Positions 1 to 64,000 of a stretch of DNA of 64,000 nt are shown in pieces (position 1 is the stretch's first letter; each line of letters opens with the position of its first letter). The DNA comes from Pempheris klunzingeri (Eukaryota; Chordata; Actinopteri; Acropomatiformes; Pempheridae). The notes below the pieces were generated by a model, which worked only from the letters and a program-made list of their open reading frames with translations, was not told the origin of the DNA and did not search any database. The stretch is taken from NCBI RefSeq assembly GCF_042242105.1, contig NC_092026.1, positions 19,570,691 through 19,634,690 on the forward strand, in the 5' to 3' direction. The translations under genes were made by a program, and so were the position numbers.

Positions 1-702
1 TATAAACTTTTCAACTCCAACAAACAACCAGCAGATTAACCGATAATAGCTGAGCTGCTGCCCGACATCCAGACATCTGCAGAGAGACAAGTCCCACAGC
101 ATAATCCACGCCCCTAATTCAGTAGTATGTATGTAACAGTTGTCCACAGTGAGTCTTAACCATTGCACTGCCATGGAAGCAGTCTTCATGAAGAAAGTTT
201 AACTTTTTACCAACACTACTTTATTTCATTGGGTTGCTTTTGGAGAAACATGCATGTAGGTTTATATATGAGTGAAAATAGATTTCCCCAGCTGGCACAG
301 TAAAGCTTTAAATACTTTAAAACCTGCAACATAATCATATTCACAGTGAATTGCCTTCACTGTCTTAACACTTCCAGAGAGGAAAGCGAGCAAATATTAA
401 ACATGACAAGTGCTCTCTTTGACATGTTGTGGAACAAATGTGAAATGTCATTAGGGGTCATTTTTAATTTGTCCAAAAGTCCAAACTTGTTAAGAAAAAG
501 TCAGGCAGAGTGAGTTCATTTGCATGGCACGTTTCAACAACAAATGCTTTGCGTAAAACATTAAAAGCACTGTGAAGAAGTGCAACAGAAACGCGTTATA
601 AAAGAACATTTAAATACAATAAGATAAAAAAAAACAACCAAAAAATAGAATAAGACTTTTTGATAGTGATGACATGATGATATTTGATAGTGACAGGCAG
701 CA

Positions 703-745
703 GCAGAACAGAAATTAAAAGAATTAAGAGTTTAAACCTGATCTG
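703..745 (+). repeat. Left arm of 43-bp inverted repeat
   Basis: This 43-base segment is the reverse complement of 1625-1667 with two mismatches. The arms are about 880 bases apart and enclose the exon-1 relic. No target-site duplication was recognised, so it may be a foldback element or a local inverted duplication. Confidence 0.7.
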
Positions 746-884
746 CGGTGGATAAAAATGGAACGCCGCCTCTCCAGGTTTAGTTTGGACTCTGGAGAAA
801 GAAAGCAGGTCTGGGTGGTGTGGAAATGTATTGTGGCCCTAAACCACCAGGTCTTTATGAAGCAACAGTATTATTTTGATATTT

Positions 885-945
885 GATTTGAATTTTGAAA
901 ACTGATGTTCAGCTCCTCGGCCACCTGAAGGGCTGATGGGAGCTG
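885..945 (+). pseudogene. Relic of BAAT/ACOT exon 1
   Basis: Bases from about 905 onward match the middle of exon 1 of the four neighbouring acyltransferase genes (for example 3251-3290): roughly 35 of 40 positions agree by eye, including the stretch encoding the SYRADGS region. Similarity fades on both sides, there is no open frame around it and no exon 2 or 3 follows nearby. It is read as a decayed fragment of another family member, showing that the cluster was once larger on this side. The match is short, so it needs alignment to confirm. Confidence 0.6.
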
Positions 946-1624
946 GAAACATCCTACATCTGAAATTAATAGCAGAATGATATGAAAACAGGGATGAAAT
1001 AACAGGAAACTGGCAGAAATAGAAACAAAAGGAATTTTGCAGCAGATTAAGTGAAAGTGGTTTCAAATGAAGCTTTACTCTTGTTTGTGTCCCTGATAAA
1101 TTCAACAAAAAAAAAAAAAAGTGGTGTGACATCCTATGAAATGTTCAAATCTTTCTTTCAACAATTCTGACTTTTTCAGGACTTTTTGAATCCTTTATAT
1201 TCTGCATGTTTTGACAGTATGAATGTCAGCAAGCCCTCATTTCCTGCGTTTTAGTTATCAATATTAAAACAGCTGTTTTGATCATTTTTAATAAGTATCA
1301 CTGAGTATTTGATGTCTCTCAAAGTCATTTATGTCCTTCTTCCATCTAGTGTCACTTCACTTTCGCATTTTACATTTATTAATTATCAGATTATAAAAAC
1401 AGACCTCACACCAACACGCTGGAAGAAGTCCTTCTATCCTTTACTTAACCCTGCAAAGTTTGAAACTGGAGTGTTTATTGAACCTTCTGACAAATAAATA
1501 AAAAATTAAATATCAATTTGCATATATATATTGGATGTCACTGGTGCATGAATTACTGATCCCTGCACTGCATGTGTCTGATTGTATACACCAGGTTTTT
1601 TCAGGAAAAAAAAATATCACACCA

Positions 1625-1667
1625 CAGATCAGGTACAAACTCTTAATTCTTTTAATTTCTGTTCTGC
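1625..1667 (-). repeat. Right arm of 43-bp inverted repeat
   Basis: Partner of 703-745; 41 of 43 positions are complementary by direct reading. The arms are rich in A and T and do not code. Confidence 0.7.
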
Positions 1668-1779
1668 AGCTAGAGGTCTCAAAAACTCATGTATCAAACA
1701 CACTTGGCATTACAGGGTTAAGTAGAAATTGCAATTACATTTTACAGAGCGTTTTATTATTGTAATATCAGATTTATAA

Positions 1780-1870
1780 TATAGGTCCATTAACACGAAA
1801 GCTGCATTTTAATATTGTAATAAGTTGAGGTGGAGCTAATTGTAACTTCTCTATATACTTTTGGGAAGTT
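1780..1870 (-). mobile_element. Fragment of teleost CAGTGGTGGAAA-type MITE
   Basis: The segment around 1815-1850, read on the minus strand, carries the 'agttacaattagctccac' core of the common fish non-autonomous hAT-like repeat. The same core occurs at about 18294-18311. Only an internal piece is recognisable, with no termini. Confidence 0.45.
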
Positions 1871-2064
1871 TACTAATTAATAATTCATCATCATATTTCA
1901 TAAGCAGGTCATACATAATGACTGTTAAAGCTTAATCCTCAAAGTGACTGTAGCTGTACTGTATCATACATATTATATAATCATGTATGATTATGTTTCA
2001 GTACCATACTGAAGTAAGTGAATGGACTTATTTTCACTGGTGGTGTGTCTCTGTCACAGGTTGG

Positions 2065-2173
2065 TGAGCGCCCTCTGCCGGCCGAAGTGTCCAATTGCAC
2101 AAAGCTTCATTCACAAACACGAACTGCTGTTTACACCAGTTTTATAGCAGGACATTTCCAGACTCACATGCAG
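2065..2173 (+). promoter_or_regulatory. Likely promoter / 5' UTR exon of gene A
   Basis: Bases 2065-2135 are similar to the reverse complement of 17957-18028, which lies upstream of gene C; both contain 'gcacaaagcttcattca' followed by a CTGTTT motif. At 2066-2081 there is a CTCF-like core on the minus strand (CAGAGGGCGCTC). A good splice donor (CAG|GTCAGT) follows at 2173/2174. An acceptor (TTGCAG) lies at 3075, just before the coding exon of A, consistent with a 5' UTR intron 2174-3075. The transcription start itself cannot be seen. Confidence 0.45.
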
Positions 2174-3109
2174 GTCAGTAGCAGTGTTGTCTGCTTGTTT
2201 TTTTATCCATCCGAGAAAATCTCAGTACAAATGTCTACAATTCGGCACATATCCTGCTCAGCACAAACCTCTGACTTGGATTATGATTCTATGTATGTAT
2301 TATATTCCACTCAGTTTTGTCATCGAGGAGTTTCAGCTTTACCTTCTCTCTAAAACGTGTTTTTTTTTTTTAATATTGATACATTTTGCAACTTTATTGT
2401 AACATAATGTCATCGTGTCTTTCTACAAACTTTAATATCAGAAACATGAGCTGCGATTTCCTTTTCTACGTCGTTAACCTTTAGCCTAGAATAAGTCGCT
2501 CCGTCCTTGGTGCACCGGTTTCTCTGTTGTGACCTGTTTATTTGGTGGGTCATTTTATTGCCGAATTTACTGAAAGGACCCAACAATTTATCGTGTGTAA
2601 TCGGACTGCGAAGTTGTGGCTATTTCGTCGCCTGCTTGTAAAGCAAGTTTAAACTGTCAAAGTTTGAATGGAATTTGGCGTTAAGTACGTAAATAAGTAT
2701 GTAAATTTGTCTCCAGCTTTGTAAAAGTGTTTCTCGTATTGTAAAATTGTTTTGCATCTCCCGGCCACCGTAGTTAAAGCCCAGTCTCACCGCCGACAAG
2801 GGAGTTCTCCCAGTTTTGAGGCACAAGTATCACATGTTGTTGTATATGCATGCATGCATTAACAAAATGTAACATTTGTACACTGTTAAATACAATTTAA
2901 ACCGACTGTATGAGGTTTATGTGTAAGTTCTATAAATGAGGAGGAGCACTGAGTGAGAACAGGTGTTTCCAACAGACCTGCTGAATTATATTTTACATCC
3001 TGGACAGTGAAACTGCACCACAGTGTTAATGCTGACACTGATAGATATTTAGTCACTTTGTGTATTTTGTTGCAGTCAAAGGATCAACAGATTCTAACTT
3101 TCAGAAGAG

Positions 3110-4870
3110 ATGACATCCCAGGTCAGACTGATGCTGCTGCCAAGTGCCCGATGTCTGTTTGACGAGCCTGTTCATGTGAAGGTGGCCGGGCTGAGGTCCA
3201 GACAGGTGGTCACCATGAGAGCCAGATCCACTGACGAGAGGGGAGTGACGTTCAGGTCCTCGGCCAGCTACAGGGCTGATGGGAGCGGGGAGATCGACCT
3301 GCAGAGAGACCCCTCTCTCAGTGGGAGCTACGTCGGGGTGGAACCCATGGGTCTGCTGTGGTCGATGAGGGCAGACACTCTGCACAAATACTTTTACAAG
3401 AACAAAGCGTTAGACCCCCACGTGGTGAAGATCTCTGTGCACGAGGAGGAGGAGGAGGAGGAGGAGGAGGGCAGGATGCTGGTAGAAGTGATCAATGAGA
3501 GGTTTCTGCTTGGAGGCGGCGTCAGCCGGCTCCCCATCAAAGAGGGGAATATCCAGGGAGTCCTGTTTACTCCCCCAGGTCAGTGCTCTCTGTTGCTATA
3601 AATGTAGAACAACAGTATTTATTCTGCCACACGTCACTACCACAACAGGCCTTTTTCACAGCTGACATTTTGATTCGTCATAGAAAGAAAACACACACAC
3701 ATGAAGTCAAGCCGACCTATGGGTATCGGCTGCTCTTCTGTTTTCTGTCTTAAACTGTATTATACTTTGTTCCATCAAATAGTTATGAACCTGTGGTTAT
3801 AGCTGTGGTTGTAGGAGTGACATCAGTTTATTGGCACTGCATCAAAAGGATGCACATTATGTAAGTTCCAGGATTTTCTCTGATCTGCTGTTGACATTTG
3901 CTCACACGTTCCAGGAGAAGGTCCGTTTCCTGCTGTGTTGGATCTGTGCACCTTTATGTCGGAGAAGAGAGCCTGTCTGCTGGCCAACAGGGGGTTTGTG
4001 GTTCTGGCTGTAGCGGTGATCAGTGATAAGTCCGACAACGTCAATGAGATGCACCTGGACTACTTTGAAGAAGCAGTGAATTTCTTACAACAACAGCCTA
4101 AAGTGAGTTGTGTCTTTTAAACACGGCAGCATGCAGTTACAAACCTTTGATTTTCAAAGTAAGACTTTACAAAGTAAGAGATGAGAAAGCTCTCGCTGAC
4201 TGTCCTGTTACTTACAAGAAACTTTAATGAAAATACATTTTGGTCTTTTGGTTCTTCTCAGGTGGGCAGTAAAGGAGTCGGCATAATATCACGATCAAAG
4301 GGAGGAGATGTTGCACTTTCACTTGCTGCTTTTGTACCAGCTGTTAAGGCCGTCGTGTGGATCAACGGCTGCAGCGCCAATGTGGCCATTCCTTTATACT
4401 ACAGAAAACGCCACATCCTCTCACCATTACTGGTTGACATCAGCAAGGTGATTCCCACTGAGTCAGGGGCCGTCATTATCAAGTATGCTGTAAATGATCC
4501 GCTGGCAGAGGAGAACAAAGGCAGCCTGATCCCCATCGAAAAAGCAGAGGGACGTTTCCTCTTTGTGGCCTCAGAGGACGACCTCAACTGGGACAGCAAG
4601 GCTTACATGGAGATGATGGTGGAGAGACTTAAGCATCATGGGAAGGACAACTTTGAGACTGTGTGTTACCCCAGAGTGGGACACTTACTGGAGCCACCAT
4701 ACGGACCGTACTGCCCGTCGGCTTTACACGGGCTCCTTAACTTTCCTGTCCTGTGGGGGGGTGAGCCCAGCGCCCACGCAGCAGCCGAAGTCCACCTGTG
4801 GAAGAAGATCCAGGAGTTCCTCAGGTTTCACCTGAGCTGTGATGCTACACAGACTAAACCTAGACTATAG
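3110..4870 (+). CDS. BAAT/ACOT-family acyl-CoA thioesterase or acyltransferase, gene A
   Basis: Three coding exons: 3110-3578, 3915-4102, 4262-4870 (phases 1 and 0), 421 codons, the usual length for ACOT1-6/BAAT. Family members hydrolyse acyl-CoAs or transfer the acyl group to glycine or taurine. The N-terminal Bile_Hydr_Trans-type domain (about residues 10-145) includes SYRADGSGEIDL and GVEPMGLLWS. The C-terminal alpha/beta-hydrolase has a probable nucleophile Ser231 in SRSKGG, Asp325 in DDLNWDS and His360 in GHLLEPPYG. A Glu run (about 9) lies near residue 110. Exon 2 lacks the Gly-rich loop retained in gene C. The start MTSQVRL is shared by B and D and nearly by C. Oddities: RVGH replaces GAGH, and the C-terminus is PRL instead of ARL, so peroxisomal import may be weakened. 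Substrate and reaction (hydrolysis or conjugation) cannot be told from sequence. Confidence 0.9.
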
Positions 4871-7013
4871 AAGAGTGAAATTAAAAAGCCTGACTTGAAT
4901 ACAGGATACCTTTTAACCTTCAGTTAACCTGCATGTCTCTGGACTGTGGGAGGAAGGTGGAGAACCGGAGAAAACCCACGGGGAGAACATGCAGACTCCA
5001 CACAGACAGGCTCCACCTGGCTGGCAAGTTCAAATACAGAAAACATAAAATTACCAAACAAATGAAAATGGAAATTCTCAAATGAAATAAAGATGTCATT
5101 AAAAATGTGAACAGAAAAGGGGAAAACACCTTCAGAAAATTTCAAAAGTTGAAGAAACCTTTGAGTTTTTCAAAAAACGTTCAACTTTAACCAAGTTGAT
5201 AAGAAATTGTCTGGTGCTCAGCACAGGAAAACAACATGCAAAATAAAAAGTGGTCTTTTTGGAAATTAGGAAGTGCCGCCTGAAGCAGGAACTTTAAATT
5301 AGCGCATCTATATTGGTTAGTATCACGGTGTGACATATCACAATAAAGAGGCAGAAACTTAATATAAAACATCTCACAACAAAACATCTCCATTCAATTC
5401 ACATAGGCCTACTAATAAATGGTGGCAGATATGCCATGCAGCTGTTTTTAAATACAGCAGGCCTCATTGTCCTGCTGCTACGTGTTAATATGGAAATAAA
5501 GAAATACAACTTGACAACATTAAACTGCAGCTGGAGTTGAAAATTCAACCCACATTTGTTTAACTGAGGGCAGAACCAGGTCTGTACACAGTGTGAGCCT
5601 AATCTAAAAATATCTTTAAAAATGTACTTTTTTAGAAAACAAACTTGGAAACGAAAGATCGTGACATCTAATATTGAACTGCGACACATGAGCTTCCTCA
5701 TGCAGCTTGTTTTGGCACTGGGCAGGTGCATGGACGTACAAAGATGGCCGGTGTCTGGAAAGATGATTGTAAAGTTCTGGAAATGGGAAAGTGAGGAGTG
5801 TGTTGTGATGAGTGATGGATGACCATGTGATGCTTCTCATGACGGCCACGATAGCTTCAGAGGGGCGTTTCCAGACGTAGCCTACAGCGTTTTCAACTGT
5901 TATATATCACCACAGACTACAGGTGTATGTTACATGTCAGTTGTTGTGCACATTGTAAGATTTGTACTTGCATTTGTATTCATACCATGTGGCTGCCTTG
6001 TGAATTACACGCATGATCTAAGGAAAGTTTGAGCCTGTTCATCTTTTACTCAGATACTCCCATTTCAGGGCTTACAGATAAACAGAACACTGTGTTCCTG
6101 CAGATAAAATATTCAACAGTATCAAAGGTCCGTGAAGCAAAGGGGAACACAGAGTTAATCATTTTCATTAATTCAGCATCACATCAAGTCACATTTTCTG
6201 ACCTCTTCATTTCTGACGTTTCCTCTGGAAGGTGGAGGAAGCAACAGAAAAACAAGACACTTTATTCTTTCTAAACTAACCCTTCTGTCTCTAGTGTGTA
6301 AAAGGAGTCTCTTCAGTGACAAACTGTGGAAATAAAGGAAAACAACCCGACAACGTGAAGCTGCACCCTGACTCGACACTTCAACCCACATTTCTGTTCT
6401 CTGAGAGCAGAAGCAGGTCTTTTCTTCAACAGGTATGGAGACATTTTATGGCTTCTATTGTAAACAGCTTGTTCTGATGTGAGTCTGTTCTCGCTTTTAT
6501 TCTGTAAACTGAGACGCCACTCAGTCATTCATTGTAGCGCTTCTGAGCTGTGCAAGGTGACCAGTAACAACGACAGACAGGCGTCTTTAAAAAGAGGCAA
6601 AAACATGAGAACATTTCAAGTGTTGGATGTAAAACTTAATCATAGTGACACAATACATCGACGTCACTTTCTATAAGGTCATCAGGAGTTTGCAAAATAA
6701 CTATTGCTTTTTGTCCAGGACACTGATCATATTGTTCTGTGCCAGTGTTGTGGTTTGTACCATTTCTGGGGTAATTTAACTATCAGAATGAAGAAAAAGC
6801 CAGTTTAGCTGATTCAGTCCCATTAGATACAATAATTAATCAATTCAGAATTATTATTAATCATTCATTTAATAACTCGAAGCAGAGTTGCCATATTGAT
6901 GGCAAGTTGAAGGATTTCAGATTATAGGTTGGCAGCATGCATATTAAAACACTGATTAAAATATCATAATAATATTAAAACATTAAAACAATTAAATGTC
7001 CTCAAATACAGGC
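4871..7013. other. Intergenic A-B spacer
   Basis: No coding exon seen. An ATTAAA is found at 4880-4885, just after the stop of gene A, as a possible poly(A) signal. A dispersed repeat piece lies at 4919-5030. Bases 5470-5590 and 6310-6430 are divergent copies of each other ('cttcaacccacatt' or 'attcaacccacatt' within a similar context), an older internal repeat. Confidence 0.6.
4919..5030 (+). repeat. Dispersed teleost repeat, 3'-type piece
   Basis: Contains the wording widely dispersed in fish genomes, 'ggactgtgggagga' ... 'ggggagaacatgcagactcc'. In unit 2 the matching position (9472-9550) holds a different piece of what looks like the same element. Confidence 0.6.
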
Positions 7014-7300
7014 GCAAGTATCACATGTTGTTGTATATGCATGCATGCATTAACAAAATGTAACATTTGTACACTGTTAAATACAATTTAAACCGACTGT
7101 ATGAGGTTTATGTGTAAGTTCTATAAATGAGGAGGAGCACTGAGTGAGAACAGGTGTTTCCAACAGACCTGCTGAATTATATTTTACATCCAGGACAGTG
7201 AAACTGCACCACAGTGTTAATGCTGACACTGATAGATATTTAGTCACTTTGTGTATTTTGTTGCAGTCAAAGGATCAACAGATTCTAACTTTCAGAAGAG

Positions 7301-9092
7301 ATGACATCCCAGGTCAGACTGATGCTGCTGCCAAGTGCCCGATGTCTGTTTGACGAGCCTGTTCATGTGAAGGTGGCCGGGCTGAGGTCCAGACAGGTGG
7401 TCACCATGAGAGCCAGATCCACTGACGAGAGGGGAGTGACGTTCAGGTCCTCGGCCAGCTACAGGGCCGATGGGAGCGGGGAGATCGACCTGCAGAGAGA
7501 CCCCTCTCTCAGTGGGAGCTACGTCGGGGTGGAACCCATGGGTCTGCTGTGGTCGATGAGGGCAGACACTCTGCACAAATACTTTTACAAGAACAAAGCG
7601 TTAGACCCCCACGTGGTGAAGATCTCTGTGCACGAGGAGGAGGAGGAGGAGGAGGAGGAGGAGGGCAGGATGCTGGTGGAAGTGATCAATGAGAGGTTTC
7701 TGCTTGGATGCGGCGTCAGCCGGCTCCCCATCAAAGAGGGGAATATCCGGGGAGTCCTGTTTACTCCCCCAGGTCAGTGCTCTCTGTTGCTATAAATGTA
7801 GAACAACAGTATTTATTCTGCCACACGTCACTACCACAACAGGCCTTTTTCACAGCTGACATTTTGATTCGTCATAGAAAGAAAACACACACACATGAAG
7901 TCAAGCTGACCTATGGGTATCGACTGCTCTTCTGTTTTCTGTCTTAAACTGTATTATACTTTGTTCCATCAAATAGTTATGAACCTGTGGTTATAGCTGT
8001 GGTTGTAGGAGTGACATCAGTTTATTGCCACTGCATCAAAAGGATGCACATTATGTAAGTTCCAGGATTTTCTCTGATCTGCTGTTGACATTTGCTCACA
8101 CGTTCCAGGAGAAGGTCCGTTTCCTGCTGTGTTGGATCTGTGCACCTTTATGTCGGAGAAGAGAGCCTGTCTGCTGGCCAACAGGGGGTTTGTGGTTCTG
8201 GCTGTAGCGGTGATCAGTGATAAGTCCGCCAACGTCAAAGAGATGCACCTGGACTACTTTGAAGAAGCAGTGAATTTCTTACAACAACAGCCTAAAGTGA
8301 GTTGTGTCTTTTAAACACAGCAGCATGCAGTTACAAACCTTTGATTTGAACACATTTGGTAAGAAACTATTGCTTTTATTTTGTGACTTTACAAAGTAAG
8401 AGATGAGAAAGCTCTCGCTGACTGTCCTGTTACTTACAAGAAACTTTAATGAAAATACATTTTGGTCTTTTGGTTCTTCTCAGGTGGGCAGTAAAGGAGT
8501 CGGCATAATATCACGATCAAAGGGAGGAGATGTTGCACTTTCACTTGCTGCTTTTGTACCAGCTGTTAAGGCCGTCGTGTGGATCAACGGCTGCAGCGCC
8601 AATGTGGCCATTCCTTTATACTACAGAAAACGCCACATCCTCTCACCATTACTGTTTGACACCAGCAAGGTGATTCCCACTGAGTCAGGGGCCGTCATCG
8701 GCAAGTATGTTGTAAATGATCCGCTGGCAGAGGAGAACAAAGGCAGCCTGATCCCCATCGAAAAAGCAGAGGGACGTTTGCTCTTTGTGGCCTCAGAGGA
8801 CGACCTGAACTGGGACAGCAAGGCTTACATGGAGATGATGGTGGAGAGACTGAAGCATCATGGGAAGGACAACTTTGAGACTGTGTGTTACCCTGGAGCG
8901 GGACACTTACTGGAGCCACCATACGGACCGTACTGCCCGTCGGCTTTACACGGGCTCCTTAGCTTTCCCATGCTGTGGGGGGGTGAGCCCAGGTCCCACG
9001 CAGCAGCCGAAGTCCACCTGTGGAAGAAGATCCAGGAGTTCCTCAGGACTCACCTGAGCTGTGATGCTACACAGACTAAAGCTAGACTATAG
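7301..9092 (+). CDS. BAAT/ACOT-family acyl-CoA thioesterase or acyltransferase, gene B
   Basis: Coding exons 7301-7772, 8109-8296 and 8484-9092, 422 codons. Very close duplicate of gene A, introns included. Domain order is as in A: N-terminal substrate-entry domain, then alpha/beta-hydrolase with Ser232 (SRSKGG), Asp326 (DDLNWDS) and His361 (GAGHLLEPPYG). It keeps the GAGH context and ends in ARL, a good PTS1 match, so a peroxisomal location is likely. The Glu tract is one residue longer than in A. Exon 2 lacks the GGG loop. The duplication did not copy the promoter-like block upstream of A, so its own transcription start is unclear; the acceptor before the coding exon is kept (TTGCAG at 7261-7266). 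Confidence 0.9.
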
Positions 9093-12000
9093 ACACAATT
9101 AGGATGTAGGAAAGACATAAGAACAGATCATGACGTCATGGCTGCCAATCAACTGTAGCCTAGTGTAATCACACAGTCGAAGGTTTTGCAATGTTTGATG
9201 GCTGATTGTATCATGTAAGATAAAGTTACGATCAATCAAAACATGGTGCAGACTAACAGCATCTAAAAGAGTAAAGGGTAACATGGTGCATCGCTAGAGA
9301 TAATCTCCAATGTTTAATGTTAAAATGTTAAAATGAAATAGAAATGAGAGATGGCATGAAGCTGATATCATGAAAAGGTAGTTTGTGAAATAAGAGTGAA
9401 ATTAAAGAGCCTGACTTGAATAAAGGAAAAACAACAATACTGAAACATTCATTAATCATTCATCATCCACATTGTTTATCCTTAAGGCTGGAGCCAATCC
9501 CAGCTGGCACTGGGTGAGAGGTGGGGTACACTCTGGACTGCTCACCATTCAATCACCTTTGAGTTTTTTCAAAAGACATTCAACTTTAACCAACTTAATA
9601 GGAAATTGTCTGCAGCTCAGATTAAAAACAAGAGCTCTTTCATTGCACATTTTTCTTTTAGAACTTACAATATGAAGTAGGATTATGTAGACACACAGAA
9701 GAACAATATGCAAAATAAGGAGTTGTCTTTTGGAAATTAGGAAGTGCTGCCTGAAGCAGGAAAGTTAAATTACCCCGTCTGTATTGGTTTAACTTAGATG
9801 CTAAACCCTGCACCATGTGTTTATACATCCATCCATTTTCTTTTCTGTGTATGCATGTGTATGTTCCATGTATGCATGGACACTTTCCCAGAATGCAGCG
9901 GTAAAGTGTCCGTGTTCTCATTTTGAAAGATTCACTGTTTAGAACTGCTGTCATTTTTGTATTCAGTCACTTACATCATTAAACTTGTTTTGTATGTTGC
10001 CTGTTGTTTTGGCCCTAAGTCCATTCTGGATACAAGTTGAAATATTTTACGCTATAAAATATTGAAGATAACATACTGTATTTTATTTTTATATAACGCA
10101 ATGACCCTCAATAAAGTTTTTCAGTGACTGTAGTGTAGTGACATTTATGCTGTGAACTCTCCTTCTACAACAGCCCTGTCAAAAAAAATCTTTTCTGCTT
10201 TCTGTGCTCCATAACAACAATGAACAGCAGTTTCAGTCCACACAAACCTTAACCTGAACAATGTTGTGTCCCAAACTGTGAGTAGGTCTCCTAAATATAG
10301 ACTATATATAAATATAGACTACAGTATGTCCCTGATACTCTATTCCCTGGACCTCTGTTGGTTCCAAAGTAAAACAACAAATGTTATTTAGAAACTATAT
10401 AGTTTTCCTGGGTAGTAGTCATAATAATTTTGATCTTCTAGCATTCAAATATATCAAAAAATTGCATTTTTTCTTGGATTTTTGCCATTTTGTCAGCGAA
10501 TTTCTTTATTAACATTTGTTATATCAAGTACTCAAAATAGAGCAAAAATGGAAGCAGCTGCAGTATTACGGTGTGACATATTACAATAAAGAGGCAGAAA
10601 CTTAATATAAAACATCTCACAACAAAACATCTCCATTCAATTCACATAGGCCTACTAATAAATGGTGGCAACTATGCCATGCAGCTGTTTTTAAATACAG
10701 CAGGCCTCATTGTCCTGCTGCTACGTGTTAATATGGAAATAAAGAAATACAACTTGACAACATTAAACTGCAGCTGGAGTTGAAAATTCAACCCACATTT
10801 GTTTAACTGAGGGCAGAACCAGGCATTCAAAGGAACGGAGAGCTCACCACGCTGCATTTTAAGACTTTCGTACACAGTGTGAGCCTAATCTAAAAATATC
10901 TTTAAAAATGTACTTTTTTAGAAAACAAACTTGGAAACGAAAGATCGTGACATCTAATATTGAACTGCGACACATGAGCTTCCTCATGTAGCTTGTTTTG
11001 GCACTGGGCAGGTGCATGGACGTGCAAAGATGGCCGGTGTCTGGAAAGATGATTGTAAAGTTCTGGAAATGGGAAAGTGAGGAGTGTGTTGTGATGAGTG
11101 ATGGATGACCATGTGATGCTTCTCATGACGGCCACGATAGCTTCAGAGGGGCATTTCCAGACGTAGCCTACAGCGTTTTCAACTGTTATATATCACCACA
11201 GACTACAGGTGTATGTTATATGAGAACATTTCAAGTGTTGGATGTAAAACTGAATCATAGTGACACAATACATCGACGTCACTTTCTATAAGGTCATCAG
11301 GAGTTTGCAAAATAACTATTGCTTTTTGTCCAGGACACTGATCATATTGTTCTGTGCCAGTGTTGTGGTTTGTACCATTTCTGGGGTAATTTGATAATTA
11401 GAATGAATTCATCATTATCATGGATAATGAATCATTATTATCATTATTATGTTGATTAATGGGATTGTCCACCTTGGGAGGAGGCACCACTTTGAAAATG
11501 AAAAAGCCAGTTTAACTGATTCAGTCTCATTAAATACAATAATTCATAAATTCGGAATCATTATCAATAATGAATTGAATAACTACAAGCAGAATTACCG
11601 TATTGATAGCTAGTTGAAGGATTTCAGACTAGAGGCTGGCAGCATGTGTACTGAACCATTTATTCAAACATAGCAAAGTCAACATACAAATCAATCTAAC
11701 TAAACGTGTCCAACTAAAGAACAACAGGGAGATTGAATTTGTCTGCAGACTGTGGCTAAAGATTAATGCTTCAGGCTTAGCTATAAATACTGAGCTGAAA
11801 CTTTGAATGGGAAGGCTTCTGGGTTGTCTGGTCCCGAGGATTTTAAAGAACAACACAAAAGTCACAAACACTGCCTGAGAAGTGTGAGGAGGCTCTGCAT
11901 TCCCTGGTAAAGTAGTAAAGTAAGGCACTCGTGTTTTAAAGTGTCTAATGCTGAGTGAGGTGGATTAGCTGGTGGTAACTGCATGTATCTCTCCCATCTA

Positions 12001-12439
12001 CCCTCGGCCAGTTATATAGGGATACATGTAGTACTTTCAAGTATTGAATGTGGTCAAAGGTACATTTTGCAAGTATAAAAACATTCAGAGGTTCCCAGTG
12101 ATTCTGTTAGTGGTGATCACTCTCGGTGGCTCAGGTTTGCAATATAGCATCAAACATGTAAACATGTACTGCCGTAAGTATTTCTGCCAGAGCTAAATCT
12201 GTGTTGTTGCTGCGTCAGTGTGCCTCCCAGGTGTGTGGTCGATGGACCGGGCCCACATCAATTCAGTGCCACCAAAGTGATTAAGGCAGGCTCAAGTTTA
12301 CCCAGAGTCATTTAGGACTGAGGCCACTTGACCTCAGCAGGAGTCCAGCAATCCTTCTGCTTTTAGGATTGTTTGAACAACAACAAACAGAAACTGTAAA
12401 AATCACTCAAGCTTGTGTGAAGAGATCACTTTCCTCAGA
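9093..12439. other. Convergent B-C intergenic region
   Basis: No gene recognised. A repeat piece at 9472-9550, downstream duplicate sequence (10565-11650) and AT-rich sequence are present. AATAAA occurs near 10110. The region separates the 3' ends of plus-strand B and minus-strand C. Confidence 0.6.
9472..9550 (+). repeat. Dispersed teleost repeat, 5'-type piece
   Basis: Includes 'ggagccaatcccagctggca' and 'ggtggggtacactctgga', which in fish genomes usually stand just upstream of the wording found at 4919-5030. Both copies end at the same flank, 'ctttgagttttt'. Confidence 0.6.
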
Positions 12440-12620
12440 AAGCCGTCCACCTCTTAGGTTTCTTCCCATTAAAGGGGAGTTTTTCCTCGCCATTGTCGCC
12501 TGATGCTTCCTCATGTGGGGATTCTTGAATCCTTAATTTAGAATTTTTGAGTCATTGAGTCTCTCTTAATTAAAGAATTTGGTTGTGAGATAATATTTGA
12601 GTTGGTGCTATATAGATGAA
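12440..12620. repeat. Dispersed teleost repeat next to the gene C stop
   Basis: Carries the frequent fish repeat wording 'ggtttcttcccattaaa' and 'gagtttttcctcgcc'. It ends about 20 bases from the stop codon of gene C, so it probably forms part of that gene's 3' UTR. The repeat class is not certain. Confidence 0.5.
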
Positions 12621-12639
12621 GACCGATTGATATTTGTAT

Positions 12640-14852
12640 CTATAGTCTAGCTTTAGTCTGTGTAGCATCACAGCTCAGGTGAGTCCTGAAGAACTCCTGG
12701 ATCTTCTTCCACAGGTGGACTTCGGCTGCTGCGTGGGACCTGGGCTCACCCCCCCACAGGACTGGCTTTCTTGTAATCCCATGATAGCTGGAGGGGCAGT
12801 AGGGGCCATAAGGCGGCTCCAGGTAATGTCCCGCTCCAGGGTAACACACAGTCTCAAAGTTGTCCTTCCCATGATGCTTCAGTCTCTCCTCCATTATCTC
12901 CATGTAAGCCTTGCTGTCCCAGTTCAGGTCGTCCTCTGCGGCCACAAAGAGGAAACGTCCCTCTGCTCTCTCGATGGGGACCAGGCTGCCTTTGTTCTCC
13001 TCTGCCTGCGGATCATTTACAGCATACTTGCTGATTTCGGCCCCTGACTCAGTGGGAATCACCTTGCTGATGTCAAACATTAACGCTGGAAGGATTTGGC
13101 TCTTCTTGTAGAAGAGGGGGAGAGCGGTATTGGCACAGCAGCCATTGATCCACACTGTGGCCTCAACACCTGGCAGGTAAGAGGCTATTGATAGAGCAAG
13201 ATCTCCACTTTTTGAGAGTGATATCACACCAATTCCTTTACTGCCCACCTGTGGGGAAAAACATGCAAATTGAAGAAAAAATTACATTGCAACTATTAGC
13301 TGTTTTTTGCCAGTTCTTGCAATATCACACAAGTGGGCTCTTTTGTAAATAAACATAAATGAACTGGAATATTTTCAGACTGTAGTGCCCCCTAGTGATG
13401 GTATGATAAAATTGCACTGTGGCAGACAGGCGCACCATTAAAAGGGAGATCAGGACCGCTCACCTTGTGTTGTTTTTTTAAAAACTCTATTGCTTTCTCA
13501 AAATAATCCAGATGGACCTCTGTGATGTTCCTCGGCATGTCATCGTGGCCGTACAGCGCTACAGTCAGAACCACAAATCCTCGACTGGCCAGCAGAGAGG
13601 CCCTTTTCTCCGACAAACCTCCACCAAAAGTGTACAGATCCAGCACAGCAGGGAAGGGACCTGGTCCTGGATCAGAGGACACCAGAGAACACAAAATATC
13701 ATCACATTTCCCCGTCGTGGGACTAATAAAAGGTAAATTAAATATCTCATCAAGGTGGGTGAAGGAAATTACAGTAAAATCATCACACAGGAAATCAAAA
13801 ATAACTGAAGTCGAGCAAAGCAAAGTAGCACAACAACAACTACAGCTGTATGTTTAACTACGGAGGCCCAGAGCAACAGAAAATTATCAGCTGATGTGAC
13901 AACCCCTTCTTTTCAGATACCTGGTGGGTGGGGGCAGGGGATCATCAGCACCAAATGGAAACACCTGGGCCTTGTGATCCCCAGTCTATAAAGTGCTCTC
14001 ACACACACCCACCACTACTGATTCTACTGACCTTCACGCTCCATGTTGTTTTGTTATGTGTTTAGTTCATCTCAGTTTGTTAGATGAATGACTTTGATTA
14101 AAACAGTCCACCCTGCTGCTTTGTCATGGCCTTATGGGCCAGGTTGTGACACTGAATTATTAGTTGTCTGACTCACATAGTTTAACACCCCAAAGTAAAG
14201 AATCATTCATCAGAGATCCTCTGTCTGGCATAAAGAATAACTTTGATCAGGCTGTGGCCACACAATACTTATCAGTAGGACAAATTCATTGTTGCTCTGG
14301 TCACTTCAAGTGCTTTGTAAAGATAAATTTATGGCAGAATTTAGTTTTAACCTGACACAAACTGAAATTAAAACATGACAGAGACTTATACGGACCTGGG
14401 GGAGTAAACAGGACTCCCCTGATAATCCCCTCTCTGATGGGGAGCCGGCTGACACCATCTCCGATCAGGAGTCTCTCATTGGTCGCCTCTGCCAGCATCC
14501 TTCCTCCCCCCTCTTCCTCGTGCACAGAGAACTTCACCACATGGGGGATTAACGAATTGGTCTTTTGAAACCTTTTGTGCAGAGTGTCTGCCCTCATCGA
14601 CCACAGCAGACCCATGGGTTCCACCCCGACGTAGCTCCCACTGAGAGAGGGGTCTCTCTGCAGGTCGATCTCCCCGCTCCCATCGGCCCTGTAGCTGGCC
14701 GAGGACCTGAACGTCACTCCCTTCTCGTCAGTGGATCTGGCTCTCATGGTGACCACCTGTCTGGACCTCAGCCCGGCCACCTTCACATGAACAGGCTCGT
14801 CAAACAGACATCGGGCACTTGGCAGCAGCATCAGTCTGACAAGGGATGTCAT
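12640..14852 (-). CDS. BAAT/ACOT-family acyl-CoA thioesterase or acyltransferase, gene C
   Basis: Minus-strand coding exons 14396-14852, 13464-13666 and 12640-13248, 422 codons. The start MTSLVRL aligns with the other three genes, although the frame stays open to an ATG at 14921. Exon 2 is 15 bases longer than in A, B and D and keeps the ancestral-looking GGGLSEKRAS loop and the HDDMP segment, close to mammalian ACOT/BAAT. Probable nucleophile Ser232 sits in SLSKSGD, so both flanking glycines of the usual GxSxG are serine. Asp326 (DDLNWDS) and His361 (GHYLEPPYG) complete the triad. The C-terminus is ARL (PTS1-like). A 5' UTR exon may lie near 17920-17985, leaving a 3 kb intron that contains transposon remnants. 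Confidence 0.9.
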
Positions 14853-15209
14853 CTCTTCTGAAACTCCTTTGTTTGCACGTTTAGCGTTTGTTCTGCAAGA
14901 CAGCAAACAGCATAATAACATTCAAACAGTTTATCACACCATGTAAAGAGTGTGTGTATACGTAGAAACACATTAAATTGTACATTGTTTTCTGCTGCTC
15001 ATCTTTTTTCGCCTCCCACAGCGTGTGGGAGGAAAAAACAGGAACAAATTCCTTTTGTTTGTCAACATATTTTTGATTTGAGAACCAAAGGAAGTGCGTG
15101 AGCGTTTAGTCTTTGCAAGGAGGAAGAGTTTATGTTGGTGGTGCTAAACCAAAATCGCATAACACCAACATGGGCGACTGTAGCATTCACACAGACCTTC
15201 ATTATGCTT

Positions 15210-16025
15210 CCTTCCCTTCGACATCAGAAGATGTCCAGCAGTGCCATCAGCTCAGAACTAGCAGAAACTAGTGGGACCCTGGTTCACCATCTACTGTCCA
15301 GAGAAGTCTGGCCAGAAGTGGTTTTCATGGAAGAATTGCGACCAAAAAGCCAAACCTCAGATGCAGAAACATGGACAAGCGACTCAACTATGCACAAAAA
15401 CAGAAGAAGTGAGGTGCAGAAAAATGGCAGCAGGTGCTCTGGACTGGACTCTTAAATATTTAGCTGTAGCAGAAGTCAGTTTGTTCACCAAAGGAGTGGA
15501 GAGCGGTACAATAACGAGTGTCTTCAGGCAACAGTGAAGCTGGTGGAGGTTCCCTGCAAGTTTGGGGCTGCATTTCTGCAAATGGATTTGAGGACTTGGT
15601 CAGGATGAATGGTGTCCTCAGTGCTGAGAAACACAGGCAGACACTTATCCATCATGCAACACCATCAGGAAGGCGTCTGATTGGCCCCAAATTTAAACAT
15701 ACAGCCAATGTCACCAGGAGCTATCATTAGCGTGAAGAAGAACAAGGAGTCCCGGAAGTGACAGTGTGGCCCTGATCTCAACATCATCCAGTCTGTCTGG
15801 GATCACATGAAGCGACAGAAGGATCTGAAGCCTGCATCTGCAGAAGATCTGTGCTTAGTTCTCCGAGATGTTTGGAACAGCCTACCTGCCGAGTTCCTGC
15901 AAAAACTTTGTGCAAGTGTACCTGGAAGAATTAATGCTGTTTTTGAAGGCAAAGGGTGGTCACACCAAATATTGATTTGATTTAGATTCTTCTTCTGTTC
16001 GCTCACTTTGTATTGTGAGTGAATA
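15210..16025 (+). mobile_element. Decayed Tc1/mariner element with transposase pseudogene
   Basis: Plus-strand reading frames, broken by stops and shifts, give Tc1-type transposase stretches such as VWGCISANGFEDLVRMNG and AEKHRQTLIHHATPSGRR (15560-15690). Further on come the region near 'catacagccaatgtcac' and a tail 'gcaaagggtggtcacacc'. The usual catalytic block between them is deleted. Terminal inverted repeats were not identified. It lies upstream of the gene C coding exons, probably inside its 5' intron. Confidence 0.8.
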
Positions 16026-16333
16026 TTGTCAAAGATCTGTTCAGGGCCAGACTCATCAAACATGATAAGAGTTATAGCCCCCACTGAACTTTTAGGCCCT
16101 GCCACCGCCACACCTTTAGACTTTTGTACACAAGTTTTATAACTTTTCATTATTAAGTCTTCAGCTACAAGATTGCCAGGTGGATCGAACAGCCTCAGAC
16201 TAGTTCAGCTGTTTATGACCCCAAACAATGGCCCAAAATGCACCTGATTTTGACAGATTATGCAAAATACCAGACTTCCTGTGCCTTTAGGTCTGGAGGT
16301 GATGACCATGATCATTAAATTTCATCTTTTTAA

Positions 16334-17325
16334 CCCTCCTGTTGTCCTCATATTCTGTATACACCCCGTGTCCTCCGGGTCAAAATGACCCATCTTCGTT
16401 AAACCCCCAATATAAGCAACTTAATTGAATTTGAAACACCAAATCTTATTTTGCTTGAAGAAACAACTTGTCATTCACCACAAATTGTGTGAATACCTGA
16501 GTTTTCCCTCTTCACCTGGCAGAAAGACTGCATTTATTCAAGACACCACTCATTGCTGTGACACTGTCAATTGTATTATTGTTTCTTGTTGTCTTGACTC
16601 CCGGTTATCAAATCGTAGCAGTCTTGAGTAGGTGTGAAAGAGTTTGAGTGGCATTGTGCCTCAGAAAATTGGCCTTCCACTCTCTGCATCCCATAGACTA
16701 GCTGCAGTCACATGACTGTATACACCTGCTAAGATTATGGGTATTATAGGGTATTCCTCCCCATCTTCTTCTTCTGATACATCCTCCACTTCCTCTTCTG
16801 AATTGTCTTGCTGGACATCTGAAAAAATCAGCTCTAGAGCCTGTTCGACGTTATGACGCGCACTCATGGCTTCAGCACAGAGATAATTCGGGGTACTGTC
16901 ATCTGCAGCACCTTTATAGCCTCTGGGAATCCACAGACAAAGGGGCAATATTGTTCCATTTGGGTCAGATCAAAGGCAGTGCAGTCTGCAAGAAGACCAC
17001 CTGTCTTGTCTTGTTTAGGTCTGCTACTGATTGATCTGAGACAGAACTAAAACCTTCTCACATTCTGTGGTGTGTAACTAACTCTGTGACTGTGATTTCA
17101 ACTCAATTTGACTGTCGGGTCATTTTGACCCGAAGATGATCTTTGTACCTTTTTTTGTACAGCTTACATGGAAATGTGAATAAAGGCAACAATTCACTTT
17201 TTCTAATGTTGGGGTCAATCTAGGAAAAGTCATCAAATTTCAAGTTGAAAAAATATCGTTTAAGGGAATTTTTTTTGGTTTTTAACACAGTGGCGGGTCA
17301 TTTTGACCCGAGGACAACAGGAGGG
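16334..17325. mobile_element. piggyBac-type element, internally deleted
   Basis: Ends are perfect inverted copies: CCCTCCTGTTGTCCTC at 16334 and its complement ending at 17325. Both are flanked by TTAA (16330-16333 and 17326-17329), the piggyBac target site. Subterminal GGGTCAAAATGACCC-like motifs repeat at both ends. Of about 990 bases only an N-terminal transposase remnant remains (16661-16948, minus). It is non-autonomous. Confidence 0.9.
16661..16948 (-). pseudogene. piggyBac transposase N-terminal remnant
   Basis: The frame contains MSARHNVEQALELIF followed by an acidic stretch (SEEEVEDVSEEEDGEE), typical of PGBD-type transposase starts. There is no catalytic DDD domain downstream. It is a truncated remnant inside the element 16334-17325. 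Confidence 0.7.
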
Positions 17326-17919
17326 TTAAGACAAAATCAAGCCATCGAGGCATTTCTGCTGGCCCATAAAATATCTAATTTATCACCGGCCCTGACGTGT
17401 TTGCAAGTTTTCATGACTTTTTGAATATGCACCTCGTTTCCTACAAATAAGATGAATAAAGAGTTACAAAAGGTTCCACACTTAGTGTTACACTCTCGGT
17501 GCTCGGGCCCTGAATATAATGAGTCGTTGTGTTTTTCTGGTTCATTCTGCATCGAGGTGACCCACTAACTCAGACTGAGTCAGTCTGAACTAATGAACAG
17601 ACAGATCAGGTTTTTCTCACATATTTGTCAACGAAGTCAAAACGGAAACAAACCTCAACAAGTTTCTGCTGTTTAACTTCTTACAGCAACGTTTATTAAT
17701 ATGTCTCTAAACATTCAGCAGTGTGTGTCAGTGTTAAATCTAAGTTTTACAAAGGAAGTGAAGCTGTTCCGTCCTGATGAATAGATCTACAGTATGTGAT
17801 CACACAAACACCAGATCTAAATATAATCATCAGCAGCAGTTTATTGACTAACTAGATTTGTGCCAAATCGTTGCCAGGGTACTAAATCAATTTGATATGA
17901 CAACAGCAGCTTTACTAAC

Positions 17920-18028
17920 CTGTAGCGCGACCTTCGCTCTGTCCCGGTAACAAACTGTTGCAAACAGCGGCTGTTTTTGAATGAAGCTTTGTGCAGCTCC
18001 ACACTTTGACCAGCGGGGGGCGCTAAAA
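17920..18028 (-). promoter_or_regulatory. Likely promoter / 5' UTR exon of gene C
   Basis: Reverse-complement match to the gene A block at 2065-2135. A splice donor on the minus strand (CTACAG|GTTAGT) ends at 17920. At 18008-18026 there is a CTCF-like motif on the plus strand (CCAGCGGGGGGCGCTA). The segment GGTCAAAGTGTGG (minus strand) resembles a DR1-type HNF4/PPAR half-site pair, but this part is not conserved upstream of A. Confidence 0.45.
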
Positions 18029-18048
18029 CAGCTGAGAGTTACATAACA

Positions 18049-18520
18049 CCAGTGGTGGAAACTACATTTACTTACTCAAATATGGTACTTAGGCTCAATT
18101 TTAAGGTATTAATAGGTGAGTATTTCCATCATATGCTACTTTACAGGGAAATGTTCCTACTTTTTTTTTTATGCCATAGCATTTCTTTGACAGCTACAGT
18201 CACTATGAAGATGAATCTTTTACATTCAGGATGTATGACTGACTTATAAAATATCTATTGTTAATAATTAAACTCCTCAATGGTATATTAAGAAGTTACA
18301 ATTAGCTCCACTTCGACCTGTTAAACTGCTGATGCATCTATATTATAAATCCAGTAATACAATAACACTCATTATGCAAAGTGAGTATTTTCACTTTTTA
18401 GTCTTCAAGTACTTTTCACAGCTGATACTTCTGTACTTTTATTTAACTAAACATTTCAATGCATGACTTTCACTTGTAATGGAGTATTTTTACAGTGTGG
18501 TATTGGTATAACAAATTAAG
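18049..18520 (+). mobile_element. Degraded CAGTGGTGGAAA-type MITE
   Basis: Starts with 'cagtggtggaaact', runs through the 'ttacaattagctccac' core (about 18296) and the 'cttctgtacttttatttaa' and 'gtaatggagtatttttacag' segments. These belong to a very common teleost hAT-like non-autonomous element. The right terminus is not clear. Confidence 0.7.
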
Positions 18521-19035
18521 TAAATTGTTGGTTCGAGGTCAATGTTATGATGATTTAATGTGCAATGTGTTGCAGTGATTGGAAGAATAACACATGAATA
18601 ATACATAGTTTCTGACATTCTTTAAGAGATGTTCAATACTCAGAGATACTATAAAAATATAAAACAGCTATTTAATGATTAATAATTAAAAAGCAGGATT
18701 TACTACATGGGTAGTATGGCCTGCTGACAATCTAACGGTCACAACATGCAGAGAACAAAGTAAAAAAAACTTTCAGAAAAGTGCAAAATTCTAATTGTTC
18801 TTATGACATAATGACAGTGTGGTTTGTCTTTAAATGTTCCTGTCTGAGCTGCCTGTGCTCGGCGCCGTAGGCTGCTCTGTGCCACTCTCACTTCCAGTTC
18901 AACTCCAACATTATTCACGTGAATGATTTGTAACTGTAAAAACAAACAAATCAACTTGAAGAATCATTATTTAGCTGCCCTAATCACAAAATGACATGTT
19001 TTTATAATTTTCAGTTTGTATGACTGTAATTGTAT
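18521..19035. other. Spacer downstream of gene D
   Basis: AT-rich, no coding exon recognised. It probably includes the 3' UTR of minus-strand gene D in its right part. Confidence 0.5.
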
Positions 19036-22000
19036 CTATAGTCTAGCTTTAGTCTGTGTAGCATCACAGCTCAGGTGAGTCCTGAAGAACTCCTGGATCT
19101 TCTTCCACAGGTGGACTTCGGCTGCTGCGTGGGACCTGGGCTCACCCCCCCACAGGACTTTGCTGTCCACGATCCCATGACGGCTGGAGGGGCAGTACGC
19201 TCCGTAAGGGGGCTCCAGCACATGTCCCGCTCCAGGGTAACACACAGTCTCAAAGTTGTCCTTCCCATGATGCTTCAGTCTCTCCTCCATCATCTCCATG
19301 TAAGCCTTGCTGTCCCAGTTCATGTCGTCCTCTGCGGCCACAAAGAGGAAACGTCCCTCTGCTCTCTCGATGGGGACCAGGCTGCCTTTGTTCTCCTCTG
19401 CCTGCGGATCATTTACAGCATACTTGCTGATGGCGGCCCCTGACTCAGTGGGAATCACCTTGCTGATGTCAAACATTAACGCTGGAAGGATCTGGCTCTT
19501 CTTGTAGAAGAGGGGGAGAGCGGTATTGGCACAGCAACCATTGATCCACACTGTGGCCTCAACACCTGGCAGGTAAGAGGCTATTGATAGAGCAAGATCT
19601 CCACTTTTTGAGAGTGATATCACACCAATTCCTTTACTGCCCACCTGTGGGGAAAAAAACACAGAATCCATCATTTATCCAGAACAACACAACACAGCTT
19701 CTCTCTTCTGAAGATGAACATCCACAGCACTTCATTGTATGTTGGGTCACCATTTATTGTAATAGCTATGAAGTTGCAGTATGACATTAAATACCTTGTG
19801 ATATGCAGGACAACTATTTTAAGGTCAGACACTAAAGGCAGAGATTAGCACAGAATTGTTATACATCTCTAGGGTGGAGGAGAGGGCATCAAGATGTCCC
19901 CAAACTTCACTCATCCTTAGCTTAGTAGCTAGCTAGCTACCACGGCTGATGATAATAACGCCAGCGACTGTAGCTATCAAGCTTAGAGCAGCAAAGTAAA
20001 AGTGCAATATCTTCTTCCTTGATTCTATAACTATTCCTTTACTGCCCACCTGTTCAGAAAGCTCTAGTCTCTAGTCTGCAAATTAAAAATAAAATAATTT
20101 TAAAGGGCCAGTCTGACAACTCACCTTCGGATGTTGTCTTAAAATCTCAGCTGCTTCTTCATAGTAGTCAAGATGCATCTCTTTGAGGTTAGCAGACTTG
20201 TCATTGAACACAGCTACTGCCAGAACCACATACCCTTTGTTGGCCAGGAGACAGGCTCTTTTCTCAGACAGAAAGGTGCCCAGATCCAAAATAGCAGAGA
20301 ACGGACCTTCTCCTAGAGCACAAGACATATGCGTTAGTATCAAATCACATTAAAGGTCCCATATTTAGCTCCTTTTCAAGTTTATATTTGTATTTGAAGG
20401 TCCTACTAGAACAGGTTTGCATTATATTTCTCATATCAGCTGTTTTCACTCATTTGTGCATGCTGTGTTGACATTAGCGAGGAAAAAAAAGGGGGGAGAG
20501 CGAGGTGGTTTCAGGAGGTTTTCAGAGGGCGGGAGCACTCTTCCTCCTGAAGGGCCAGAGGAGGTCACATGTCTAACAAATCTGCTTAAGACATCATAAG
20601 TCTAGACGAGTGCTTTCACACCTATTTCCTGAAAGATGGAGCTGGAGCTAAAGAGAGACGATGGTCTCTTTTCATAGTTTGGCAAGCTCTCAGCTCACCG
20701 GGTGCATTTAGCATAATATGGGAGTCCAGTATCTAACATAGTGTGCATCCTTATTCATTACCTTTAATTAACCAAATGAAAACCAGCTATTATTGAGGTG
20801 AACACACATGGGGTTTAGCTGAATATGAAGTGTTTGAAAAATAGCTAAACTACACACTTAAAACGAGCCACGTGTAAGATAAAGCCAGAGTTTGAGTTTA
20901 AAACGTTCAAAATTTAAGTGAAAAAGCACCAGAACGTGTACAACTATCAGTGCTGACATTATGTCGAAGGCATCTATGTGCTGTGTTGCAGAGATCTACT
21001 GAAGTTAGCACGCTAGCCAGCTAACCCCGGCCTGTACGTTCACGAGTGAGCCACTGGTGGAGAGAACAAAACGGGACTTTGTCTGTGATTTCTCATTGCT
21101 TGGCCAGCTTGTTTTCTGTCCACATCTTTACAGAGATCTTTCAAGCAGACGGAGCAGAGGACTCTGCTAAAGATGGGGAGGCAGACGGAGGCGGAGTCTG
21201 TGTTCACATCAATGATACTTAGTGCTAAAATGCAGTCAAAGTTGATGGATGATGGATTTTTCCCAGATGTTGAACTTTGAATGTGAAGATGAAGACCGTG
21301 TCATCATCGTTATCAATGCAGGATCATTTCCCCGATGTATGTAGGGCAGTATATGTATATAAATAACTGTACATATTGTGTTTTTACTTAATATTTGATC
21401 CTATTCTAGTTTCAATTTAATTACCTACAATATACAGTGTGTTCTATGTGTGCCGCCTATTTTTTTGGAGCAGGAGGCCAATTTCTACACGATGCAGCTT
21501 TAACACTTGTAAGGATTTTTTTTTTATTGAAAAAATGTCAAGATTACAACACACTATTAGGCTGAAATTAAATTATGAATACAGAAAAGCACCGACCTGG
21601 GGGAGTAAACAGGACTCCCCTGATATTCCCCTCTTTGAGGGGGAGCCGGCTGACACCATCTCCGATCAGGAGTCTCTCATTGGTCGCCTCTGCCAGCATC
21701 CTTCCTCCCCCCTCCTCCTCGTGCACAGAGAACTTCACCACATGGGGCTTTAACGAATTGGTCTTTTGAAACCTTTTGTGCAGAGTGTCTGCCCTCATCG
21801 ACCACAGCAGACCCATGGGTTCCACCCCGACGTAGCTCCCACTGAGAGAGGGGTCTCTCTGCAGGTCGATCTCCCCGCTCCCATCGGCCCTGTAGCTGGC
21901 CGAGGACCTGAACGTCACTCCCTTCTCGTCAGTGGATCTGGCTCTCATGGTGACCACCTGTCTGGACCTCAGCCCGGCCACCTTCACATGAACAGGCTCG

Positions 22001-22053
22001 TCAAACAGACATCGGGCACTTGGGAGCAGCATCAGTCTGACCTGGGATGTCAT
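19036..22053 (-). CDS. BAAT/ACOT-family acyl-CoA thioesterase or acyltransferase, gene D
   Basis: Minus-strand exons 21597-22053, 20125-20312 and 19036-19644, 417 codons. Closest to gene C in exons 1 and 3 (SLSKSGD nucleophile motif, probable Ser227; Asp321 in DDMNWDS; His356 in GHVLEPPYG). Exon 2 is the short A/B-like form (LGTFLSEKRACLLA) without the GGG loop. The C-terminus is ARL, PTS1-like. The MTSQVRL start is preceded by a probable 5' UTR intron with a donor near 22695 (ATCAAA|GTAAGT). Intron 2 contains a small duplicated copy of the exon-3 acceptor region. Substrate cannot be told from sequence. Confidence 0.9.
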
Positions 22054-22239
22054 CTCTTCTAAAGCTGAGGATCCTGCACACGTTTAGACTTTGCTCTGAA
22101 AGTACACAACATTATGATATTCCTTATCTGATTGACTGAGAAGTTTGTCATAAAATGTTAATTTAACACCATATAAAGAGCATGTGTATACCTGTAGACA
22201 GATTAAATTGTACAGAGAGGTGTACCTACAAATATATAC

Positions 22240-22240
<1 letters not shown>

Positions 22241-22271
<31 letters not shown>
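22241..22271. repeat. (AT/GT)n microsatellite
   Basis: Short run of ATAT followed by about 12 GT units in the 5' intron of gene D. Confidence 0.9.
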
Positions 22272-22329
22272 ATAATCTTATTCTCTTCCTGTTAATTGTA
22301 TCGCTGTCAAATTCCTTGTCTTTGTCCAC

Positions 22330-23500
22330 GTAATTTGATTTGAGGGTTAAAGGAAATATGTGAGTGTCTCAAGATGAAACATTAACAGGGACATTCTGTA
22401 CCACATTTCAACTTTAAAACATTTAGTTAGCTACATATTTACAGCCTTAGCTGGCTTTAACCCACACGTACTAGTTCTCTAAAAAGCTGAAGTTCAGCCT
22501 GAGCTTCAAGGAGCGCAGGAAAACTGGATTTTCTGAGACGAACTTCTAATATGTTGGTTGGCAAAATATCAAAAACTGGGATTTTGTAGTTTAAGAGCAG
22601 TTGAATAAATAATAAAGTCGTTTCCTCCACTTGCTGTAAGTTAATGTGATGTTAACAGTACACACAGAGATACAGCGGCACTAACAACACTTACTTTGAT
22701 GCTGCCTCTGTTTTCTTTGTCTCTGTTGCGCTCAAACTAGTCGAAAATGTGCAGAACTGGCTCCTTTCCACGGATATTTAATTACACTGAGCGGCGCGTC
22801 ACTGCGAACCCCTTTACGTTGACGGAAGTAGTCAATCAATGGACGTATCGCACGCAGGTAACCAAGGTAACAGGTAGCTGCAGCTCCTTCACAATAAAAG
22901 CCCCACGGCGGGAATAGCAGAAAACTTCATTTATGAAGCAAAGACAGGAAGTGTGATTTTTACATCAACAGAAACTAGTTTATTGTCCTGCATCTGCACA
23001 CTCAGGTCCCACTCAAACCCAGCCAGACTTTAACAGAGGATGGATGGTAGATGGATAAATAAGAAATAATAAAAGTCATTCAGTGAAACCAGTAAAAACA
23101 TGAGCACAATTGTACGCCGTTAAATAAAAAAGCTGAAGTGAAGTATAAATGAATAAGGCACTATTGTGATGTTCTCTGAGGTCACATTTTCACTTGATAC
23201 CATTATGGATAATACAACACCCTCACCCTCAGTTAGGAAGAAGCCTTAAAATACACCTACAACTGTCGAAAGGTTGTTGGAGTGTTTTCAGTCATTCTGA
23301 CAGGTATTAAAAAGTTGTAAGTTGATTTAATTGTATTGCTGTAACGTTTAAATTCACAAGCTTGTCCTACATCAGCACTGTAGCTCTTGGGCACTTTGGT
23401 GTTTGTGCACGTTAAATTAAGTTAACTAGGTGTGTTCTGTGATAGTGACTTTTTAAAATAGTGTAAAGGTTTGTTGAAAATGATGCAGGAGACACAGAGA
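22330..23500. other. Spacer between gene D and svil
   Basis: Includes a more CpG-rich piece at 22720-22920, probably the gene D 5' end. The remainder is AT-rich with no coding exon recognised. The svil 3' UTR end may fall around 23500. Confidence 0.5.
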
Positions 23501-23519
23501 GACACATGGTTTGAGTTGA

Positions 23520-24330
23520 GCATTATTGTGATTTAATTTACTATGTCTTATATCACAAAGAAAGTCTTTAAAAATGCAGACTAGAATTTCTGTATATAAA
23601 CTGTACACAAAAAGCAAGGCACTATACATTCATATTCATCAAGCTGCTGTTTCTCTTTCTCATAAAAGTCGGACCTTAAAATTACAACTCTTGCATCTCT
23701 GCCCTCAGGAGTCACTTCAGCAGTTTAAAACACAGTCGAGCAACATGAGTCACCTACGTGGCCGGACAAAAAAAAAAAAAAAAAAAATCAAACCAAAAAT
23801 AAACTTTCCCCACAACATCTGACATGACAGGATTTGTTTTTACATAGATACAAAGTCACAAATGCACCTACACACACATTTCCACAAATAAACATTACAC
23901 ACAAACATTATATACAATCGCGCACACGCACACATACACAACCACAGCATGGCACTCTGACACCAAGCGTCCTAGTGTGCACATTTTCTTCCGCAAGTCC
24001 ATGAGCGCTGACTTTAGTGCTTGGCGGAGACTCCAAATACACACAAACACCATGTACGAATCAAAGCGAGTCGTTTTTTTTAACCTTCTCTTAAACCGTT
24101 TGAATTTAATTTTGTTATGTAATGACAATGTTGAAAGGTAAAATATGACTATAAGCAAGGCGAGTGCATCTCCAGGACTCTTCCTACATGAACTTTTTCT
24201 TCAAGACATTTTAAAATTTCTCTCCGATGTCCCACCAAAACAGGTTTATGTGACATTTCTTGTGTCTCCATCTCTCTCTCGATCTGCTTTTTCATCCGCT
24301 TCGCACGCCACCTTCAGTTCAAAACGTCCC
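23520..24330 (-). other. svil: svil 3' UTR (extent inferred)
   Basis: Sequence following the supervillin stop codon on the minus strand. It has a homopolymer A run at 23767-23787 on the plus strand and a weak ATTAAA near 23530 on the minus strand. The cleavage site is not certain; it could lie as far as about 22980, where an AATAAA is present. Confidence 0.4.
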
Positions 24331-24417
24331 TTAAAACAGTCCTTTGGCCTTCTTTAAGTTCACTTGCTTCCACCCTAGTAAACGTTCGTATTCCTCTCTC
24401 TTCATTTCCAAAGCTTT
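24331..24417 (-). CDS. svil: svil last exon: end of villin headpiece
   Basis: Encodes [20 protein letters not shown] then LKKAKGLF and a TAA stop at 24331-24333. It follows DFE of exon 37 in phase 0 across a 3.2 kb intron. The WKQ...KKAKGLF end is the diagnostic headpiece C-terminus. Acceptor: CTAATTGCAG. Confidence 0.97.
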   Translation of the reverse strand, partial: KALEMKREEYERLLGWKQVNLKKAKGLF

Positions 24418-27400
24418 CTGCAATTAGAAATAGAGACACATGCAGTTAGTCAATCAGCTTTGGTGTTTTTCCTGGAACTGATGATAGATGTGGAGCCATC
24501 AGCCAGTTTTCATTGTGGCCACTAAAGAAAAAGACCAAAATGAACGAATGCAATTTTATGATCTGTAAAAAGGGATTTTGTTGTACTTCAAAGAAGCTGC
24601 AATTTTTCAGATTTGTATGCTAAAACATGTCTGAGTGTTTCTACATGTCAAGAATTTAAATTTAAAAAAATAAAAAGTTTTTCTACACCAGAAAGTCTTA
24701 ATTTCAGGTATGTTGGATCAACAAATAATAATATTACCTGACGAAGGCAAGTTAACCTGATTTTATTACCTGAAACAAGTTAAAGAAGGTCAGTGAAAGT
24801 GATTTTGTGGTTCTTTCACAGTTAAAGAAGTTTTTATTGGATGTATCTAGCAGAGTTTTGGCAACAGGACCACACCTCAACTGCATCACCTGTTCTGTGC
24901 CCCCCCCCCTCCAACCCTGTTACTCTCTTCCTCTCTCTTCCTCCTCTCCATAGGGTCCTGTGGCGGTTCGTTGTGGCCGGGTGCTACGGCTACAGTCAAC
25001 AAACCGGAGGAACTACAACAGAGTTCAAGGCTCACACATCGATCATATTTCCTTCAATAAGTTGTCAAACGTATGTTGTTGATGACGTGGTCCTTGCTAG
25101 TGAATCAGAAAATAAAGCAAAGCTTTTTGGAGATCTTTCTGGACTTATCTGGTACATATTTTTAACATTTACACCTGTCAGTACCGGGCAATGTTGACGT
25201 CATGTTAGTAACGCATCCGGTGCTCTGTGGGTTGTTACTGTGGAACAAAACCAAAAAAGGACAGTTTAGTTGCTTCAGTGTTTTCATGCCTCCATTTTGT
25301 GCTCCACAGACAGACAGTGAGTCAGACTGCAGTGTAGCTGACGGTGAATCATAAATTTATTTGATCTGAGAGGAAAGTGTCTCAGGTGTGTGTGTGTGTG
25401 TGTGCGTGTGAAGAGAAGAGGAGCAGCAGCAGAGTTGTAGTCGAAGGTGTTGAGTTAAGAGGAGAAGAGAGGAAGAGTGGCTGCACAATTTAGCGTCTCA
25501 ATTATGGCAAGAGTTCAGATTTGTGTGTAAATCAGTGTTTAAACACCTGATTTACAACCTCAGTTGTTCTTATTAAGGAAATGTGTTAAAAACTGTTTTG
25601 CCAATTCCTGCTAGAAAAAAAAAAAAAAATTCTCTTTAGTAACTGAAAGGACACCTTTATCGATTAATCTGGCAATTATTTTCTCAATTAATCACTAAAA
25701 TGTCACATGATAGTGTGACTATTATTTCCAAATCAGACTTTTAAAGAGTGATGTCTATAAAAGTCTCTCTGTTTGACCGACCACTGGTCTAATTTGATTT
25801 CAAATGATACAAAAACGGAAAAAAGCAGCACATTCTTACATTACAAACAATATAAAATGAATGACAATGAATTGATTATCAAAATAGATGTTGATTGATC
25901 AAATAAGTCAAATGAGTACTGAGTTAATAAACTAATAGTTTCAGATCTGTGAGATACTTTGTGAGAAACGCACACTAATTTAATGCTACAGTGACAATTT
26001 TGACATTTATAAGTTTAACGCACTACATAATATTACATACATTAAAACTAGTATATAAATACTTATCTTTTATGTTGACTCACTTAAGTCATCGCTTTCT
26101 TTTTTTTCTGGCAGGAACAGGACTGGACAGTTTGGGTCACGAGTCCTTTCATATTTGTGATCTTCTGTGTGAAGAAGCCTGAGTGCTAAATGCTTTGTGA
26201 CTGCAGCTAATAAAAAGGACTCGACTGTAATGTCAAACCAAATAATCAGGATGACGTTTTCTGACGTAATCGTGCAGCCAAGCTCAAAACTCTCCTCCTC
26301 AACCAGCACCGCACACAGGAGACGGGAGTGAAACGGGAGGTGACGCAGAGTTAAAGAAAAACACAGTGCCGACGAGCTGGAGAGGTCGCAAAATGCTGAG
26401 TAATCACACGAGAGGCCCGTCTTACCTGAATCCACCTACAACTTGGTCTGTAAAGCGAGAGTTAGATGGGTTTAGGATGGATGATATGGATGAGAAGGTT
26501 TTAGTGATCTACTACAGATTTAGATGTTTAAATGGTGTTATTATTTTATAGATAAACTATGATTGATTTCAACACGGAGCAGAACGTATTCTGTGATTAA
26601 CTGTGGTCGTCTGCTGGTTTTGATGTACTGGCTTTACATCGAGCCGCATGTATCTCTGCCTGATCGATGATAGATTTCTTTCCTACGGTTGATTCTGCTC
26701 TCCAGCTCTGGAGTAGGTTCCGATGTAGCATCACAGTCGATGTTCAGTCTGCTATTAATGAAATATACCACTGTGTAAAGTAGATTTTTCCTTTTATGGA
26801 CAAGGATGGGAGACTGACTCTAATCCATTACCTTCATCCATTATCACAAACCTCCCAGTCCTTTGCTCCTCCCAGTAATTTGTCACTGAGTAGTAAACTT
26901 TTTTAGTTTACTATAGTTTATTATAATAAAGCTGTCAAATTCAACTACCATATTTCCTTAAATAAAAGCCTGTTGTCAAATAAAGGCTGGGTAATATTCT
27001 AATCTAATATATCTAATAATGGCCTGGGGTGTGGTTGACACAAACAGATAAAGGCTTTCCCCAAATAAAGGCCGGCGATAAAGAGGGGAGATAAACTCCA
27101 GCTTTTTGTTACATAAAGTGAAGGCCAGTTAAGCATATTGTACATTTCCATCACTTTGAATAAAAACAAAAACAAGTGTTATGATCTGCATTTCAGTCAC
27201 TGTGGGCGTTACTACCCCAGCCAAACTGTGTTTTGTAGTAAAAACAGCATAATGAAGTAATAAAACTGAACAGGATTCATACTAAAATATGACCAAATAT
27301 AATAATCAGACAGAGGGACCTGCCTCTAATATAAGCCAAATGAATGCCCTCTGCAGTTGAGGTAAATAAAGACCCCGGTCACTTTTCGGGGGAAATATAG

Positions 27401-30400
27401 TAGATATTTCAAGCAGATGCAATTACTTGCTCTTTTTCTGTGATGAGGAATTCATCATGCTGTCATATTTTAGTTAAAATTACCTCTTAAAATGACAAAA
27501 TATTCTGATCAATGGAGGGAAACATGAACTACTAAAAAAATAAAATAAAATCAGGGTTTGTGCAGCAACGTTTGTGGGTTTTTGCTGACCTCGAAGTCCT
27601 GGTCGGACAGGTAGATCTCCAGGCGCAGCGGGTCGACTCCCTCTGGGAGTGGCCGGGCCTGCAGCTGAGCCAGAGGGAAGGTGTTCTGACAGAGCTGGGC
27701 CAACACGTCCTCCACCAGGATGATCTGGTTACACACCTCCGCCTCCTGCAGACACAACACAGGACACTGCATGAAGGCCTTTATAGTAAGTAAGTAAGTA
27801 AAGTTCATTTAGTATAGCACTAGTCACAAAGTGCTTTACAAGAGTAAAAGAAAATGCAAAAAATAAAAGAAACAACAACAATCAGCCATAAGAATGAACA
27901 GATCGATACTGATTTATAGTAACAGCAGCGGTTTGGTGTGTAAGAAGTGAGGCTCTGGATGAACAGATAAAATAAGTGATAGAAGCCGACACAAACTGGA
28001 TGAGGAAATCTCTGAATGTAAGCAGACTGACTGAAAACCCTCCAAACTGCTTACTGATTATTTGTCATATAAATGAGGGCATAGTTTGACAGCTTCTCTC
28101 CGCAGTGTGTTTGAGGGTGTGTGTGAGTGTATGAGTGTTGCTGACCCTCTCCGTGATCTCAGCCACGTCCTCTCTGTGCTCCCAGCTGGGAAACATGTTG
28201 GTGAAGGTGAGCGGCTCCAGACCGGCGTGGATCAGATATGACTTCTGAGGCTTCTTATCGTTCTTCTCTGCAGGAGAAAATCACCACAATAATTCACTAC
28301 ATATGACATTTATAGTTACTTTTTCCATTAAAAAACATATGATATTCTTATATGATATGTTGAAGCATCTAACCCTAACAATGATGAAGTACAACATTAA
28401 AATGTGATAAACACAGAATAATATAATATTCTGTGAAATGGGCCATTCTGCATAATGAGTACTTTTACTTTTGATTCTTTAAGTGCTTTCTGCTTCATAC
28501 TTTTGTACATTTACTTAAATAACATTTTGAATTCAGGACTTTCAGTTTTAACAGAGTGCTTTCAGACTGTAGTATTTCTACTTTGACTTAAGTAAAGGAT
28601 CTGAGTACTTCTTCCACCAGTGCCTGTCACTCGCTGAAGTATTTCTTTACTTTATTGACCATCGCTCAAACCTTTGCAGTACTGCAGCACGGTCTCCATC
28701 GCACACTTTCTGTCAGCGTCCCAGCGGATACGAGCCGAGCCGGTGCACTCACTGTCCTGAGGCCACCAGCCTTGCCACAGGTAAACCTCATGGAAGTTAT
28801 CCACCAGGAACAACGCTGTCACGGAGAGAAACCATTGTATCGCTATATGATATCTGTCAGTACAAGATACTTTTACCCACCACACAAGCTGTAAAGGTGT
28901 AGGCCTGCAATAAGTTAGTGTCCAGGCCTCACCAGGCTGTGGTGCGTTGTACAGGTCTTCCTGCAGGAAGGGCAGGGAGCTGACCAGGTCTGGAGCTCTG
29001 GACGGGTGGAAGAACTCATTCGCCACAAACTCTCCAGATGTGCTGCTCAGCTGGAAAAGCCGTGGCGTGAAGTTGAATTTACCTGGATCTGAAAAGGAAA
29101 ATCAGAAACCAACATAAATCCTTCCCCCAAGTTTAGTCAACATTCACAGGTCAGTGTAGCACCAATGTTTGGAGCTGTGCACAGCAGCCCAAGACTCCAA
29201 AGAATCAATAAACGGTCTTGGTCTTGTTTATTTATTTGTTGATCAACTATTATCTGATTTAAATAATTAATCTTTTTATTTCAATGTTGTTTTTAGGCAA
29301 AATTAAGTCTTATTCTGACCCATAATTTGAGACTTTTGGCTTTTTTCATTAAATGTAAAAAAAGCTATTGTGTTACTGAGAACTACTATCAAAACTATTA
29401 ATTTAACACGATGGAACAATATCTTAGGTGTCCTATTGGCACCAGTATCTGGTCCTACTAAAGGCCTTTCAAAAGACTGAACTTTGGCCACTGAAACTTT
29501 ATTTTGCAAAAAATAGATTGTCTAAAAACAATATTCCTGCAAATTCTGTCAGAAAGAACTTTACTAGCTGTGCCTGAGATATTACTGTATGTCGGACTGA
29601 GAGGCAGAGAGTACATGTACGTGTGTTAAGTACATGGGTACAGACCGTACCTTGCAGCATGCAGTCGTAGGCCTTCCTGTCTTTTCTCCCCAGTGCCTCC
29701 CAGAAGCCTGGAGGCTCCATTCCCTCATCACACTCATGGATGGTCACCTTACTGCTGCTGTGGAGACCCGCCTCCAGTGGACACCTGACAGAAACAAGAT
29801 GGAAACAGGATTCAATCCAACATCCAAGACAAATTTGATGATGTTTCATGGTGACCGAAACCTTCACAACATCCACCACCGACCATTTAATTGGTGTTGA
29901 TTTATTGAATAGTATCCTGAAAGTCACCCTAAAATATCTGTATAAAAACTCACTGCTCTTTGATCTTGAGTGCGGCCGTGTTTCCAACACTGCGAGTGTG
30001 CAGCTGTGTCTTGCAGCCATGCCACAGGTAGATGATGGCCTTATTGATGTTGAGCAGGATCATGGAGGCCCTGGAGCGCAGGCTGCTGCAGTGACAGGCC
30101 ACCTCCAGCAGGTGGCCCTCCAGCGGCACCTCGCCCCGTACGCAGTACAGACGCCACTCACCTGGACACGGGAGAATATGATCAGTGGAGTGTCGCTCAC
30201 TCCAAAAACATACATGGCATATGTGAAAATGACAAAAAACAAACCCCAACTATTCTGTAAATAATTTAACAAAGAAAGCACAAAATGATAAAAGATTGAT
30301 CCATTATGTCCTTTACTTTCATACAAGTGAAACTTTTGTTCTAAAAAATAAAGAAACATCAGCTTAAATTGCTAACTATCAAATACAGAATTGAATTATT

Positions 30401-33400
30401 GCCAAATATACTGTATATTGCTCTCTATTTCATAAACTGCCACTTGAAATATTTTGGTACAAAGGTTATAAGATGGGAAGCTTCAGCAGTTGACAATTCA
30501 TAATGACTTTATAATGACAATTTCTTTATCAATATATAAATATTAATAAAGACATTGAGAAAAATACTGTAGATTCTGACCGTGCCAGCCGCTTTGGCAC
30601 ACTAGCAGACATCTTATGCAGATTCCTCTCTGTTTAAGAAAAACTATTGTAAAACCTGACCTAGTAAAATCATTTCTATTCTGAGTAATTAAGGCATTGA
30701 ACAACCACTGTGCCTTGTAGACAAAAATATCACTTGGATCTCACAGGAATAAATAACCAGAATAACAACCACAAATGTAAAAATGTTTACTCTGAGTGTT
30801 CTCCTCCTCCTCCTCCCTCTTTCCAGCGTGGACAATCATCCCTCCGTTGAAGCACTGCAGGAAACATGGAGGCTCCTTCTCTTGCTGCACCTGAACCTGT
30901 GACACACAGACACAGGAAACCACTTATGAAACATGCTGCTAATGCAAACACAACATCAGTGACTAAACACAGCAAATACAGTGGCAGCTATTGCAAGAAA
31001 CCAACATCAGGAAACTTACGAGGTTACAAAATCAGTATTGCCACAAAGAATAATTTGTTTTTCCTCACAGTCAGCACTGTGTTATAGAAAGACTTTGTGC
31101 AGTTAAGTAACATCAAATGTCAGCTAAGTAACATCACTCGAATATTAAATGTGTTGCTACATCTCCCTCTCAGTGTACAACATGAGAGGATCTTCTTCCA
31201 GATCTCTCTTATGTAATTTTTCCCGTACCTGTGCCCCTCTTTCCTCATCCAGCTCCACCGTCATCAGAGCTGACGTTCCTTTGTCACTGACGGTGGAGTG
31301 TCGACCCTGCCAGAAGAAGTAGCAGCATTTCTCCTTCCCCGGTCCGCTACTCCTCGCCTCGGGGTTCAGCCTGCGACCAACTGGGACAAACACACACAAC
31401 AAGAAATGAACGACAATGAACCACTCTGAATGGTCAATACTGCTGAAAAAATAATGTTCAGATTGCAGCACAGCCTGATTAGATCCCCCTGTGCAAACTG
31501 AAATCTTAACCTTCAAAATGTTCAGTATGTTCTTCTGTTTTTTTGAGTTTGTAATTTGCATCTATTGGTAAACAGAGGTGATGGAGTGTAAATACCACAC
31601 AGACCACACATACCAGTCCACACAGACTAACCTGAGGTGCTGATGGTATACTTCCACTTGACGACGTAGGCATCTCCCTCATGGAACTGGCCGATGCTCT
31701 GGCGTGGCAGGCGGCTGTAGTCAAACTCCAGGATGTGCCAGACGTCAACTGATACTGTGTTAATCTCTTGAGTCCTCAGATGGTCCTCAATGTCCACAGG
31801 GCCGTGGCCACGGCCGACATTTACTCCGTCTAGGATGGTGGAAATGGCCGACTGGAGGACAGGCAGCATTAGGGTGGCATCATAAGGCCGGCAGTCTCGT
31901 CCTGGGGCCTCCTGAGAGAGAAAAGGGACAAAGATCACAGATAGGACTTATGATAAAAGTAAATATTATATTATTCTCTACAACACTTTGTACTGCATCC
32001 TCTCAAAGGCATATGCTCTCTTATTCTTGTTTTGGTCCCAGAGTGTAACCAACAGTTCCTGGCAGCATTAACTGTGACTGAATGTGAACTCAGCCCACCC
32101 AAACATGCATCTTGCCCACCCAAAAATGTGTTCAGCCAATGGAAAAATAGAACCTATCAGTAACGTTTATAACTTCTGATTGGGTGAGCAGCCTACAGCC
32201 CCTCTTCTCGTCGTGTTTAGGCACAGACGAAGCAGATGCTAACCCGTCCGCTACACAGACTGCCTCTCGGAGCATGCTCAGGGGGAGTATGTGTGTGTGC
32301 TCCCATCAGGCCAAGGTTAAATCTCTGTCTCCCACCTATTATTTCTACCAGCCTGCACTAATATATCGGGCTGAAACTGGCCTTTTGGGACGCTAACACG
32401 TGAATTGTCTGTATTTGTTTAGCACCTTTCTAGTCATTTCGACTACTCAAAGTGCTTTCACATTACGTCCTTCAGGAGCAAGATGTGGTTCGGTGTCTTG
32501 CCTACGGACACTTTGACATGCGGACTTGGATCGAACTGCTGATCTGCCAATGAACTGAGCCACTGCAACCCCATGAAGACTGTCACATGTGTGTGACCTA
32601 TAATGCAATTATCCCTGTGGAGCAAGAGTTGGCTTTGCACCTTCAGCTCAGGGACGAGCTCGCTGCTTTCCTTTGGCGATGACAACTTTACTTCGGTCCA
32701 GTCCAAGAACTTCTCTTTGAACAAGATTGTCTCGTTGTGCTCTGTCAGCCTGCCGAATATTGCCCAATCAGGACGGCCCTGGCCCTTCCTGACAATGGAC
32801 ACACACACACACATAAAGAAAAAGAGAAAAAATTTAACAATTGAAGTTAAGCGAGGTTAAGGTGAGGGTCAGCCTTCAGAAAATGTACTGCAAGCGATAA
32901 AACAAGTGTGTGTGTTTCCCACCTGGGTATGAGTGTGTTGCAGCCTCCAGGGTCCAGTGGGTTGATGTCACAGCAGGTGTAGTCAAACATCCCATTCCAG
33001 AGGTGTTTGGCCAGCTGGAAGGCCACTTTCCTCTGGGCCAGAGTTACCTCTTTACCATGCCACACATACACCTCACTGCCAAAGTCGAACACCAACACCT
33101 GCAGCATCCACAGCACAACAGAAATGATGCAGATGCAAAGGTGAGTCATTTCTGTGTTTGTGTTCTGTGTTTCGGTCTACAGTTAAATACATGTATATTA
33201 TATAATTTGGACTATTAATACAATAAAAAACAGTACTAAAACAGAAAAATTTAAATTGGTAACATATAAAATAAAGACACATCACAATGAAAAGAAATGT
33301 AAGACTGTAAGATGCTCCATCGTTTATACACAAAATCAGCTGCAGTGCACTATTTGTCTGAACCCCAGTGTCTTCAACCCAAATCCTTTTTTCAGCAGCA

Positions 33401-35070
33401 GCAGTGCACAGATGGATGTAGGAGGTGCTCGCCATGACACCTGCTGTTGCTAAGCGACAAATTAAAACCGGCTCAAATCAAAGAGCTCCTCTTGAAAAAA
33501 TGTTGGAAATATTGATATTTAGAGCTTTGGTGCCTTAAAGGAAAAGTCAACCATCAGATTCTCTCAAATGAAATGATTTTATAACATGATGGAAAGGTAT
33601 CAAACAGCTCCTGTCTTGATGCTGCTTCCAGAGTCAGTCAAAGAGCCACTGAAAGCAAATCTGAGCAGTGAAAAGGCACCAGAATAAAACTGTATTGATC
33701 TATATCGCTGACAGCACATTCTTTTCATTCAAATGTAAAAATGAGAAAGCAAAGGATGTTGAGAGGCTTTTGTGGAGCCGCAGAAAGTCCCACTGACCTC
33801 TTTGGAATCCAGCAGAGAGCTGCGAGGGACCTTCCCCCACTCGTCATCATCAGGGACCAGTTTGTCATCCAGCAGTCTGAAGATACAGTTGGTCTCCACA
33901 ATGGCATTCTCAAACTGCTCATCCTCCTCCGGTGGGCCTGCCGCTGTGGCACAGTTAGACAATATCAGTGTCAATATCAGCGTGAGTGTCTGCATGCATC
34001 CAAAAACACAACGAAGAAACAATCATCCATAAAGGACAACTAAACCTGGGGCCCTATTTTTACATATTTTAGGTTCAACATCACTGGTAGGTAAACTGGA
34101 ATTGGTCCAGTAGATCACCTCAAAGCTGTTTCTGGTTAAACAAAAAGGATCTTACAGGTCTGTCCCTGGTCCATAATGTTGTCAGACCCTTCGAATAACA
34201 ATCTGAGCCTGTCAGTGGCAAAAACAAACATTTTTAGTGGACCTACTCTGGCACAATTGCCCCAAAGGATTACACTGCACAGTCCGTTCTTGGCTGCTGA
34301 CGGAGGTGAACAACTGGACCAATTCCAAATGTTTTTGTACCTACCCGTCACTAAAATATGGCCCAGGGTTAAAAATACCAGAGTTAACCTTTAACAAGGT
34401 AGCTGTATACTTGCTGCAATCCAAACAGCGACAGCAACAACCTAATTGTTAGATATTAGTATAGTATATTAGTATGGGCTTGTGCCTTACATTGGTAAGC
34501 AGTCTGTCCTCCTAAGATAGTCCAGAACTGCTGGGTATCTGGCCCCTGTGGGTTGACCCCCTCCTCAATGGTCTGCACCTGATTCGCCCTGCAGCCCATG
34601 TCCTTCTTCGTCTGGATGAAGGTGGCCAAATCTGCTGCCTACAAGCAAGAAACAAACATCTGTGGATGATGTGTGAGCACTGAGTGTCTCATGTTCTCAT
34701 GTTTTATTTTGATGTGATCAACAAGGAAATTGGACTTTTCTTGATTAATCCAGCGATGGTAAACTGACCTCTTTAATGTACAGATTTTTTACACAAATTC
34801 TGAGAAAACACACAACTTAACAACTTAAGAAACGGGAGACAAAGCAAGGTAACTGTGAAGAGAGCTGGCTGAATCATGTTGGGGGTTCTGTGCATAAAAT
34901 CATAATAAAATGAGTAAACAGCACTGAACCAGGAGGTGGAGTAGAAAAACAAGTGTTTATTACAAAGTGTCTAGACAGATCTCCTTTGGGGAAATGGAAG
35001 AGCTGTAGACTCTGAAAGCATGTGTTTGATGAGGAGCACAGATGGGTATATGTGCCACTGTGTGTTTGAG

Positions 35071-35113
<43 letters not shown>

Positions 35114-38100
35114 GGAATGGAGAGGCAGAAGCATCAATGAATCATCTTTGTTCAAAAGCCAATATTACGACTTTGTGCTGGACGTCCAAGCTAAGACTCG
35201 AGTCGAAGGCTCCAGTCTGTAATAATACAGGTGCAGTGCTCACCTTGGCCTTCTCTATGACGTTTGAGAACTCTCCTATCCAGACAAAGCAGTGCTCTGG
35301 GGTGACCATCAGGAAACAGTCGCCGCTGTTCAGTGATGACGCTCTCGGCTCCACTAATCTGGTCTGAACGTGACGACGACCTGGAAAGAATAAAGTTATT
35401 AATCTGCTGAGGAATCTGCTTCCTTTATAGCATTTAATAAACTTGATGTGTCAAAAAGACAACAAATTAAGTAGTTCAACATTTTGAGAATACTACACCG
35501 CTTTACTTTCTGAGTTAGATTAGACGATCCACTAAATCTGCTAACCAGCACCTCTAAAGTTCACTAATTCACACATTATTTCTTTTGTGTTTAATGTTTA
35601 ACAATAACAAAATTTTAAAAACAACAATTTGCTATTTTATGGGAGGTTATGTGCTGGTTGGGAGTTCCCTGGCAAGTGCTCCCAGGATTCATTTAACGCC
35701 CATTATCAGTCTAAACCCTGAAAGTAAAATAAAGTGGCAGGGAATATGGTGGCAGGCTTCAAGCAAGCAAAAGCAATCACACAATACGGCTTTGCGCAGC
35801 CAAAAAAGGTTTCTACCTTTGACCTGCATCAGCATGACATTCTTGTACGGCACGGCGCTGTTGTTGGACATCTGCTCTGAGATGTTAACGCTGCGCAGAC
35901 TCACGCTGCTAAAGTTTTCTTTACTGGCCAGACCTGCCAGAGCAGCATCAGAGTACTCTGAGGTTTTATTCACTGGAATGAGAAAGAGAACACATTTTAT
36001 GAAAGTATAGACCTACCGGGAGTAGAAAAATAACATAAATGCTTCATTAAACTTAAAAGAAACTACATCCCTGCTGTAAACACTGCTGCAGAAGTGGGTC
36101 ATATGAGGCTGCTTTCCAATTAGTGCTGTTTACCCACTAAACAAGGCGATTGATGTAATTTTGTAGGCTGTAAACCATTTTCCACAGGGATTTTTGATTT
36201 TTGAGAACAAACACACACATACATTAACATGTGCTGCCATTCTTACACTGAGTCTTCTCAGCCTTCATCCTCTTGCTCTCCAGCTGTGCCACATTCAATC
36301 TCTGCTCGGTGTACTCCTGTCTGATGTCCTCTCTGGCTGCCAGCATCTTCAGAGGGTTTCTGGACGACTGGACATTCCTGGATGGACGCACGGAGCGCTT
36401 ATGCTGCACCATGGCCGAAGTTAACCTGGAAACAGAGAACAGAATGTGTACAGTATGAGCATATGTGCAGGTGGTGTATGAGGTATGTGAGTTATGTGCA
36501 GCCTTAAACCTCCGCCAACATTTGCAACGTACTTGGGGCCCTGAGAACCAAAGATGGTGTCAAAATCCTCATTGATCTCGATCCTGGTGGGCATGCGTGG
36601 AAATTCAGCAACGCGTCTGTAGAACTTGGAGAAGATTTCATCATCCAGCTTCATCACCTCCTTCACTGCCTTCTCAGTAACCGTTATGGTGGTTTCCTGC
36701 AGACCTGCCACTGAGCAACAGAGGAAAACAAAAAAAAAACTACAATAGGCCCTTACACAACAATAAAATGTGAAGTTAAGGTGTAATTAAGGACAGCTAT
36801 GTGCTAAGTTAACTCCACCGAAGGTGACGATGAAACAAAATATTGTTAAATATTAATATCACTTAACAAGCCTGAAAGCAGTAAAGAAATACATACCTTT
36901 GCTATTCAGACGCCCTAAGAAGCTCTCCAACTTGTCTAGTTTCTTATCCGATTCCACGTTTGCTCTGGCCTCAATTTCTGTAAATGAAATAATTAAATCT
37001 CAGTAATGGTGGCATAAAAGACTAAATCCTCTGCCTGTGATTTCTTTAGCGTAGGTGGCAGTGATAGACAAATCTGTCTCACCCTCTTGTGGTTTGCTGA
37101 CGGCAGGCATGCTGCTCTTGAGTTTGGTGGAGACCGGTGACAGGATGGGACTGATAACTGAGGAGGAGGCTGCCAGACCTGTGGACACACAGACAAAATA
37201 TCTGACACAGTGGAAAGATAAAGAGAGATAACCTGCTGTCTGTGCCAGTATATTTCAATGATTATGATTGTTTAAATGTAACAATATGTGGTTCAATTCA
37301 CTGTGATGTTATAATGAGTTTACCATCAAAACACAGAAGAATTTGTTTAAATGTTCTGCATATATTAAGCTCTCAGATTGATGTCTCCTTTGAACTTGCA
37401 GGGAGCAGCTTCACACATTAGCAGCAGCCAACTTGCCACTGTTATTGGATTCACGATTATCTGTATGAAAAACAAGTCGCTCAAAGGCTGACGAGCTTAT
37501 TAATACTGCTGGACACATTAATCGAGTTAGACTAAGACCTAGGAGGGGGCTAGGCAGTATGCACAGGATAAAAATAAATAAATTACTTCCATGGTTGGAG
37601 CACATTAAAAACTGATTAGCCTTTCTGTTTTCATTGCTTTTTATTGGTTGGTGTTTTCAGCGTGATTCTAATGTTTTTCTTTGCCTATATAAGGCACTTT
37701 GAATCACCTGTGTGTCTGAAATGTGCTGTCTTGACTTGCCTAAATGGTCAAAAAACAATCAGAATTTTCAAATGGTATACCAGGTTTGTGCACAGACCTT
37801 TCTTGACCATACGTGCAGCCACCGTGTACTGGGTGGAGTCGTTGGCTGCTCCTTTGCCCTTTGTCTTCCAGGCATCCTCACGAATGGAAATCATCTGTTT
37901 TCTCTCTTCAATGGTCATCTGAGCATCGATCTCCTCTCCCATCTTCTGCAAGAACAAGAGGAAACCGGACAAATTATCAAATTATGAAAAGATTATTAAG
38001 TTAAAGTGCCATGTCTCACATGCAAAGCAATAAACTCTGCACAGTGTGGCTGACGCTCAGCTTCGGTTTCAGGGTATTTTCAGTCATGTTGGACTTAAAT

Positions 38101-41100
38101 GTTGGAGTTTAAGAGCTATATTAAAACTTAAAACTTGACCTTGGAGCCAAACTAAAGAACTTCTACTAGATCTACTATCCAAGAGTAAAATATCTACATC
38201 ACCTCTCACTCAGCTTCACTATAACTTCATGTGACTCCACACTTTCGTCTGGAGCAATTATTCACGTAGCGACAGTCTCAAACCGAGCAGATATAAAAAG
38301 ATTTGATGCACTCAACCGTGTTAGGTGCATGTCCTTTCTAGGCTGTATAATCTAATTTATTCCACGCTCAGAGTGATGGCTATGCCCTGAGTTGTACTCA
38401 TGCAGTCAGAACCAAATAAAACTCAGCAGCACCCGATGCACCCTTCACACCAGTAGCTGCACACCAAGCAAAAAAGATAAGAGTCCAGTACATGCAGCGC
38501 ATTCGAGCGTGCCAGGTGCATGTCCTTACCTGACTATGATGGTCAATATACTGACACTTTTGGCCAAGGGAGATAGGAGGAGAGAAGGTGGAAGAGAAGA
38601 CAGGCTCCTGAGGATGCAGAGGAGGATGGAGTGAAAGAAAGGAAAGAAGAGAGGGAAATGGAAGGAGAAACGACAAGCATGCAGATGAAGGAAGATGAGG
38701 GAGGGACGGAAAAGAGAGAGGGCCAGAAACTGGGAATGCAACATGACTGTTGTTAAAGGTCTCGCTGTTCTTCCACTCCCAGACCTGATCTAAAAGCTCT
38801 GTAGACAACAATGCTTTGTGTAAAAATCTAAAGCTTTATGATAACTTATACTTAAAAAACGTTTTTGGAACACACACGCACAAGGTAAATAGCAATTTGT
38901 TATTTTTGATAAACTACAAAAGCCTCTCAGCAGTAAGAATGAGTGCCTGCGAATTAAAAGACCATGCATCCCCATTAAAGCCTACTAAATATAATGTAAT
39001 GTTGTACTGTTAGAAACAAAGCAGCCAACTGCAAAAGCCATTTTTCCTCTGGTACTTTGTAAATTGAGACAGGCGCAGTTTGTCACAGGCACAGATATTA
39101 GATTACCAGAGCAGTGAAAACAACAGCTTAAAGCTTAAAGGTGCATTAAGGAATAGTTGGTCTTAAAATGTAATGTCATCTATACATATAATCAAGTGGT
39201 TTCCAACCTTTTCTGCTTGCAGCTCTTTCAAACAAAGGTCTAATTTTATAACCAAGGAAATAATGACTCACATTCTTTAATGTGAATAAAAACTCTAAAA
39301 ATATAAACATTTCAAAAATATCAACATATTATGAAGCAACAAAATGTGATTTTTGTGATCAATGGTATTTCATATACAAGGTTCTTACACCTTACACCAA
39401 ATGAAAGCACTTTTCATGCTTTTTCACAGTGCATTTTCAAGCTTTTCCAGCAGCACCTTCCAGCTGTGGTAAATATGATATAATGAAATCAATAAGACTC
39501 TCTGACTTATGTTATGTATTTTTCTAAAAAGAAACCTATTCGTTCAGATAGTGATTTATTATAGTAATGCAATTAGAACTGCAAGCATTTTCAAACACTT
39601 TATTCAAAGTTCAAGTGCTTTTCGAAACTTGAAAACACCACATTAAAACTTTCAACAGCACCTGTACGAACCCTGAATCTAGCAATGATTCTCTGAATTA
39701 GCAGGAGGCCTCTGTCTTTCTCTGTCTACGTATTTTCTGACATTTTATTTTTTTACTTAAAAGCCAAAGAAATAATGTAAAAACAGCAACAGTATGCTTG
39801 AAAATATTTCTATATTCTGATGTATTCACTCTCTATGTTTCTGTTTCTGTAAAAATGTATAGCCTTTACAGAAAAATTACCTTTTTACCAAAAAACTATG
39901 GATGCTGCTGACCCTGGTCACTAATAAAACCCCATTAATGTTATTTTGACTGTGAAAGTTCAATGTCAGGAGAAAATATAATCTATATCACTGGACAAAA
40001 CAAAGGCAAAACAAATTGATCTGCATTAAACTTTGGTCAGACAAGTTGACTTTGAAGTCAATTGATTACTTAATGCTCCTTTAAGACAGAATCAACAAAG
40101 AGCTGTAGAAAGCTTAGAAAAGTTCCAGCGCCAGCAAACTTTCCAACTACCGTCCCACCATTGCAGCCGGATTACACACCGCGAGTAAAGAGCACCACAA
40201 AGGCCTGTGGACTCAGCAGAAGCAATCACACAAAGCTGTGATTGGACAGTGCCAGAGCCACACAAAGCTGATTGGTTTAGGGCTGGTGTGCGGCTGTAAT
40301 CAACGGGTCTTACCCACAGCTGCTCAGACACAGACACAGCGGAGTAGTCTTGAACAACCACTCCTTCCTCCTGAGGGGTTAAACACAGGGGAAGTTCTCG
40401 GTCAGAGGGAGGGGGGGCGATTGGGGGAGTTGGGGGGAGCACCATTGTTGCTCTAATGGGTTTAGGGGTGAGACTGCATGGAGGATTACCATCCAGGGTT
40501 TAAGCAGGCAGTTTCACCCAGCAGAATACTAATGTGAAGTAGATGAGCTGCAGGAAAAAGTGTAAATCCTGAAATTAGATGTCCTTTGAGCTTAAATTTT
40601 ATTCTAGCTGCTGTTTAAACCAATGGAGTTGCATAAAAATACATATAAGAGATTCTTGTACCATTTCGTTCTGTCTACTAAGCTTTCAAGTCATTATTGA
40701 AACTTAGCCTGAAGCTTACTCAAATCTGATTTTGTGAAAAAGGAGAATCTATTCCCTAAACCACAGACTGTTAATTCTACAGGCAGACTGTCCCATATGC
40801 TTCCTAGTTAGCAGTCAATAGGGGCTGAATGATTGCACTGATTTGGACCACTGGGCTCAAACAACAGATGGACTAAAAGGAGGAAATGAAAGGAGCACTT
40901 AGCTACAAGAGCAGAGACAGGAGCTGGCATGGTAACCATGAAGGATGGGTGGGGGGGGGTGAAATATGGCACTTGTTTTTACTCTGGTTACTTTGTTAAA
41001 GCTGTTAAACCACTAAACCCAGAGGTGTAACATTTTTGAGTAAAAATAGCAAAAATATTAACATAAGCTCTCACTAAGATAACACATTAGCAGGTCAACA

Positions 41101-44100
41101 GTACAATCTGAAAAGAAGAAAATTAATTTCAAACTGGGTCAATTTTTCACTTTTCTGGTAAAATATAACCAGCTTTACCATGGCGTGCATTAGAGCAGAC
41201 AGTACAAGCTAATAACTCTTCAAGATTCCACGTGTTGAATATGTTATAACTGTTATTTATGATACCACAGATGTGTGCCAACATCTTAATGTTTCTGAAC
41301 CATGTGTATTGTGCATATGACAGTGTGATCTTCTGGTTATTGTAGGTGTGAATATGATTTGAGTTGTTCATTATTAACCCCCGGTGTGCAGATCAGACTG
41401 ACCTTCTGCTGGCAGGTCTGCTCCGCCTCCCATAGCTGCGCCTGCTGCTCGGTGGACGCCACCTTAACCACTTCCTGTTTCTTGTTGATCCTGTTCCTCC
41501 AGTCTTCCTCACCACTCTTCTTCAGCAGTGCCACTCTGACATAAAAGAATACATAAAGCTTTTTTAAGAGCTGCAGGCAAGTAAGCTAACCTGACATGAT
41601 GAAAAACAGGCGTTTAACCAACCTGATTTATACATTATATTCTTCATCATCATCGTTGTGTCTAAATAACTAAACTAAGCCAAAAATTATGTTTTTCAAA
41701 CCTTAAGGCTACTTAAAGGGGTAAAAGTGGGGGAGCTGGATTTGAAGAGGTTTACATTCTGCACAACTGTACAATACTTTACAACAACTCTACAATTACA
41801 GGTGGAAGTCTGTGGAAAATGTTTCTCTCAGCCATGTAACTGTATCATAGAGCTATTTGACCATGTACGACCATGTACATCTTGACCTCAGCCAAGACCA
41901 GACAGAAGAAAAAACATTAGCAAACAAAGCCAATAATAAGCCTTGTAAGCTGCTTTCACACATTAAAAAAGAAACTGATCAAGGACGGAGCTAAGTAGTG
42001 CTCAAATTTAGTTTAATATCTTATTTTTAAGTCGTAAGATACAAAAGGAACAGGCAGAGTAATAATATAAAGTTAAAGTAGTTTAGTAGTGAGTTTTAAT
42101 CATGTGCTGCAAATAGTATTTTAGTGTAATGGGTTTGGACCTCTTGAATTGATTTGTCCCTATAATATAGTGTATGCAGGACTAGATGTCTTCAACGTGA
42201 TCATGGGAGTTAATTCAAGGCTCTGACAGTTATTGTGATGTGATCAAAAAAATAATCAAACAAAGGGAATAGAAACGGTTCCATTATTTCCATAAAAGTC
42301 ATTAGAAAAAAAATCCTTCAAGGGTGAAAATCCAGGTCAGAGATTTCTGCTCTACAGCCAGCAAACGGGACTGTTTAAAAATGCCTATAAAGCGCTGATA
42401 AGGGATGGCTGAGGGGGGAAAGAAAGTATGTCATCATCTCCGCAGCTTGAGTGTGGACAGGGCAGAAATGAGGGCATTGGGAGGAATCTGCTAAACCTCA
42501 GAGGACTTCTCCAGTCCACACAGCTCTCGGCTGGCTGGGAGGAGAATCACAGTGTTGCTAAAAATGAATCTCTCTCACCTCCAAAGATGTAATAGGGTGG
42601 AACAAACCTAAATACTGCAACGAAGGGCAGACAGCAACTTCTGCCTGATTCTGTCAAAAACTGCAAATTTAGTTATTAAATTCAGTATCTGGTGTGATTT
42701 TTTTGCTGACATCTCAGTTTTTCTTTGCAAAGGGTCAAGCTCTGGATTTTGTGGAATCAAGGTTGATTTTGCACCATTATTCTATTGACAATGTTGCTGT
42801 AGACCAGTAAGAGGAGGGGGTGGGGACAATTGTGAAATGTAATTACTCTCTCCATCCCATTAATATGCCCAGTTTATCTGCTTGTTCACAAATAATGTAA
42901 ATTTTGCTTTATGCATTGTCTCCCTTTGTATTTATCCTCCCAACACTCAGAGGAAGCTGAGAGGGCGATATCAATTTTGCTGCTGAGTGCAGGACATTTG
43001 ATGAGGGGTTTGCTACCCTGCATAGAGTTGACCTACTGTCCCGCTGTTAAAAATCAGTATATTGTTGTTGGAGACATGACAGGAAGTGGGGGGAGTAGTT
43101 AGAGCATTTACTGTAAAAATAGCCAATGACTTATAACTCTTATCATTATTATTCAAACTTTTTGTCAAATCATCCCATTTCTTCATGACATCATTGTATT
43201 CGTATAAAAAGACAATAAATACATGTAAATTCAAAAAATAGTGGCAACACTTTCAAACACCTGCAATCTATCACTCTCAAACCCTAAACTGCCTCTCACC
43301 TCTCCTTGATGGACATCTGTTTGGAGGACATGTCGTCAGACAGTCGGTCTCCAGACTCTGTGGGGGACAGCAGATCTCCAGAATGGACACTGTGCCTGCT
43401 GAAGTCCTCACTGTGGTCCAGGGGCAGGGACTGGGACTTGATCAGCGCCTGGGGGAAGGACTGGGGTTTGGGTGGTGTCTGTGGAGGCAGCTGGGGCTTG
43501 GGCTGAGGCTGGGGGGCTGGCTGGGTGTAAGGCTTAGGGACAGGCTGGATGAATCCCTGAGGTTTGGGCTGGGTTTGTGGGGAGTGAGTGAAAGGTTTGG
43601 GATACGTTGGTGGAGGCTGGGGGGGCTGGGAATACGGCTGGGGCTGGATGTCAGACGCAGGTTTGGGTTGGGTTGGAGGAGGCAGCAGTGTGAAGGATTT
43701 AGGAAGCGTTTGAGGAGGCTGGACGTTGGTCTGCTGCTGGCTGCTTGAAACGTGAGACACTGCCCTTGATGACACTTTTGCTATAAGTGGCCTCAGTGGT
43801 GCAGGATGACCAGGCAAGTCTGAAAGAAAAGTTCAAAGTATATCTTCATGTAGTTACAACATCAACTTTCATCAGATCAACTTTCATTGGTCTTACTCGT
43901 TTACGCCTTAAAAGAGATGTGACATCAACAACATTACTCGTACTTTCCTTTTTTAATGTTTACAACCAGCCAGAAGGTGTTAAACTTATTTTTTTTATTC
44001 AGTTAAGCAACAAATAATAATTTGTTTATAACCATGTTTTGAAATAAAACTCAATATAGCTAAATCGAAAACTAAATGTGGTGTGCATGACACTAGGGCT

Positions 44101-47100
44101 GGCTATTTTCGTGAGTTGTTATAGTTATAGTTGTATAAGATTTTAACAGTTTTGCACACTCTCACACACCTTAAAGTTAGAGGGGTACTATTGACTGCAA
44201 TAGTAAGAATTTGCTACGACAAATTTTAAACATGCAAGTTATTCCAACAAAACTGAGAGGAAAGTCAAAGAATGTCAATCAAGAACTGTTCTGAGTACTG
44301 AGTATTTTATGCCTTTAATCACTGGCAGGATTAGAAGTGGGGACATTGTGGTTCATGGTCAGTGTTTTAACCCCTAAACTACAGGGGTTGCCCCAAGAAT
44401 GTGAGAGCTGAATGCAGTAGAGCTATTATTTTCTGTTACATCCATTGATTACCATAAATTGCATGTGTAATCAGTACTTATCGCTGAAATATATGCATGC
44501 ATACTGTGTTTGTGTGTTTGTCTGTATTAATTACACTGTGTGGACAAAATCTCACGCAGTCACATTGTAGGAAGTCAACTCCCATTTGGGGGAAAATCTC
44601 TACATCTCTCTTTGGCTTAAGATTTGTCTTTTGTTGAGGTCAGGGTAAGAGTTGTTGGGCATGTAGCGGTAAGTCCCCAGGGAATTAGTCTAAGTCAATG
44701 CAAGTCCTTCTAGCCACATGATATAGCTATAGTATAATAGACTACACTTTAGTGAGGACCTACCCATGCAGAACTAAACATGAGTACAGCCTGCAGACAA
44801 GGCTTCCATTGTGTCCTTCATGTCCTCTACCTGCTTCATGTAAGTGCCGCCCAATTGTTCTGCACTCACTCACTGAGTGCTTTCATCTGTCTATGTGCTG
44901 TTGGTGTGCATGCATGGGAAAAGACCACCCCTGGACACAGTCTGCATTAGCACATAAAAACAGGTCAGGCCCATTATACTGTAGCATGTGCACGGCCAAC
45001 CCACAGGCGTAATTTGGTGCGAGGGGACCACAGCCCCTTTATAGGTCGTGACAGTGAGCACACACAGTTCGATTTAAAAATCCCTGACGTCTGTTAACTG
45101 ACAAACAGCATGTCAGGAAAGGGCTTTCTCTTTCTAGACAAAGGGAGCCACGAGGCAAATGCATGGAAAAATATGCTAATTAGATTCAGCCTTAGACGTC
45201 TGTCTCTTCTTCACACACACTCTCGCTCTCTGTATCAGCCAAATCAAACACTCCCAGCTGGGACAAGTGTGTGTGTAGCCGGCATTAAGCAATCATGCGT
45301 GGGAGCACGCTGCATAAGACAATGAGGGTAATGAGAACAGCTCCTTCCATAGACATTGCTTCCTCTTTTTTTGTCACTCCCTTTCTCTTTTCTTTATGTC
45401 CATTCCACTGTCATTCATCTTGTCACATTCCTCCGTCAGCCCTCAGCTATTCATATCTCTTTATTATTCTTTGCCCCACTCCTCTCCATCTCTTTTCCGT
45501 GTAAGTAATAGGAGCAGTCTCCTACCTGAGATGCCCGCCTGGGTCCTGCTGCTGTGCCTTTCCTGCTCCTGTGTGGAGGAGCTGTGAGCTCCCTCTCTCA
45601 GGTAGCCTCCTCTTCCTCTTCCTCCTCCCTCTGCTCTCTCCCTACCCTCCTGGGAGTCTCTGTCTGCGGCTCTCCAGCTGGGCAGAGGCTCTGACTCGCC
45701 CCTCCACAAAGAGGGCTCGACAGAGGGTTGAGGCTGGGGATGCTGCTGCCTGCCGTCCCTGTCCCTATCGGGGGCGTGCTGCTGTCCTTTAATGCTGCCG
45801 TCTTGGATCTCTTCTCTGGCTCCTCCCTGCTGTCTCCCCCCAACCTCCTCCTCCTGACGGTCTCTCCAGCCCTCCTCCCCCTGCTGCCTGTGACCAGCAG
45901 TGGACGTGGGAGCAAGTGGAGCCCTCACTCTCTCTCGGCTCTCAGGGAAGAGAGGGGAGGAGTTGAGCTCAGGCTCAGGGTGGCCTGGCTCCCCACTCTG
46001 GGTCATGGAGAAATACCTCAACGCCCTCTCCTGGTGGCTGCTTGTGTTGCTGGAGGCCTGTTGTTGGGCAGGGATGTAAGGGACAGCGGTGGACTTCCCT
46101 GGGCGGAGACCGTCATCATCAGCAATGCCGCTGCTGCCTGGTGTGATGGTTACTGTGGTAACGGAGGCTTGGGAGGTGACTGCTGCCACGGAGCGGACCA
46201 GGGAGGCTGACAGGGGCTCCAGTTTGATCTCACCTCCATTTCTGAGCTGCAGGAACAGCAGGAATCATGTCAGACAGTCGGGATGGATAGAATAGCAACA
46301 GGAGAGCAGAAGGAACTGATATAGAGAAAGGATGGATTAAATGTGGCTGAGGCAGAGAAGTTAGTGACTGATAGAGGTATGGTGTGTGGATGTGACAGAG
46401 GGCATGTATGATGTGAGATGGATCGATGGAAGAATGAAGTGGGAGAGGAGAGGCAGAAAAAAAAGCATAGAGGACAGCAGTGATCAAGCAAATTTGAAAA
46501 ATTTGAGTAGTTAAAGGTTTGCTTATGAAGCTGGAGCTGTATAGCAAGTCTGCCATTCACAAAATGGCAGCAGGGAGCACAGACCTAACCCTCCCTTATA
46601 GCAGTTGTTATCTGACACTTGCAAGCATTAGTAAATAATCTTAACATCGGACAGCATTCATCTTGTCTGGATCTCGTCCAGTAACTTTTCCTCTATTTTA
46701 TTTGTGTTCATATCAGCTTGTTGTCAAACTTACCATTTGATGTGTATAGTGAAGGGTCTGTATATTTCAACCTTGTGCCATAAATGTGGTCATTGTGACT
46801 ACCGATAATGTGACTACAAAAACGACATAAATGATGATGTTATCTCCAAGAAAAGGAAAGAAATCAGTAACTTCTTTATGATGGCCAAGTGGATTGATGT
46901 ATTCATTGTCCATTTATCTCAGCTAGAGGGCTCAAATAACTTCAGGAAATTATATTGCTTACCTGTAATACAGCCGCAAAGGCCAAAAAAAACCACAATG
47001 CATCTATATTAGTGTATGATATATTGAAATACAACCCATCTCTTCTTACAATAGCTCCAGGAGGGCTGATTTTGGTTGCAATGCAAGATCTTGTATTGAC

Positions 47101-50100
47101 CCTCACACCTTTCTGCACACAGTCAATATCAAGGGCAGATCCATACCCATTATCTATCTGCAAACGTATTTCCCAGATAAGCATTTTTTTGCTAGTTTAT
47201 TCAGGTTGGCAGGATGCCTGAGTAAACTAGCATGCGCCATTTGCAGCCAAATAATCCCATGCTTGTTATGCAATGGGCAAGCATGTCACAAGAGCTGCTT
47301 ACATTCACAAACAAGCAAAGGCACCCTAAACTTTAAAATCGATTCATCATGACAAAGCAGCATCTACCACTTAGGCAAAATACTTCAAACTTAAAAATAC
47401 ACACTGTATTGCATTTATAGACATGATTAGGCTCAGCTATTGTAAGCAGACAATATTATTCACTAGCAGGGCCTATCAGATCAGTCACTAGCAGGATCAT
47501 TTGATGCAACCAATTGGAAGCTCAGTACAGGCAGCAGTGGTCTTACATGGTCTCCCTGATTGGCCTCTAAGTCACCATTACACACGTCAGAGGTTTCCAG
47601 CAGGTCAGCTTCCTGTGTGGACACCAGTGATTGACTATAATTCACTGTTTAGGAGATGGTGCAGGTGAAGTGAACCTATTCGAAGCATCTCACACTGTGT
47701 GTCTTCGGACAACATGTTTGGGTTATGTGCACGTAGAGTAGGAAGGAATCTGAAATCTTATCTTACTTTTGCACTGGACTTGACCTGTTCGTAAACATCA
47801 GTGTATGGGAATTATGGGATATGGAACTATGGTATGCAAATGCAATTTCTGCATAGGGGACAATATGTCTGTGTAAAGTGGTGACACATAGAGAGATATT
47901 TTTGGTGCAGTATTGGGTGTAGATGTAGTATCATAAGAATGTAGTAAGTATCTCATCAGCAACAAAATGAGATGAAATATGTTGCTTGAAGCAGAATAAT
48001 TCTCCAGACAACAGACAACATTCTGGCAGGGAACTTCTGCATATTGACTGACAAAATGGTTTCCCTCTATACAGTATTTCTGTACTTCCATATGTGAATT
48101 GTTGGTTTATGACTGTGACTCTAGAGGGCACTGTGTTAAAAAAATAAAAGCAGAATAAACTCTGTGACCTGTGTTCATTTCCTTGTATCTGAGAGTCATC
48201 CAGCTGCACAGAGGACGATGTCATTCATCCATAATGCAAACTGATGCACTGCAAAACCCTCACTGCAGTGTAAGTGACCTGGAAGTGAATCGTCTTTCCC
48301 TTCAGGCTTGTTTACAGTAAGAGGATCTCACATCCAAATAATCCTTAGATGCAGTATTGTTAATTCCAATTACTGTAAGATGTCTTCTGCACACTGTTCT
48401 ACTACACTACTCTGGTACTCTATACCACTGTTGATATGCTAATTGTCATTGCAAATGTTTCATGATGTCTGCACCTCAAACATTTGGCCAGCTTGTAAAT
48501 GTTTTTTTTTTTTAACTTTTTCCTCCCCTGAAAACTATCCATAATTTTGAGGGGCAATTAAGATGCCACCAAGATTGGAGAGAGGGTTTAAGTTAAGAAA
48601 ACAGGGGAATAGGAAATCTATTGTGATGGTGTGATCTGAAATCTTGTGAATTAATATTGTCAGAGAAGCCACATTACTTTTCTTTATCAATGCTGACTGT
48701 TGTAAGTTTCTTCTATTTCACAAAACAGTTATTTGTTCATTTACTTCAACACTTGTAGCTCACGTTTTATTTATGAAAATGTGAACTGTTTTTATGAGAC
48801 CCACAACATGACATAAAGCCTTTTTTACCTGCTGCACCTCTCCCAGGGTAATGGGTTGAGTCTGAAACCGGGCGTTGGCCCTGCGCTGGCGGGTGTCTCC
48901 TCGGGCCCCCTCGGCAGTCTTGCCTGTAACATGAGCGAGGCGGTTGAAGAGGGCCATCTTCTCAGCCAGGCTGAGGGTAGACAGGTCAGGCTCGTCTGAG
49001 ACATTCTCCTGGCCGTCTCCCTCCGCCTCAGCACTGGGAGCTTGAGCTGGTTTCTGGTGCTCCTGATTCTCCCTCTCCTGATCCTGGACTGCTGAGTCTG
49101 GCTGGGAGGAGGCCTGGATGCTGAGTGGAGACAAGGGGGGGTGTAAGTGGGTGAGACATGGGTGTGAGTCTTCTAATAACGTTGCGATTTACAATCCAAG
49201 CTCATCTTGCGGACTGGGAAGTGTCAATAGATGGATATGACATTATTATTTTTATTATTTCAGCACTATCTATTTTGAAGCATCTGAGATTCGAATTTGG
49301 GGTTTTGAGATTCAATTTGGAGAAATTGTAATAAAGAAAAATCTAAAAATTAAACAAGAGACAGATATGAGGGGATATCTTTGCATCAAGAGTATAAATC
49401 ACATCCAGTTGCCTTAGTATTGACTGGCTTAGTATATTAAGATGTCCTGCAACAAGGAAGACTAACTGACTCATTTAAGACTGATTTAAATGAAATAACT
49501 GTAACCTGCCTCTACTCAAACAAAACTCCTGAGTCTTCCTAAGTTCTTCCTAAACATGCAGTCTTAGGGTAACAAAAGCGGAGCTGAATGTGCAGCTAGC
49601 AGGTAAATAACTCTGACAACTGTATCAGATTACAGGCACAGCAACAGAGACATAAGTAGATCATCACACATATGCCAGATAATCATATAATGCACTCGGA
49701 TGTTTGCAGGGGTTATGGTGATCTTCCAGCAGCGTGCTAAGTTAAACCAGGGTTGGTAAACAAACTGCAGGACACGTGAACCCAGACATGCAGAGGGCTT
49801 TAACTGGCTCAACCTCTGACCTTTCCATAAGATATGTAGCCTACTTCCTCTGTGACATTTGTGACCTGCAAGGGAGAAACACTGCAGGAGGGAATTTATG
49901 GAAGCTGAGCATGAAAAGTACTGAATGAGGTATTGTGTAAGCACTGACTATCTTTCCCTATAAGGTGCACACTGCTACGAAGCAGCACATGAGGGGGCAG
50001 AAATAACAAGGTAAGATGAGCTGGATGAACAGATCCGCACTGCAACCAGGAGAGGGAGATAGAGAGTAAATGTTTCTGGAGCACATTTACATTAATTATC

Positions 50101-53100
50101 ACTAAGTGGATTCAATACCAGATTCAAATTCAATGAAATTCCATTGCACAACATCAGTGGTAACTTCTAAACAAATAGTTCCATCTCCTGTAATGTTTTC
50201 ATTGAATGATCTTGGAAATCATTGAAATTTTGATGGTTTTTAATGCAACCACACATATCCTACAGGGGTGTAAATAGAATAGATACAAGTCATTTAAATA
50301 AGTAAATAACACAGGCACAAATACAAATCTCCCTGCTCAGCTGTACCTGATGCTGGTCACACTGGTGCTGGCTACAGTGGGGCTGGGAACGCGAGTTACA
50401 TTAGTGTAGACACCCAGAGGTTGTGACGATGTGGCAGGATCACTTAAAAGTAGAGAAAAGGAGGTACAGGTGGAAAAAACTGTGCAAGGCAAAGAAAAAT
50501 ACAGTCACTGTAAAGAAAGGCATACAAGAAAGATATGGACGGAAAGGTCTGAAGATGCAGCAAAGAGAAGGAAAGAATAGGAGAGGAAAACAGGAAAGCA
50601 ACAGGAGGCAAAATACAGCTATTCAAACAAAATCCAAGATTTACCTCGAAGCATTGACCACCTCCTTGTTGGTGACAGGTTGTGTGTGTGAGCGATCCTG
50701 AACTCTTCTCAGACGCCTTTCCACTGCAGCATTTCGAGAGCGCGGTTTGGGAACTCCTCCATCTGATGTCCTTTCCAGCTCCTAGAAGAATATGTCAGAA
50801 AAACATCAGTAACTTGGTGTAATAAAGTTGTTATATTTGAAAACAAGAAATCTATAATCTACTTGAATGTCCCAGTTAACATCCAGAATTACACATCAAC
50901 ATCAGTGTCCACTGAACAAAGCTGCACCTTTTGGTTTTGGCTTTAAGGATTATGAGTATAAAACATTTCTATTCAAAAATATACAGTATTAATCATCTAC
51001 CCTTATTAATCAAATGTACATAAAGAGGGGAGTGTACCCTGAAGAGAGACCTCTTGGCAGCCACACTCATCTTGGCTCTATCATCCAGTTTTTCTTCATC
51101 TAATTAAAATAGAAAAAGAATGTTACATGGCATCAACTGTATTTAAACTTGTGGAAAAAAATCACTTAAGTATCCTTGATATGAATCATATATGCAACAG
51201 AAAGAACTTACCTTCAACATCCTGCAGCTGTGAGGGGCTTAGGCGAGACCTGCAGAAAACATTAATATATGTCAAGCATCAGTGTTTAGACCACAAGTTT
51301 GAATATGAGGACCCATTGGATACTATCATGATCTGCCATCTAATTCAGTGTGCTGTTCACTGTAAATAAAATGATTCTCAAGAATTCCTGCAGATCGTTG
51401 CAGAGAGCCCCTCCTGTACCTATCTGACTCCAGCCGCTCTGCAGAGGTGATGGGCTGGGTCCTAAACCTCTCCGACATGCGACTGTCTCCTGGAGTGATG
51501 TACCGTCGAGGCCTCCGGGCACCCCTGTCCCGATCACTGCCGCTAGCCGGATCTACCTCCATTGCTGACAGATCTACTTTAGTGGTCTCACTTTTCAAGC
51601 AATGGAAAATTTAGAAAGGTAGACGGGAACAACAAAAAGGAAAAGTAGAAGTAAGAAAACTATCAAAGATGTTTGTTTTTTATGTTTTAGTACACTAGCA
51701 GTTTACCAGAAACTGCTCTTGAGTTAGAAGAACAGGGTCTCACACGTTGACATTGGTGCACACACTGAGCACAATGTAACTACAACCTAACTGTGAAGAG
51801 CCATTACCCAAAGTTAACATGCAGCAGCAGACAACTTCCAAAGGATAACTTGCAAAAACAGATGCTAACTTGCACAAGTGAGTTAAGCTCTTAAAAACGA
51901 ACAAACAACAACAAACTACAATAAATACGATAATGGTAGATGCCATGACGATACACCTTGACACAGTTCATGCCACAGAATGCCATTCTTTTGGATCACT
52001 GAATAATATATTTGCAACAGCTCACTAATGCAGAGTTAGACAGTTATTTAGCGGTGCAACACAGAGCCCATGCCAGTGAACCTACAACTCAGGTTTCCGG
52101 TTGGCATTCTCCAGATAAGAGTGTCGCAGTTGTGCTACTGAGACCCTGGTGTCCAGAGTGCCCATCTCCCCGTTATCCATCTCTGATGGGGGGACAGCCC
52201 TCGATGTCTCTCTGCTGGCCGCTGCCCTCTCCATACGGTACTTGGCAGAATGCTGGCTTACACCTATATCTGACATGGAGCGGGTTCGTACCTTGGGTTT
52301 GGGCCCTCCACCGATCTCCATGCCTCTTTGTTTGGCCTGAGGCAAGCAGGAGCCCTGCTGGAGGTAGACAGCTGTGTCAAACCTCTGGTGCACTGATGGA
52401 TCCTGCTGCTGCTGCTTCCTCTGAGCCTCAAAGTCTTCATCTTGCTGTGGCTCTTGTTGCTTTCTTTGGGAGTCTTGCAGCTGACTTGGAGGCTCTTGTT
52501 TTTGGAGCTCATACTCCTGCTGTCTTTGAGACTGCTGTTGTCTTAGAGGCTCTTGTGGCTGTCTCGCGCGTTCGTATCGATGTTGCCTCTGAGGATCTTG
52601 CTGTTGAATTTGAACAACATGCTGTCTCTTTATGGGCTCGTGCTGTTGTTGCATTGGGGGGTCTTGCTCCTGAATTTCAGGCTCTTGATGGTTCATGGGC
52701 TCTGAAGACTGATGCTGCCTGGGTTGCTGGCGTACGGAGGAATGGGAAGGCTGCAGAGACCTAAACACTCTCTCCTCTTGCCTGTCATGGATAGAGAGAT
52801 GCTCTCTTCCTCTTTCTCTGATTCTCTCAACATTTCTCTCCCTTCCCCTCTCCCTCGGTCTGTCTCGATCCCAGTCTTCCTCGCCTCGGTTCATCCTCCT
52901 CCATTCTGGGCTGTAATTCTGGCAGTCCATGTCATCTTGCCGACCCCTTTGAGTATCATCGACACTCTTTTCCCTTCGACGGATCTCTGAGGGCAGCACA
53001 GCTTTCCTGCTCTTAAGCAGGCCTTCTGTATGGGCCTCTTCTTTCAGAGCCTGCCTGGCCTCCAATCTTGCCTCTCGGTGGGTGGCATAGATTTGGTCGG

Positions 53101-56100
53101 CACTCACTCTCCTTCGTGGTTGAACCTCAGGAGGTCCAGGAAGTTTGGCAGTTGCCACTGGGGCAGGGGTGGCCAAATAGTGCTGAGAGTCCACAGCAGG
53201 GCCAGAGTGTTGGTACTCAGGAGCGGAGGGAGGGTAGGCTGTTTGGCCATGGGCAGGATGGTGGCCTGGGCTGGGGTGGGGCTGGGGAACAGTCCTTTGG
53301 TGGGTGGGTTCTTGATGCTGTGGTGTATACTGAGCAGTGCTCCCGTGTGCATGGTGTCTGTTAGCCTGGTGCCTGTCTGGACTCCAGTCAGGGGGCCTCT
53401 GGGCATTTTCATCTCTGGACAATCGTTCCCTTACTCGGATTCTTGGGGAAAGGAACGGATAAGGGACACTGAGATTCCAGTTCAGTTCGAACTCAAAAGT
53501 CCACTCAAACAAGAGGTCATCTAAAGGGCCTATACCAAACTTTTTTTCCATGGGACACGACGAAATGATAAAATAAATCCGATACAATTTAAAATCCAAC
53601 TACATATTTTGAGTGGTGTACCAAAGCAATGATTGCCTACTTGCCTAGGTAGATAGTAGGACAGACAAACCTAACGCCCTAGTATTAACCTAGTAAATGA
53701 CTGACTGATTTTAACTTTGCACACACTTTATTAAATTCCCACTAAAAACAATGACTCCAGAATATCATGAATAGCATCAATGATGCGTGAGCTCAGCGCA
53801 TATTGTGAAACACATTGCACTAAAGCAGGGGTGTCCAAACTACGGCCCATGGGCCAACTGTGGCCCTTCTTAGTCTCATCGCTAGGGGGAGTAACTGTCT
53901 TGAACGAGGCAGCTTCTCTATAAAATGAGTAATAGAAAAAGAAATTTGTGTGTGACCCAAAATGGCAGAATTAAGGAAACGTAAGAGAGCAAGTGAGTGT
54001 AGAAAGTTTCAGACGTGGTGTGCGATGAGAGCACAGCTAATAACTAATGAAGATCACTTTTGCATTACGGAGGAGCTGCTTGATGTTAGCAGTCTAAAGA
54101 GCACCACGACGGGTGAGGATGTTTTTGAAGCTGTGCCAGATGCAGTTGGCATGATGGGAGTTAAATGGGACGAGCTGTGTGGAGGTACGACGGATGGGGC
54201 TCCAGCTGGGACAGGCGAACGCAAAGGAAAAAAGGAAACTACGGTGTCCACCGAGGGGCAAGAAAGTGGAGGTAAGACTGTTAATTCGAGCACCAGGGCT
54301 CGAGCACAGACTATTTCAAGCTTCCCTCTCTGGTGCTGGGGGGGGGGGGGGGGGGGGGGCGATATACATCACCTCTAGTGGATTAAAGTTAGCAATATAG
54401 CTCACTTCTAGTGAGTGGCCCAGCCCTTTGTGTGTTTTTCTGTATGTGGCCCTCAGTGAAAAAAGTTTGGACACCCCTGCACTAAAGGTTATGACATGAG
54501 ACTATCATGGAGCAAACTTGAGCTCCCAAAACATGCACCAGAATTGCAGCAAGGTCAAGTAGCAGCATGTCCTGGGTTTAAATTTGGGTCTCAGTTCAAA
54601 CAACTCTCTTTCTCTCTCTGGTGTCCTCGTGTCAAAAAAAGTAAGCCAAACTATTTTCATCTACAACCTTCTGACCCCTGGTAGCCAAAGGTTGCGCTAA
54701 TCTCATTGTAGACCACTAAGCCAGACATAATTGATGGGCCTCTGCTTTATCTGACACGGCATGAAGGACTTCTACAGTGCTTGTGCTACATGAGAACACA
54801 CTAATACTAACTAGCATAAGCAGCTGGTAAGACCTCAAAGATAGTAGGTGCTAGCAGCATACATTGGACATTTACACACACTAAAGATTTATATTTATAT
54901 ATTTATCAGAATGCTTTCTCTCGAGACATACAAGAGGCATACATACAAGAGAAGATGTTGTGTATGTGAATGTTCAATTAAATCAAAACTAGACTAACAC
55001 TCTCTAGAGAGGTTTGTCTGACCAAGTAAGCCATGCCTTTATGAATTTCACCTGTCCATGCAGCTCAAAGGCTGGCCATGAGCCTTCATCCTTTCATGGC
55101 TACCAGCAAGCCAGCTATGTCACATATCTGGGCTACTGTCTGCTCCAGAAATACATGTATATCCAAGGACCTAAAAACCTTAATGACAGATCCTCTAGAA
55201 CCACTCAGGTTACATCAAAGATTTCTGGTAATCTGTTTTTTTTTTAATCCTCTCAGCACATAAATATATCAGGTGATTAAAAAAACTTCATGCAAGCTCT
55301 GAAGGGGATGGATGGGGGTTACATGTCTTATGCAACAACATTGTCAAAATCACTAACAGGGTAAAAGACACAGATGTAATTTCATATGGGTTAACAGGCC
55401 AGAATCGGAGGAGGTGTGTGTGAGTGCAACCTCAGCTGACAAGTGCTGAGTCAGTGGGTCTGCAACTAACTGGGTCAGGGCTTCCAGCTGACTCATGCTG
55501 TCACCCCATCAACTCCAGTTCACTAACACCACTCAACTGCTCATGAAACCCAGGCCACACACAGCCACGCTAATTTAACAAGGATGTCGGCACAGAAAAT
55601 TGTATTGTGCTGAAAAAGGTTTGTTTTACAGAGTTCTGGGTATGTTTACAGAACATGATCCGACTTGTGTTTCTTGGAACTGTGCTCATGTGATTTCAGT
55701 GCAAGGTCTTTTAGGGACAAAGTCTTGAGTTAGGAGAGGCTATTCCTCTCATTTTAGCAATGGATGTTATAAGCTGACGAAAAGGACAACTGGTGTCTCC
55801 GCCTAATATTTAGTGCAACAAGATCAAACAAGAAAATACTCAGTTTGATACCCAGTTGGGCAGTAGAGGGGATGAATTCTTTATTATGCCACTATTAATG
55901 AAATGGAGGCCAAATCAGTTTGCTATTGTGACACTGTTTCTTTCAACTGTTTGATAAGATGATGGCAAAAAAGAAAAGTGAGTTTTAAAAATGCTGCTCA
56001 AGAAAAACAGGTGACAGTCTGTGTATGTCCTCAGGAAATCTTTAGGTGAATAAATGTTAAGTTGTAAGGCTAAGTTAGGTGATGAAAGTTGAAAGTCAGT

Positions 56101-59100
56101 TAAAAAATTAAAATCCACAAACTAGAAACACTTGTTAAATGGAAGACCACAACACCAGTTATTAAGGGAAGTATTACTCAGGGAAATAGAGTATTGCACT
56201 GTTATAAAGAACCTTGAATGAGTTAGCTGCATGTCCACCGAGGACATGTTCCTAAAGTGCTGGCTTACTATCTTGTTATTTTCCTTTGTTTTGTGTTACC
56301 AACAGTTATTATTACGAAGTATCTGCAAATTTCAGAATACAGAACATTTATAGATTTATAGAACAACTTTTTAAGACCTATAACAATGCTTTGAAGACAT
56401 ATCTAATGACTTTCATAACTTTAAGGACCCTTGCATATAATGTGAAAGACACGTGTGCAAGACAAAGAGCACTTTAGCACATTTTTCAGTAGTTACATGA
56501 ATATACTGTAGAATGAATCAGCACTTCCCTGATCATCAATTGAATGCTGCCAGCTGAGATACATGTACCCGGTGGACTACAGGGCTTTGTAAGGTCTTCA
56601 CACTGATGGCATCCTGAGGCAGACAGTACCTGGAAGGCCAGCTGGAGACCGTCTGAGTGTCACTCTCTGAGTCTGTGTTGAGAGACCAGTCGCTCTTTGA
56701 CAGGGCGGCCAGGCTACAGGATGATGTGGTGACAGTGTCAAACCCTGAGGGAAACTTCTGACCATTCTTTAAAAGATCAGAGCTGCACTCATCTGCTGAA
56801 CCATAATCAACAACATTTTCAGATGTTGTAGATGTTGATCAGTTTGATTATTGCTTAGAGGATCAGGTCGAAATTTCCTGTGTGTGTCCCTTTGCACATG
56901 TTGATCAAAAGTTTGTCATCAAAGTGCAGCTATTTTCAGATGTTGCAGAACTATTTTTTGCTGATGCCACTCCTTTATCATTTATAGCTTTTGGTTCATA
57001 GCGCTGTGTGCTACTTGTCTCGGCTTCAACGTCATCAAATCCTTTGTCATTGACTTTACTTGACACATATTACAGCTCTCATGCCTTTTGTCGCAACATA
57101 TTCAAGTTTATAATAGAAAGTGACAAGCTCTTCGCTGATGAACCAAGCTACTGTTAAATCAGGGTTACCTCTCGGGGCAAGCAGGGAAATCATATCCCCT
57201 CCAAAAACCAACCCTGCAATCTACCCTGCTGCCCTACAACCTTTGCCTGATGAGCTCCCCAGAGCACCTTTCTATGTGAAACTGAAGCAGGGCAAGCGTG
57301 ACAGAGCTGGACCCACCAGCGAGAAGGATCCTTGTACTGGTACAGTGGTAAAATCAGCAGGCTAGCTAGCTCAGCAGCCAGTGGACAGCCTGGCCTGCTC
57401 AGTTTCTCTTTGAGAGTTTTTACCTACTTGAATTTCTGCATGAAAAAAAATCTGGTAGAGTTTCAAGTCTAGCAATTAATAATTTGGTCACAAACAAGAT
57501 GTATCGCATGCACCTGAAAGAAGTTTCTAACAGCCAGTAAGGCAAGCAGGAGTCATTTAAACTCCCTGGGCCTGCATGTAGTCTAAAAATACATTGTAGA
57601 TGTCAGACTTTTCATGGTAAGATCCATGGGCAGCAATACTCAGAGATGAATTTAATGGTCTGTGATAACGATCTAGGCCATTTTGGAGCTACTGTTATGC
57701 TTGAATAAAAGTGTGTGCATAGAGTGAAATTAAAGTTAAAATTGGAGAATCCAAGTGGTGACAAAGATGTGGTAGATGTGTGTGCACTTAAAATGGTAAA
57801 TGCAATGTTTTTGCAGGACGTAATACTCAAAATCAGGTATGCAAGTTTAATTTCTTTAGATTATTCAAGTCCTATCATGTCTTGAGTTATCCACTGTATC
57901 AGACCTACGTCTTGGAGTGGTCAGTCTTACTTCATGTATCTTCTAAATCTTATACCTGGGTTTGTATAAACTCACCCCTGCCTGTTGAGGATGCTCTGGG
58001 CCTGCTGCTCTATGAATAAATCCCCAGGTGAGATGCCGTAACGAGTGGAAGGCAGGGAGGCCCGGCGGGCGGTGCGAGGTGAACTGGGCACCGCTGCAAT
58101 GCTGTAATCCCTGCTGGAGGCGGGGCTCGGCTCCTGGTGGGTGGCGTCCTGGTGGTGGTGGGGGTGCTGCTGCTGTTGGGGCTGGGGCGGGTGCTGCTCC
58201 TGGGTTCTGGCTCTAGAAGTGACTGAGCGCTCTTGAGCCCCACCGCGCCGGTAGTTCTCTATGTTCATCACTCTTTCCCGCTCCGAGAAACCTCTGGGTC
58301 TTTCATGTGTTGGAGGAGGAGCTTGGTTTGAGTGGGCGGGGCTGGAGGTGGAAACAGATGCAGGATCTGGCTGAGTCCTCATGTAAACCCTGCCCACTCC
58401 AGAGCGATATGGTACCCTGGGCTCCCGTCCTTGTTCTTCTACTTCCTGTCTGTTTCTGTCTCGCCTGGCAGACGTCTGCTGGTCAGAGGTGTCTGGATCA
58501 CGCCGAGAGCGGTAGCGTGGTGTGTAATCAATGTCCGCCTCCTGATCCAAGAGGATGCCATAACGCTCTGACAGCTGGCGGCGGCGCTCAGCTTTGTAGC
58601 GAGCGATACGTTCAGCCTTAGAACTGAGGCTGGTGGGGTCTGTGGGGCCAGATGTGGGTGTAGAGGAGGTGGATACCGTTACTGGGTCAACATAAACCAA
58701 CACTGGCTCTGGACGACCGCTGCCCACACCACCTCTGACCTGAGATGATCTGTCTACAGATGAAGGCTGCTTTTGGGGTGCCTCCAGCTCCTCACGACTG
58801 TAGCGCCTCACTATGGTAAATAATAATAAAAAAAAAAACTCCATTACTTATTGACAACCTTCACAAAGAGGAATTACGCCCCATTCATGTCATGTGGGAG
58901 TTACTGTAATTATCAGGTTCTGACTTGTAATACAGTTCATGTCAACCTCTAACTAACAATTACAACTGGACATATTTTTCAGAAGGCTCAGCTATATCTT
59001 CCAGAATTTAAAGTACTTCTGATCTGATATATCAGACTTGGTGATAAATAATGTGGAAATGCTTTAAAAAGGAAATAAATATGGATGGCTCGTGCCAGCT

Positions 59101-62100
59101 GAAGAGCAGAATTTAAGATAACTAATTGAATGGATGAAGTGCAATTGACATAGTACTTTTTAAATCTCACATAATTAACTCTCTAATGACTCGCCACCTT
59201 CCATCCCACATGACACAAATGTGGTATTTTTCTAACACATCACAAATATTCCTGTCGATTACTGAATTCACTTCTTGCAAAATGCAACAACATGCGACAC
59301 TGCTCAGAATGGTTTGCATTTTATTTTCACTGACACAGTGAGATTCATTAAACCATCAGTACAGCTGCCCAGTATAACCACAAATATCAGCTACTGGTCA
59401 CTGTGCAGCTCCACTGGAGGTACCAGAAGTACTTAATCACAACACTGTAAATCACATGGCTTACAAATAGTGAATGGCATACGTGTGTTAATGGTTCTTT
59501 TTCAAATTCATTAGTGTCATATATTGTCATCATACATTTTTGCAGTGCATTGTACCATGCTTACCCATCACACATGGCTCACAGGGGTCTGAAGCGCGGG
59601 TGTACCGCGGTTGATCCTCCTCCAGCATTCTGTTGGCTACCAAACCGCCTGGCACCAGTGCAGGTGGAGCATCACCTTCAATCCCCTCCAGGCGTCGCGC
59701 TATCCTGTCCTTCCTGTCAGAGGCCAAGCGCAGACGGTAAAGGTGAACGCCTGTTGAGCTGAGTTAGTCTTTATGAAATTAGACATATTTTTGTGGAAAT
59801 ACATTGTAGTGAAAATACCTATTCATTCTCAGATCCTTTGTGACAGTTGTTTCGAAGTATTTCTTCAACTCTGAAACTGAACATTAGAACAGAAGATATA
59901 AATATTCAGTATCATAAAAATGCCAAAAGTAACAAACAATTTGTTTCATTCTGAGTCTTCGTGTGGGGTTAGAACCAATGCACACCCTTGGGAAGGGCAG
60001 CCAGAAGTTTGGCATCTGTATCTGAAACACTCTTGACCAAGTTGGTCTTGTCATCCAAGGAGAAGTCACTCTGAAAACTGAAAGAGAAGACAGAGTCAGA
60101 AACCTGATGGACAAACAAGAAGAAACGTATTACATCCTGAATGCCTACTGAACGCAAAGACATGTGTAATCTGAGCAGTTGATTAGGATTTCTTCCTTCT
60201 TTATAGGAGCAGGTGATTTATTATAATTTAATCAGTATTATTAAATGGCTTTGTCGAATCAATTGGTCAATTTAAGCATCTTATGGTCTGTTGTTCCTGT
60301 ATAGCAGACCATTGCTATGGATGCAGTTCTGATAGTGGAAGCAATAAAATAGATTTTAAATCGCTGAACCTTTTTAATCAAAATTTTGTGTTATTGTTTT
60401 TAAGAGGCATATAGTTCTCAAATTGAAATTCTTTAATTATCATTTCCTCTTAATTCCTTACACATCAATTATGAGCGCACATGAAGCTCTTGGAGCAAAA
60501 GTTAAGGCAAGTTTGAACCTCATTATTTTGATTTTTTATCTTTAAAATCAGATTTTACCTATCAAATCTTTATTTATAGGTCTGGATAAATCTTATTCAA
60601 AAATATACATAGTTAAACAGGGGAATTTTGTCTTACATTGTTTTGTAGTGAAGTGAAGCTATTTTGCTTACTAAAGCATTAATGCTGAACAACCAGAGGA
60701 AACGCTGTAAACTAATGCTAAAGGGGGCTTTGTGCAAAGTGCTCCTGAAGGAGGTATTATGGCTCTAATGCCATGTGAACAAAAAAGTGTCTGAGGATAA
60801 GCTGTTCCAGGCGTCTCCAGCTTTTAATGCTTACTGCGCATGATAAGATAAAGTGCTCTGCTGCTGTAAACCCATATCCTTACATATCCCTATCTTGATG
60901 ACAAGGCAAAAAAGACACAAATGTACATGCTCTTGGAAAACAGAAGATGTAATTTCTGTGGCTGCTCTTTTTGCCTTTAAACCAGAATATATAAAACTGG
61001 TGTTCCTTGTGACATTCAGTAGGGGTAGTTCAGTATTTGACCGATGTCTACGGGTGATGGTTGCAAAAAAAAAACCTCACCTTAAGGCTTCTGTTGGCAG
61101 CGAGGTTGAGCTGCAAAGTTTGGTGGGAGCTTTGGATCCAAATCCTAGAAAGAGGAACAAGACTCAGTCAAACTTAAATAACAAAAAAATCTATACTCTA
61201 CCATTCAGGTCAACACTGAGCATCTTAGTGGGGGCATTGGGAGTATGGAGCATGTTATCTTTGTCGCCATTTTTGGCATTTGGATCTAAAAAGACTCATA
61301 TTATGTTGTCATTTCACTGAGACTCTTGATTTAGCAGAGTCCTGCTCCAGCTAAAAATGTAGGATTGCCCAGGAAAAAAAAACTAACCTGGCTCAATTTT
61401 GGCTATGACACAATGTCATGCCATTTATTCAAGGTTCCATTAGCATTCAAATGCAATGAAATGCATGTGCCTTGGTTCTCACAGTGCTTTAAACTTAGAA
61501 ATAAATAAAGAAATAAAACATGAGGAAATAACAAGATCAATAAATATGAAATCCCAGAAAATCTCCCAAACCAATAAATAATAAAGCTGTAAGGTGCCTA
61601 ACATTCACAATTCTCACTGCCTGGGGTATGGCACAGTATTGTCCAATCAATTACTCCCAAACTGTCAAAAAAGAATATAAAATGACTGTTGTCAGAAATG
61701 TAAAATCATGTCTAATAGTATCATAAACTGTGGTGCAGTGCTTTGGCGTCAGATAAGCCTTGGATGGATGTGATACAGAAACTGGACCTCCTGAATCTTA
61801 TTTTATTGTCTTTTCGGCATCTGAGGGAACACGTCCTCACAGGAACAACTCTAACGACCCCTTGAAAGTACATTTTAAAGGTTGTTTGTGTAAATATCTA
61901 TTATTTTATCATAATTATCATTAATGCACTACAACCACTGTATTCACCGTACTCACTGTAATCATATCAACTCAACTTTTTTGTCATGTTACCACTCCTC
62001 TAAGAAACTGTACTGTATTGTATTAAAACATGCAATGCTGGTAAAAGACACAATAAATGGTTGATATGCAACCGAAAATAACTAAAAGAAGTCACGTTCT

Positions 62101-63519
62101 TTCTCTAAGAGTAAACACAATGTTCAACTCTGACGGGAAATTTCCAGCCTCAGTCTAAGTCACTTGTCCAAATAAAAAAGGTTACTCAGAAAGTTCACAT
62201 CCAGTTCCCAGCTGACAGCTGACCCTTTGGCTCTCACGTCACAGCTACAGCAACCTGTTGTAAAGTTGTATCCCAGTATAGGAGACAGATCACGTTACCG
62301 CTCCAGACGCTTCCAGAAGACCTCGGGCTCATTCTGGCCTCCAATGACTGTGTGGCAATACAACAGGGAAGTCCTAATGTCCTAATGCTCACTTAGACAT
62401 CAAGTTCAAGAGTTTCTCAGTGTTTTGTGAAGAGAAATTCGCTGAAATTCAAAAATTCAAAAGTGACGTAGTGAAGTGATGTAAATCAGTATTTGACATC
62501 AGTAAGGCCAGAAATCTTAACTGGAGGTCTTCATTTTACAACTATTGTGCCGTACTGTGACAACTTTGGCTTTATTTCCATACTCCATACAAACATTTGA
62601 GGTCTTTGAGGCCTGTGGGAATCTTGTGGAGGTGTGTGCACATGTATCTGTCTGTTCATCTGTCTGGAAAGTCCCTTGTACAGAAGTCAGTCTTGCTTTC
62701 CTTGGAAACGCCTGTAGGTTGTCAACAAAACAAGAAGCACTTGGCTCAACCCTGGCAGTGCCAGAGAGCAGCTTATGCTGCTGACGGTCCCAAAGTGAGC
62801 GTGGTGAGGAGAGGGATTTTCTATAAATATTCAGGTGCAAAATAGACTCTCTGAGTGAACTCGGCCTTCACTTGCACACAATCTGTTTGGAAAGGTTGCT
62901 AGTTGAACAGCTCTCCTCTACCACAGCAGACAACGATGGGGTGCACTGATACAACATCAGAGATTAGGAAAAAGCACAACTGATAGCACATAGCACCACA
63001 TACATGTTTAATGAGGAGCGCAAAATGAGTTTCACTGCTCAATCATGAATCCATCAATGCGAAGCAGCTTAATGCTAGCATTCATACCCACGGTTATAGA
63101 TAAACGTGCAAATCGTCTGCATTTACTCATAATATCCCAAAATCCTTAAACGCCTGAGACAGGGATGAGTCCCTCTTACACATGCTGTGAATCCTCTTTT
63201 CATCTGATCCAACCAAGAAAAAAAATGCAAAGTAAGGAGTCAACCAAGAAACCTCACCGCCTCTCAGCCGGTCTTGCCAAGCCAAAGTCCCCTGCTTATT
63301 GTATCACTGGCAGGAACCAAACATGGCCATTTGTCTCAATAAGGAGCTACTGTAAATTGCATTAGCCAAGTCCCCCAAGCAGTCTATGGAGTTAAGGGTA
63401 TTCAAGTGGGTTAAGCGAGCCATCCTATAGCCAAGCCTTCCCCTTCCAAAGGCCTTACCTTGGCCACAGGGTTGCACATGGTTCACATGGTAATTAGAGA
63501 TCCATGGGTTGCGAAACAT
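24331..63519 (-). CDS. svil: Supervillin, 38 exons placed
   Basis: Actin- and myosin-II-binding membrane-cytoskeleton linker of the villin/gelsolin family (in muscle the long form is archvillin). Exons, 5' to 3': 63459-63519, 62299-62347, 59986-60077, 59819-59876, 59565-59713, 57976-58810, 56630-56782, 52086-53441, 51420-51590, 51212-51249, about 51039-51099, 50645-50781, 50347-50442, 48829-49120, 45526-46246, 43300-43819, 41403-41535, 37798-37945, 37083-37178, 36897-36977, 36533-36710, 36247-36425, 35817-35972, 35244-35380, 34491-34638, 33798-33943, 32923-33098, 32641-32788, 31632-31911, 31229-31380, 30791-30896, 29954-30161, 29651-29784, 28933-29088, 28672-28815, 28146-28267, 27590-27745, 24331-24417. 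All have GT/AG ends and compatible phases. The sum is 2686 codons plus stop, taking exon 11 as 62 bases (one base uncertain there). The mammal-type start is Met85 of this model. Confidence 0.95.
24418..27589. other. Last svil intron (3.2 kb)
   Basis: No additional coding exon recognised. Holds a pyrimidine-rich stretch (24895-24955), a perfect palindromic CRE (TGACGTCA, 25194-25201), a (GT)n run at 25386-25404, an A run at 25614-25628, and a candidate MITE at about 26943-27410. Confidence 0.6.
26943..27410. mobile_element. Candidate MITE with imperfect inverted ends
   Basis: Left end 'ctaccatatttccttaaata' and right end (reverse complement) 'ctactatatttcccccgaaa' are similar for about 14 bases. 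The inside repeats the words 'aataaaggc' and 'aataaagacc', as in a widespread class of short inverted-repeat elements. The target-site duplication is unclear. Confidence 0.4.
27590..35972 (-). CDS. svil: svil exons 23-37: gelsolin-like repeats and start of headpiece
   Basis: Fifteen compact exons encode the gelsolin-homology repeats, roughly residues 1870-2600 of the long model. Hallmarks: [172 protein letters not shown]. Exon 36 gives [20 protein letters not shown] and exon 37 [20 protein letters not shown], leading into the headpiece. In supervillin these repeats serve protein interactions rather than filament severing; that is family knowledge. Confidence 0.96.
28424..28622 (+). mobile_element. 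Right half of CAGTGGTGGAAA-type MITE
   Basis: Contains 'gggccattctgcataatgag', 'tacttttgtacatttactta' and the terminus 'cttcttccaccagtg'. This is the right end of the common teleost hAT-like element; it lies in the intron just beside svil exon 35. Confidence 0.75.
32400..32572 (+). repeat. SINE-like dispersed repeat
   Basis: Has the frequent fish wording 'tttagcacctttctagtc', 'cactttgacatgcggact' and 'ggatcgaactgctgat'. It sits about 70 bases from the donor of svil exon 28. Confidence 0.6.
35076..35110. repeat. (TG)n microsatellite
   Basis: About 17 consecutive TG units in the intron between svil exons 24 and 25. Confidence 0.95.
36247..41535 (-). CDS. svil: svil exons 17-22: linker to the gelsolin repeats
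   Basis: Exon 17 (41403-41535): [20 protein letters not shown]. Exon 18 (37798-37945): [20 protein letters not shown] and [18 protein letters not shown]. Exon 19 (37083-37178) is Ser/Pro-rich. Exon 20 (36897-36977): [14 protein letters not shown]. Exon 21 (36533-36710): [20 protein letters not shown] and the [13 protein letters not shown] segment. Exon 22 (36247-36425): [20 protein letters not shown] and [19 protein letters not shown]. All are strongly supervillin-like. Two phase-0 candidate cassettes lie between exons 17 and 18. Confidence 0.93.
38530..38607 (-). CDS. svil: Candidate svil cassette exon, 26 codons
   Basis: Acceptor with a long pyrimidine tract (…GCATCCTCAG) and a strong donor (AGTCAG|GTAAGG) bound 78 bases, phase 0 at both ends, the phase of the intron between exons 17 and 18. 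Encodes [20 protein letters not shown] then IDHHSQ, no stop. It lies in a wider purine/pyrimidine-skewed region, so a chance match cannot be excluded. Confidence 0.55.
40314..40370 (-). CDS. svil: Candidate svil cassette exon, 19 codons
   Basis: Bounded by AACCCCTCAG and CTGTGG|GTAAGA; 57 bases, phase 0 at both ends, same intron as 38530-38607. Encodes [19 protein letters not shown]. The codons look ordinary and there is no stop, but no homologue is remembered. Confidence 0.55.
41536..43299. other. svil intron 16
   Basis: No coding exon seen. A splice-like segment near 42575-42660 was tested and contains stops in the needed phase. Confidence 0.6.
43300..46246 (-). CDS. svil: svil exons 15-16: disordered Arg/Gln- and Pro-rich linker
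   Basis: Exon 15 (45526-46246) follows GEVQQ with [20 protein letters not shown] and then a long Gln/Arg/Gly/Glu-rich stretch. Exon 16 (43300-43819) is a Pro/Gln-rich quasi-repeat (units like [12 protein letters not shown]) ending [15 protein letters not shown], the conserved lead-in to exon 17. These exons correspond in position to the region that distinguishes muscle archvillin from the short form, but I cannot assign isoforms. Confidence 0.88.
47547..47612 (-). CDS. svil: Candidate svil cassette exon, 22 codons
   Basis: Bounded by TGTCCACACAG and GACCAT|GTAAGA; 66 bases, phase 0 at both ends, matching the exon 14-15 intron. Encodes an acidic segment, [20 protein letters not shown] then DH. 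Confidence 0.55.
48829..49120 (-). CDS. svil: svil exon 14
   Basis: Encodes an acidic/Gln-rich start, then [20 protein letters not shown] and [19 protein letters not shown], the conserved supervillin block. Phase 2 in, phase 0 out (CAG|GTAAAA). Confidence 0.92.
50347..51590 (-). CDS. svil: svil exons 9-13: conserved central block
   Basis: Exon 9 (51420-51590) encodes [20 protein letters not shown] then [14 protein letters not shown]. Exon 10 (51212-51249) is a 38-base microexon ([12 protein letters not shown]). Exon 11 (about 51039-51099) gives [17 protein letters not shown]. Exon 12 (50645-50781) gives [20 protein letters not shown] and [12 protein letters not shown]. Exon 13 (50347-50442) is Ser/Thr/Val-rich. 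Motifs of the type RFRTQPIT recur here and in exon 14, a known feature of the supervillin middle region. Exon 11 boundaries are given to within one base. Confidence 0.88.
52086..53441 (-). CDS. svil: svil exon 8: large Gln-rich exon
   Basis: 451 full codons. Begins [14 protein letters not shown], then a His/Pro-rich part, an Arg/Glu-rich part ([16 protein letters not shown]) and about 110 residues very rich in Gln with Q, QQ and QQQ runs. It ends [16 protein letters not shown], a conserved supervillin segment. The donor is CCTGAGTT|GTAGGT. Mostly predicted disordered by composition. The Gln region is much richer than I remember from mammals. Confidence 0.9.
53826..54479 (+). mobile_element. 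hAT-type element, deletion derivative with 8-bp TSD
   Basis: Terminal inverted repeats CAGGGGTGTCCAAACT (53826) and its complement ending at 54479 are flanked by identical 8-base CACTAAAG (53818-53825 and 54480-54487), the hAT signature. Subterminal 'ggcccatgggccaactgtgg' is typical of this group. A plus-strand frame (from 53962) keeps transposase-like remnants such as [20 protein letters not shown] and [19 protein letters not shown], then breaks down. About 650 bases; non-autonomous. A G run lies near its right part (54340-54359). Confidence 0.92.
54340..54359. repeat. Poly-G run
   Basis: About 20 consecutive G bases inside the hAT remnant; could form a G-quadruplex and is prone to length error. 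Confidence 0.85.
56630..56782 (-). CDS. svil: svil exon 7 (153 bases, symmetric, possibly skipped)
   Basis: Encodes a Ser/Thr-rich segment with [18 protein letters not shown] and ends VSSWPS, followed by RIRVRERL from exon 8, matching the WPSRVKVREKL of mammalian supervillin. The acceptor (GTGCAG at 56783-56788) has a poor pyrimidine tract but is the only one seen that keeps phase 2. Because it is 153 bases with phase 2 on both sides, skipping it keeps the frame. Confidence 0.75.
57976..59876 (-). CDS. svil: svil exons 4-6: conserved N-terminal region
   Basis: Exon 4 (59819-59876) holds the mammal-type start (MN, then R across the junction). Exon 5 (59565-59713) gives [17 protein letters not shown] and [15 protein letters not shown], clearly matching the supervillin N-terminus. 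Exon 6 (57976-58810) carries [20 protein letters not shown], the basic motif typical of supervillin, then a low-complexity Ser/Arg/Gln/His-rich tail with a QQQQ-HPHHH run. In mammals this N-terminal area binds myosin II and F-actin; that role is inferred here by homology. Confidence 0.92.
59986..63519 (-). CDS. svil: svil upstream exons 1-3 (N-terminal extension)
   Basis: Exon 1 (63459-63519) begins at the first ATG after an in-frame TAG at 63553-63555 and encodes [20 protein letters not shown]; its donor is CCAAG|GTAAGG. Exon 2 (62299-62347) encodes [15 protein letters not shown]. Exon 3 (59986-60077) encodes [15 protein letters not shown] and then a stretch ending LLAALPK. Phases 1, 2, 1 lead without a stop into exon 4 ([16 protein letters not shown]), just before the mammal-type Met at 59826. 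Together they add 84 residues to the familiar start. The weakest junction is the exon 3 donor (AAGG|GTGTGC). No domain is recognised. Confidence 0.7.
60078..62298. other. svil intron between exons 2 and 3
   Basis: Contains the alternative exons 2b/2c at 61081-61285. Otherwise AT-rich with no other coding exon placed. Confidence 0.6.
61081..61285 (-). CDS. svil: Candidate alternative N-terminal svil exons 2b and 2c
   Basis: Exon 2b (61202-61285) has acceptor TCTTTTTAG and donor GAATG|GTAGAG. It is phase 1 to 1 and encodes [20 protein letters not shown] then MLSVDLN. Exon 2c (61081-61144) has acceptor CCTCTTTCTAG and donor TTAAG|GTGAGG. It is phase 1 to 2 and encodes [20 protein letters not shown]. 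Together they could replace exon 2 between exons 1 and 3 without a frame change. They could equally belong to a transcript with a different first exon. Confidence 0.5.
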
Positions 63520-64000
63520 GTTTAGGGAGAAGAACACAAGGATGCCCCACTGCTAGACTCCCTTCCCAACAACGGCGGTGACGGTGGTGGACAGCAGGCG
63601 TGGCAGCGCTGGAGGCTCGGGCTGCTACCGGCAAGCAGACAGGCAGGGATGGAGGTGGTGTCACGGCCACACACACACACGGACAAGCACACAGCCACAG
63701 CAGAGTGACTGCCCCGGATACACAGCAAGCTACAGCCAACACAGACTGGCTGTCCTACAGTGTGCGTGTGTCAGTGTGCATGTCAGTGTGTGTGTGTGTG
63801 CATGCAAGGTAACTGAGAGAGAGAGACAGCAGGGTGCTAAAGCAGCTCAGAGCCCTAATCAGATTACAGGCAGAAATTAGCCTTGATGATAAAAACTCTG
63901 GGACAGGATTGGAGGAGGGTTCAAGCAGGGCTGCAGTGGGAGGTATGGGGTCCATGGCTACTGGAAGTCAGATGGTATCCTTAACACACACACACTTACA
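63520..64000 (-). promoter_or_regulatory. svil: svil upstream 5' UTR / promoter-side sequence
   Basis: Upstream of the ATG at 63519 the minus strand has an in-frame TAG at 63553-63555. A more GC- and CpG-rich piece follows (about 63560-63640, CCGTCACCGCCGTTG), with CA/GT simple repeats at 63670-63685 and 63750-63805. It is consistent with a first exon and nearby promoter, but the start site cannot be read and the window ends here. Confidence 0.4.

Follow-up and report, generated by a model that had tools for sequence, protein, structure and literature searches.

Where the protein product of a teleost supervillin gene (svil) begins is the question raised by the window analysed here, a stretch of 64,000 nucleotides from Pempheris klunzingeri (contig NC_092026.1), whose own positions are used throughout. 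In mammalian SVIL the upstream exons are 5' untranslated. A preliminary description of the fish locus had proposed that four exons, joined in phase, encode an N-terminal extension of 84 residues ahead of the usual, mammal-type Met.

The gene that carries these exons is, judged by its predicted headpiece and gelsolin repeats, supervillin. The C-terminal piece matches the supervillin headpiece (PDB 2k6m/2k6n, molecule 'Supervillin', E 3.8e-13, residues 2–39 of the 67-residue chain), and gelsolin repeats (PF00626) passed the Pfam cut-off in two of the three supervillin pieces scanned (E 4.6e-17 and 7.5e-05), the second of these overlapping pieces being contained in the first; the third piece scanned, that of the headpiece, had no Pfam match. 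Exons 4 and 5 encode the conserved N-terminal start of supervillin (M[KN]RK[ED]...). This start and the N-terminal motif, the gelsolin repeats and the villin headpiece are all common to this gene and to vertebrate supervillin (SVIL, SV1) and archvillin (SV2). The first eight residues of the conserved start were also checked against the zebrafish svila start, as derived from a morpholino: the exon 4 junction here, ATGAATAG followed by GAAGGACAGG, corresponds to the zebrafish start ATGAACAGGAAGGAGCG, and the reverse complement of the morpholino, ATGAACAGGAAGGAGCGAATTGCAC, corresponds to the start at exons 4 and 5 here (PMC4944918, excerpted text). An open frame of 505 codons on the minus strand (52082–53599), mostly a single predicted exon (53441–52086), is rich in Q, R and E and belongs to the N-terminal half of supervillin.

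The exons that bear on the start of the protein all lie on the minus strand, and their open frames, phases and splice signals can be read directly from the DNA. Exon 5 of svil (59713–59565; acceptor 8.1, donor 7.8) is preceded by exon 4 (59876–59819, 58 nt), which has an acceptor at 59876 or 59870, an open part followed by the mammal-type Met (MNR), and a GT donor. Upstream of it lie exon 3 (60077–59986, 92 nt), with a GT donor and an AG acceptor at 60077 or 60070 (use of the latter is written 3'); exon X (61144–61081), with an acceptor of 10.8 and a donor of 11.7; exon 2 (62347–62299, 49 nt), whose AG acceptor and GT donor give a weak splice sum of 9.1; and exon 1 (63519–63459, 61 nt), which contains the ATG of MFRNPW and a GT donor scoring 11.3. 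The four exons of the preliminary description (1, 2, 3 and 4) were all reproduced, their stop-free, in-phase join giving 84 residues ahead of the MNR Met, and the in-frame stop said to precede the first ATG was found in the exon 1 reading as a TAG. Several in-frame joinings are open, viz. 1-2-3-4, 1-X-3-4 (89 residues), 1-2-X-3'-4 (103 residues before MNR, or 101 with the other exon 4 acceptor) and a direct join of exon 1 to exon 4. No in-frame Met occurs between the first ATG and MNR in the joined readings, and an extension therefore needs exon 1 or another ATG-bearing first exon.

The two acceptors of exon 4 are spaced 6 nt apart and stay in frame; those of exon 3 are spaced 7 nt apart and shift the frame, and the choice between them therefore decides whether exon X fits together with exon 2. 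When exon 3 begins at 60077, exons 2 and X are phase-identical (both enter in phase 1 and leave in phase 2), and exon X is in frame as a substitute for exon 2, not after it. The splice sum of exon X (22.4) exceeds that of 37 of the 38 downstream exons of at least 60 nt, which are predictions of this analysis and not public annotation, and only 4 of the same 38 predicted exons score lower than exon 2; a splice pair of at least 22.0 arose in 6 of 300 shuffles. With moderate confidence, we favour a 5' end for this teleost svil gene in which transcripts would start at about 63.5–63.7 kb and run through exons 1-2-X-3(60070)-4, so that about 103 extra residues would be read from MFRNPW. This reading keeps a coding extension ahead of the usual Met, as proposed; the exact 84-residue version bypasses exon X, the strongest upstream candidate, and for that reason is probably not the main form.

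The significance of these chains was assessed with an exon-chain model built for this analysis on a general codon table and general splice frequencies; starting from every possible ATG, it seeks the highest-scoring in-frame chain that reaches exon 4. At an exon penalty of -13, and with the exon 4 acceptor at 59870 in each case, the gain over the MNR start is 19.7 for 1-2-3-4, 26.2 for 1-X-3-4 and 33.4 for 1-2-X-3'-4. Among 1000 dinucleotide shuffles at penalties of -11, -13, -15 and -17, the score of 1-2-3-4 was matched by 66, 8, 4 and 5, that of 1-X-3-4 by 9, 1, 0 and 0, and that of 1-2-X-3'-4 by 1, 0, 0 and 0, respectively. The best chain found by the model was never matched, either in 200 whole-region shuffles (at -11, -13 and -15) or in 300 (at -13 and -15). 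This best chain is exactly 1-2-X-3'-4 at -15 and -17 only; further small exons enter at -9 and -11, and at -13 (gain 35.0) it adds a 15-nt exon (63272–63258) that was discarded as implausible. The upstream chain as a whole exceeds chance. Of 200 shuffles, 200, 199 and 145 contained an in-frame chain that scored better than the MNR start at -11, -13 and -15, respectively. Because such chains are common, open exons in matching phase are by themselves weak evidence; the earlier argument that random introns would rarely give three of them fails as worded.

Real DNA was also used as a null. The best chain was matched by none of 32 minus-strand and none of 32 reversed decoy stretches. For 1-2-3-4, the minus-strand stretches matched the score in 4, 0 and 6 of 32 cases at -11, -13 and -15, and the reversed ones in none of 32 at any of these penalties; the minus-strand decoys had been built by excising predicted exons, which biases them in favour of an extension. 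The plus-strand decoys matched the best chain in 31, 27 and 21 of 55 cases, and 1-2-3-4 in 44, 44 and 38 of 55, at the same three penalties, and were judged a poor null because they contain codon-like antisense of the gene's own coding exons. When the gene finder was run free over the whole gene, it left out exon 4 at penalties of -11 to -15 and joined exon 3 to an earlier acceptor of exon 5, at 59750; exon 4 was used at -9.

The contribution of individual exons was resolved by shuffling one exon region at a time, with 300 trials for each. The observed score was matched in 68 trials for exon 1, 65 for exon 2, 1 for exon X and 0 for exon 3 at a penalty of -13, and in 53, 64, 0 and 0 trials, respectively, at -15; exon 1 by itself is not significant. 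Codon content was scored by the codon usage of the long exons predicted for this same gene and compared with 2000 open intron stretches. It was equalled by 261 of these stretches for exon 1, 4 for exon 2, 147 for exon 3 and 283 for the part of exon 4 ahead of the Met; for exon X the numbers were 156 in the 1-2-X frame (21 codons, tested against 20-codon stretches) and 436 in the 1-X frame, and all of these values are optimistic because frames and borders had been pre-selected as open. Fisher p values, which are optimistic for the same reason, were 0.00065 for the five exons of 1-2-X-3'-4, 0.0012 for the four exons of 1-2-3-4 and 0.039 for 1-X-3-4. The better reading of this DNA is one with an in-frame coding extension ahead of the usual Met.

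Four other accounts of these exons have to be weighed. We regard it as unlikely that the chain is exactly 1-2-3-4, with its 84 residues, and that exon X is unused or only alternative. This chain is open and in phase, and it draws on the codon content of exon 2 and on a low Fisher p value over its four exons, but it skips the best exon candidate, lies 13.7 below 1-2-X-3'-4 at -13 and is the named chain whose score was matched by 8 (at -13) and 66 (at -11) of the 1000 shuffles.

A second account, which we also consider improbable, is that the upstream exons are real but 5' untranslated, with translation from MNR and an open frame that is fortuitous or a relict. Exons 1, X, 3 and 4 have only mildly raised codon content, which agrees with it, as does work on zebrafish svila, in which a translation-start morpholino at the equivalent ATG brought the protein signal, normalised to tubulin, down from 2.48 to 0.65 (PMC4944918, excerpted text); because this MNR-directed morpholino cuts the signal, the zebrafish svila protein is probably made mostly from MNR. 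In the excerpted methods of the same paper, the svila morpholino and the 5-base mismatch control are printed with identical letters, so that one of the two seems to be misprinted (PMC4944918). Against untranslated upstream exons stand the codon content of exon 2, the run of about 100 codons over five exons without a stop, and the first ATG of exon 1, which has an A at -3 and is in frame through MNR in three multi-exon open chains. Three out-of-frame ATGs (63955, 63803 and 63781), which may or may not be transcribed, precede MFRNPW in the window and count against the favoured reading.

A third account, in which exon X takes the place of exon 2 to give 89 residues (1-X-3-4) or the two exons are alternatives, appears to us quite doubtful. 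The strong splice signals of exon X, the open frame and the scarcity of shuffles that equal its score speak for it, but the codon content of exon X is poor in this frame, exon 2, which has the best codon content, is left out, and the Fisher p value is the 0.039 given above. It is very improbable that the gene starts with exon 4 and that the upstream exons are not real, since the chance appearance of an in-frame chain scoring higher than the MNR start in 199 (-13) and 145 (-15) of 200 shuffles is outweighed by the complete failure of shuffles to match the best chain (0 of 200 and 0 of 300 over the whole region) or 1-2-X-3'-4 (0 of 1000) at -13, by the rarity of a splice pair as strong as that of exon X, and by the absence of a GC or CpG promoter sign just upstream of exon 4, where the DNA is ordinary (GC 0.40, 3 CpG).

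A candidate 5' untranslated region or promoter for the favoured chain 1-2-X-3'-4 is a GC-rich stretch on the minus strand (63470–63769), 50 nt of which are shared with exon 1. This stretch, the best of 41 nearby windows, has a GC content of 0.58 and 12 CpG, and it is no CpG island because its observed/expected CpG ratio is only 0.48; its GC content was equalled by 2 of 441 non-exonic windows and its CpG number by 14 of 441. The joint splicing of the upstream exons, the transcription start site and the use of the first ATG are what we infer from these features. Transcription would start near exon 1, at the GC-rich stretch, the short upstream exons would be joined to exon 4 by splicing, and translation from MFRNPW would add about 100 residues at the N-terminus. 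The frame would allow several splice forms, with exon X in or out according to the choice of exon 3 acceptor, or with exon 1 spliced directly to exon 4, and a shorter form starting at the MNR Met may coexist through leaky scanning or another first exon. The extension would presumably lengthen the disordered N-terminal region, which is myosin II- and actin-binding in mammals, where these activities are assigned to the N-terminal half of supervillin (PMC4944918, excerpted text).

If this reading is true, annotations that start the protein at MNR miss about 100 N-terminal residues, and start-codon morpholinos against exon 4 could miss the longer form. SVIL is relevant to heart muscle disease, and zebrafish knockdown has been cited as evidence in this connection (PMC11906354, excerpted text). 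We raise, tentatively and as a possibility rather than an expectation, a broader proposal: that teleost supervillin has an N-terminal segment of about 100 residues encoded by exons 1, 2, X and 3 and the front of exon 4, with X alternative, which in tetrapods may have disappeared or become 5' untranslated exons, and that the myosin II/actin-binding end of the protein would be altered by it.

Among known forms, archvillin is distinguished from supervillin by two sequences inserted within the N-terminal region (PMC6192639, excerpted text), and the excerpted texts mention for neither of them an added N-terminal segment ahead of the usual Met like that of the proposed fish form. Among the literature matches listed for fish supervillin and its paralogs, for isoforms and for upstream or alternative first exons, there was no mention of an N-terminal supervillin extension, and a literature search with six peptides from the extension and start gave no paper. 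Searches with the extension gave one sub-threshold match in Pfam (AAT, E 0.17) and four chance-level matches in PDB (best E 0.24), and scans of viral and prokaryote sequence collections gave no relative, as expected for such collections. There were no Rfam matches at gathering score in 55000–64000, no exon-spanning repeats in 59700–64000 and no exon-spanning tandem repeats in 57500–64000.

A site at 58612, in a motif common to supervillins, bears on the relationship of this gene to individual zebrafish paralogs. Zebrafish has four genes (svila, svilb, svilc and svild; PMC4944918, excerpted text), and the forward in situ primer for svilc given there matches at this site with 1 mismatch in 21 (next best 7); a good match to the reverse primer is absent from the window, the best having 5 mismatches in 20, in two places that both lie outside svil. 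The forward match, in a shared motif, offers a lead that the gene may be svilc-like. Beside svil, on both strands, the window also contains copies of a BAAT/acyl-CoA thioesterase-like gene (3098–22083). The one piece of this neighbouring locus that was scanned (4178–4870) matches BAAT_C (E 4.5e-62), and the pieces at 8400–9092, 12640–13281 and 19036–19674 resemble it by eye.
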